From positions 1 through 39,252 of the forward strand of contig SYGN01000030.1 of the NCBI GenBank assembly GCA_005799525.1: a DNA stretch of 39,252 nt. Reading direction: 5' to 3'. Both the position numbers and the translations under genes were made by a program. The stretch is from Opitutaceae bacterium. GTDB taxonomy: Bacteria; Verrucomicrobiota; Verrucomicrobiia; Opitutales; Opitutaceae. Below the pieces are notes generated by a model. That model was given only the letters and a program-made list of their open reading frames with translations, was not told where the DNA came from and ran no database searches. Numbering within the stretch: position 1 is the stretch's first letter; every line of letters begins with the position of its first letter. Below are positions 1 through 39,252 of the stretch, piece by piece.

Positions 1-1191
1 CAGATCCTTGAAGCGTTGCGCAAGGATCGGGAGATCGGGTGACATAGTGAACTCTTCCGGTGGCGTGCGAAAGGTGGAGAACCGCTCGGCGTTGGCGAAG
101 CGGCCGGCGGGGACATTGATTTCGTGGAGCAGGTTGGCGCCGGCGGTATTGAAGCTGAGGTTGGTGCCTTGAACGAAGCCGTCGATCGGGGTCTGCGCGG
201 TATTGCCGCCCGCGACGGTGATGGGGTCGTTTTGGTAATGAAAAATGGTGTTCGGCGCGGAGAACGGCTGGTAGACAAAGTAGTTGGCGCCGCGGCGGTT
301 GATGCCCTGGGCGTTCGCGGTGGTGGGCAAGGTGGCGAGCGCGCGGGGGGCGTTGTAGGTCGTGCCATCCCAGCCGGAAAAGCGGTCGTTGATGAAGGTG
401 GACGCGGACTGGCGGGAGTTGTTGCCGTATTCGCCCTCGACGCGGAGTTCGGCATTGCGCCAGGGCTTCACCGTGGTCGTGAGGAAGGCGGCCTTGCGTT
501 TGTCGAAGTCCTTCATCCGCCAGCTGGACGCGTCGCCCCAGACTCCGGCCGCACGCACCGCAATTTTTTCGGAGAGGGGTTGATTGATGTCGAACGTGGA
601 GCGGTAGTTACGCCAGGAGCCGACGGCGAACTGGAATTGACGCGCGGGGCGATTGGTCTGTGCCCGTTTCGTGGTGGAAGAGCTGATACCGCCGAGCGAG
701 CCGTTGCCAAAGAGGACGGCGTTTGGTCCGCGGCCGAAATCGTAGCGTTCGAGGTTGTAGGAATCGCCGTTGTTGAACTGCGGGAAAAAATTTCTCTGGG
801 GACGTCCACCGCCGGCGCCGCGCACGGTATATTGAATCGGGTTGAAGAAAAAATTCTGCTGGCCGTTGTCCACCGATGCCGTGCTGGAGGTGGTCCATTC
901 GGCGGCGCTTTGCAGATCGGTGAGATTCAGGGCGTCGATAAAATCGCGCGTGATCACCGAGTAGGCGACCGGCGTGTCACGGAGGTCGCTGGCGAGGCGT
1001 CCGCCGGCGAGCGAACTCGCGGCAGCGAAGCCGGTGTCCTTGTCGGTGTTTACCTCGAAGGGTGAGAGCTGGATGGTCGCTTTGCTCTCCTTATCGGAGG
1101 AGGCAGGGGCGACGGCTTGGGCGTAGCCGAGTGGAGCGGCGGCTAAAGTGAGCGCGCAGAAAAGCGCACGGGTCTGGGCGGGTTGGGTCAT
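1..1191 (-). CDS. TonB-dependent outer-membrane receptor, N-terminal part (runs off window)
   Basis: Reading leftward from ATG at 1191, 397 codons stay open to the window edge, so the C-terminal barrel is missing. The product starts with a Sec signal peptide (about residues 1-25, ending GYAQA), then the stretch SPFEVNTDKDTGFAAAS followed by SLAGGRLASDLRDTPV, which is typical of verrucomicrobial TonB receptors. The plug domain follows (SVITRDFIDAL, YTVRGAGGG, YDFGRGPNAVLFGNGS LGG), then the first barrel strands. Receptors of this family import siderophores, vitamins or oligomers across the outer membrane; the substrate cannot be read from the sequence. The PhoD-like gene lies 193 bp upstream on the same strand without an obvious terminator between them, so co-transcription is possible. 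No convincing Shine-Dalgarno sequence precedes the ATG. Confidence 0.9.
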   Translation of the reverse strand, partial: MTQPAQTRALFCALTLAAAPLGYAQAVAPASSDKESKATIQLSPFEVNTDKDTGFAAASSLAGGRLASDLRDTPVAYSVITRDFIDALNLTDLQSAAEWTTSSTASVDNGQQNFFFNPIQYTVRGAGGGRPQRNFFPQFNNGDSYNLERYDFGRGPNAVLFGNGSLGGISSSTTKRAQTNRPARQFQFAVGSWRNYRSTFDINQPLSEKIAVRAAGVWGDASSWRMKDFDKRKAAFLTTTVKPWRNAELRVEGEYGNNSRQSASTFINDRFSGWDGTTYNAPRALATLPTTANAQGINRRGANYFVYQPFSAPNTIFHYQNDPITVAGGNTAQTPIDGFVQGTNLSFNTAGANLLHEINVPAGRFANAERFSTFRTPPEEFTMSPDLPILAQRFKDL

Positions 1192-1384
1192 GGTGTGGGG
1201 CCGCGCGGGATCACGCGGGTTGGGTGTTCGGACGTTACAAGTTTTCAGAGCGCGGACTAGTCCAAAATGAAGTGGACGAAACAAAGCCTACGAGGAGAGA
1301 GAGCGTTGGTGAATGGCCCGGCGATGTTTGCGGCCTTTCACGAGCGCGGACTCCAACTAGCCGGCGCGGGCGCAAAGTGGGAAA

Positions 1385-2863
1385 TTAACGGGCAACCTTG
1401 GTGTCGCTGAACGCCACCTTGCCCGCCGTATCATGCAGACGGAGGGTGAGCGCGGCGGGAGCCGTGGCGGTGGAGGCCGCTACCGAGCCGGAGAGGAAGC
1501 CGCCGAATTTGATGCGAAGGAAACGGTGTTCGGGGCGTGGGGTCTCCTCGCTCCAGCCGCCGGCATGCGAATCGGTCGCGGCGCCCACGCTCCACTCTTC
1601 GATTTTCGTGACGGCGTCGCGTGAGACATATTGCCAGTGGCGGTCGCCGGTGATGACGGTGAGATTGGGCTGGCGCGCGAGGAGGGTGCGGATCGTGGTG
1701 CCCTCGATCACGTAGCCCTTGTTCGCGTAGTTGTCGTCTTTGCTGGCGCGGTCGGGGCCGACCATGGGCGTGGGCGTGATCACGACGCGGAAGGTGGCGT
1801 CGGACGCGGCCAGGGTGCGCTCGAGCCAGGCGATCTGGGTCGCTCCGAGAATGGTGGGGGTCTGGGTGCGGTCGGCTTCGCTGGAACTCCGGTAGTCGCG
1901 GCCCTCGAGAAACCAGACTTGAAGGTGCCGGCCCCAGCGCAACGTGCGGTACGGTGGCTCGGACGGGGCCGTCTGCTCGCGGAAGACGCGCAAACCCTCG
2001 GCAAACGTGAGATCCGCTGAACGATCCCCGGGGTGCGAATCGTTGGTGAGCGTGTCGTGGTCGTCCTTCATGAAGAAACTCGCGACCTGCCGGTGGAAAT
2101 CGCGTAGCGTGGGGAAGCCATACATGCGCGCCCAGTGGTAGCGGGCGAGGTCGACATTGACGGCGTGGACGGGGCCGTGATCGTAGTAAACGGCGTCTCC
2201 GGTGTTGACCATAAAGTCGGGCTTCAAGGCGAGCATCGACGGGTAAATAGCAAAGCCATCGGGCCGGTCGCGGTCCTCGTATTGCTGGCAACTCATCACG
2301 GCGAACGTGGTGGTGGCATTGGAAGAGGCGAGGGGGGCGGTGACGAAGCAGCCGGTGGTCGTGCTCGTGACGCGCGCGTCGGCCCGCGGGCGATCCTCGA
2401 CGGCGACTTCGTAGCGGGTGCCGGGCGTGAGTTGTGTGAGAGCAAATGTAGCGGTGAAGTCTTGGTGCGAATCAACGTCGCGCCACGGGGTCTCGGTCCA
2501 TGTTGCGTTGGGTGCGCCGGTGGGGCGATAGCGGACGCGCGTTTGCCCGGGTGCTCCGATGGCGGCACCGCGGATTGAGCCGAGATCGGCGCCCGGAGGG
2601 AAAGTAACTGTGGGGCGCGCACGGGAGTAGGTGGCGTTGTCTTTGAGAGGAATTTCTTTCCCGGTGGTCCGATCAATGAGCTGGGTGGTGGGCAACGGAC
2701 CATCGTCGGCTGCGCGCTCGGCCTCGCGAGTAATGCGCGTCCACACGGTGATGGAGTGGGCGGTGGGCTCGGTGAGCTTGATGCCGGTGGCCTGGTGGGC
2801 GTGGGCCGCGGTGGAGAGGGCCGTGGCGAGCGAGAGGAGCACGAGGATGTGGGTGCGATTCAT
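1385..2863 (-). CDS. PhoD-like alkaline phosphatase / metallophosphoesterase, exported
   Basis: The 492-residue product starts with a signal peptide (MNRTHILVLLSLATALS to about TAAHA). An Fn3-like N-terminal domain (about 25-190) precedes a metallophosphatase domain with FAVMSCQQYED, NTGDAVYYD, KDDHDTLTND and, near the C-terminus, ITGDRHWQYVSRD. This is the PhoD arrangement of metal-binding Asp, His and Asn residues. PhoD enzymes are periplasmic or secreted phosphodiesterases/phosphomonoesterases that release phosphate. The frame is open 19 codons further upstream, but those residues are basic and not signal-like, so ATG at 2863 is preferred. It is transcribed toward the TonB receptor, which hints at phosphorus scavenging (inference). 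Substrate specificity is not determined. Confidence 0.88.
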   Translation of the reverse strand: MNRTHILVLLSLATALSTAAHAHQATGIKLTEPTAHSITVWTRITREAERAADDGPLPTTQLIDRTTGKEIPLKDNATYSRARPTVTFPPGADLGSIRGAAIGAPGQTRVRYRPTGAPNATWTETPWRDVDSHQDFTATFALTQLTPGTRYEVAVEDRPRADARVTSTTTGCFVTAPLASSNATTTFAVMSCQQYEDRDRPDGFAIYPSMLALKPDFMVNTGDAVYYDHGPVHAVNVDLARYHWARMYGFPTLRDFHRQVASFFMKDDHDTLTNDSHPGDRSADLTFAEGLRVFREQTAPSEPPYRTLRWGRHLQVWFLEGRDYRSSSEADRTQTPTILGATQIAWLERTLAASDATFRVVITPTPMVGPDRASKDDNYANKGYVIEGTTIRTLLARQPNLTVITGDRHWQYVSRDAVTKIEEWSVGAATDSHAGGWSEETPRPEHRFLRIKFGGFLSGSVAASTATAPAALTLRLHDTAGKVAFSDTKVAR

Positions 2864-3348
2864 GGTGAGGGGGAGGGAGCGTTGCAGGTAAAGCGCCGAC
2901 CGACCAGCGTGGCGAGCCACGGCATGGAACGGTCGAAGGCAGCGAGAGCAAGAGGGATGAAGCGGGGCGGCGCGAGGAATTGCCGGTGAAGTACGCGACT
3001 ATCGACCGCGTGGCGGGTGAAAAGGGGTGTGAAACGAGGGGGAAAAGAGGGGTTCGCACAGATGGAGCCGGTCGAGGAAGGCGCCGACCGCAGTGTGATG
3101 GGGGAGGAGACCGGGGCAGATTTCGCCGCCTGCGGGGAGTGCGGCGAGGCCTTGGGCAACGCGGTGGGGTTCGGGCGACGGGATGGGTCCTTGGATCCTC
3201 GAATGTACTGTGCGCGTCTTGAGGTGAGGGGTAGATTACGGGCAAGATGCGAGCGGGAAGGGGAGACAGGATTTGTTGGGATCGGACAAAACCCTTGACT
3301 CTCCGGCGGGCGTTTGAGTCTTTGGCCGACTTAAATCCATTTTCGACT
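2864..3348. other. Intergenic region between divergent phoD-like gene and rpsT
   Basis: This 485-bp stretch separates two divergently transcribed genes and should hold both promoters. Several open frames cross it on both strands, but none has a recognisable domain or start signal. TTGACT at 3295-3300 could be a -35 box for rpsT, but no good -10 hexamer lies at the right distance. No RNA gene was recognised. Confidence 0.5.
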
Positions 3349-3609
3349 ATGGCCAACACTAAATCTGCCATCAAAGCAGCGCGCAAATCAGCCCGTCTCC
3401 AAACCCGCAATCAAGGCGCCAAGACCCGCCTGAAGACGCTTCACAAGAAGCTCAATGCGGCCGTCACCTCCAAGGATGCCACCGCCAGTAAGGCAGCGGC
3501 CGTGGCCTACACCTCAGCGATGGATAAGGCCGTCAAGTCGGGCGTCGTTCACAAGAACGCCGCTTCCCGCGCCAAGGCCAAGATCGCGAAAATCGTCTTC
3601 GCGAAGTAA
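3349..3609 (+). CDS. rpsT: 30S ribosomal protein bS20
   Basis: The 86-residue basic protein begins MANTKSAIKAARKSARLQ and continues with repeated Lys/Arg/Ala helices (TRLKTLHKKLNAAV, AMDKAVKSGVVHKNAASRAK). That is the bS20 signature and normal length. bS20 binds the 5' domain of 16S rRNA in the small subunit. The frame is open upstream of 3349, but the ATG at MANTKS matches the family start exactly. It is a single-gene unit: a 485-bp gap precedes it and a Rho-independent terminator follows 33 bp after the stop. The start has no clear Shine-Dalgarno sequence. Confidence 0.97.
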   Translation: MANTKSAIKAARKSARLQTRNQGAKTRLKTLHKKLNAAVTSKDATASKAAAVAYTSAMDKAVKSGVVHKNAASRAKAKIAKIVFAK

Positions 3610-3642
3610 GCCGATCAACCGGTCAGGATTTTTTCCGGCGCA

Positions 3643-3673
3643 CCCCGCACTCACCGAGTGGCGGGGTTTTTTT
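3643..3673 (+). terminator. Rho-independent terminator of rpsT
   Basis: CCCCG-CACTC pairs with GAGTG-CGGGG around an ACC loop, with one bulged G, and is followed by seven T (3667-3673). Confidence 0.85.
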
Positions 3674-3780
3674 GTTTTAATGGGGAGGAAGGGGGCTGGC
3701 GCGAAACCTGATGGTCTGATGCGGGGAGGAGGCGGACGCTGCTTGCGGGCTCGGCCTGCGGGCTCCCATGATCGCAACGC

Positions 3781-6600
3781 GTGGATTTTCCTGCCCATAA
3801 CACTCCGATCACCCGGCATTTCCTCTCATGGGAACGTCCGCTATTGGCGCAAGCGGTCGAGTGGCTGGCGGCGGGTTGGGGCGGCGAGACTCCGCTCGAT
3901 CTGGCGAATCGGTTGGTGGTGGTGCCGACGCGGCAAGCGGGTCGGCGGCTGCGCGAGGCGCTGGCCGAACACGCGAGCCGCCGAGGGCAGGCGGTGTTTC
4001 CGCCGCGCGTAGTGATGCCTGATGCCCTGCTGACCCACGGTTTGCCGACGGGCGCGGCGGCGCGGATCGAATCGCTGCTCGCTTGGGTGGCAGTATTGCG
4101 GGAAGTGGATTTGGCCGGTTGCCGGGACGTGTTTCCCGTCGATCCACCGGAGCGCAATGCGGCTTGGGCGCTCGCGCTCGGCGCGGAATTTGGGCGGCTG
4201 CAAGTGGCGTTGGGCGAGGGCGGCTTGCGGATGGCGGACGTCGTCGGACGGGTGGGCACGGAATGTCCCGAAACGGAGCGCTGGCGTCAGCTCGGCGCGT
4301 TGGAGCGTCGCTACGACGAAAAACTGGCGGGGATTGGGCGGTGCGACGAGAAAGCGGTACGGATCGCGGCGGCCGGCGATCCGATTTTGCCGGCGGGAGT
4401 GGAGAAAATTGTGGTGCTGGGGACGCCCGATCCGTTGCCCTTGGCGCTGCGCGCGCTGGCGGCGCATGCAGGGAAGGGAGTGCCGGTGGACGTGGTGGTG
4501 TACGCGCCGGCAGAGGAGTCAGAAAACTTCGATGGCTGGGGACGGCCGGTGGTGGCGCGGTGGGAGCGGCGATTGATCACGTTGCGCTGCTTTGAGCAGC
4601 GGGTACGGGTCTGCGCCAATCCGGCGGCCCAAGCGGAGCACCTGGTGACGGCGGCGCGGAGCTACGCCCGAGCGGAAGGCGTGCTCGGTGTTGGCGTCGC
4701 GGATACGGAAGTGCTGCCCCTCGCGGAGCGAGCCCTAGCGCGTGCGGGGATCGTGGCCTTCAATCCCGAAGGTAAGGCGCGAGCGCAGGACGGATTGCAC
4801 GCGCTCTTGGTGGCTTTGGCGGAGTGGGCGGCCCTGCCGAGTTTCGAGGCAGGGGCAGCGGTGCTGCGCTGTCCGGATGTGCTCGCATGGTTGCGGACGC
4901 GGGCGGCGGGGAGATTTTCGGCCGCAGACATGTTGCAGGAACTCGATTCATTACGGGCCAAGCATCTGCCGCCGACGCTTGCTGCGGCGCGGTTGCACGC
5001 GGATAGTTTTCCGGTGGCGACGGTCGGGCTGGCCGCGCTGGGGGAATTGCGTGCCGTGCTGACGACCGGGACGTTTCCGGACAATGCGGCGGCGGCGTTG
5101 GCGATGATTTTCGGGGCGCGGCGGATTGATCCGGGCGCGGCGCTCGCGGAATCGGCGGTGGCATGGACGGCGACATTGCGCGAGGCGGGACGGGCGCTGG
5201 CCGGTTGGGGCGGTGCGGAGCTAACGCTCGCGGAACGGTGGGCCGTGGCACTCGGGGCGTTTGCGGCGGAGGTGAGGACGGCAGAACGACCGGCGGGTGC
5301 GCTCGATTTGCTCGGCTGGCTGGAGCTATTGTGGGAGGACGCGCCGCATCTTGTGGTGGCCGGGGTCAACGATGGGAACGTGCCCGAGGCGACCGTGGGC
5401 GACGTGTTTTTGCCGGAGGCGTTGCGTGTCAGCCTCGGGCTCAACACCAATGCGGAGCGGTTTGCCCGGGATGCGTATCTGCTGACCGCGCTGGCGGCGT
5501 GGCGGCATGGCGACACGGGACGCATTGACGTGTTGCTGGGGAAAACCTCGAACGCGGGCGATCCGCTGCGGCCTTCGCGGCTGCTGTTGCGCTGCGCCGA
5601 GGCGGAGCTGCCGCAGAGGGTGGAGCAGCTGTTTCGCAAAGTGGAGGCGTCGCGCCCCAATCTGCCGTGGGCGCGGGCCTGGCCGATGCGGCCCCGGGTG
5701 GTCGCGTCACCGAAGAAAATATCCGTGACGGCGCTGCGGGACTGGTTGGCGTGCCCGTTGCGATTTTATCTGCGGCATGGACTGCGCATGGCGCGGGTCG
5801 ATCCGGCCAAGGATGAACTCGATGCGGGCGACTTCGGGACCCTCGTGCACTCAGCATTGCAGCAGCTTGGCGAAAGCGAGGCGATGCAGGATTGCGTCGA
5901 CGCGGACCGGATACGGGAATTTTTACTGGAGCAATTCGAACGCGTGGCGCGTTTGCGCTACGGGACGGAGCTGACGCTGCCACTTGTGGTGCAGTTGGAG
6001 TCGGCGCGGCAACGTCTGCGCGCGACGGCGGAGGTGGAGGCCCGCGAGCGTGCCGACGGTTGGCGCACGGTGGAGGTCGAGTGGAAATTTTCGTTTCCGC
6101 TCGGTGGGCTGACGATCAGTGGAAAGATCGACCGAATCGACCGGCACGTGGATGGGCGCGTGCGCGTGCTCGACTACAAGACGGGCGATACGGTGGTGGA
6201 GCCGGACGAGGCGCACGGGCGTGCGGTGCGCCCCGAGGATGACGGGCGGCCGGAGTGGATGCGTTGGGCGGACGCGGAAGGAAAAATCCGCGTGTGGAAG
6301 GATCTGCAGCTGCCGATGTATCGGCGGGCAGTCGCGGCCGCGTGGGGTGACGCAGTGTCGTGCGGCTATTTTAACCTGCCGAAGGCGGCGGGTGGGACGG
6401 CGGTCATGATGTGGGCGGGATTTTCCCGGGAGCTCCAAGCCTCGGCGGAGCGCTGCGCGGAGGGCGTGGCGACGGCGGTGGTGGCGGGAGAATTTTGGCC
6501 GCCCCGCGAAATCTTCGGTCGCGAGGCTGACTGGGATGAGTTTGCGGAGCTGTTTCACCAAGGCGTCGCGGCGAGTGTGGCGCGGGAGGGCAGCGCATGA
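3781..6600 (+). CDS. addB: AddB-like helicase-nuclease subunit (PD-(D/E)XK nuclease family)
   Basis: The 939-residue product has a helicase-like N-terminal part without a Walker A motif (LVVVPTRQAGRRLREAL near residue 40) and a middle region with VVAGVNDGNVPEA and ERFARDAYLLTAL, as in AddB/RecC-type proteins. The C-terminal nuclease domain has all motifs: GTLVH (His690), KIDRID (Asp784), VLDYKTG (Asp798, Lys800) and DLQLPMY (Gln843, Tyr847). With AddA it should resect double-strand breaks for RecA-dependent repair. Cys658 corresponds to the first cysteine of the AddB iron-sulfur staple, but the later C..C.....C cluster is absent. The start is taken as GTG 3781, which is uncertain because no ribosome site is visible. 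The stop overlaps the start of the next gene by 4 bp. Confidence 0.85.
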   Translation: MDFPAHNTPITRHFLSWERPLLAQAVEWLAAGWGGETPLDLANRLVVVPTRQAGRRLREALAEHASRRGQAVFPPRVVMPDALLTHGLPTGAAARIESLLAWVAVLREVDLAGCRDVFPVDPPERNAAWALALGAEFGRLQVALGEGGLRMADVVGRVGTECPETERWRQLGALERRYDEKLAGIGRCDEKAVRIAAAGDPILPAGVEKIVVLGTPDPLPLALRALAAHAGKGVPVDVVVYAPAEESENFDGWGRPVVARWERRLITLRCFEQRVRVCANPAAQAEHLVTAARSYARAEGVLGVGVADTEVLPLAERALARAGIVAFNPEGKARAQDGLHALLVALAEWAALPSFEAGAAVLRCPDVLAWLRTRAAGRFSAADMLQELDSLRAKHLPPTLAAARLHADSFPVATVGLAALGELRAVLTTGTFPDNAAAALAMIFGARRIDPGAALAESAVAWTATLREAGRALAGWGGAELTLAERWAVALGAFAAEVRTAERPAGALDLLGWLELLWEDAPHLVVAGVNDGNVPEATVGDVFLPEALRVSLGLNTNAERFARDAYLLTALAAWRHGDTGRIDVLLGKTSNAGDPLRPSRLLLRCAEAELPQRVEQLFRKVEASRPNLPWARAWPMRPRVVASPKKISVTALRDWLACPLRFYLRHGLRMARVDPAKDELDAGDFGTLVHSALQQLGESEAMQDCVDADRIREFLLEQFERVARLRYGTELTLPLVVQLESARQRLRATAEVEARERADGWRTVEVEWKFSFPLGGLTISGKIDRIDRHVDGRVRVLDYKTGDTVVEPDEAHGRAVRPEDDGRPEWMRWADAEGKIRVWKDLQLPMYRRAVAAAWGDAVSCGYFNLPKAAGGTAVMMWAGFSRELQASAERCAEGVATAVVAGEFWPPREIFGREADWDEFAELFHQGVAASVAREGSA

Positions 6601-9600
6601 GTTTGCTAAAACATGAGATGATTTTGGCGTCGGCCGGCTCGGGGAAAACCTATGCGTTGACGAACCGCTTCGTGCAGCTGCTGGCGGGAGGAGCGCCGCC
6701 GGAGCGGATCGTGGCGCTGACGTTTACGCGGAAGGCGGCGGGGGAGTTTTTCGACGAAATCCTCAAGAAGCTGGCGCGGGCAGCGGCGTCGGAAGACGCG
6801 GCGTATAAGCTGGCGCATGACGTGCACGCGCCGGCGTTGACGACGGCGGATTTTTTGCGGCTGCTGCGGGCTGTCGTGGAGGCGATGCCGCGGTTGAGTC
6901 TCGGGACGCTGGACGGATTTTTCGCGCGCGTGGTGCGGAGCTTTCCCTTCGAGCTTGGGTTGACGGGGGAGTTTCAAATCATGGAAGAGGCGGCGGCGCG
7001 ACGGGAACGGCGGCGGGTGCTGCGGCGGATGTTTGCAGCGGCGGGCGAGCCGGACGCGGCGCAGCGGGAATTCATCGAGGCGTTCAAGCGCGCGACGTTC
7101 GGCCTGGAAGAGAAACGACTCGCGCGGTTGCTCGACGAGTTCTTGGACGCGCACGGGCATACTTTCTTGGCGGCGCCGGAGGCGTCGCGTTGGGGACAGG
7201 CAGGGGTGATCTGGCCGGACGGATGCCCGGGCCTCGCCGCCGCCGGACGGCGCGTACCGGCAGCGGCAGAACTGCACGCGGCGTTGCCGTGGGAGGCGTT
7301 AAACGAAAAACAACGCGCACGTTTGCAGGATTTTTTTACGACGCTGCCGGTGTGGTCACCGGGTGCGCCCCTCCCGGGCCCGGTAAAATATTTGGTGGGA
7401 AATAGCCTCAAGATATGGGACGAGCTCAACTCCGGTGCCGAGGGCGTAGAGCTGATGATCGAGCGGAAAAAAGTGACGCTGGAGGCGCGGGCGCGGACCG
7501 CGTTGGTCGACCTGGTCGCCGGGATCGCGGGTGCTGAACTCGGGGGGAGTCTGGAGCGGACGCGCGGCCTGTTTGCCGTCTTGCGCGGCTACGAGGTCAA
7601 TTATCACGAGGCGGTGCGGCGCGCGGGGCGGCTGACGTTTGCGGATGTGCTGCGTCTGTTGTTGCCCGGCACCGACGGGCAGGTGCCGGTGTTGTCGAGC
7701 GGAGCCGAGGGCGACGCGCGGCTGTTGATCGACTGGCGGCTCGACGCGAAGTTTGACCACTGGTTGCTGGACGAATTTCAGGACACGAGTTACGCGCAGT
7801 GGAGTGTATTGAAGAATCTGATAGACGAGGCGGTGCAGGACCCGGAAGGGCGGCGCAGTTTGTTTTATGTGGGCGACGTGAAGCAGGCGATTTTTGCTTG
7901 GCGGGGCGGGGATCCGCGGTTGTTTCGCGAAATCTTCGACCGCTACAACACCGCGGCACCCGGGACCATCCACGAAGGACGGTTGGATGCATCGTATCGC
8001 TCGGGGCCGGCGGTGATCGCGATGGTGAATCGGATATTTGGTGACGTCCCGGCGCTGGCGGCGGGCGTCCCGCCGGCGGCATCCGCAGCGTGGGCGCGCG
8101 AGTGGCGGGCGCATGTCAGCGCGAAGCCGGAGCTCGGGGGCTGGGCGGAATTGCGTCACGCGGATGACGAGGCCGGGCGCTTTGCGGAGACGTTGAACAT
8201 TTTGCGGGAGACCCAGGCATTGGCACGCGGGCTGGAAGTCGCGGTGTTGGTACGCAGCAATCAGACGGCGGCGGCGCTCGCGGAATTTTTGCGCCGCGAG
8301 GGACCGATCCCAGCGGCAGCAGAGAGCGACCTGCACGTGGCGATGGACAATCCGCTGACGGCTGCGCTGCTGGCGTTGCTGCGGGCCGCGGCGCATCCTG
8401 GGGACACGCTCGCGCAGGAGCACGTGAACATGACGCCGCTCGGTGCGTGCTTGCACGAGGCCGGGATCGGGAGCGGCGAGGCGTTGACCGCGCACGTGCT
8501 CGGGCAGATCCACGAGCACGGGTTTGCGGGGACGATCGAGGTGTGGTTACGAACGCTCGGACCAGCCATCGACGGTGATGGGTTTAGCGCCGAGCGCGGG
8601 CGGCTGTTGGTGGGAGCGGCGGCGGAGTTTGACGAGAGTGGGAGCCGTGATGTCGCGGAGTTTCTGGAGTTCGCGGAACGTTTTACGGTGCGAGATACCG
8701 AAGCGGCGGGCGTGGTGCGGGTGATGACGATTCACAAGGCGAAGGGATTGGGTTTCGACCTCGTGATTCTGCCGGACCTCGAGGGTACGACGCTCGCGGC
8801 GGCGCGCGAGGGATTGGCGGTACAGCATGCGGCCGACCGGTCGGTGGAATGGGTATTGGCGAAGCCGATGAAGCTATTTGTGGAGCATGACCCCGTCCTC
8901 GCGGCGCATTTGGCGGCGAGCGAAGCGGACGCGGCTTATGAGAGCCTGTGTCTGCTCTACGTGGCGCTCACACGCGCGAAGCGGGCGATGTATGTGATCA
9001 CTGGACACGTTGGCGCGAAGTCCACGTCGCGGAATTTTCCATGGCTTCTGCGCGAAGTGTTGGGGGAAGTTTGGCACGAAGGAGAGGCGCGTTGGTTTGA
9101 AGCGGTCGAACTGACCGCGGCGGAGGCCTCGCGCGAAGAGCGGAGCCGGGAGGCGGCGAACGAGTCCCCGATCGCTGAAGGCGGAGTGGATGAGCACACG
9201 GTGCAGCGGGTGGTGCGGCGGCCGGCTCGCACGCCCTCGGCGCTGAAGACGGGGGAGGTGAACGGCGCGGCGTTGTTCGCGCTCGCGCGCGGCGGTAGCG
9301 CGGTGGAGTTTGGCTCGGCCGTGCATGCGATGTTTGCGGAGATCGAATGGTGGGACCTGAACAGTGGCGGGGAGGGCGCGAAAAAAACAATAGCGACGCT
9401 GGAAGAGTCCGGTGAAGCGGGAGCGGAGGCGGCGGGTTGCCTGCGCGCGGCCGCGCTGGCGGGTGTTTGGGCACGACCGAGCGGCGCGGTGGGCGCGGCC
9501 GTGTGGCGAGAGCGGGCGTTTGAGGTCGTGCTCGAGGGTGCCTGGGTGACCGGGGTGTTTGATCGTGTGATCGTCGAATGCGACGCCGAGGCGCGTCCGG

Positions 9601-9797
9601 TGCGGGCGACGGTGTTTGATTTCAAAACGGATCGAGTGGGGCCTGACGACGATTTAGCGACGTCGGCGCAACGCCACGCGGGGCAGCTGGCGGTTTATGG
9701 GCGCGTGGTGGCGATGCTCACGGGGATTTCCACGGCGCGGGTCACGTGCCAGGTGGTTTTTACACGTGTGCGCCGACGCGTGGAGGTGGGTTTTTGA
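6597..9797 (+). CDS. addA: AddA-like UvrD-type helicase-nuclease subunit
   Basis: The 1066-residue product is a superfamily 1A helicase with Walker A ASAGSGKT (11-18), motif Ia ([12 protein letters not shown]), motif [10 protein letters not shown] (Asp392, Glu393), [13 protein letters not shown] (motif III), SYRSGP, motif [12 protein letters not shown] (His713) and motif [11 protein letters not shown] (about 788). A RecB-type nuclease domain ends the protein: GSAVH (His910), FDRVI (Asp989), FDFKTD (Asp1008, Lys1010) and QLAVY (about 1030-1034). All catalytic residues needed for ATP-driven unwinding and DNA cleavage appear present. ATGA overlap with the addB-like gene indicates translational coupling. 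With both subunits carrying an intact nuclease motif set, the pair fits AddAB better than RecBCD. Confidence 0.92.
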
Positions 9798-9881
9798 CGG
9801 GGAAAACACGGGCAAAAGCATCGGTGAAAAATTCGGGCTGGACAGCGCGGTGCGCGCGCCGCACGTTTACCGTTTCCATTT

Positions 9882-9983
9882 ATGGGCAATCTCAAAAAGA
9901 AACGTCGTCTGAAGATGAACAAGCACAAGCGCCGCAAACGCTTGAAGTCGCATCGGCATAAGAAGCGTTCGTGGCAACAGTAA
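9882..9983 (+). CDS. bS22/AURKAIP1-COX24-like small ribosomal protein (33 aa)
   Basis: ATG at 9882 opens a 33-codon frame. The product starts [20 protein letters not shown] and ends [13 protein letters not shown], so about two thirds of it is Lys, Arg or His. It matches the AURKAIP1/COX24 domain pattern MG...KKRR..M.KHKRRK.LK..RHKK, known as bS22 in actinobacteria and mS38 in mitochondria, where it binds rRNA near the decoding region of the small subunit. It begins 84 bp after the addA-like stop, so it may be co-transcribed, and a strong terminator follows 58 bp downstream. The length is normal for the bacterial members. Such genes are often missed because they are so short. Confidence 0.85.
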
Positions 9984-10041
9984 GTCGCGCGTTTCCGCGC
10001 AACCCTGCCGTCTTCGTTGACCGCGTCTCATCGTCCGCCAA

Positions 10042-10067
10042 CCCGTCGCATGTAGCGACGGGTTTTT
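10042..10067 (+). terminator. Rho-independent terminator after the bS22-like gene
   Basis: A perfect 8-bp stem CCCGTCGC/GCGACGGG with loop ATGTA is followed by TTTTT (10063-10067). It closes the addB-addA-bS22 unit. Confidence 0.92.
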
Positions 10068-10616
10068 ATCTTGGGCCCAGATTTGAGGTTGCAGTGTTGA
10101 TTCGAGAGAAGCTTTAAACGTTGTCGTCATCTGTTTTCGTGGCGATGTTCGGCGGGGCGGGGCGAACGGAGACAGTCGGCCTTGGTGGGCGGAAACGGTC
10201 GCAGGGTTTGGCGAACCGTCCACGCGGACATCGAGATGATTATTCCGGCGCGCAGGGGCGTCGTTGACGGCACCGGACAAGAGCCGGTGACAGCCGCGAC
10301 ATGACGTCTGGCTCGGACGGCACGCAAGGTCTGCGTCGAGGTGGAAGGACCGCCTTGCTCGGAGCGCCTGGAAATCAGTCGTTCCCGAAGGAAAGGTAGA
10401 GGGCATGCAGAACGCGGGTAAATCCGAGTTTTAATCTTGTCATGCCAGAGGGGATTATGAGTTTCTCCTCTGGTTTCACGATTGCTTATCCGAAGGTGAC
10501 CAAGATTTTTGAAGCGTATGTCTTCCCGGCAAGCTCGACGTAACGAAGACGTCGCCTATCTACCCAAGCATAGTCAACTCCCCCCCGAATATCTTTAGGT
10601 CCTATGTTTTTATCCC
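10068..10616. other. Non-coding region upstream of the secretin operon, with hairpins
   Basis: No credible coding frame lies in these 549 bp. Several inverted repeats are visible: CACCGG/CCGGTG (10271-10276 with 10284-10289), GCAAGG/CCTTGC (10324-10329 with 10353-10358), a 10-bp stem with one G-U pair (10445-10454 with 10464-10473) and CGACGT/ACGTCG (10536-10541 with 10549-10554). No known riboswitch family was recognised. The region should contain the promoter and leader of the pilM-like operon. I could not find a convincing -35/-10 pair. Confidence 0.5.
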
Positions 10617-11666
10617 ATGAAACCTAAAGGGTTCTTCGTCGAACTGAACGATCACGCGGTGATGTTGGCGCGAACCTCTTCGCCGGTGGCACCGTTTACC
10701 GTTGAAGATATGCGGGAATGCCCGCGGGGCGATGCCGCCGCACTGGAAGAATGTATTCAGCAGATTCAGCCGAAAAAAGCTCCCAGCGGTTACCTGCATG
10801 CCTGCGTGGGCATTTATCCGGCAAAGCGCCTCGTACGGCGCCACGCGCTGGAGTTGAAGCGACTCAATGAGCCCGCCTATCTCGCCGAGGTTTGCACGCA
10901 ACAATTTCGCATCGAGCAGGATAAATATTCGATCTCGATCCTCAATGCAGCGGACGGGGCGGATTACGATCTAGCCAAAGCGACCCAGAAGGAGGTCATC
11001 TTCTGCGGGATGCCCGGCGAGGACATTGCCACGGCGCAAAATTTTCTGTTGGAGTCGGGCATCTATCCCGAACGACTTGAGCTCGGCTCCGTCGCGATGC
11101 TCGGTGGGGTGGTCGATGGTTTGGCTTTTACGAAGTCGAAGACTCCCACGTTGGTGCTCGAAATCGGCGCGGACACGACGCACTCGTTTATCGTTTCTGC
11201 TACGGGGGTGGCCGTCTCTCGCCCGATCCCGCAGGGATTGGATGCGATGGTGCCCATCGTCCAAAAGGAGCTGGGGCTAAAGGACGAGGAGTCGGCGCGA
11301 AAACTATTTTACTCAAACACGTTTGATTTCACCGGCATGGGCCCCTTGCTCGTCAAGCGATTGTTCAAGGAGCTCCAATCCTCCATCGGGTTTTATGAAG
11401 TGCAGACCGGTCAGTCGGTGGGACAGGTGTTCTGCACGCAGTTGTCGCCCAAGCTCGCGTGGCTTGACGCCGCGATCGCCAGCGCGCTTGGCATCACGAG
11501 CCTGACCCTTGATCCTGCGCCGTGGCTTCAGTCGCGGCAGATATCCCTGCCGGAGGCCCTGGCGAAGACCGCCCAAGATATTCGCTGGTTTGGCCTGCTC
11601 GGCCTGATGGCGCACTACCACTCCTCCCCGTCCGCCCATGTTGTCGTTCCTGAAGAAAAAAAATGA
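10617..11666 (+). CDS. PilM-like actin-fold protein of the secretin operon
   Basis: The 349-residue protein is soluble, with no signal peptide. The central segment TLVLEIGADTTHSFIVSATG followed by VAVSRPIPQG resembles the second phosphate motif of PilM/FtsA-type actin-like proteins, and SIGFYEVQTGQ matches the usual segment after it. The N-terminal phosphate motif (DIG in typical PilM) is replaced by FFVELNDHAVML, so ATP binding may be weak or lost. In type IV pili, PilM is cytoplasmic and binds the N-terminal tail of PilN. Context supports the call: PilN-, PilO- and secretin-like genes follow immediately. The ATG has no clear ribosome site. The 3' end overlaps the next gene by 29 bp and includes an A8 run. 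PilM function is inferred from fold motifs and gene order. Confidence 0.72.
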   Translation: MKPKGFFVELNDHAVMLARTSSPVAPFTVEDMRECPRGDAAALEECIQQIQPKKAPSGYLHACVGIYPAKRLVRRHALELKRLNEPAYLAEVCTQQFRIEQDKYSISILNAADGADYDLAKATQKEVIFCGMPGEDIATAQNFLLESGIYPERLELGSVAMLGGVVDGLAFTKSKTPTLVLEIGADTTHSFIVSATGVAVSRPIPQGLDAMVPIVQKELGLKDEESARKLFYSNTFDFTGMGPLLVKRLFKELQSSIGFYEVQTGQSVGQVFCTQLSPKLAWLDAAIASALGITSLTLDPAPWLQSRQISLPEALAKTAQDIRWFGLLGLMAHYHSSPSAHVVVPEEKK

Positions 11667-12264
11667 CGCGGGCGCCGCGCCCCTCGTGCCCGCGTGGCAT
11701 CCGAATTTCCGGAACGCCGAAAATTTACCGGACATCAAGGTCGTGCGCACGGCCTTCTTCGTCAACGGTGCGGCCGTGACCATCGCCCTCGCGTTGGCGA
11801 TTTTTTGCGGGGTGCAGGAGTGGCAGCTGCACGGGCTCAACCTCCAGATAGCGGACTGGCAAGAGCAGATTGATCGGGACGCACGAGGCAGCGCCAAGGC
11901 GGTCACGCTCTACCAGAAGTTCCAGGCGGAGGAGGCAAAAATTATGGAAGTGGACGCGTTTGGTAAGTCCAAACAAGTGGTCTCGGATTTGATCGTGCAT
12001 CTGGGTCAGACGCTGCCCGCCAATATCGCGCTCGACGGGCTCGATTTGCGCGATAACGGCCTCATGGTCCGCCTGACGGTGCGTGGCACGTCCGACGCTG
12101 CCCTCGGCTATGCGACCCACTACCTTGATCAACTCCGGGCGGACAAGAAACTGGCGCAGTTTGATGATTTTTCCATCACCGCCTCGACCCGCAATCCCGC
12201 GACGGGTCGCCTCGCGGTTGAGCTATTTTTCCGGCTACGGGCCACGACCGTCAAAAAACCATGA
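11638..12264 (+). CDS. PilN-like inner-membrane assembly protein
   Basis: The 208-residue product has a short basic cytoplasmic tail, one transmembrane segment (about 41-62, FFVNGAAVTIALALAIFCGV), a coiled-coil-like stretch (about 65-105) and a C-terminal domain rich in paired strands (IALDGLDLRDNGLMVRLTVR). That is the PilN/GspL-C topology. The classical N-terminal INLLP motif that docks on PilM is not present; NLPDIKVVRT may be its counterpart (inference). PilN partners with PilO to form the periplasmic platform linking the cytoplasmic machine to the secretin. The ATG lies inside the pilM-like gene and the stop overlaps the next start (ATGA), so translation is probably coupled. Confidence 0.68.
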   Translation: MLSFLKKKNDAGAAPLVPAWHPNFRNAENLPDIKVVRTAFFVNGAAVTIALALAIFCGVQEWQLHGLNLQIADWQEQIDRDARGSAKAVTLYQKFQAEEAKIMEVDAFGKSKQVVSDLIVHLGQTLPANIALDGLDLRDNGLMVRLTVRGTSDAALGYATHYLDQLRADKKLAQFDDFSITASTRNPATGRLAVELFFRLRATTVKKP

Positions 12265-12815
12265 GCAAAGACGAACTTTTGGCCTTCGTTCGCAAGAACC
12301 CCATCGGCATCGGCTGCGGCTTGTTGTCATTGGTGGTGGGTGGCTGCGCGTATTACCGCAGCGGCCTGGTGGCCGAGTTCGAGGCCGAGCTCTTACAGAA
12401 GTCAATGGAAGGTCGAAAGCTCGCCTCGAACCTCAGGAATGCGAACCAGCTGCAGGAGCACTACGAAGCGTTGGTCGCCGCCAACAAAGTGATCGACGCC
12501 CGGCTGGTACGAGCCAGCCAGCTCACGATTAACCTCCGGTATTTCTATAAAATTGAAAGCGAGACCGGAGTGAAGCTCACGACGGACCCGCGTATTTCTC
12601 CGCCCGCAGTCAAGAAAGATGCGAAGGCCGCGTTTGTCCCTTTGCCCTGCAATCTCTCGGTGCAGGGGACCCTCCCTCAACTCCTCGGCTTTCTCCGCCG
12701 ATTGGAAAGCGGCACTCACTACTGTCGGGTGCTCACGTTCTCGCTCGCCGGCTCCGTGGACCGCAATTCACCCCTCAACTTGTCCGTCAGCGTCGAGCTG
12801 CTCGGTTTGCCATGA
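12261..12815 (+). CDS. PilO-like inner-membrane assembly protein
   Basis: The 184-residue product has one membrane segment near the N-terminus (about 12-30, NPIGIGCGLLSLVVGGCAYY), a coiled-coil region (about 35-75, with EAELLQKSMEGRKLASNLRN), and a ferredoxin-like C-terminal half that includes LPCNLSVQGTLPQLLGFLRR and LESGTHYCRVL. The last part matches the PilO pattern in which a small domain senses or pairs with PilN. It sits between PilN-like and PilP-like genes with ATGA overlaps on both sides. Sequence identity to any named PilO could not be tested. The assignment depends on topology, the LxGxxxxLxxFLxxLE pattern and order. Confidence 0.68.
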   Translation: MSKDELLAFVRKNPIGIGCGLLSLVVGGCAYYRSGLVAEFEAELLQKSMEGRKLASNLRNANQLQEHYEALVAANKVIDARLVRASQLTINLRYFYKIESETGVKLTTDPRISPPAVKKDAKAAFVPLPCNLSVQGTLPQLLGFLRRLESGTHYCRVLTFSLAGSVDRNSPLNLSVSVELLGLP

Positions 12816-13399
12816 AACTACGATTCGCATTCTTTATCGCCGGTGGCGTGCTAAGTTCCGGTGCCCTTTCCGGTGCAACCGGCAAACCGAATTCAGGTAT
12901 CGTATCACCGGAGAAACGCCGGGTGGTCGTCGAGTTGGGTCTTCGACTGGCCCGGGTGCCTGAGCCGGCGGCCCTGCCACCAGATTTGCCACACCCGTTT
13001 AGTCCGTCAAACTTTGAGCAACCCGATCCCGAGGAGCTGCGCGCGGCGGACGCGGCTCGCGCAAATTCGGCCGGCGGATCGCGGGGCGGAGTCGTGGGAT
13101 CGGGTGGGGCGCTGGGTCCGGCCGCAGGCGGGCAGGCCCTTCGTCCTCCCTCCGACCGCGAGATTCTGGAAAGTATCGCGCCTAAAATCCGGCCCACCGG
13201 CACGATCAAGATGGGCGGCGAAGCTCTCCTCATTTTCGGGAGAAACCATGTCAAAATCGGCAATAAATTTACAGTCGCGGATCCGGCCAGCGGCAAGGAC
13301 CACGAACTTGAACTGATCGCCATCGATTCCACCGCCTTTACCCTTCGCTTCCGCGACCAGGAAATCACTCGGTCCATCAAATCAGGAAAGTCCCCATGA
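12812..13399 (+). CDS. Exported PilP/GspC-like linker protein
   Basis: The 195-residue product starts with a signal peptide (MKLRFAFFIAGGVLSSGALS). A Pro/Ala/Gly-rich linker (about 50-110) leads to a compact C-terminal domain (about 120-190) with GTIKMGGEALLIFGRNHVK, IGNKFTV, and LELIAIDSTAFTLRFRDQEI. That resembles the beta domain of PilP or the HR domain of GspC, which contact the N-terminal domains of the secretin in the periplasm. No lipobox is visible, unlike most PilP proteins. It overlaps its neighbours by 4 bp on both sides, directly before the secretin gene. The role as secretin linker is inferred from position and domain layout. Confidence 0.55.
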   Translation: MKLRFAFFIAGGVLSSGALSGATGKPNSGIVSPEKRRVVVELGLRLARVPEPAALPPDLPHPFSPSNFEQPDPEELRAADAARANSAGGSRGGVVGSGGALGPAAGGQALRPPSDREILESIAPKIRPTGTIKMGGEALLIFGRNHVKIGNKFTVADPASGKDHELELIAIDSTAFTLRFRDQEITRSIKSGKSP

Positions 13400-15306
13400 G
13401 TACCCGACCTCTTTCTCCGATCACCGCCATCGCTCTCCTGTTGACTGCGGCCTGGTCCGCCCTCCACGCCCAAGCCCCTGGCGCCCCGCCTCCGACTCCC
13501 CCTCCGGCCCAAACCGGGCCGGTGACACTCGAAGCCGGCAAGCTCGCCGACAAGCCCGCTGCTGTCGAAGTGCTTCCAAAATCGGGCGAAGAAGCGGCGA
13601 AGGTCGCTGCGGCCAAGGCCAAAGACGCCGCCGGTAAAGATAGCGTGTCGGTGGATTTTCGCGATCAGGACATTCGCGACATCCTCAGCAATGTGGCCGA
13701 TCTCTTCGAAATCAACTTGGTCATGCCCGAGACCTTGCAGGGAAAGCTGACGATTAAGCTGCGCGACGTCAGCTGGCGCCAGATTTTCACCCATGTCTTG
13801 GGCCCGGTGAACTACACCTACGTCGAGGACGGTAACATCATCAAGGTCGTCAGCAACGAAAGCCTCACCCAAGAACCCGTCATCACCGAGGTGTTCTTCA
13901 TCAACTACGCCCGCGCAGCCGACATTGTCCTCACCATCACCTCCCTCGTGGATGCGGCCGCCGGCGGCAAGATTGTCGTCGACGTTCGCAGCAATAGTTT
14001 GGTGATCACCGAACGGCCCACGCGCTTGACTCGGATCAAACCCATTATCGAGCAACTCGACCGGGCTACGGACCAAGTGATGATCGAGACAAAGTTTGTC
14101 GAAGTCACCAGTTCCGACGTGAAGAATATCGGTGTCAATTGGTCCTCGTTGGCCAATTACCAACTCAGGGCTGGCAATCTGGCCGGGAACTTTAATCGCG
14201 CTCGCACCCAAAGCGAGACCGACGGCAACAACGCCAACCGAGGCAACACTCGCAACGCCACCAACGGTACCAACGCTGGCACCGCCAACGGCACAAGCGG
14301 ATCCACGAGCAGCGCTGTCACGGGTGGCACCACTGGCACGCAGAGCACAGGTTCCAACACCACTGGAACGGTCACTTCCAGCAACGGCACGCCCACCAAT
14401 AACTCGACCACGGGCAGCAACGGGACCCTCAGCTCCAGCACGACGACGGGCACGACCACCAGCACCACTGGCGGCACGACCACCTCCACAAGCAACGATA
14501 CGACCAGCGGTGTCGCGAGCACCGTGACCGACGCGTTTAACGCGTTGTCCTCTCTAGCCAACGGAGGCACCACGAGCAAAGCGCTCTCGGCCGTGTTCTC
14601 GGCCAGCGACTTCAGCCTCGTGCTGAGCGCGCTTCAGACGACCACCAGTTCCAAGATCGTCTCCAACCCCACGGTCGTCACCCTCAACAACACCGAAGCG
14701 CTCATTAATGTCGGCCGGGAAACGCCCATCCCGAGATATGCCTTCAATCAACAGACGGGCACGTTTGAAGTAAACGGCTTCGACTACAAACCGATCGGTA
14801 TCATCCTTAGAGTTATTCCGCAGGTGAACGCACGCGGCGACATCAAGCTCACCGTTGAGCCCGAAGTCAGCCAATCCACCGGATCGGTCACCTTTAACGG
14901 TGCCAGCCTTCCAGTGGTGGACACTCGCAAAGCGAAGACGCAGGTCTCCCTGAAGGATGGTTTTACTATGGGCATCGGTGGCCTTATCACCACGCAGACG
15001 AGCGCCGTCGGCAACCGTGTTCCTGTGCTCGGCTCCATCCCGCTTTTGGGCCGATTTTTTAGGCACGACGATAAGAACGTCCAGCAGGTGAATCTCATCA
15101 TTTTCATCACGGCTAAGACCATCAGCGCCGCAGGCGGCGCAACGGAGCAGATCTTCGATTCCAGCCGCGTCCGGCAATTGGAGATCACGCGCGAGGACCT
15201 GCCGGGTTTCCGCGACGGTTCATCTCCTTTCCTACCCTCCGTCAAACCGGGTGAGTTAAAACCCGGCGAACAAGCGCCCGCCAAGAATTCCTCCGTCCGG
15301 CAATAG
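13396..15306 (+). CDS. Secretin (PilQ/GspD family outer-membrane pore)
   Basis: The 636-residue product has a signal peptide (1-25, ending LHAQA) and a Pro/Ala-rich linker. An STN/N0-like domain (about 83-153, VSVDFRDQDIRDILSNVADL) and an N1-type domain (about 163-225, FFINYARAADIVLTITSLVD) follow. The secretin domain starts near 227 (VMIETKFVEVTSSDVKNIGV) and continues through IVSNPTVVTLNNTEALINVG (about 421-440) to the signature VPVLGSIPLLGRFF (542-555) and VNLIIFITAKTI. Secretins form multimeric double-walled channels. A Ser/Thr/Gly/Asn-rich insert of about 100 residues (270-372) sits where GspD has its cap-gate strands. The short periplasmic part, with only two N domains, is closer to PilQ-like than full GspD forms. 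The gene starts within an ATGA overlap. Confidence 0.93.
   Translation: MSTRPLSPITAIALLLTAAWSALHAQAPGAPPPTPPPAQTGPVTLEAGKLADKPAAVEVLPKSGEEAAKVAAAKAKDAAGKDSVSVDFRDQDIRDILSNVADLFEINLVMPETLQGKLTIKLRDVSWRQIFTHVLGPVNYTYVEDGNIIKVVSNESLTQEPVITEVFFINYARAADIVLTITSLVDAAAGGKIVVDVRSNSLVITERPTRLTRIKPIIEQLDRATDQVMIETKFVEVTSSDVKNIGVNWSSLANYQLRAGNLAGNFNRARTQSETDGNNANRGNTRNATNGTNAGTANGTSGSTSSAVTGGTTGTQSTGSNTTGTVTSSNGTPTNNSTTGSNGTLSSSTTTGTTTSTTGGTTTSTSNDTTSGVASTVTDAFNALSSLANGGTTSKALSAVFSASDFSLVLSALQTTTSSKIVSNPTVVTLNNTEALINVGRETPIPRYAFNQQTGTFEVNGFDYKPIGIILRVIPQVNARGDIKLTVEPEVSQSTGSVTFNGASLPVVDTRKAKTQVSLKDGFTMGIGGLITTQTSAVGNRVPVLGSIPLLGRFFRHDDKNVQQVNLIIFITAKTISAAGGATEQIFDSSRVRQLEITREDLPGFRDGSSPFLPSVKPGELKPGEQAPAKNSSVRQ
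14203..14511 (+). repeat. Low-complexity Thr/Ser/Gly/Asn-coding insert in the secretin gene
   Basis: About 100 codons dominated by ACC/ACG, AGC, GGC and AAC encode residues 270-372 in loosely repeated NGT, TTG and STT units. The tract lies inside the secretin domain, between the GVNWSSL strand and the segment ending SKIVSNPTVVTL. Confidence 0.85.
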
Positions 15307-15376
15307 GACCCAGACGAAAAGAAGTAACCGGCTCGCGCGCCAACCCGCTACTCAGCCCGACCACGAGGTGCCTACC

Positions 15377-18300
15377 ATGAAACCTTTCTTCCGCTTCTTC
15401 CTCGGCGCCGCCCTCCCGTTCCTCGCGAGTGTCGCGATTCGAGCAGCCCCCGTCATGACCCCTTCCGGCGTGACCGCGACCGCCGCGTCTGCCGCGCCCG
15501 GTGAGGCGATCACTATCTCCGTTTCGGCGACGAATGCCGGTACCGCGACCCCGGCGGACGATATGGTTGCGGGCGGGACGGTGACGGGAACCGTCGTGTT
15601 TACCCACCGCGTCACGGGGGCCACGATCTCGACGGACTCCGTCACTTTTTCCACCAAGGCGGTTATCGCGGGCGCCGGCGGTGAGGGCACGTTTACCCGG
15701 ATATTTACGGTCCCGACCATCACCTCGCAGGCGGGTTCCTACGATGCGAGCGTCATGCTGACTGGAGCTAGCGCGGGCGGCTCGGCCTCGGGTTCCTTCT
15801 CTGCCACCAAGGTGCTCACCGTCACGGGCACCCCCGACCTCGCAATCACCGGGCTCACCTATCCGGCCGGCACCGCCTACCGCGGTGGCGACGTGATTCC
15901 GATGACGCTCAGCTACACCAATCGTACGCGCAGCATTGGTTTGAACAACGTCCCCTACGTCCCGAGCACCAACGGCAATGCGGCTTCCTTCCGCATCGAG
16001 GTCATCCTCTCGAGCAATCCCACCTTTGGCGACGCCGACGATTTTCTGCTGACTGCGCATCAAGTCACCGCTTCGAGCGGTTTCCCGCTCAACGCCAACA
16101 ACACCAACACCGCGATCGGCTGGAATCAGGTTCTTCCCGGTAACTTCGCCGGTTCCTACTATGTGATGGCCAAGATCGACACTCTGGCCGGTGTCACCGA
16201 GACGATTGAAAATGACCTGACTGACAACGGTAACAACATCTACTCCACCCCGGACACCAATGCCGCCCGGATCAGTCTGCTGCCGACGAACTTCCCCACG
16301 GTCAACTGGGCCTCCACTGCGGGTAACGGTTACAGCGACAACCCGACGGTCACCTCCGACGGACGCTACACCGCCTATGTCTCCGACTCCACGACGCTCG
16401 TCACCGGAGACACCAACTCGGTCCGTGATGTGTTTATCTACGACAACCAGACCGCGACCGCCCGTCGCCTTAGCGTCGCGCAACAGGGCGCACAGTCCAA
16501 CGGCGCCTCCAACCACCCCGCCATTTCCGCCGTCTCGACCAACGGCACCTACGTGGCCTTCTCCTCCGATGCGACCAATCTTGCCCTCGACGACACCAAC
16601 GGCTTTTCGGACATCTACATCGTCAATGTCTTCACCGGCGTCATCACCCGCGTGAGCGTGTCGACCGCCGGCGTCCAGAGCAACGGCTCCAACTTCAAAC
16701 CCGCCATCAGCGTCACCGGTCGCTACGTCGCCTGGGAATCTACCGCCACCAACCTCATCGTCGCCGGCACCTCCGTCGGCGTGACGCATGTTTATCTCCG
16801 CGACCGCGACGTGGCGAATTCCGGCACCTACGACACCGCGGGGAATGTTTCGACCGTTCTCATTTCGCAGGCCACCGGCGCCGCCACCCCGGGCAACGGC
16901 CACAGCATCCAAGCCACCGTCAGCGCGGATGGCCAGTTTGTCGCCTTCGCTTCGGACGCGACCAACCTCGGCGGTACGGTCGGCGGCGGTTTTCGCAATA
17001 TCTACCTGCGCGACGTCACGAACTCCACGACGACCCTCGCGTCCTTCGGTACCGCCGCCGCCGCCAGCAACGGGTCCAGCCGCGCTCCCTCGCTCAATCG
17101 TAACACGGGGGTGACTACGGGCATCTCCGCCGATGGTCGCCATGTGGCTTTCGGCTCCGAGGCCAGCAATCTCATCACCGCTGGCACCGATACCAATGCC
17201 GTGTCCGATATTTTTGTCTACGACCGCGTCGCGCGCGCGATCACCCGCGTCAGCGTCTCCTCCGCCGGTGCCCAGGCCGCCGATCCCTCCGCCACGTCGG
17301 CGCAACAACTCGGCAGCATCAACCCCAGTATCAGTGCCACCGGCCGTTACGTCGCCTTCGCCTCGCTCGCCGATAATCTCACGGCGGGTGATAGCAACGG
17401 CCAGGCCACCATCACCGACGCCAACGGCGCGATGGACGTCTTCGTGATGGACCGTGACGTGAGCAACAGCGGCACCTTCGATACCGCCGCCAACCTCGCC
17501 ACCACGATGGTGAGCAAGAACCGCTTCGGCTACCAGACCTCCTCTCTTCTCGGCACCCCCAGTACCGCTGGGTCCGATATTTATCCGGTGATCAGCGCCG
17601 ACGGTCGCTGGGTCGCGTTCCCCTCGGACGCGGAAAACACCGGGGGCCTCATCCATGGCGCGACCAACCGCACGTCACCCGACTTAAATACCTTCCGCGA
17701 TGTTTTCCTGCACGACCGCCGGATCAACGCCCTGCCCGCCGCCACGACTCCTCCTGCCGTTGCAGTGACGAGTCCGGTCACCGCCACGACATATCCGGTC
17801 AACAGCGCGATCACCCTGATCGGTAGTGCGAGTGCGCCGCTCGGCACGATCGCCAGCGTCCAATTCTTCGTCAACGGCACCAGCCTCGGCATCGACACCA
17901 GCTTCCCCTATAATGCTACTTGGACCCCCACCGCGACGGGCAGTTTCTCCCTGAGTGCACTCGTCACCGACTCCTTTAGCAACCAGGCCTCCTCAGCCAA
18001 TGTGAATATCACGATCGCCGCCGTCAGCCCGACCGCGCCCACGGTCAGTATCACGTCGCCAGCGACCGGTGCCGCCCTGTTCGCCAACGCCCCCACCGCC
18101 GTCTCGGCCGCCGCGAGCGATTTCGACGGCACGGTCGCGAGCGTCCAGTTCTTCGCCAACGGCGTATCCATTGGCACGGATACGACCTTTCCCTACAGCG
18201 TACAGTTTACACCCGTTGCCACCGGCAACTACACCCTGACGGCCGTGGCGACGGACAATGGTGGCAACCAGACGACCACGACTGGCGCCGGCAATTCCAC

Positions 18301-20557
18301 CGTCAGCGTCACGAACCTGACTGCGCCCACGATTAGCATCACGTCGCCCACCCCGGTCTCGATCAATGCCATCACCACGATCACGGCCACCGCCGCCTCC
18401 GGTGGTTCGATTGCCAGTGTTCAGTTTCTCGCCAACGGGACGACTCTCGGCACTCAAACGACGGCTCCGTTTGCGTTTTCTTGGACGCCCACTGCCGCTG
18501 GCAGCTACAGCCTCACCGCGGTCGCGACGGACAACTTGGGTTCGCAAACCACCTCGGCCACCATCACCGTCGTCGTCAGCTCCGGCGCCTCGCCGGTCTT
18601 CTCTCCGCTGACCCCGATCGTGCCCGCGACAATCTTCGTCAACACGGCGCAAACCATCACGGCGGCGGTGGCTGATGCAGACGGCACCGTCGTGAGCGTC
18701 CGGTTTTCCGTCAATGGCACCATCCTCGGGACGGCCATCGCCTTTCCTTATTCCGTCACGTGGACGCCCAAGACCGCCGGTGCCTACACCGTGCTCGCGG
18801 TGGCCACCGACAATCTCGGCAACCAGACCACGTCGTCCGCCGCCTCGGTCATGGTCTCGTCCGGCGCCGCCCCGTCGGTCGCGCTGACGTCGCCGAGCAA
18901 TGGGTCCATCGTCCGCGTCGGCTCGGGGGCCATGCTCGCGGCCACGGCCGCTGATTCGGATGGGACCATCGCCAGCGTGCAGTTCTTCGCCAACGGTCTC
19001 TCGATTGGCACGGACACGACCCCGCCTTACTCGGTACAATGGACGCCCACTGCCGAAGGCATCTATCACCTTACCGCGGTCGCCTTGGATAATTCCGGTG
19101 CCGTCACCACGTCGGCCACCCTCATGACCTTGGCGATGGGGGCCTCGTCCGGTGGGTCCGATTCGGTTTATACCGGCACCTATGCCGGTGGTGGCGAGCT
19201 CGGGCGCTTCGCGGCCATCAGCATTCGCGGGAAAACGGCCGCCTTCATTGGTTTCTCCACCACCACGCCCAATCGCGTTTACTCCTACGACAGTCTGCCT
19301 CTCGACCTCGGCGGTGGCTTCTTCCGGCCGGACTCGCTCGGTCGTGGAATCATTTCCGGCTCCGTCAACGACACGGGCGCGTCCGGAACGCTTGATGCCG
19401 GTCGGGTGACCTTTATCGGCCCCGTCACCTTCCCGATGGCGAGCGGCAGCGTGGCTGCAGGCTTGTATTCGGGTAATCTCTCTGGGCGGCCGACCAGCTT
19501 GGTCAATGCCATCGTCGGCTCCGATAGGGCCATTTTTGTCTACATTACGGATGGCGGGTCCTTCCGCGATGCTGGGGCCGGTGCTCTCAGCAGCACCGGG
19601 GCCTTCGCCATTACCACGTCCTCCGGTAATCGGTTCATCGGCCGCGCCGATCCCGTGACCGGGTTCCTAGGCGGCACGCTCACGGGCGGTCCCGGCGGTA
19701 CGTTCACGGCGGCGCTCGCGTCGGGCGTTTCTTTTAGTGACGGCTTCTTGCGCAACCTCTCGACGCGCGGTCCGGTCGGCACCGGCAACGACGTGCTCGT
19801 CGCCGGGTTTGCCGTGAGTGGTAGCCAGCCGAAACGCGTCCTGATTCGCGCGATCGGCCCCACGCTCGCCGTGTTTGGTGTGACCGGTGCATTGGCTCAC
19901 GCCCGGCTTGAACTCTTTAGTGGCAGCACGTTGATTGGCTCCAATGACAGTTGGGGTGGTGCGGCCAATGTAGTGGCAGCCTCCGCACAAGTCGGCGCGT
20001 TCGCTCTGCCGGCGACGAGTTTGGATTCCGCGATCATCGCGACGCTGCCGCCCGGCCCTTATACCGCCCTAGTCAGCGGCGTCGGTGGTCGCAGCGGCCT
20101 CGCCCTCGTCGAACTCTACGACCTCGACACCCAGCAGGCTTTCTCGACCCAGAAACTCACCAATGTAGCCACCCGTGCCATGCTCACGACGGCGCAAAAC
20201 GAGATTATCGCGGGCTTTATGGTGAGCGGATCGATCGCCAAGAAGGTGCTCATCCGTGCCGTCGGCCCGACCTTGGGAGGTGCGCCGTTTAATCTCCCTA
20301 ATGCCTTGGCCAACCCTATGCTCAGTCTCCTCCGCAGCGACGGTGTGGTGATTCGCGAAAACGATAATTGGGAGATCGGTAATGATGCGGCGTTGATCAA
20401 CGAAGCCTCCGTGAAGGTGGGTGCCTTTGCGCTCACCGCCGGTGCGAGAGACTCTGCGATTCTCATCAACCTGCCGCCGGGCATCTACTACGCCCAAATC
20501 AGCGGAGCGGCCCCCGGCCCCGGCACCGTCCTCGTAGAAGTCTACGAAGTTCCTTAA
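15377..20557 (+). CDS. Giant exported beta-propeller and Ig-repeat protein (1726 aa)
   Basis: The product starts with a signal peptide (MKPFFRFFLGAALPFLASVA). Residues about 25-300 look like CARDB-type adhesion domains (DLAITGLTYPAGTAYRGGDV). Residues 300-790 hold PD40/TolB-like blades with repeated SADGR.VAFASDA.NL and DVFVYDR units. Five Ig-like repeats (about 792-1254) share SVQFFANG.SIGTDTT..Y and LTAVATDN. The C-terminal 230 residues contain two copies of GF.VSG..KRVLIRA.GPTL with a following NDSW or NDNW. It is predicted to be secreted or surface-bound; no enzyme motif was seen. A GTG three codons upstream is possible, but GAGG at 15365-15368 spaces well for ATG 15377. It begins 70 bp after the secretin stop and ends at a terminator, so it may be cargo of that system (inference). 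Confidence 0.85.
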   Translation: MKPFFRFFLGAALPFLASVAIRAAPVMTPSGVTATAASAAPGEAITISVSATNAGTATPADDMVAGGTVTGTVVFTHRVTGATISTDSVTFSTKAVIAGAGGEGTFTRIFTVPTITSQAGSYDASVMLTGASAGGSASGSFSATKVLTVTGTPDLAITGLTYPAGTAYRGGDVIPMTLSYTNRTRSIGLNNVPYVPSTNGNAASFRIEVILSSNPTFGDADDFLLTAHQVTASSGFPLNANNTNTAIGWNQVLPGNFAGSYYVMAKIDTLAGVTETIENDLTDNGNNIYSTPDTNAARISLLPTNFPTVNWASTAGNGYSDNPTVTSDGRYTAYVSDSTTLVTGDTNSVRDVFIYDNQTATARRLSVAQQGAQSNGASNHPAISAVSTNGTYVAFSSDATNLALDDTNGFSDIYIVNVFTGVITRVSVSTAGVQSNGSNFKPAISVTGRYVAWESTATNLIVAGTSVGVTHVYLRDRDVANSGTYDTAGNVSTVLISQATGAATPGNGHSIQATVSADGQFVAFASDATNLGGTVGGGFRNIYLRDVTNSTTTLASFGTAAAASNGSSRAPSLNRNTGVTTGISADGRHVAFGSEASNLITAGTDTNAVSDIFVYDRVARAITRVSVSSAGAQAADPSATSAQQLGSINPSISATGRYVAFASLADNLTAGDSNGQATITDANGAMDVFVMDRDVSNSGTFDTAANLATTMVSKNRFGYQTSSLLGTPSTAGSDIYPVISADGRWVAFPSDAENTGGLIHGATNRTSPDLNTFRDVFLHDRRINALPAATTPPAVAVTSPVTATTYPVNSAITLIGSASAPLGTIASVQFFVNGTSLGIDTSFPYNATWTPTATGSFSLSALVTDSFSNQASSANVNITIAAVSPTAPTVSITSPATGAALFANAPTAVSAAASDFDGTVASVQFFANGVSIGTDTTFPYSVQFTPVATGNYTLTAVATDNGGNQTTTTGAGNSTVSVTNLTAPTISITSPTPVSINAITTITATAASGGSIASVQFLANGTTLGTQTTAPFAFSWTPTAAGSYSLTAVATDNLGSQTTSATITVVVSSGASPVFSPLTPIVPATIFVNTAQTITAAVADADGTVVSVRFSVNGTILGTAIAFPYSVTWTPKTAGAYTVLAVATDNLGNQTTSSAASVMVSSGAAPSVALTSPSNGSIVRVGSGAMLAATAADSDGTIASVQFFANGLSIGTDTTPPYSVQWTPTAEGIYHLTAVALDNSGAVTTSATLMTLAMGASSGGSDSVYTGTYAGGGELGRFAAISIRGKTAAFIGFSTTTPNRVYSYDSLPLDLGGGFFRPDSLGRGIISGSVNDTGASGTLDAGRVTFIGPVTFPMASGSVAAGLYSGNLSGRPTSLVNAIVGSDRAIFVYITDGGSFRDAGAGALSSTGAFAITTSSGNRFIGRADPVTGFLGGTLTGGPGGTFTAALASGVSFSDGFLRNLSTRGPVGTGNDVLVAGFAVSGSQPKRVLIRAIGPTLAVFGVTGALAHARLELFSGSTLIGSNDSWGGAANVVAASAQVGAFALPATSLDSAIIATLPPGPYTALVSGVGGRSGLALVELYDLDTQQAFSTQKLTNVATRAMLTTAQNEIIAGFMVSGSIAKKVLIRAVGPTLGGAPFNLPNALANPMLSLLRSDGVVIRENDNWEIGNDAALINEASVKVGAFALTAGARDSAILINLPPGIYYAQISGAAPGPGTVLVEVYEVP
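17750..19135 (+). repeat. Five tandem Ig-like domain repeats within the giant gene
   Basis: Units begin near 17750, 18040, 18325, 18590 and 18865, each about 260-290 bp. Each encodes ITSP-type first strands, a central VQFFANG-type strand and an AVATDN-type end. The DNA copies are diverged, so this is an old duplication at protein level rather than a recent tandem array. Confidence 0.8.
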
Positions 20558-21275
20558 CCCAGCGGCGGCCTGCGGGCCGATATCTGGTGACTCTCCAAGG
20601 CCGCATCTTACCCGTGCGGCCTTTTTCGTGGCCGGAGTGTTTCGTTGCCGCCACGCAGCCCGCTACCAGAGCCCGCCCATGAACCCGGCCATGAGTTTTA
20701 CCCACGATGACCCCCGCGTTTTTCGCGGCGTGCGCGACGAAACACGGTAACAGCGAGCGTTGCGGATTCCACGCCGCGAGCCGTGCGGAGTAGAGCCAGA
20801 GCGACGTCGCGAACACCACCCCAGTGCTGAACCAGCCCTTTGCTCCCGGCGTCAGCGCAAACCCTGCGTCATCCCACCGCCACAAAAACGGATGCAGCAC
20901 TGCAAAGATGACCGACGCCCCGACGGCTGCGGCCCACGTCACGGCGCGTCCCCGGTTTTCCACCACGAGCCAGCCGCGAAAAATCAACTCCTCAATGATC
21001 GGCGCCGCCACCACGGAGTAGAGCGCAAACAGCCACGTCATCCGGGACTGTTCCCCCGCGATCCCGAGGGCCGCCTCACCCCAAGTCTCCACCGTGAGAA
21101 TCGCCAACGCTCCCGTCACCGCGATGATCACCGCCCGCTGCGGAGCGTCGGTTGCGCCCGGCAGTCCCCCTTGATTTGGCGTCTCCGCGCGGGCGGCCCG
21201 CCGATCCCCCAGCCACAACGTGCCCACATAAATTCCGGCTGCCGTCATGAACAAAAGCAGAAGGGGATGATTCAT
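20499..21275 (-). CDS. CPBP-family intramembrane protein, probably frameshifted near the C-terminus
   Basis: The 258-residue frame starts at ATG 21275 and encodes several membrane helices (MNHPLLLLFMTAAGIYVGTL onward). The three CPBP/Abi motifs are present: EELIFRG, FAVLHP and HAAKN, the metal-binding residues of the Rce1-like protease fold. After HAAKNAG the frame becomes basic and runs 59 bp into the end of the neighbouring convergent gene and across its terminator. Reading one base shifted at the G5 run (CCCCC at 20711-20715 on the plus strand) gives SSWVKLMAGFMGGLW and a stop at 20663. That is a natural hydrophobic end outside the neighbour. A one-base error or mutation is therefore likely. 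The substrate is unknown; members act in immunity, peptide processing or stress. Confidence 0.75.
   Translation of the reverse strand: MNHPLLLLFMTAAGIYVGTLWLGDRRAARAETPNQGGLPGATDAPQRAVIIAVTGALAILTVETWGEAALGIAGEQSRMTWLFALYSVVAAPIIEELIFRGWLVVENRGRAVTWAAAVGASVIFAVLHPFLWRWDDAGFALTPGAKGWFSTGVVFATSLWLYSARLAAWNPQRSLLPCFVAHAAKNAGVIVGKTHGRVHGRALVAGCVAATKHSGHEKGRTGKMRPWRVTRYRPAGRRWVKELRRLLRGRCRGRGPLR
20597..20627 (+). terminator. Rho-independent terminator of the secretin/giant-protein unit
   Basis: AAGGCCGCA pairs perfectly with TGCGGCCTT over nine base pairs around a nine-base loop, and the stem runs into TTTTT (20622-20626). Confidence 0.88.
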
Positions 21276-21368
21276 TTTTCAAGAGCCTGAGATGCACTTC
21301 GTCGGCGTAGTAGGCAGCGAGCCTGCTCGCGCTCGTGGGTGGTCGGACCAGACAATTTGCCCGAAGGG

Positions 21369-21442
21369 AGGAGCCTGCTTGCAGGCGATTCAGGACGAGG
21401 TGCGTCGGCGAAATACCCGATCGCCCGCCAGCAGGCTCCTAC
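21369..21442. repeat. REP-like palindromic repeat, copy 1
   Basis: The arm AGGAGCCTGCTTGCAGGCGA (21369-21388, extending to T at 21390) and the inverted arm 21420-21442 (ATCGCCCGCCAGCAGGCTCC then TAC) flank GATTCAGGACG and a short spacer. The same arms and the same inner GATTCAGGACG occur at 30470-30527. A looser relative, GCAGCGAGCCTGCTCGCG, lies at 21314-21331. Confidence 0.8.
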
Positions 21443-21525
21443 AGAAAATCGGTGGGCGTCTGATTTTGAACGCGCCGTGGAATTGAGGCCGAACGCCGAC
21501 ACCGTGTGAAATGCGATCGAGGCCG

Positions 21526-23196
21526 TCACTTAGCGTCCATCCGGATGCCGTAGTAGTGGCGGCTCCAGAAAGCGTCTTCGCTCCAGCCGTGGACCCGGGG
21601 GGACATGAGCCAGGTGCGGGTATTGAGGTAGAGCGGGGCGACCACCGCCTCGCGCAGGAGATGGTCGTCGGCTTGAGCTTGGAGTGTGGCGCGGGCGCCG
21701 GGATCGCGGGTCGCCGTGAGGCGGGCGAGGCGTGCGTCGTAGTCCGCGTCCGACCAATGCGGGTAGTTGCCCGGAGCGCCGGTGGTGAATTCGGAGAAGA
21801 CGGCGGTGGCGTCCGCGACGTCGACGAGGGTGGTGACGAAGGCGATGTCGTAGGTGCCGGCGGCGAGGGCTGAGAGGTGGATTTTAGCCTCGCGGATGGC
21901 GATGGTCACTGCGATGCCGAGGTGTTCGCGCCACATCGCTTGCAGGGCCTCAAGGACGGGGACCTGCGAAGGAGACCATGCGGTGAGTTCGCAGCGGGGA
22001 AAATTTTTTCCGCCGGGGAAACCGGCCTCTGCCAGGAAGCGCACGGCGAGCGGGGGATCGAGCCGAGGTGCCCAGATCGAAGGCTCGAGCAGGAGGGGCG
22101 TATCGATCGTTACGGGACAAAAATTCTTCGCCGGTGTTTGTCCGCCGCGAGTGATGCGTTCGACGATTTTTTGCCGGTCGATCGCGAGCGCGAGCGCGTG
22201 GCGGACGCGCGCGTCGTTGAGGGGCGGGCGTTGGGTGTTGAACGAGAGGTAGCGGGTTTCGGCGAGGGGCGCGCGGTGAATTTCGGCGGGGCGGTCGCGT
22301 TGGTAGGGTTCAATTTTGGTGAAAGGGACGGACATCGTGACGTCGACCTGGCCGGCGCGGAAGGCGCGTTCCTCGGTGTCGCCGCTGTCGAGGCGGATGA
22401 ACTGGATCTCGTCGAGCTGCACGGTCGCAGTGGCGCGGTAGCGAGGGTTCTTTTTCACAACAATGCGCTGCTGCTGCCGCCATTCGATGAGCGTAAAGGG
22501 GCCGTTGCCGACGAAGTGCCCGGGCTGCGTCCAAGTGCGGCCGTGTTGGGCGACCGCGCGGGAATTGACTGGGAGCCACGGACCGCTGGCGACGTAGTAG
22601 GGGAAGCGCGGTGACGGTTGGGCGAGCGTGACGACGAAAGTGAGCGGAGTCGGAGCCGCGAAGCCGACGGTGGAGAAGTCGGTGACTACGCCGGTGAGGA
22701 AGGCGCGGGCGTTTTTGACCGCGTCGAAGAGGTGGGCTTTCGGTGCAGCGGTGCCGGGCGCAAGGATACGCCGATACGTGGAGAGAAAATCGGCGGCGGT
22801 GACGCGCGAGCCATCGGACCACGTGGCCTCGGGGCGGAGATGAAACGTGTAGATGAGCCCGTCGGCAGAAACGTCGTAGTTCGCCGCCGCCGCCGGGAGC
22901 GGGGCCCCGCCGGCGGGATCGGGGATGAGCAGACCTTCGCTGAGCGCGCGTAGGATGAAAAATTCATCGGGGAGAGTGGCGGTCGCGGGATCGAGGTCGG
23001 AGGGTTCGTTGCGCTGGGAGATGCGAAGGATTTGAGCGGCGGAGGTGGTTGGAGTGCCGGAGGCGGCGGATTTTTCGGATTTGGAACAGGCGGAAGCGAT
23101 GGCTGAAAAGAGACACACCACGATGCGAGAAAAAACTTTTAGCCGGCACCACGCGGTGGCGCTCGCGGCTACCCGGATTCCGCGCGTAAGTTGCAT
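21526..23196 (-). CDS. Peptide/oligopeptide ABC-type solute-binding lipoprotein (family 5), second of a tandem pair
   Basis: The 556-residue product has an N-terminal hydrophobic segment followed by ASACSK, a weak lipobox, so it may be lipid-anchored. The family-5 (OppA/DppA) pattern is clear: RISQRNEPSDLDPATATLPD, YDVSADGLIYTFHLRPEATW SDG, GNGPFTLIEWRQQQRIVVKK NP, ALAIDRQKIVERITRGGQTP and YDIAFVTTLVDVAD. Such proteins deliver peptides to an ABC permease. No permease or ATPase gene is nearby. It follows another family-5 gene with a 34-bp gap and resembles it across the whole length, so the pair arose by duplication. The N-terminus before the lipobox is long (37 residues), so a later start is possible. 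Confidence 0.85.
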   Translation of the reverse strand: MQLTRGIRVAASATAWCRLKVFSRIVVCLFSAIASACSKSEKSAASGTPTTSAAQILRISQRNEPSDLDPATATLPDEFFILRALSEGLLIPDPAGGAPLPAAAANYDVSADGLIYTFHLRPEATWSDGSRVTAADFLSTYRRILAPGTAAPKAHLFDAVKNARAFLTGVVTDFSTVGFAAPTPLTFVVTLAQPSPRFPYYVASGPWLPVNSRAVAQHGRTWTQPGHFVGNGPFTLIEWRQQQRIVVKKNPRYRATATVQLDEIQFIRLDSGDTEERAFRAGQVDVTMSVPFTKIEPYQRDRPAEIHRAPLAETRYLSFNTQRPPLNDARVRHALALAIDRQKIVERITRGGQTPAKNFCPVTIDTPLLLEPSIWAPRLDPPLAVRFLAEAGFPGGKNFPRCELTAWSPSQVPVLEALQAMWREHLGIAVTIAIREAKIHLSALAAGTYDIAFVTTLVDVADATAVFSEFTTGAPGNYPHWSDADYDARLARLTATRDPGARATLQAQADDHLLREAVVAPLYLNTRTWLMSPRVHGWSEDAFWSRHYYGIRMDAK

Positions 23197-23230
23197 GAGG
23201 TGGATGCGTTGTGCTGGTTGCAGCGACCCA

Positions 23231-24856
23231 CTACGGTTTGATCGACACGTGGCGGTAGTCGGTGTGGTCCATCGGCGTGGGCTGCCAGCCTTTCACGGCG
23301 GGGTGGAGCAGGTAGACGTGGGTGTTGAAATAGATGGGGACGACGGCGGCTGCGTCGAGTACGAGCGACTCCGCTTGCTGGAGCACGGCGGCGCGCTCGG
23401 TGCGGTCGGCGATGGTGTTCGCGCGATTGGTTAGGGCGTCATAAGCGGGGTCGGACCAGCCGGTGTGGTTGTTGCCCGAGTCGCTGCGCCACATGTCGAG
23501 GTAGGTGGTGGCGTCGAGGTAATCGGCGGTCCAGCTGCCCAAAAGAACTTGGTAATCGCCGGCGCGGCGGTTGGCGAAAACGGTCTTTTTTTCTTGGTTA
23601 GCGAGGCGGACTTCCAGGCCGAGCTCGCGGTGCCACATTTGTTGGATAGCTTCGCCGACGATGCGGAGGATCTCGGAATTGTGATAGAGAATTTCGATGG
23701 GCGGGAGGCCGGCGCCGCGGGCATGGCCGGCGTCGGCCAAGAGTTGGCGGGCGGCAGCGAGATCGTAAGCGCGGCGGGTGGGTGGCGTGTAACCGACCAG
23801 GAGTGGCGAGATGAACGTCGGCGCGGGCAGGCGGCCGCCGGGGAGAATCTTCGCGGCGATGGTGTCGCGGTCGATGGAGAGCGCAAGGGCGCGGCGGATA
23901 CGGGCGTCTTGAAGGGGGGCTTTGCGGACGTTGAGACGGAAGAAGTAGGTTTCGAGGTAGGGGTCGATGCGGAGATGCGGAGATTTTTCTTTCTGGAGCG
24001 GGACGACTTTGGAGAGCGGGAGCGCCCAGGTGATGTGGAGTTGGCCGGCGCGGAAGGCGCGGTCTTCCGCGTCGATGTTGTCGATGGGGTAGAAGTGGAT
24101 CGCGTTGAGACTGACCTTGGCGCGGTCCCAGTAGGTGGGAGATTTTTCGACGACGACGCGGGTGTTGAGGGACCATTCTTTGAGGACGAAGGGGCCGCTG
24201 GAAACGAGGAGGCCGGGGCGGGTCCATTGGGTGCCGCGGTTGAAGGCATTGCCAACGGCGGCGATCGAGCGCATGTGGATGGGGCGCCAAGGGGAGTTGA
24301 GGAGGATTTGCAGGAAGTAGGGGGCGGGGTGGGTCAGGGTTGCGACGAGGGTGTGGGCGTCGCGCGCGGTGGCACCGACGGTGGAGAAATCGGTCGTCTG
24401 GCCTTTGTTGAACGCTTCGGCGCCGCGCAAAATGTAGAGGAAGTAAGCGTAGTCGGCCGCGAGTGAGGGCGTGAGGATGCGGCGCCAGGATTCCACGCAG
24501 TCTTGGGCCGTGAGGGGGTCGCCGTTGGACCATTTCGCGTCGGTGCGGAGGTGAAAGGTGTAGGTGAGGCCGTCGGCGGAAATTTCCCAACGTTCGGCGA
24601 GGGCGGGAACCGGGGCGAGCGTGCCGGGCTCGTAACTGATCAGCGGATCGAAGAGGGACTGGATGATCTTCGAGTCGCCGGTGCCGGTGACGGTCTGCGG
24701 GTCGAGATCGGAGGGTTCGGAGCCGATGCTGAAGTGGAGGACGCTTTCACGGTTGGCGCGATCCACTGTGGATTCGCGTTTGGCGCAGGAGAGGAGCAGC
24801 GGCAGGAGCAGGGCGACGACGAACGCGAGGAGGCGCGACACGGTTGGAGGCGTCAT
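23231..24856 (-). CDS. Peptide/oligopeptide ABC-type solute-binding lipoprotein (family 5), first of a tandem pair
   Basis: The 541-residue product starts with MTPPTVSRLLAFVVALLLPL followed by LLSC, a good lipobox, giving a mature lipoprotein at Cys24. Family-5 motifs include FSIGSEPSDLDPQTVTGTGD, LAERWEISADGLTYTFHLRT DAKWSNGDPL, SSGPFVLKEW, ALALSIDRDTIAAKILPGGR and YQVLLGSWTADYLDATTYL. The fold binds peptides between two lobes in the periplasm. Its ATG overlaps the ispF stop by 4 bp, so it appears to be translated from the pyrF-ispD-ispF message. A transporter for which it would work is not encoded in the window. A signalling or peptidoglycan-recycling role is possible but not shown. Confidence 0.9.
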   Translation of the reverse strand: MTPPTVSRLLAFVVALLLPLLLSCAKRESTVDRANRESVLHFSIGSEPSDLDPQTVTGTGDSKIIQSLFDPLISYEPGTLAPVPALAERWEISADGLTYTFHLRTDAKWSNGDPLTAQDCVESWRRILTPSLAADYAYFLYILRGAEAFNKGQTTDFSTVGATARDAHTLVATLTHPAPYFLQILLNSPWRPIHMRSIAAVGNAFNRGTQWTRPGLLVSSGPFVLKEWSLNTRVVVEKSPTYWDRAKVSLNAIHFYPIDNIDAEDRAFRAGQLHITWALPLSKVVPLQKEKSPHLRIDPYLETYFFRLNVRKAPLQDARIRRALALSIDRDTIAAKILPGGRLPAPTFISPLLVGYTPPTRRAYDLAAARQLLADAGHARGAGLPPIEILYHNSEILRIVGEAIQQMWHRELGLEVRLANQEKKTVFANRRAGDYQVLLGSWTADYLDATTYLDMWRSDSGNNHTGWSDPAYDALTNRANTIADRTERAAVLQQAESLVLDAAAVVPIYFNTHVYLLHPAVKGWQPTPMDHTDYRHVSIKP

Positions 24857-25335
24857 GAACGGGAGAGGAGGGCGACGGCGTGGGCGGCGATGGCGAGGCC
24901 GCAGCCGAGGTCGTCGACGCCCTCGTTGGTGGTGGCTTTGAGACCGATCTCGTCAGGGAGAAGTCCGGTTGACCGGGCGAGGGCGGCTTTCATCGCGGCA
25001 AGGTGCGGGTAAATCTTCGGTCTCTCGGCGATCACGGAGGCGTCGATGTTGGCAATGCTGAACCCGAGCTTGGTGATCTCGGCGACGACGCGTTGGAGGA
25101 GCAACTGTGAGTCGATATTCTTGTAGGCGGGATCCGTATTGGGAAAAAAATGACCGATGTCCGGGAGCCCGGCGGCACCGAGGAGTGCGTCGCAGATGGC
25201 GTGCGTCAGGCAGTCCGCGTCGCTGTGGCCCTCGAGGCCGTAGTCGGTGGCGAAGCGCACGCCGCCGAGGATCATGGGGCGATCGGGGACGATGCGGTGG
25301 ATGTCGTAGCCGTGGCCGATGCGGAAAGAAGCCAT
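24853..25335 (-). CDS. ispF: 2-C-methyl-D-erythritol 2,4-cyclodiphosphate synthase
   Basis: The 160-residue protein starts MASFRIGHGYDIHRI, with Asp and His of the DxH metal site. It also has LEGHSDADCLTHAICDALLG, DIGHFFPNTDPAYK and the C-terminal KATTNEGVDDLG. These match IspF at normal length. The enzyme makes the cyclic diphosphate intermediate of the MEP isoprenoid pathway from the IspE product, as a cytoplasmic trimer. The gene lies 11 bp after ispD and overlaps the following solute-binding protein by 4 bp. Confidence 0.97.
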   Translation of the reverse strand: MASFRIGHGYDIHRIVPDRPMILGGVRFATDYGLEGHSDADCLTHAICDALLGAAGLPDIGHFFPNTDPAYKNIDSQLLLQRVVAEITKLGFSIANIDASVIAERPKIYPHLAAMKAALARSTGLLPDEIGLKATTNEGVDDLGCGLAIAAHAVALLSRS

Positions 25336-25346
25336 GAGCGGTGAGC

Positions 25347-26027
25347 TTAAGCCGTGGGCTTCGCGAGGAGGAACTCGAGGTAGGCGAGATCGGCGGGGGT
25401 CGTGAGTTTCGGATTCGGGAAAGAGTTTTCGAGGAGAGCGACCGGGTGGGCGAGCTGCTCGACGGCCTGGGCATCGTCGGTGATATGGAGGCCGCGGACT
25501 TGGACGCGGGTGTAGGCGCGACAGATGAGGTCGCGGGCAAAAACCTGCGGCGTCTCCATGGCCCAGAGGCGCGAGCGTTCGAGGGTGCGGAGGCGGGCGT
25601 CGTCGCGGTGTTCTTTAATCGTGTCCGTGACGCGGTGGGCCAGAACGACGGCGTGTTCGCGGCGGACGATCTTGTGGAGCGCGACGAGTTGTTCGGGGCG
25701 CACGAGGGGGCGGGCGCAGTCGTGGATGAAGACATGCGCGATGTCGGCCGGAAGCGCCGCGAGGGCGTTCATGACCGAGTCTTGCCGCTCGCGTCCGCCG
25801 TGAATGAGCACGGAGGGAGTGGGCGCGTAGGCGGAAAGTTCCATCATCTGGCGTTGGTCGCGGTAAACGATGACGTAGAGGTCAGCGATACCGCTCTGCA
25901 TGAAGGCGGCCGCGGAATGTGCAAAGACTGGACGCCCGGCGAGGGGGGCGAGGACTTTGTCGACGACGGCACCCGCCATGCGGGAGCCGCTGCCGGCGGC
26001 GAGGAAGATGGCGGCGGTGCGGGACAT
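25347..26027 (-). CDS. ispD: 2-C-methyl-D-erythritol 4-phosphate cytidylyltransferase
   Basis: The 226-residue product has the nucleotidyltransferase start AAIFLAAGSGSRM with Lys at VDKVLAPL, then GGRERQDSVMNAL, VFIHDCARPLV (usually HDGARP), HRVTDTIKE, METPQVF, ITDDAQAVE and NPKLTTPADLAYLE. All are IspD landmarks. The enzyme transfers CMP to MEP in the third step of the MEP pathway. The Cys in HDCARP in place of Gly is a small variation. The gene lies 49 bp downstream of pyrF and 11 bp upstream of ispF. Confidence 0.96.
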   Translation of the reverse strand: MSRTAAIFLAAGSGSRMAGAVVDKVLAPLAGRPVFAHSAAAFMQSGIADLYVIVYRDQRQMMELSAYAPTPSVLIHGGRERQDSVMNALAALPADIAHVFIHDCARPLVRPEQLVALHKIVRREHAVVLAHRVTDTIKEHRDDARLRTLERSRLWAMETPQVFARDLICRAYTRVQVRGLHITDDAQAVEQLAHPVALLENSFPNPKLTTPADLAYLEFLLAKPTA

Positions 26028-26076
26028 CGTGCGTGGGGTGGAGCGTTGAAAACTGGGGGGTGGAGGGGCCGGGCGA

Positions 26077-26775
26077 TTACGAGATGACGAGCTCGGCGAG
26101 AATGGCGCGGGCGGCGGCGGCGGGGTCTGTGGCTTTGAGGATGGGGCGACCGACGACGATGTAGGTGGAGCCGGCGCGGGCGGCTTCGGCGGGAGTCATG
26201 ACACGTTTTTGATCGTCGCCGCCGGATGCACCCGCTGGGCGGATACCGGGCGTCACGAGGACAATCTCCGGCGGGAGTTGGGCGCGGAGCAGGGGGACTT
26301 CGAGCGGGGAGCAGACGAGTCCGCGGAGACCGGCCGAGGCGGCGAGGGCACCGAGGCGGGAGACTTGGGCGTCGGGAGCGACGGAGACGCCGAGCTCGGC
26401 GAGGCCGGCCGCGTCCATTGAGGTGAGGACGGTTACGCCGAGGAGTAGGAGGTCGGGTTTCGTTTGTAGCTGCGCGGCGCGGGCGGCGGCCATCATCTCG
26501 CGTCCGCCGGCGGTGTGCAGCGTGAGCATGCCGATCGGGAGCGGACCGAGCGACTCGACAGCTTTGGCGACGGTATTGGGGATGTCGTGGAGCTTGAGAT
26601 CGAGGAAAATGTTGAAGCCCTCGTCGGCGACGGCGCGCACGTAGTCGGGACCGTAGGCAGTGAACATTTGGAGGCCGATCTTCACCCAGCGCACCGAGCC
26701 GCGGAGTTGGCGAAGGAGAGGCGCAGCAGTTTCGCGCGTGGGGACATCGAGGGCGAGAATCAGGTCGCAGGGCAT
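26077..26775 (-). CDS. pyrF: Orotidine-5'-phosphate decarboxylase
   Basis: The 232-residue TIM-barrel protein starts LILALDVPTRETAAPLL and contains WVKIGLQMFTAYGP, the catalytic FLDLKLHDIPNTVAKA (Asp-x-Lys-x-x-x-Asp), MLTLHTAGGREMM, LVCSPLE, and the phosphate-binding end IRPAG...VVGRPILKATDP. It converts OMP to UMP, the last step of de novo pyrimidine synthesis. It heads the leftward transcript pyrF-ispD-ispF-SBP-SBP. The divergent ispE start is 134 bp away, so both promoters must lie in that gap. Confidence 0.96.
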   Translation of the reverse strand: MPCDLILALDVPTRETAAPLLRQLRGSVRWVKIGLQMFTAYGPDYVRAVADEGFNIFLDLKLHDIPNTVAKAVESLGPLPIGMLTLHTAGGREMMAAARAAQLQTKPDLLLLGVTVLTSMDAAGLAELGVSVAPDAQVSRLGALAASAGLRGLVCSPLEVPLLRAQLPPEIVLVTPGIRPAGASGGDDQKRVMTPAEAARAGSTYIVVGRPILKATDPAAAARAILAELVIS

Positions 26776-26868
26776 GAGAAGATAAAACCACTAAGGAACA
26801 CTCTTGGACAGTAATCAAAAACCAAAATGGGGATGTCGGGGAGGCGGGCGGGGAGGTCTGATCAGAGG

Positions 26869-26900
26869 GATTGCTTCGGCGTCGAGCTCCTCGCAATGAC
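26869..26900. repeat. Dispersed intergenic repeat of the TCATTGCGAGG...GAAGCAATC type
   Basis: The plus strand reads GATTGCTTCGGCGTCGAGCT then CCTCGCAATGAC. Its complement is the common bacterial intergenic form GTCATTGCGAGG...CGAAGCAATC. ATTGC and GCAAT at the ends are inverted. It ends about 10 bp before the ispE ATG. Only this one copy is in the window. Confidence 0.5.
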
Positions 26901-26909
26901 AAGAGGGCA

Positions 26910-27806
26910 ATGAGCACGCTATCGATTTTTGCGCCGGCTAAGGTGAATCTCTTCCTCGCGATCACGGGGCGGCGGGCGGACGGATATCACGATCTGGTGT
27001 CGGTCGTCGCGCCGGTGGAGTTTGGCGATACCTTGCGGGTGGAGGCCCAGGTCGGCGGAGTTGGGGCGGCTCGATTCGAACTGGAGTGCGACAATGCGGC
27101 GGTGCCGGTGGACGAGACAAACCTGGTGTGGAAGGCGGCGCGGGCTTTTGTGGCGGTGACGGGATGGACGGGCGGGGCGAAATTTTTTCTGGAGAAACGC
27201 ATCCCGATGGGGGCGGGATTGGGCGGGGGGAGCAGTGATGCGGTGGCGGCGTTGTGGGCGTTGAATGGGCTGGCCGGTGGACTGCTCTCGTTAGAACGAT
27301 TGGTGGAAGTCGCGGCCACGCTCGGTTCGGACTGCCCGCTTTTTTTGGCACGCGCTCCCGTGGTCATGCGCGGGCGCGGGGAGCGCGTGGAACGATTGGC
27401 GACTGAGGTGGCGGCCCGTTTGCACGGCCGGCGGGTGTTGCTCTTCAAACCGGGTTTCGGGATTTCGACTCCGTGGGCCTTTGGCCGCATGGCGGCGACG
27501 CCGACGAGCTACCTTCCTGCGACGCAAGCGGAGACGCGGCTGGCTGCGTGGATGAACACTCCCGGGGCGAAGGCGGAAGAACTTTTGAGCAACAACATGG
27601 CCGACGCGGTCGGTGCAAAATTCATCGCGTTGCCGACCTTGCGGGCGTTGCTGCGGGCGCGGTTTGGGGTGGCGGCCCAGATGAGTGGCAGCGGGAGTGC
27701 GTGCTTTGCCTTGTTGGCGGACGATGCTCCGGTTGCCGCGATGACGGCCGCCATTCACGAGGCGTGGGGAGAGACCGCGTTTGTCATGGAAACGCGGATT
27801 GCGTAA
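26910..27806 (+). CDS. ispE: 4-diphosphocytidyl-2-C-methyl-D-erythritol kinase
   Basis: The 298-residue GHMP kinase starts MSTLSIFAPAKVNLFLAITG RRADGYHDL. The ATP loop is PMGAGLGGGSSDAVAALWAL (motif 2), and motif 3 is MSGSGSACFALL near the C-terminus. LGSDCPLFL matches the IspE active-site Asp region. It phosphorylates CDP-ME in the MEP pathway, between the IspD and IspF steps encoded on the opposite strand. The start is set at the MSTL ATG, which is preceded by AAGAGGG as ribosome site. An upstream in-frame extension only translates the intergenic repeat. Confidence 0.96.
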   Translation: MSTLSIFAPAKVNLFLAITGRRADGYHDLVSVVAPVEFGDTLRVEAQVGGVGAARFELECDNAAVPVDETNLVWKAARAFVAVTGWTGGAKFFLEKRIPMGAGLGGGSSDAVAALWALNGLAGGLLSLERLVEVAATLGSDCPLFLARAPVVMRGRGERVERLATEVAARLHGRRVLLFKPGFGISTPWAFGRMAATPTSYLPATQAETRLAAWMNTPGAKAEELLSNNMADAVGAKFIALPTLRALLRARFGVAAQMSGSGSACFALLADDAPVAAMTAAIHEAWGETAFVMETRIA

Positions 27807-27893
27807 ATCCCGCGTTGACCCGTCAAGCGCAGGGCGCGTTATCGTAGATGGCCGACCGCAGCGTGCACGCTTGCGATTAGTGCGAAATTATTA

Positions 27894-29657
27894 ATGCCCC
27901 AGCCCGAAAAAATCGAAGTTACCGTGCAAGGCATCGCCGCCTCGCAGGGCATCGCTTATGGGCAGATCTTTGTTTACATCCAGAGTGACGTCGAAGTGCC
28001 CAGCTACCAAGTTGAGCCCGAGAGGCGCCTCGAGGAGGTGTCGCGGTTTGATCGGGCGTTGGTGTCGACCCGGCAGCAGATTGCCAAGATTCAGGGCGAG
28101 GTGGAGAAGAACCTCGGCGCTCAGGAGGCCCTTATTTTTGACGCGCATTTGATGGCGCTCGAAGACCCGGCGCTGATCGGTGAGACCATCCGCGTATTCG
28201 AGAGCACGGGGCAGAATATTGAGACGTGTTTCAATCAAGTCTCGCAGCGCTACATCCAGGCTTTCGCCAAGTTTGAGGATGAATATCTGCGCGAGCGGGC
28301 GAGTGACATCCGCGATGTGGCGCAGCGCGTGTTGCAGAATTTACTCGGTCAGGCGGAGAACTCTTTGAGCCGTCTGGCGGACAAGCGGATCGTAGTCGCG
28401 AATGACGTTTCCCCGTCGGATTCGGCGAGCATTGATCGGAGTGCGGCCATTGCGTTAGTGACGGATTCGGGCAGCAAGACGAGTCACGCCGTGATCGTGG
28501 CGCGCTCGATGAAAATGCCGGCGGTCGTCGGAGTGCGCAATCTGACCAAGCGTGCCCACAACGGTGATTGGGCAATTGTCGACGGTTACGACGGCGTGGT
28601 GATCCTCAACCCGTCGGAGACCACGCTCTTTCGTTACGGAAAAATCCAGGAGAAAAAGAAGTCATTCGAAGCGCGCCTATTGGAGGCGAACCGCGAGTCG
28701 GCGGTGACGCTCGATGGCGTCGCCGTTTCACTGATGGCCAACATTGAGAAGGTCGAAGAGGTTGCCCAAGTGAAGGCGTTCGCTGCCGAGGGAGTGGGGC
28801 TCTATCGCACGGAGTATCTCTTTCTCAATTCGGACCGTATTCCGACCGAGCAGGAACAGTTTCTCGCCTACCGGGCGGTGGCGCAGGCGATTGCACCGCA
28901 GCCGGTGGTGATCCGGACGCTGGATTTGGGCGGAGATAAACCGATGAAGAGCAATCCGGATTTGTTTCCCAAGGAAAACAATCCGTTCATGGGCTTTCGG
29001 GCGATTCGGTTCTGCCTGGAAAATCTGGAAATTTTCAAGGATCAGCTGCGGGCGATTTTGCGGGCGAGCGCGTGCGGCAACGTGCGCATCATGTATCCGA
29101 TGATCAGCGGCAGTGAGGAAATGGTACGCGCCAATACGGTGCTGACGGAATGCATGGCCGAGCTGAAAGCGCGCGATATCGCGTTCGATGCCAAACTGCA
29201 GGTCGGCGCCATGATCGAGATTCCGAGTGCGGCGATGACGGCGGACATTTTGGCGAAGGAATGTGTTTTCTTCAGCGTCGGCACGAATGATCTGATTCAA
29301 TACCTCCTCGCAATCGACCGGGTGAACGAACGGATCGCCCATCTGTATGAACCGACCCATCCGGCGGTGGTGCGCACGCTGAAGCACATTGTGGACGAAG
29401 CGCACAAGCGCGCGGTGACGGTGAGTGTGTGCGGTGAGATGGCGGGCGACCCGGTGTTTGCGCCGTTGCTGCTCGGCCTGGGAGTCGACGCGCTCAGCAT
29501 GTCGCCCGCTTGGCTGCCCTCGGTGAAGTACATGGTGCGGGCCATGACGATGGCGGATGCGCGGGCGTTGGCGGCGGAGGCGCTGACGTTGACATCCCCG
29601 AAGGAAATCTATGCTCGCTGCGACGCGTTCTATCGCGCGCGGGTAAAGGTCGAGTGA
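27894..29657 (+). CDS. ptsI: Phosphoenolpyruvate-protein phosphotransferase (PTS enzyme I)
   Basis: The 587-residue product has the EI N-terminal domain (VQGIAASQGIAYGQIFVY), the phospho-His loop DSGSKTSHAVIVARSMKMPA VVG (His198), the PEP-binding barrel with EGVGLYRTEYLF, VIRTLDLGGDKP, NPFMGFRAIRFCL, MIEIPSAAMTADILA, FFSVGTNDLIQYLLAIDR and VCGEMAGDP (Cys513). Length and order are normal. EI passes phosphate from PEP to HPr. No HPr or sugar EII gene is next to it, so it may serve a regulatory PTS or partners elsewhere. It starts 87 bp after ispE. TTGACC at 27815-27820 might be a -35 box, but its spacing to TATCGT (19 bp) is long. Confidence 0.95.
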   Translation: MPQPEKIEVTVQGIAASQGIAYGQIFVYIQSDVEVPSYQVEPERRLEEVSRFDRALVSTRQQIAKIQGEVEKNLGAQEALIFDAHLMALEDPALIGETIRVFESTGQNIETCFNQVSQRYIQAFAKFEDEYLRERASDIRDVAQRVLQNLLGQAENSLSRLADKRIVVANDVSPSDSASIDRSAAIALVTDSGSKTSHAVIVARSMKMPAVVGVRNLTKRAHNGDWAIVDGYDGVVILNPSETTLFRYGKIQEKKKSFEARLLEANRESAVTLDGVAVSLMANIEKVEEVAQVKAFAAEGVGLYRTEYLFLNSDRIPTEQEQFLAYRAVAQAIAPQPVVIRTLDLGGDKPMKSNPDLFPKENNPFMGFRAIRFCLENLEIFKDQLRAILRASACGNVRIMYPMISGSEEMVRANTVLTECMAELKARDIAFDAKLQVGAMIEIPSAAMTADILAKECVFFSVGTNDLIQYLLAIDRVNERIAHLYEPTHPAVVRTLKHIVDEAHKRAVTVSVCGEMAGDPVFAPLLLGLGVDALSMSPAWLPSVKYMVRAMTMADARALAAEALTLTSPKEIYARCDAFYRARVKVE

Positions 29658-29725
29658 CCGGTTGCGAGGCCAAATGACGGAGAGGACTTCCCTGAAGCGG
29701 TAACTTTTTTGTTTCGGGTCTCTCG

Positions 29726-29753
29726 TTGCGAATCGAGCGGAGCCGACTATGTA
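29726..29753 (+). promoter_or_regulatory. Possible sigma-70-like promoter for the lipoprotein gene
   Basis: TTGCGA (29726-29731) and TATGTA (29748-29753) are 16 bp apart, and the ATG is 17 bp further. Both hexamers match the consensus only partly. Confidence 0.3.
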
Positions 29754-29770
29754 CAACAGGCGAAACGGGC

Positions 29771-30430
29771 ATGAACACTATTGGATGCAATTTTCACTCG
29801 CGGTCATGGGTCTGGGCGGCGGTCGCGTGGGCGGCCTTCTTGCAGGGGGGCTGCGGTAATTTTTTAGTGCCGAAGCACCGGGTTTCGGTGGACGCGATTT
29901 GCGCTGCGGGGATTGCCCCGCCGGCCGGCCAGTCGTTTCGGCTCGTGGCGAAAAAATCAATTTTGGTTCAGGGGCAGGTGAATACCGGCGTGATTTCCGC
30001 CTGCGTGGGAGCGGCGTTGGCGCACGTCGGGATGTTCGAGGCGCCGGCGATCGCGCCGCCGGATATCATCATCGAAGTGAGTTGCGGTCAGGAGGCTGGG
30101 TCCCGCATCGATCCTAGCTCGCGGGAAACGTATTTAGAGCTTTCGGCGCGCCCGAACAGGGCCCGCGCAATGGAGAGCTCACGCGAGCCTGAAATTTGGA
30201 ACGTGCGCGTTGCGGTCCACGGGTTGGTCGGGCGGATTGAGGCCGCGCTGCCGTTACTGTCGGCCGTGGCGTCGAGCTATACGGCGAAGGATACGCGGTT
30301 TTCGACCATGATTGAGGTGCCGCAGAACAACGCGTCGATCACGGCAGTGCGGGAGGCGGCGATGAAGACGCTCGATGCCAAGGGTGCGGTCACGCCGACC
30401 GGACCCGCTGCGCCTGCGGCGGCGAAGTAA
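29771..30430 (+). CDS. Predicted lipoprotein of unknown function
   Basis: The 219-residue product has a Trp/Ala-rich signal sequence ending in the lipobox FLQGGC (Cys28). The mature part has SVDAICAAGIAPPAGQSFRL, a short internal hydrophobic stretch (VISACVGAALAHVGMF, about 76-91), a PDIIIEVSCGQE strand and an Ala/Pro-rich tail. The pattern of a strand pair reporting DIIIEVS and WNVRVAVHG recalls small DUF4136-like lipoproteins, but no family is claimed. ATG 29771 is preferred over an upstream in-frame ATG because the extension is not signal-like. A palindromic repeat follows 39 bp downstream. It is preceded by ptsI on the same strand, with a T-rich gap between. Confidence 0.7.
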   Translation: MNTIGCNFHSRSWVWAAVAWAAFLQGGCGNFLVPKHRVSVDAICAAGIAPPAGQSFRLVAKKSILVQGQVNTGVISACVGAALAHVGMFEAPAIAPPDIIIEVSCGQEAGSRIDPSSRETYLELSARPNRARAMESSREPEIWNVRVAVHGLVGRIEAALPLLSAVASSYTAKDTRFSTMIEVPQNNASITAVREAAMKTLDAKGAVTPTGPAAPAAAK

Positions 30431-30469
30431 TTCTAAGTTGCGTTCAAGAAGAGCAAAAGAAGGACTTTT

Positions 30470-30527
30470 GTAGGAGCCTGCCGGCAGGCGATTCAGGACG
30501 TAGAATCGCCTGTAAGCAGGCTCCTAC
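30470..30527. repeat. REP-like palindromic repeat, copy 2
   Basis: The arms at 30470-30492 (GTAGGAGCCTGCCGGCAGGC then GAT) and 30505-30527 (ATCGCCTGTAAGCAGGCTCC then TAC) are inverted copies with few mismatches around TCAGGACGTAGA. It is the compact form of the copy at 21369-21442. Its position just after the lipoprotein gene would allow it to form a hairpin in that transcript. Confidence 0.85.
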
Positions 30528-30641
30528 CTCCAAGCCAGTTAAGCTCATCTTGAACGCAAATTAAAGTAAGCGTAAGCGTAGCTGATGCGGGCGAAAGTGG
30601 TGATCGGGGACCACCGGCCCCCGCTGCCCGGCCCCGGCTAC

Positions 30642-30797
30642 TCAGAGGAGCGGTGTGAGCGGCAATTCTTTCAGGCTCTCGCGGAGGATTTTCATCGCCG
30701 CGAGATATTCGCCGGATGTCGCGCCGATTGCGAAAGCGCTGACCACCGAGACGAGGAGAAGCGGACGGTACCGAGTGCGGGCGAACGTGGGCTTCAA
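30642..30797 (-). CDS. Candidate 51-aa single-pass membrane microprotein, TTG start
   Basis: TTG at 30797 overlaps the stop of the DUF2007-like gene (TTGA), and the frame runs 51 codons to a TGA at 30642. The product would start MKPTFARTRYRPLLLVSVVS (TTG read as Met) and continue AFAIGATSGEYLAAMKILRE to SLKELPLTPLL. It has a basic N-terminus, one hydrophobic helix (about 12-27) and an amphipathic C-terminal helix, which is sensible for a small inner-membrane protein. No family is recognised. The unusual start codon and the lack of a visible ribosome site are weaknesses; translational coupling to the upstream gene would explain them. Confidence 0.45.
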   Translation of the reverse strand: MKPTFARTRYRPLLLVSVVSAFAIGATSGEYLAAMKILRESLKELPLTPLL

Positions 30798-31042
30798 GCG
30801 AGGCGAGCCAGGAGTTCCTGCGCGCGGGCGAGTTCGGGCTCGGGGATGAAGATCAGGATTTTGGCGCCCTCGGGATTCACGCCGAATTGGAGGCCGGAGA
30901 AATCGTTGGAACCGGAGAGGGCAGACTGATCGGTATCGATTTCGAAGGTCACGTGGTGCTCCTCCAGCAGGGCGACGAGGCGGGTGGCTTCGGCGGGGTC
31001 GAAGGTGCCGAGCTGGTGGAGAAGGGGTTCTGCGTCGGGCAT
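30794..31042 (-). CDS. DUF2007-like small protein (putative signal-transducing domain)
   Basis: The 82-residue product has the one-domain layout of DUF2007 proteins: LGTFDPAEATRLVALLEEHH (helix after a first strand), VTFEIDTDQSALSG, LQFGVNPEGAKILIFIPE and an end helix ELARAQELLARLA. Members adopt an ACT/PII-like ferredoxin fold and have no proven activity. It is followed by a hydrophobic 51-codon frame whose TTG overlaps its stop. The ArsR-methyltransferase gene lies 121 bp upstream on the same strand. Confidence 0.7.
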   Translation of the reverse strand: MPDAEPLLHQLGTFDPAEATRLVALLEEHHVTFEIDTDQSALSGSNDFSGLQFGVNPEGAKILIFIPEPELARAQELLARLA

Positions 31043-31163
31043 GGGTCGGTGTTGCGTTGGGTTTTCCCAGTTAAGAGGTCGTCCGATCTAACTCACGAAC
31101 GCTCGTGCTTTGCTTGCTGTTTAGCGAAGTCAAAATGCGGACTGCGGGGTGTGGTGAGGTTCG

Positions 31164-32102
31164 TTAGCGGAGCACTTTCAGGCCGCCCGCGAGCAGCGTC
31201 TCGAAGTGTGGCTCGGTGGGTTCTTTGGCGACGGCCGTGACCTCCACCTTGGTGAAGCCGGCCTTTTTTAGAAAGGCATGCAGGGCGCTTTCCTTGAAGC
31301 CGAGCCAGACGTCCGCGTAGAGCTCACGGGCTTTTTCGAAGGCGTGTTCGTTGAGATCGAGAATGAGGAGCCGGCCGCCGGGGCGAAGAATGCGGTACGC
31401 CTCGTTGACCGCGGTCTGCGGATGTTGGGCGTGATGGAGTGCCTGACTAAGAATCGCGAGGTCCACCGACTTGTCGGCGAGCGGGACGGTCTCGATATCG
31501 CCCAGCCGGTAAGTGAGATTGAGGAGGCCGTTTTTCTTCGCGAGTTCGGTGCCGACTTCGACCATGCGAGGGGAATTGTCGATGCACCAGACGGAGCGGG
31601 CGCGATGGGCGAGGAGTTGGGAAACCAGACCCTCGCCGGCACCGAGGTCGGCGATGTCGATCGCTGGGGTGAGGCGCAGGGCGAGGTGACCGATGGCTTC
31701 CCATGAGCGACCGGGGCAGTGGTTTTTGCCGAGCCGACCGGCGATAAGGTTGAAATATTGTTCCTGCGTGCGCCGGCGTTTTTGGAGGATGCGCTCGAGG
31801 TTGTCGCGGTCCTCACCGACGACGGGGAGGTCGGCCACGGATTCAATGGCGGTGCGGAGCAGCGCGAGGGTTTTTTGGGCGACGCTGATGCGGAGCGAGT
31901 AGAAGGCGTTTTTTCCCTCGCGGCGATCGGTGACGAGATTGACCTGCCGCAGCAACGCGAGCTGCGAGGAGATGCGGGACTGACCCATGCCGAGGATTTC
32001 TTGGAGTTCGGCGACGGAGAGCTCCTCGCGAGAAACGAGGGCGAGCAAACGCAGCCGGGTAGGATCGGAGAGAGTTTTGAGGATGTCCCAAGAAGCGTTC
32101 AC
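31164..32102 (-). CDS. ArsR-type regulator fused to a SAM-dependent methyltransferase
   Basis: The 312-residue product joins an ArsR winged helix (about 1-95; ILKTLSDPTRLRLLALVSRE, ELSVAELQEILGMGQSRISS, LVTDRREGKNAFYSL) to a class I methyltransferase (about 115-312). The latter has the SAM loop IADLGAGEGLVSQLL, the acidic motif CIDNSPRMVEV, LSQALHHAQHP and RILRPGGRLLILDLNEH. The fusion is a known bacterial family that often lies near methionine-cycle genes. Such genes are not in this window, so a regulatory role in SAM use is inference. No cysteine metal-site pair of classical arsenic sensors is seen in the HTH helix. Confidence 0.88.
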   Translation of the reverse strand: MNASWDILKTLSDPTRLRLLALVSREELSVAELQEILGMGQSRISSQLALLRQVNLVTDRREGKNAFYSLRISVAQKTLALLRTAIESVADLPVVGEDRDNLERILQKRRRTQEQYFNLIAGRLGKNHCPGRSWEAIGHLALRLTPAIDIADLGAGEGLVSQLLAHRARSVWCIDNSPRMVEVGTELAKKNGLLNLTYRLGDIETVPLADKSVDLAILSQALHHAQHPQTAVNEAYRILRPGGRLLILDLNEHAFEKARELYADVWLGFKESALHAFLKKAGFTKVEVTAVAKEPTEPHFETLLAGGLKVLR

Positions 32103-32393
32103 GCGGGTAAAAGATGGGGCGTGGCGAAGAGAAATGCAATTTTGGAGACGAGCCCGGACTCTTTAACCACGGATGGGAAGCCGTGCGTCGGAGAGGACCT
32201 GAGCGGTCTTGCCAGTGGCCAGACGCCAAGGCCGGCAAGGCTATGGGCTTACGACAAGGTTTAGGGCGCGTTGGTCGCGGTGGGTGCCGAGGGCGGCGGT
32301 GAAACTGGGAATGAGCCACCGGGCGAGACGGAGGGAGCTGTCGGCGGTTGGGAAAGCGCCGCTCCGTGGGGAGGCGGGTCGCGTGGCGGTAAT
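32103..32393 (-). other. Leader/intergenic region upstream of the ArsR-methyltransferase gene
   Basis: No coding frame is supported here. Two hairpins lie on the transcript side: CACGG/CCGTG (32168-32172 with 32181-32185), and a longer one, CTTGCC-GGCC with GGCC-GGCAAG (32208-32220 with 32230-32239). I did not recognise a SAM or SAH riboswitch consensus. Confidence 0.35.
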
Positions 32394-32424
32394 AAAAAAC
32401 CCGCCTTGGTTAGGAGGGCGGGTT
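32394..32424 (-). terminator. Rho-independent terminator of the GreA-domain gene
   Basis: On the minus strand AACCCGCC pairs with GGCGGGTT around an 11-base loop and runs into TTTTTT (complement of 32394-32399). It lies 45 bp after the stop. Confidence 0.9.
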
Positions 32425-32468
32425 GAGGCTGAGGGTAGCGACCGAGGGCGGTCACGCGCTCCGCGGGA

Positions 32469-34307
32469 TTAATTTTGGTCGGCGTAGCGGGCGATGCTGA
32501 CGATGGTATAATCATCGTCGGAGGAACCGGTCTTCACCTTGACGGTGTTGCCGACTTTCTTGCCGACGAGGGCAGCGCCCAGGGCGGTCTTATAGGAGAT
32601 AATGTTATTGTCGGGATCGCCGTCCCAGGCACCGAGAATGGTGTAGGTGGTGAGCTTGCCGCTGGCCTTGACCTGGACGATGGTGCCGGCGCCGACTTGT
32701 TCGGTCGTGGCTTCCTTGAAATTGCTTACGCGGGCGCGGCCGAGCTCTTTCTCGAGGTTTGTCTTTTGGGCCATGAGGACCTGCTGATCCTGTTTGGCCA
32801 TCTTGTATTCGGAGTTCTCCTTAAGGTCGCCGTGTTCGCGGGCGGTGGCGATGGCCTTGGAGTTTTCTGGGATTTTTTTGGAGACGATGGTCTCGTATTC
32901 GTCGCGCTTGCGCTCGAAAGAACCTTTGGAAACGAGGAGCTGCTCCTCTTTGCTCTCGGCATCCTTGGCGACCAAGGATTGGATTTTCGGGAAGAGTTTG
33001 ATGAAGCGGGCGAGCAGGGACTTCTTGGTGAGTTCCTCGAAGCCTTGGTTGAGCATGAGGGTGTTAGCGAGGTCGCGAGCCGTCTCAGGGTCGGCGGTCG
33101 AAAGGAGATCCGAGATCAGGTCGGTGTCTTCGGACAGGATATCGCCGAGCGGAATGCGGCGGGCGCTGGCGGCTTGGAGTGCCTCGTAGTCTATGGCGAA
33201 GAAGATGGAGCTGAGCAGGCGCGGCGTGATGAGGTCGTTGAGCAGCTTGGCGAATTTCTTCGAGTGGCGGTTCTTGACGATCCAGAGGAGGACGGGGGCG
33301 CGGAGATTTTGCTCGGTCTGCCAGCGGGTGAGCGTGGCGGCGAGTTCGGCGGAGTGACCATGTTCCACCAAGAAATTGATGCACTCGGTGGTGAACTTGC
33401 CCTGGGAAGTCTTCAACAGGGTGAAGAGAATGTCCCGGCTCTCGATGGGGTGGGTCGCGTCGACGAGTTCGAGGAAGCGGGATTGGAAATGGACCGGGAT
33501 GTTTTCCGCGATCGTGGGCAGGTCGCGAACGGTGGCGACGAGGGAAGCTTGCGTGGGCTCAAAAGCCACTTCGCTACCGGTGTAGGTGGCGAGGTCATCA
33601 CGCACCACGGCACCGTAGAGGCGCTCGGAGGCGTCCAGCTGATTGGAGTCTTTGACGGCGTCGGCGACGCCTTTGAGCACGGATGAAAGGTCGGCTTTGA
33701 TGTCCCGTTTACCGGTGGCCTCCATCATCTCCTCGGCGAGTACGATGCGGCGACGGGCGGAGCGGGTGCTGGTGAATTGCTCGAGCAATTCATCCTCGGC
33801 GGACACGGGGACGTCACGGACGACGTAGCACTCGGTCTTCTTTTCCGGCACCGAGACGCGGGGATCTTTGGCGACGGCCTTCTTGGCGACGGACCACCAT
33901 TTCTTGAATTTGTCTTCGCCCACGACCTGCGCGAGGGTGATTTCCATTTCGATGACGGTCGCGGCGTTATTCGGGTAGGCTTGGAGGGCCTCGACGACGA
34001 GCTGGGCGGGGTTGTCCGCGATGAGCTCGGCGATTTTCTTGGGCTCGGTCTCCTTACGGACGAGCAGGTGATTGGCGGGCAACACCTCCATCGTGGTGAT
34101 GCAGAACGCCGGGTCCATGGGGTGCTTTTTCTTGTCCCTAAAGTCGATGAGCAGGCGCTGGGAGGCGTCGTGATAGCTCTTGATTTGGCCGAAACCCCAA
34201 CTGCGGTGGACGACGTAGGAACCGGGCTCCATGGCCTCAAGTTTGGATTTGACCGCCTTGAGGGACGGGATTTTCGAGATGAGTGCGGAGACGGCTTCAG
34301 AATTCAT
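32469..34307 (-). CDS. Long GreA-domain transcription elongation protein (612 aa)
   Basis: The last 150 residues (from about 463) form a complete GreA: a coiled coil with REHGDLKENSEYKMAKQDQQ, keeping the tip Asp and Glu that act in RNA polymerase backtrack cleavage, then a C-terminal FKBP-like domain (VGAGTIVQVKASGKLTTYTI LGAWDGDPDNNIISY). The first 460 residues are extra. They are helical, with an early segment VVHRSWGFGQIKSYHDASQR like an RNAP-binding CarD/Tudor-type strand set. Chlamydial GreA is also long (about 715 residues), so this may be a PVC-superphylum form. The start is taken at MNSEAV (34307); 30 upstream codons are open but improbable. It is divergent from rsmB. Confidence 0.85.
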   Translation of the reverse strand: MNSEAVSALISKIPSLKAVKSKLEAMEPGSYVVHRSWGFGQIKSYHDASQRLLIDFRDKKKHPMDPAFCITTMEVLPANHLLVRKETEPKKIAELIADNPAQLVVEALQAYPNNAATVIEMEITLAQVVGEDKFKKWWSVAKKAVAKDPRVSVPEKKTECYVVRDVPVSAEDELLEQFTSTRSARRRIVLAEEMMEATGKRDIKADLSSVLKGVADAVKDSNQLDASERLYGAVVRDDLATYTGSEVAFEPTQASLVATVRDLPTIAENIPVHFQSRFLELVDATHPIESRDILFTLLKTSQGKFTTECINFLVEHGHSAELAATLTRWQTEQNLRAPVLLWIVKNRHSKKFAKLLNDLITPRLLSSIFFAIDYEALQAASARRIPLGDILSEDTDLISDLLSTADPETARDLANTLMLNQGFEELTKKSLLARFIKLFPKIQSLVAKDAESKEEQLLVSKGSFERKRDEYETIVSKKIPENSKAIATAREHGDLKENSEYKMAKQDQQVLMAQKTNLEKELGRARVSNFKEATTEQVGAGTIVQVKASGKLTTYTILGAWDGDPDNNIISYKTALGAALVGKKVGNTVKVKTGSSDDDYTIVSIARYADQN

Positions 34308-34336
34308 GGTTGCGTGTAGTCGAACGTGAACCGGAG

Positions 34337-34366
34337 AGTTAAGCGGACAATGACTAGCCTTGTCAA
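34337..34366 (-). promoter_or_regulatory. Possible promoter of the GreA-domain gene
   Basis: On the minus strand a perfect -35 TTGACA (34361-34366) is followed by TTAACT (34337-34342) after an 18-bp spacer, about 30 bp before the ATG. The -10 is poor. Confidence 0.35.
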
Positions 34367-34420
34367 ACTGTGTGTCGAATCGATGGCGCAATGCCATATT
34401 TTAACCCGAGGGGGTCGCTC

Positions 34421-35746
34421 ATGAGCACTCCTTCTCACTCTGCGCAGGCAGCTGGAGGCGCGGGTCGCCCGGGCGGCTGGCTGGCGGCCGTCAACCTGAT
34501 TGCACGCTGGTTGGAGCGTCGGGAACGCCTCGATGCGCTGTTCGACACGCTGCCGGCGGGTCTCGTCGGAGCAGAGCGCGCGCGCTGCCAACATTTGGTT
34601 TTTGGCGTCGTGCGACATTTCGGGCGGTTGGAGTCGGCGCTCGGACGGCTGATCGCGCATCCCCCGCGGTTTTCGACGCGAGCGGTGCTGTTTGTAGCTG
34701 GGTTTGAATTAATCGAATCCGAGGGCACGCCTGAGGCCGAGGGAATCGCGGCCAAGGTGGTTCACCACGCGGTCGAGCAGACGAAGACGCTGGCCAGCGC
34801 GGCGGAGGCGCGGTTGGTCAATGCGGTGGTGCGCAAGCTCATCCTCGCGCTCGCGGGAGCGGCTCCGCCCAAGGGCGTGGCGGCGACGGCGGCGGATCTG
34901 GCGGAGTATTTTTCCCATCCGGAGTGGCTCGTGCGGATGTGGATCGCACAGTTTGGCGCGGAGGCTACGCGGTCGCTCTTAGAGTGGAATCAACAACCGG
35001 CCACGGTGTATGCGCGTTGGCGTGCGACGGAAGAGCCGGTGCCGGATTTCCTCAAGCCGACCGCGTGGGCCGGGTTTTTCGAGGTGGAGTCGGGCAAGTG
35101 GACGAAAGTCGAGCCGCTCCTCCGCAGCGGAAAGCTTTATCTCCAAGATCCCGGTACGCGGCTCGCCGTCGATTTGCTGGCACCGCAAGCGGGCGAAACG
35201 GTGTTGGATGTTTGCGCTGCCCCGGGCGGCAAGAGTCTCGTAATCGGGGACACGATCAAGACCGGGAAGGTGGTAGCGATGGATCTGCCCGGTGCGCGGA
35301 TCGATCGGCTGAAGGCAAATCTCGCGCGGGCGAACGGGGTCGAAGTGGCGCTGGTGCAGGTCGACGTGTTGCTGGAGCCGGTGATGGCGCTGCGCGAACA
35401 CAAGCTGCCCGAGAGTTTTTCAGCGGTGTTGATCGACGTACCGTGTTCGAATACCGGGGTGATGCGGCATCGCGCGGATGTGAAGTGGCGCTTGCAGGAG
35501 GGTGATTTTAAGAAGCACCCGAAGCAGCAACTGGCGCTTTTGCATGCGGCGGCGCGGTTGGTGGCGCCGGGTGGCCGGCTCGTTTATTCGACGTGCAGCG
35601 TTGATGGCGCCGAGAACGACCGCGTCGTCGCGGAGTTTTTCAACAGTCGAGCCGGTGGGCCTTTCAAATTGGAGTCGAAGGTCCAGAGTTTGCCGTGGGT
35701 GACGGGCCATGACGGTGCGGCGGCGTTTTTGTTGCGGCGGAGCTGA
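34421..35746 (+). CDS. rsmB: 16S rRNA m5C methyltransferase-like protein (RsmB/NOP family)
   Basis: The 441-residue product has a NusB-like N-terminal domain (about 15-150; ARWLERRERLDALFDTLPAG, HLVFGVVRHFGRLESALGRL, ARLVNAVVRKLI) and a class I methyltransferase (about 220-441). The catalytic part shows LDVCAAPGGKSLVIGD, VVAMDLPGARIDRLKANL, VLIDVPCSNTGVMRHR with the release Cys, and VYSTCSVDGAEND with the nucleophilic Cys. This is the RsmB layout, which methylates C967 of 16S rRNA. The start ATG 34421 follows GAGGGGG with six bases spacing and is preferred over upstream in-frame starts. The convergent gap after it holds an 8-bp inverted repeat (35792-35799 with 35816-35823) but no T tract. 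Confidence 0.88.
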   Translation: MSTPSHSAQAAGGAGRPGGWLAAVNLIARWLERRERLDALFDTLPAGLVGAERARCQHLVFGVVRHFGRLESALGRLIAHPPRFSTRAVLFVAGFELIESEGTPEAEGIAAKVVHHAVEQTKTLASAAEARLVNAVVRKLILALAGAAPPKGVAATAADLAEYFSHPEWLVRMWIAQFGAEATRSLLEWNQQPATVYARWRATEEPVPDFLKPTAWAGFFEVESGKWTKVEPLLRSGKLYLQDPGTRLAVDLLAPQAGETVLDVCAAPGGKSLVIGDTIKTGKVVAMDLPGARIDRLKANLARANGVEVALVQVDVLLEPVMALREHKLPESFSAVLIDVPCSNTGVMRHRADVKWRLQEGDFKKHPKQQLALLHAAARLVAPGGRLVYSTCSVDGAENDRVVAEFFNSRAGGPFKLESKVQSLPWVTGHDGAAAFLLRRS

Positions 35747-35872
35747 ACGGATCCCGAGGCGTGGGACGAGGAATGGTTCCCATTCTCGAGGTCGTTCTCG
35801 GTTTCTTTGAAGCGAGAGAACGAGAAAGATTTCGGGAACGAGAACGGTCTCCAGCAGATACGACGGGCGATT

Positions 35873-37078
35873 TCAAGGCACGAGGTCAAAGACCGGGACG
35901 TCTTTGACCTTCTCGTGGACGCCCTCGAGAAAACGCAACGAAACTTGCTGCGCCGTCGTGAGGAGCTTTTCGTAGCGGTTGAGATCCCATTTCGCAACGG
36001 GTTCGCCGTTGAGATGAGTGACGAGATCGCCGAGTTTGATCTCTGCCGCGTCGGCCGGCGAGTCGGGCACGACTCCGGCGATGCGCCAGTAAGCGGGGGT
36101 CTTGTTGAAACTTACGCCCGCGCTGCGACGGGGTGGAGCGACGATGGTGTCGTGGGTGTCACGATGAAAATAAACGCGGTCGTGTTCCTGGTCGAAGGTG
36201 ACGGAGAAGTTTCTGAGAATCTCGCCGCCGAGGGCAGAGAGTTCGTCGGTGAGGTCGACGATGGGGCGGGCGAGGCGGTGGCCGCCAATGGTGAGCGTTT
36301 CGGCGAGGCGGCCGATTTGCTGGGGGCGTTCGCCCGTGAGCGTGCCGACGGTGGCGCCCGCGCGGGGAGCCGCGGCAAAAGGGGGATTGAGGCCGATGGG
36401 GTTGAGGCTCAGAGGTGCGTCGCTGCCGGAGTCGATGAGGGCGACAAAGGTGCGGTCACCGAGGCGGACCGAGATGAGCGGGGTCTTGCTCGCGTCGTGG
36501 AGGGGGATGGCGGTGCCGGGGATGGCCGCGAGGCTGCGGGTCGATTGGAGGAGGACGCGGGCGCGGGGGTAATCGAGTGTCAGCAGGGTTTCGCGGAAAA
36601 GCGGGAAGCCGAGGATACCATCGATCTTCACGCCGAGGTGAGCGGAGAGCGCGGTGCAGTCGTAGATGAGCGCGAAGACATCGTCGAAGCGGGCTTGGCC
36701 GAGTTCGAGTTGGCGCAGTGTCGTGGGGGCCAGTTCAGTGGTTTGGCCGTCGGCCGAAAGGACGCGGACGCGCGGGGCGTCGGCGGGCGGGGCGTCTTTG
36801 GAGGCGTTGCGTTTGGCGAGTGCGGGCGTGACGAGGGTGACCGAGGAACCGGTGTCGACAAGAAACTGATACGGGCCAAAGCGGTCCGCCCTCGCTTCCA
36901 CGATGAGGAAGTTGCCGAGGGCCTTGGTGGGGACGATGACGAGTTTCGCGCCGAGGGAGGTGCGGCCGGGGCGCGGTGGAGTGCGGCGAAACGGCGACGG
37001 CAGCGCGTCGAGGGAAGCGCAGCCTTCGAGGAGCAGCAGCGCGGTGCACGCAGCGAGCAACAGAAGGGACCGCTTCAT
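35873..37078 (-). CDS. Retropepsin-like aspartyl protease lipoprotein with PDZ domain
   Basis: The 401-residue product has a signal peptide ending in the lipobox LLLLEGC (Cys20). Two pepsin/retropepsin half-sites follow: QFLVDTGSSVTLV (Asp75) and FVALIDSGSDAPLSL (Asp216), each with hydrophobic-hydrophobic-Gly partners further on (VKIDGILGFPLF and LSALGGEILRNFSVTF). A PDZ domain ends the protein (about 325-401; VVPDSPADAAEIKLGDLVTH LNGEPVAKWDL). Two Asp half-sites in one chain resemble a single-chain pepsin-like pair of the bacterial aspartyl-protease-with-PDZ family. It should act in the periplasm. The gene begins 2 bp after the MFS transporter stop, so they form an operon. The substrate is unknown. 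A longer upstream frame exists but is not signal-like. Confidence 0.85.
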   Translation of the reverse strand: MKRSLLLLAACTALLLLEGCASLDALPSPFRRTPPRPGRTSLGAKLVIVPTKALGNFLIVEARADRFGPYQFLVDTGSSVTLVTPALAKRNASKDAPPADAPRVRVLSADGQTTELAPTTLRQLELGQARFDDVFALIYDCTALSAHLGVKIDGILGFPLFRETLLTLDYPRARVLLQSTRSLAAIPGTAIPLHDASKTPLISVRLGDRTFVALIDSGSDAPLSLNPIGLNPPFAAAPRAGATVGTLTGERPQQIGRLAETLTIGGHRLARPIVDLTDELSALGGEILRNFSVTFDQEHDRVYFHRDTHDTIVAPPRRSAGVSFNKTPAYWRIAGVVPDSPADAAEIKLGDLVTHLNGEPVAKWDLNRYEKLLTTAQQVSLRFLEGVHEKVKDVPVFDLVP

Positions 37079-37080
37079 GA

Positions 37081-38427
37081 TTACTTTACTGGTTGGGGGA
37101 GACGCTTGCTCAGGACCCAGGCGACGGCGGACAAGATGGCGGCGGAGACGAAGAGTGCGCGGGAGCCGAACATCCAAAATACCGTGCCGGCCAGAATCGG
37201 AGTGATGGCCCGCGAGAGCGAGCCGAGGGAGCGGAAGATCCCGAGGATGCGCCCCTGTTCGGCGGCGGAGGCGTAGAGGGAAATGAGGCCGGTGCTGGCG
37301 GGATTTACGAGGCCGGAACCGAGCGCGAGCAGCGCGAGACCGACGTAGAGCAACCAGGGTTGCAGCGCGAAGCCGATGACCACTAGACCGAGGGCGGATG
37401 CGAGCAGACCGGTCGAGAGGACCTTGGTTTCGGGCCGCGTCTTGAGGAGTTTTCGCACGAGCCAGCCCTGGGTGACGATGGCACACAGGCCAAGAAAACC
37501 GAGGAGGTAGCCGTTTTGACGCGCGGTGTAACCGAAGCGTTCAGCGGCGAGAAAGGTCAGTGACGTCTCCATGGTGACGAAGGCGAGGGAGAAGATAAAC
37601 GCGACGGCGTTGGCGCGACGCATCGCGGGATCGTCGAGGAGGAAAATGGCGCGGAGTGGATTTTTTGTGCGCGGCTCATGGGCCTCGGCGCGCGTGGCCG
37701 CGGTGAGGGTCTCGGTGAAGCGCAGGGAAATCCAAATCAAGTTCACGAGGCACAGCACGAAGGCGATGAGCGCGGGGACGGTGAAAGGGTTTACGCCGAA
37801 GCGGGCGAGGTGCGGGTAATCGTGGAGGAGATTGATATGGGCGGTGAAGGCACCGATCGTCGGACCGGTGACGAGGCCTAGGCCGAAGGCGGTGCCCACG
37901 AGGCCCATGGCTTTGGAGCGTTCGGTGCGCGAGGTGACGTCGGCGACCGCCGCGGTGGCGACGGAGAGGTTGCCGCTAAACGCTCCGCTCACGAGCCGCG
38001 AGAGAAGAAACATCCAGAACGAGCCGCTGAGCATCCACACGAGGTAGCCAAGAGCGGTGCCGGCGACGGTCCAGCGGAGCACACCGCGGCGGCCGAGGCG
38101 GTCACTGAGCCCGCCCCAAAACGGTGCGAAGATGAATTGGAGGATGGAAAAAATGGAGCTGACGACGCCGCCGAACAGGACGGCGGCGAAATTGCTGTCT
38201 TTACCCAGTGCGCGGGCGATGGCGTCGAGTTGCGACAGGAGCCAGCCGAGGACGCCGCCGTGACCCTCGAGGCCGAGGTAGTGGGTGAGGAGGTCGGGCC
38301 CGAGCGGGAAGATAATTGAGAAGCCGATTAGATCGATGTAGAGCGTGAGAAAGATGACGCCGAGGGAGAGCTTGCGTGCAGGGGCTGGTGCGGGCGAAGC
38401 GGCGGGTGCGGCGATGGTGGTGGACAC
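37081..38427 (-). CDS. MFS transporter, TetA-like drug/proton antiporter family
   Basis: The 448-residue product has about twelve membrane segments. The first is LGVIFLTLYIDLIGFSIIFP LG, typical of TetA-like MFS carriers. Motif A between helices 2 and 3 is GGLSDRLGRRGVLRW, motif C-like LVTGPTIGAF follows helix 5, and a second-half counterpart ends SLSRAITPILAGTVFW. The substrate is not predictable. The extended first periplasmic loop (about residues 45-85, HYLGLEGHGGVLGWLLSQLD) is longer than in TetA. It leads an operon with the aspartyl protease gene 2 bp downstream. Confidence 0.9.
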   Translation of the reverse strand: MSTTIAAPAASPAPAPARKLSLGVIFLTLYIDLIGFSIIFPLGPDLLTHYLGLEGHGGVLGWLLSQLDAIARALGKDSNFAAVLFGGVVSSIFSILQFIFAPFWGGLSDRLGRRGVLRWTVAGTALGYLVWMLSGSFWMFLLSRLVSGAFSGNLSVATAAVADVTSRTERSKAMGLVGTAFGLGLVTGPTIGAFTAHINLLHDYPHLARFGVNPFTVPALIAFVLCLVNLIWISLRFTETLTAATRAEAHEPRTKNPLRAIFLLDDPAMRRANAVAFIFSLAFVTMETSLTFLAAERFGYTARQNGYLLGFLGLCAIVTQGWLVRKLLKTRPETKVLSTGLLASALGLVVIGFALQPWLLYVGLALLALGSGLVNPASTGLISLYASAAEQGRILGIFRSLGSLSRAITPILAGTVFWMFGSRALFVSAAILSAVAWVLSKRLPQPVK

Positions 38428-38864
38428 AGGGGAGCGGGAGGCGGCGAGAAGGAGTGAGGCGGAGAAACAAAGACGGTGGGCACCGGGACGCCAAGGCGTA
38501 ATTGGAAGTTCGTGAGGAGACGCTCAGGAAAGAAAGGAATGCGTGCTTGAGCTGATGCGGTTCGCTCCGATGGTGCGCAGTCATACCAACGTCTCGTGAT
38601 ATTTGGACGATAGTCGAAACACCACTCGCTCATGCTCGCAGCTATCAGCAGTTATAAACTCAAATGACGTTGGTATCAGGAAGCTGCAGTGTTCTCCCGA
38701 GGACCGTCGCCGATTATCTTGCCTTCGAGGAGTCGGGTGCGGTGTCGCGCAGGCGATGACCAAGGCCGAGATTTACGAAGGGGTCGTCTGAACGCCTCCG
38801 GAAATCCGGCGAAAATATTTTGTGTCCGCAACCCGCCGACGCGGCCGCTGGAGGGAGCGAAAAT
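38428..38864. other. Non-coding region between MFS gene and glyA terminator
   Basis: No supported gene lies in this 437-bp stretch, although short frames cross it. It holds a 94-bp element with 11-bp inverted ends (38583-38676) and, further right, ordinary GC-rich spacer. The promoter of the MFS-protease operon should be on the left side, but no clear hexamers were found. Confidence 0.5.
38583..38676. repeat. 94-bp element bounded by 11-bp perfect inverted repeats
   Basis: ATACCAACGTC (38583-38593) is repeated inverted as GACGTTGGTAT (38666-38676). The interior is richer in A+T than the flanks and has no coding frame of note. It may be a small MITE-like insertion or a structured RNA. Confidence 0.6.
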
Positions 38865-38892
38865 AAAAAAGCCGTGCGGTGAGGCACGGCTT
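38865..38892 (-). terminator. Rho-independent terminator of glyA
   Basis: On the minus strand AAGCCGTGC pairs with GCACGGCTT over nine base pairs around a six-base loop and is followed by TTTTTT. It lies 21 bp after the glyA stop. Confidence 0.92.
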
Positions 38893-38913
38893 CGACGTTC
38901 GCGGTGAAGTGGC

Positions 38914-39252
38914 TCAGAGCACGTAGGGCAACGGGCGACGCGCGGTGATCGCGGCGACGCGATGTTTGACGGCGGCGAGAGCGTCGGCCTCACCGGCAGT
39001 CGCGGCGGCGGCGAGCACGGTATCGATACAGGCGGCGATTTCTTCCATCTCGGACTCGACGAACCCACGGGTAGTGATCGCGGGAGTGCCGAGGCGGATA
39101 CCGGAGGCTTGGAAGGGCGAACGCGTCTCGAAGGGGACCGTGTTTTTGTTGCAGGTGATGTGGGCGCGATCGAGCGTCTCTTGGGCAACCTTCGCCGTGA
39201 GCTCGGGGAACTTGGTGCGGAGGTCGACGAGGAAGAGGTGGTTGTCGGTGCC
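38914..39252 (-). CDS. glyA: Serine hydroxymethyltransferase, C-terminal part (runs off window)
   Basis: The visible 112 residues start [20 protein letters not shown] and contain [38 protein letters not shown] and an end helix to RRPLPYVL. These match the C-terminal domain of GlyA closely, including the [13 protein letters not shown] signature. GlyA converts serine and THF to glycine and methylene-THF using PLP. The N-terminal and PLP-lysine part lies beyond the window edge. A strong terminator follows directly. Confidence 0.96.

Follow-up and report, generated by a model that had tools for sequence, protein, structure and literature searches.

Across the order to which this Opitutaceae bacterium belongs, genes for pilus-type secretins are recurrently followed by genes for giant exported proteins, and this linkage is out of the ordinary, unlike the absence of motor genes at the same locus. 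In the window (the whole analyzed stretch of 39,252 nucleotides), it takes the form of a five-gene row, M-N-O-P-Q (positions 10617 to 15306), and a giant gene (15377 to 20557), all on the plus strand. The pairing suggests that the secretin is a gate that exports or displays its own giant. The view that the locus combines, in a single transcription unit, the part of a pilus-type (type 4 filament) machine that spans the envelope with its own rapidly changing giant, be it a cargo or an adhesin at the surface, can be given about an even chance of being correct.

The coordinates bear out the description in the earlier note of five genes overlapping by 4 to 29 bp, followed after 70 bp by a 1,726-residue protein: M and N overlap by 29 bp, and N and O, O and P, and P and Q by 4 bp each. 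That note had also placed the terminator behind the giant gene, where a terminator-like hairpin with a T-run is indeed found (20597 to 20626, plus strand; z of −2.6), even if this hairpin is absent from the list given by the pattern scan of the window. The same scan, a weak guide to promoters, revealed no plus-strand promoter-like site either in the 70-bp gap between Q and the giant gene or upstream of M, and neither Rfam families nor tRNA genes were detected in the window. On the right, the locus is bordered by a minus-strand gene for a CPBP (Rce1-like) membrane protease (20655 to 21275), which in several giantless relatives adjoins the secretin gene itself. The region from 10617 to 20557 is probably co-transcribed as one unit.

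The first three genes encode a PilM-like protein (M, 349 aa; 10617 to 11666) and two membrane proteins resembling, respectively, PilN or the periplasmic part of GspL (N, 208 aa; 11638 to 12264) and PilO or GspM (O, 184 aa; 12261 to 12815). Their matches in profile searches are all below threshold: M scored 35.9 bits with the PilM family TIGR01175, weak against the cut-off of 133, N scored 17.5 bits with GspL_C (cut-off, 29.6), and O scored 18 bits with T2SS_GspM_XpsM (cut-off, 60). No sequence relatives of M were found among solved structures at an E value of 0.01, and no sequence family was assigned to P (195 aa; 12812 to 13399) at 0.1. The predicted structure of P (pLDDT of 83) includes a C-terminal HR-type β domain (residues ∼120 to 190), whose best aligned chains were GspC (3oss; Z of 7.0), PilP (3jc8; 6.7), PulC (6hcg; 6.7), and PilP (2y4y; 6.6). 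These alignments span 61 to 66 residues, their Z scores of 6.6 to 7.0 are little above those of unrelated rows at 5.9, and Foldseek alone gave no match with an E value under 0.001; a chain's absence from the structural lists is not read as its exclusion. The predicted fold of P is nevertheless of the PilP/GspC HR type, as expected for the HR domain of PilP. The order M-N-O-P-Q, which is that of the type IVa PilMNOPQ module, is retained in relatives.

The fifth gene codes for a secretin (Q, 636 aa; 13396 to 15306) that scores 148.8 bits with PF00263 versus a Pfam cut-off of 27.5 and consists of an N0 domain, a single Secretin_N domain, a stretch rich in Ser, Thr, Asn, and Gly (residues ∼245 to 405), and the channel core. 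It falls short of all three more specific profiles, namely, PilQ (TIGR02515; 239 bits, cut-off of 284), GspD (TIGR02517; 216 bits, cut-off of 351), and Amuc_1098 (NF042912; 96.1 bits, cut-off of 750), and has no AMIN match at an E value of 0.1.

The giant is encoded in an open reading frame (15368 to 20557) with an ATG at 15377 preceded by GAGGTG. Its 1,726 residues, none of them cysteine, comprise a signal peptide (recognized by eye), PD40 repeats that place a propeller in the N-terminal half, five Big_7 Ig domains (both by Pfam search), and a tandem C-terminal domain, CTD-A (19745 to 20551), that consists of two copies of about 131 aa. The predicted structure of CTD-A resembles PPC and collagen-binding domains (best Foldseek match, 5iku; E value of 1.7e-9); the likeness is in fold only, with no sequence match to Pfam PPC (PF04151). 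A relationship of CTD-A to one PPC-containing giant was considered and rejected, as profile comparison showed none.

The earlier note proposed comparing gene order around the secretin in related genomes, and linkage of the giant was found to be kept in two samples; the result that the note had named as refuting, a giant gene unlinked to the secretin in neighboring genomes, did not arise. Among 80 relatives of M, 63 loci were readable (in the other 17, the secretin or the downstream region was not), and a giant directly follows Q in 40 of the 63 and is absent from 23; these loci were classified by hand, and in 6 of the 40 the giant runs into a contig end and is left with fewer than 850 aa. In the phylum sample, the M family was detected in 45 of 387 genomes at an E value of 1e-20. 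Leaving out the window's own genome (G000), G003 (an M-N-O-P set with no secretin after it, L241), and G445 (an M fragment, L242), an exported protein of more than 1,100 residues directly follows the secretin in 14 of 42 genomes, in four families, and is absent from 28; second M-like sets in four genomes (L243 to L246), with no secretin match, stand outside the 42. The automatic count was 13 of 39 loci, with L199 (giant present), L201 (M and Q frames broken; no giant), and L233 (no giant) left unscored by the script; L225, in which the slot is split into frames of 429 and 1,041 aa, was scored as having no giant. The two samples overlap in genomes, so their counts are not additive. The absences show that the giant is not an obligate part of the operon.

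Could the adjacency be a chance arrangement that was passed on by descent and means nothing for function? On the M tree, the presence of the giant requires a minimum of 6 changes, just 2 of them on strongly supported branches, so that the locus counts are not independent, and so few changes are what such inheritance would leave. However, outside the window's family the slot is filled by unrelated proteins of 1,775 to 4,655 aa with matches to RCC1 or BNR-type propellers, and a second operon type is arranged alike. Against the background, in which 28 of 905 cases have a large neighbor (the secretin being that neighbor in 17 of the 28), the nominal binomial p values are 9e-11 and 2e-9, uncorrected for relatedness. 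This explanation was already disfavored and is very improbable.

The second operon type is that of the Amuc_1098-like secretins, which have matches in 126 of 132 genomes of the order at an E value of 0.001 (111 of them at 1e-40 or better). A giant directly follows the secretin in 9 of 19 scored loci; these come from 20 loci (L247 to L266) that were selected manually among the listed matches, with downstream genes unseen, so as to favor long contigs and cover different families, and of which L257 was left unscored by the script. The window's genome has such an operon on contig C281, which includes a PilM-like gene and is likewise paired with a giant; its secretin, at 439.6 bits, is also below the NF042912 cut-off of 750. 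Among GspD-type secretins, a giant clearly follows in none of the 30 best-scoring loci from 99 genomes with a match, although at one of these (L284) the frame, which is enzyme-like, is open-ended and could not be sized, and 7 have no clear next gene.

These data also bear on whether the giant is merely co-regulated with the secretin, that is, a large surface protein whose synthesis coincides with that of the secretin but whose export takes another route. Operon neighbors are often related in function with no direct contact, and proteins with CTD-A are scattered across the genome: about 40 frames carry the domain, the window's being the only one observed immediately behind a secretin, and 4 of 21 genomes with CTD-A (G412, G451, G142, and G361) have no M match. 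Conversely, CTD-A was not matched in 28 of the 45 genomes with M, including 15 from the window's family (one of these, G445, having only the M fragment); the search scored at most 11 candidates per genome. Dependence of CTD-A on the window operon is weakened by both counts, and the tandem domain is a lineage-specific terminal module common to many proteins of the genome. Still, regulation alone hardly explains why unrelated giants follow two types of secretins and not clearly the GspD type, and co-regulation is considered unlikely. The proposal in the earlier note of an export or surface-display system with a dedicated cargo is supported as far as the conserved linkage and the second secretin type go; the giant's dispensability and the wide spread of CTD-A count against it, as do the fact that neighboring genes may be exchanged as a block with no coupling of their functions and the lack of any pilin or motor gene assignable to the window operon.

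The giant's presence also had an apparent correlate within the secretin. The S/T/N/G-rich stretch has a median length of 137 in loci with a giant versus 58 in those without, a large raw difference, and a long stretch is present in 41 of 41 and 9 of 23 such loci, respectively; as the tree offered no more than 2 independent pairs for this comparison, it was dropped as evidence. Seven giantless loci retain a window-like channel (62 to 68% identity), so loss of the giant need not alter the secretin. In favor of a dedicated giant, two clades in which the channel shows strong divergence relative to M also differ in the slot, with no giant in one (L116 to L129; 8 loci) and an RCC1 giant in the other (L161 and L163). 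The incongruence with M is real in both, whereas their joint placement in the Q tree, where long branches meet, is not trusted.

No pilin, prepilin peptidase, PilC/GspF, or ATPase gene adjoins the operon, as the earlier note had observed; this is true for the window's contig only, and its caveat that the missing parts may lie elsewhere proved apt. On other contigs of the genome, T2SSE was matched 8 times, T2SSF domains 8 times (in four frames), and N_methyl 16 times; by eye, C199 has a cluster of GspE/F and pseudopilin genes, and C19 has a PilT-like gene. The absence at the window locus is therefore ordinary.

Under the preferred reading of a pilus-type machine with a dedicated giant, M, N, and O would be anchored in the inner membrane, P would bridge them to Q, and unlinked pilins and ATPases would power a filament or piston. 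Sec would carry the giant into the periplasm, where the machine would take it over and then move it through, or display it at, Q as a putative adhesive or ligand-binding string of propeller and Ig beads; both its passage through Q and its adhesive role are presumptive. A broader scheme, which appears doubtful, is that the two pilus-type secretin kinds of the order each export one dedicated giant, freely replaced by unrelated propeller/Ig proteins, with the machine retuned via the secretin. Lineage-specific C-terminal domains (tandem PPC-like ones in the window's family, tryptophan-rich ones elsewhere) would then be tags that give dozens of unlinked proteins the same exit, a logic like that of type IX secretion. 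In favor of the preferred reading, the giants of both operon types in G035 end in two CTD-A copies, and in G055 and, by coordinates, G021, those of both operons share another type of C-terminal domain. The usual view of type IV pilus machines is that they move pilins, and, to our knowledge, cargo encoded in the operon has been described in only a few cases. The recurrent pairing with unrelated giants in one order offers natural replicates for the choice and transport of non-pilin cargo, and points to the pilus-type secretin as a possible way out of the cell for the giant surface proteins made by members of the order.

Among known systems, the window operon differs from type II secretion, with its GspD of domains N0 to N3 and fused GspL, in having one Secretin_N stretch in Q and separate M and N, and no linked GspE/F/G genes were read at the locus. 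It shares with type IVa PilMNOPQ, known as a stand-alone operon, the gene order, the predicted HR-like fold of P, and the location of motor and pilins elsewhere; it differs in its sub-threshold M, N, and O, in a secretin with a long S/T/N/G-rich stretch and no AMIN match, and in the giant as its last gene. Amuc_1098 of Akkermansia is an outer-membrane PilQ (PMC4960237). Like it, Q is a verrucomicrobial pilus-type secretin, and related operons of the order often end in a giant; however, Q is shorter, far below the family cut-off, and part of a system that the genome has in addition to the Amuc_1098-like one. As for the C-terminal module, CTD-A resembles the PPC and ColG collagen-binding domains in being a tandem C-terminal β-sandwich (as predicted) and differs from them in its ∼131-aa unit and its terminal pairing.

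PilY1/PilC tip adhesins are likewise large, variable, propeller-bearing exported proteins linked to pilus genes, and the giant might be a stand-in for PilY1, a pilus tip or priming protein that is carried on the pilus for propeller/Ig adhesion and is not released as cargo. Of 132 genomes of the order, a single one (G049) gave a match to PilY1 (PF05567), despite the near ubiquity of Amuc_1098-like secretins there, although the search matched none of 14 control genomes and its sensitivity rests on the G049 match. Giants, too, frequently have a propeller, vary, and have their genes next to pilus-type ones, much as PilY1 proteins vary outside the propeller (PMC13190605). Yet PF05567 is absent from the giant at an E value of 0.1 and from the window's genome, the propeller is in the N-terminal half, whereas that of PilY1 is C-terminal, the gene follows the secretin and adjoins no minor pilin genes, and many genomes with the operon have no giant. 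The giant is not a PilY1 homologue, and such a role is improbable, if the most plausible of the alternatives. For the preferred reading of a dedicated cargo, a parallel besides PilY1 is TcpF, whose gene is part of the operon for the type IVb TCP pilus and which leaves the cell by way of the pilus machine (PMC9565799). The window giant is much longer than TcpF and is multi-domain. CofJ is a further exported protein encoded in a pilus operon, cargo of the TcpF/CofJ type is secreted by binding to a minor pilin of the machine, and the giant may be likened to both by its position in a pilus-type operon.

The five window genes that encode the PilM-, PilN-, PilO-, and PilP-like proteins and the secretin (M, N, O, P, and Q, respectively) span positions 10617 to 15306 with successive overlaps of 29, 4, 4, and 4 bp. 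The gene for the 1,726-residue exported protein (the giant) begins at an ATG at position 15377, leaving a gap of 70 bp to Q, and is followed by a hairpin with a T-run; the compact arrangement and the terminator are as the earlier note had read them. By pattern scan, the plus strand has no promoter-like site in the 70-bp gap, and none upstream of M either. Q is a clear secretin by model match but falls below the cut-offs of the PilQ and GspD models and has no match to the AMIN domain. M, N, and O match the PilM, GspL, and GspM models, respectively, all below cut-off, and P matched no sequence family. The AlphaFold model of P (48-sequence alignment; pLDDT 83) aligns best with the HR domains of GspC, PilP, and PulC, with Z-scores of 6.6 to 7.0 (the top unrelated row has 5.9). 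These modest values support, rather than prove, a predicted PilP/GspC-like HR fold, and because of this fold and the gene order, the five genes can be interpreted as a PilMNOPQ-like module.

The window is an entire contig (C175) of a 4.7-Mb assembly of 343 contigs that is 84% complete. Its plus strand also encodes an AddB/AddA-like pair of a PD-(D/E)XK nuclease and a UvrD-type helicase-nuclease (3781 to 9797) and a very basic 33-residue ORF matching COX24_C (PF08213; 9882 to 9983), easily overlooked by gene callers, with a strong hairpin just 3' of it at position 10040. The CPBP protease on the minus strand (20499 to 21275) is apparently frame-shifted close to its 3' end, as residues resembling the C terminus of its relatives carry on in another frame; hence the listed ORF extends into the terminator and the end of the giant.

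The linkage of giant and secretin, on which the earlier note's export proposal turned, recurs in other genomes. A scan of named genomes retained 80 loci, in which the order M-N-O-P-Q is maintained wherever readable; the closest named relatives are metagenome-assembled genomes titled Opitutia bacterium and Opitutus sp., and many others are Opitutaceae. The position directly after Q (the slot) could be read in 63 loci and not in the other 17. By hand classification, a long same-strand frame whose start resembles a signal peptide directly follows Q in 40 of these 63 and is missing from 23; 34 of the 40 frames show at least 850 residues and 6 are cut shorter by a contig end. At giantless loci, judged by eye, the next gene is mostly an opposite-strand CPBP protease or a polyprenyl-synthase-like gene. 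Since a CPBP protease also comes after the giant in the window, the giant occupies an otherwise stable locus. On the tree of M, the giant label requires at least six changes, two of them on strongly supported branches.

In a phylum-wide sample, the M family is present in 45 of 387 genomes (E-value of 1e-20), and 42 loci, one per genome, were examined in stretches of up to 20 kb. A giant of 1,149 to 4,655 residues follows Q in 14 of them, including 9 of 29 in the window's family (coded f1, which we take, from shared contigs, to be Opitutaceae) and 5 of 13 in three other families; in an additional locus, L225, the slot is broken up into two frames. Automatic scoring covered 39 of the loci and assigned a giant to 13. 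The longest secretin-linked giants have 4,232 (L200, 4813 to 17508, oriented) and 4,655 residues (L234, 4868 to 18832). As background, 28 of 905 other downstream pairs in the same stretches have a large exported same-strand neighbor, which in 17 cases is itself a secretin; the binomial values of the pairing against this background are 9e-11 and 2e-9, with relatedness ignored. As the next gene after the 30 best GspD-type secretins, inspection by eye found 8 GspE-like genes, 14 short exported proteins, 7 unclear cases, and 1 open-ended enzyme-like frame. These counts tie the pairing to pilus-type operons and not to secretins generally. In M-N-O-P sets without a secretin (L241 and L243 to L246), inspection by eye revealed no terminal gene for a giant exported protein. 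None of the titles among the matches listed from the open-licence literature describes such a pairing in Verrucomicrobia or Opitutaceae.

The slot is filled by diverse proteins. Pfam matches, obtained for 11 of the 14 phylum-sample giants, comprise RCC1 repeats with CARDB domains in two giants from other families (L228 and L232), RCC1 in a third (L229), and PSII_BNR or sortilin-like matches in two more (L236 and L234). Within the window's family, one giant (L210) likewise belongs to the RCC1 type, and Big_7 Ig domains are present in the five others that were scanned. The giants from outside this family are unrelated to that of the window. In a clade of eight loci (L116 to L129), M is 64 to 69% identical to that of the window, the secretin channel core 30 to 35%, and there is no giant; in L161 and L163, the values are 52% and 39 to 41%, and an RCC1-type giant fills the slot. 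Channel identity is at least 58% in the remaining 38 giant loci, but among giantless loci it also amounts to 62 to 68% in seven and 51 to 58% in eight more. The M and Q trees conflict for both divergent clades. Secretin and slot content may therefore be able to change jointly, in two or three events; linked replacement by recombination could be behind such changes. Residues ∼245 to 405 of Q (gene at 13396 to 15306) form an S/T/N/G-rich stretch, which has 88 to 161 residues in all 40 giant loci and does not exceed 62 in 13 of the 23 giantless ones, a comparison that comprises just 2 independent tree pairs.

Matches to the C-terminal 176 residues of the giant occur at 74 places in its genome, by our count in ∼40 open frames on 31 contigs. 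This C-terminal domain (CTD-A) consists of two copies of ∼131 residues in all 30 examined loci (25 distinct proteins), and in 26 of these loci (23 proteins) one or two residues separate the second copy from the stop codon. Secretin-linked giants end likewise in 13 frames with a readable end from named genomes and in 7 of 9 phylum-sample giants of the window's family (the exceptions are L207 and L210). CTD-A is found in 21 of the 387 genomes, 18 of them from that family, and is thus not confined to the giant that is linked to a secretin. A further CTD-A giant (L026 on C314; 3636 to 7784, minus strand) shares its small contig with a GspE/GspF pair, to which it is convergent. The top structural match of the predicted tandem (14 sequences; pLDDT 78) is the ColG collagen-binding tandem (E-value of 1.7e-9); PPC-type domains score Z near 7, among other beta-sandwiches. 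We read CTD-A as a putative PPC-like terminal module.

A second operon kind carries a secretin like Amuc_1098, which is reported to be an abundant outer-membrane PilQ (PMC4960237). Of the 132 genomes of the order, 126 have a match to it at an E-value of 0.001 and 111 at 1e-40 or better, none exceeding the curated cut-off; the weaker ones may be other secretins. In the window's genome (contig C281), PilM-like and alignment-type genes lie upstream of this secretin, and at most 30 bp downstream begins the gene for an exported Ig protein that has nine Big_7 stretches and, cut by the contig end, no fewer than 920 residues. Twenty such loci were fetched and 19 scored; an exported protein of 881 to 3,137 residues lies within 300 bp in 9, from five families. 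In genome G035, the giants of both operons terminate in two CTD-A copies. In G055, both have a different, tryptophan-rich C-terminal domain, as do, judged by coordinates, those in G021, where the frame on C24 directly adjoins the Amuc_1098-like secretin. This domain has four matches in G055 and eight in G021, those in the window-type giants being weak (E-value of 1e-6). The same unnamed domain forms the C termini of giants in L266, L258, L262, L234, and L236, occupies 3 to 13 places per genome in G055, G021, G129, G094, and G062, and has no match in G000 (the window's genome), G035, or G049.

The genome contains four secretin matches, including Q, eight T2SSF domain matches in four frames, eight T2SSE matches, and sixteen N_methyl matches, and all but Q are on contigs other than C175. 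Contigs read by eye include a GspE-F-pseudopilin cluster with secretin pieces (C199), a GspD-like secretin with a GspE-like gene after it (C228), and a PilT-like gene (C19). The earlier note's caveat that the absent parts may lie elsewhere was well placed, and because such genes occur on other contigs, the lack of motor and pilin genes at this locus says little. Most likely, the envelope module would anchor and align a filament or piston made by unlinked pilins and motors, and the Sec-exported giant would reach the surface through or on this pilus-type machine. Passage through Q, an adhesive role, and co-transcription of the giant with the operon are what we infer. A search for PilY1 itself gave a hit in 1 of the 132 genomes and in none of the control genomes. 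TcpF is reported to be a product of the TCP operon that is secreted via minor pilin binding (PMC9565799), and PilY1 proteins are reported to be tip adhesins with variable domains (PMC13190605). Both are precedents for the proposed route of the giant to the surface by means of a pilus machine.
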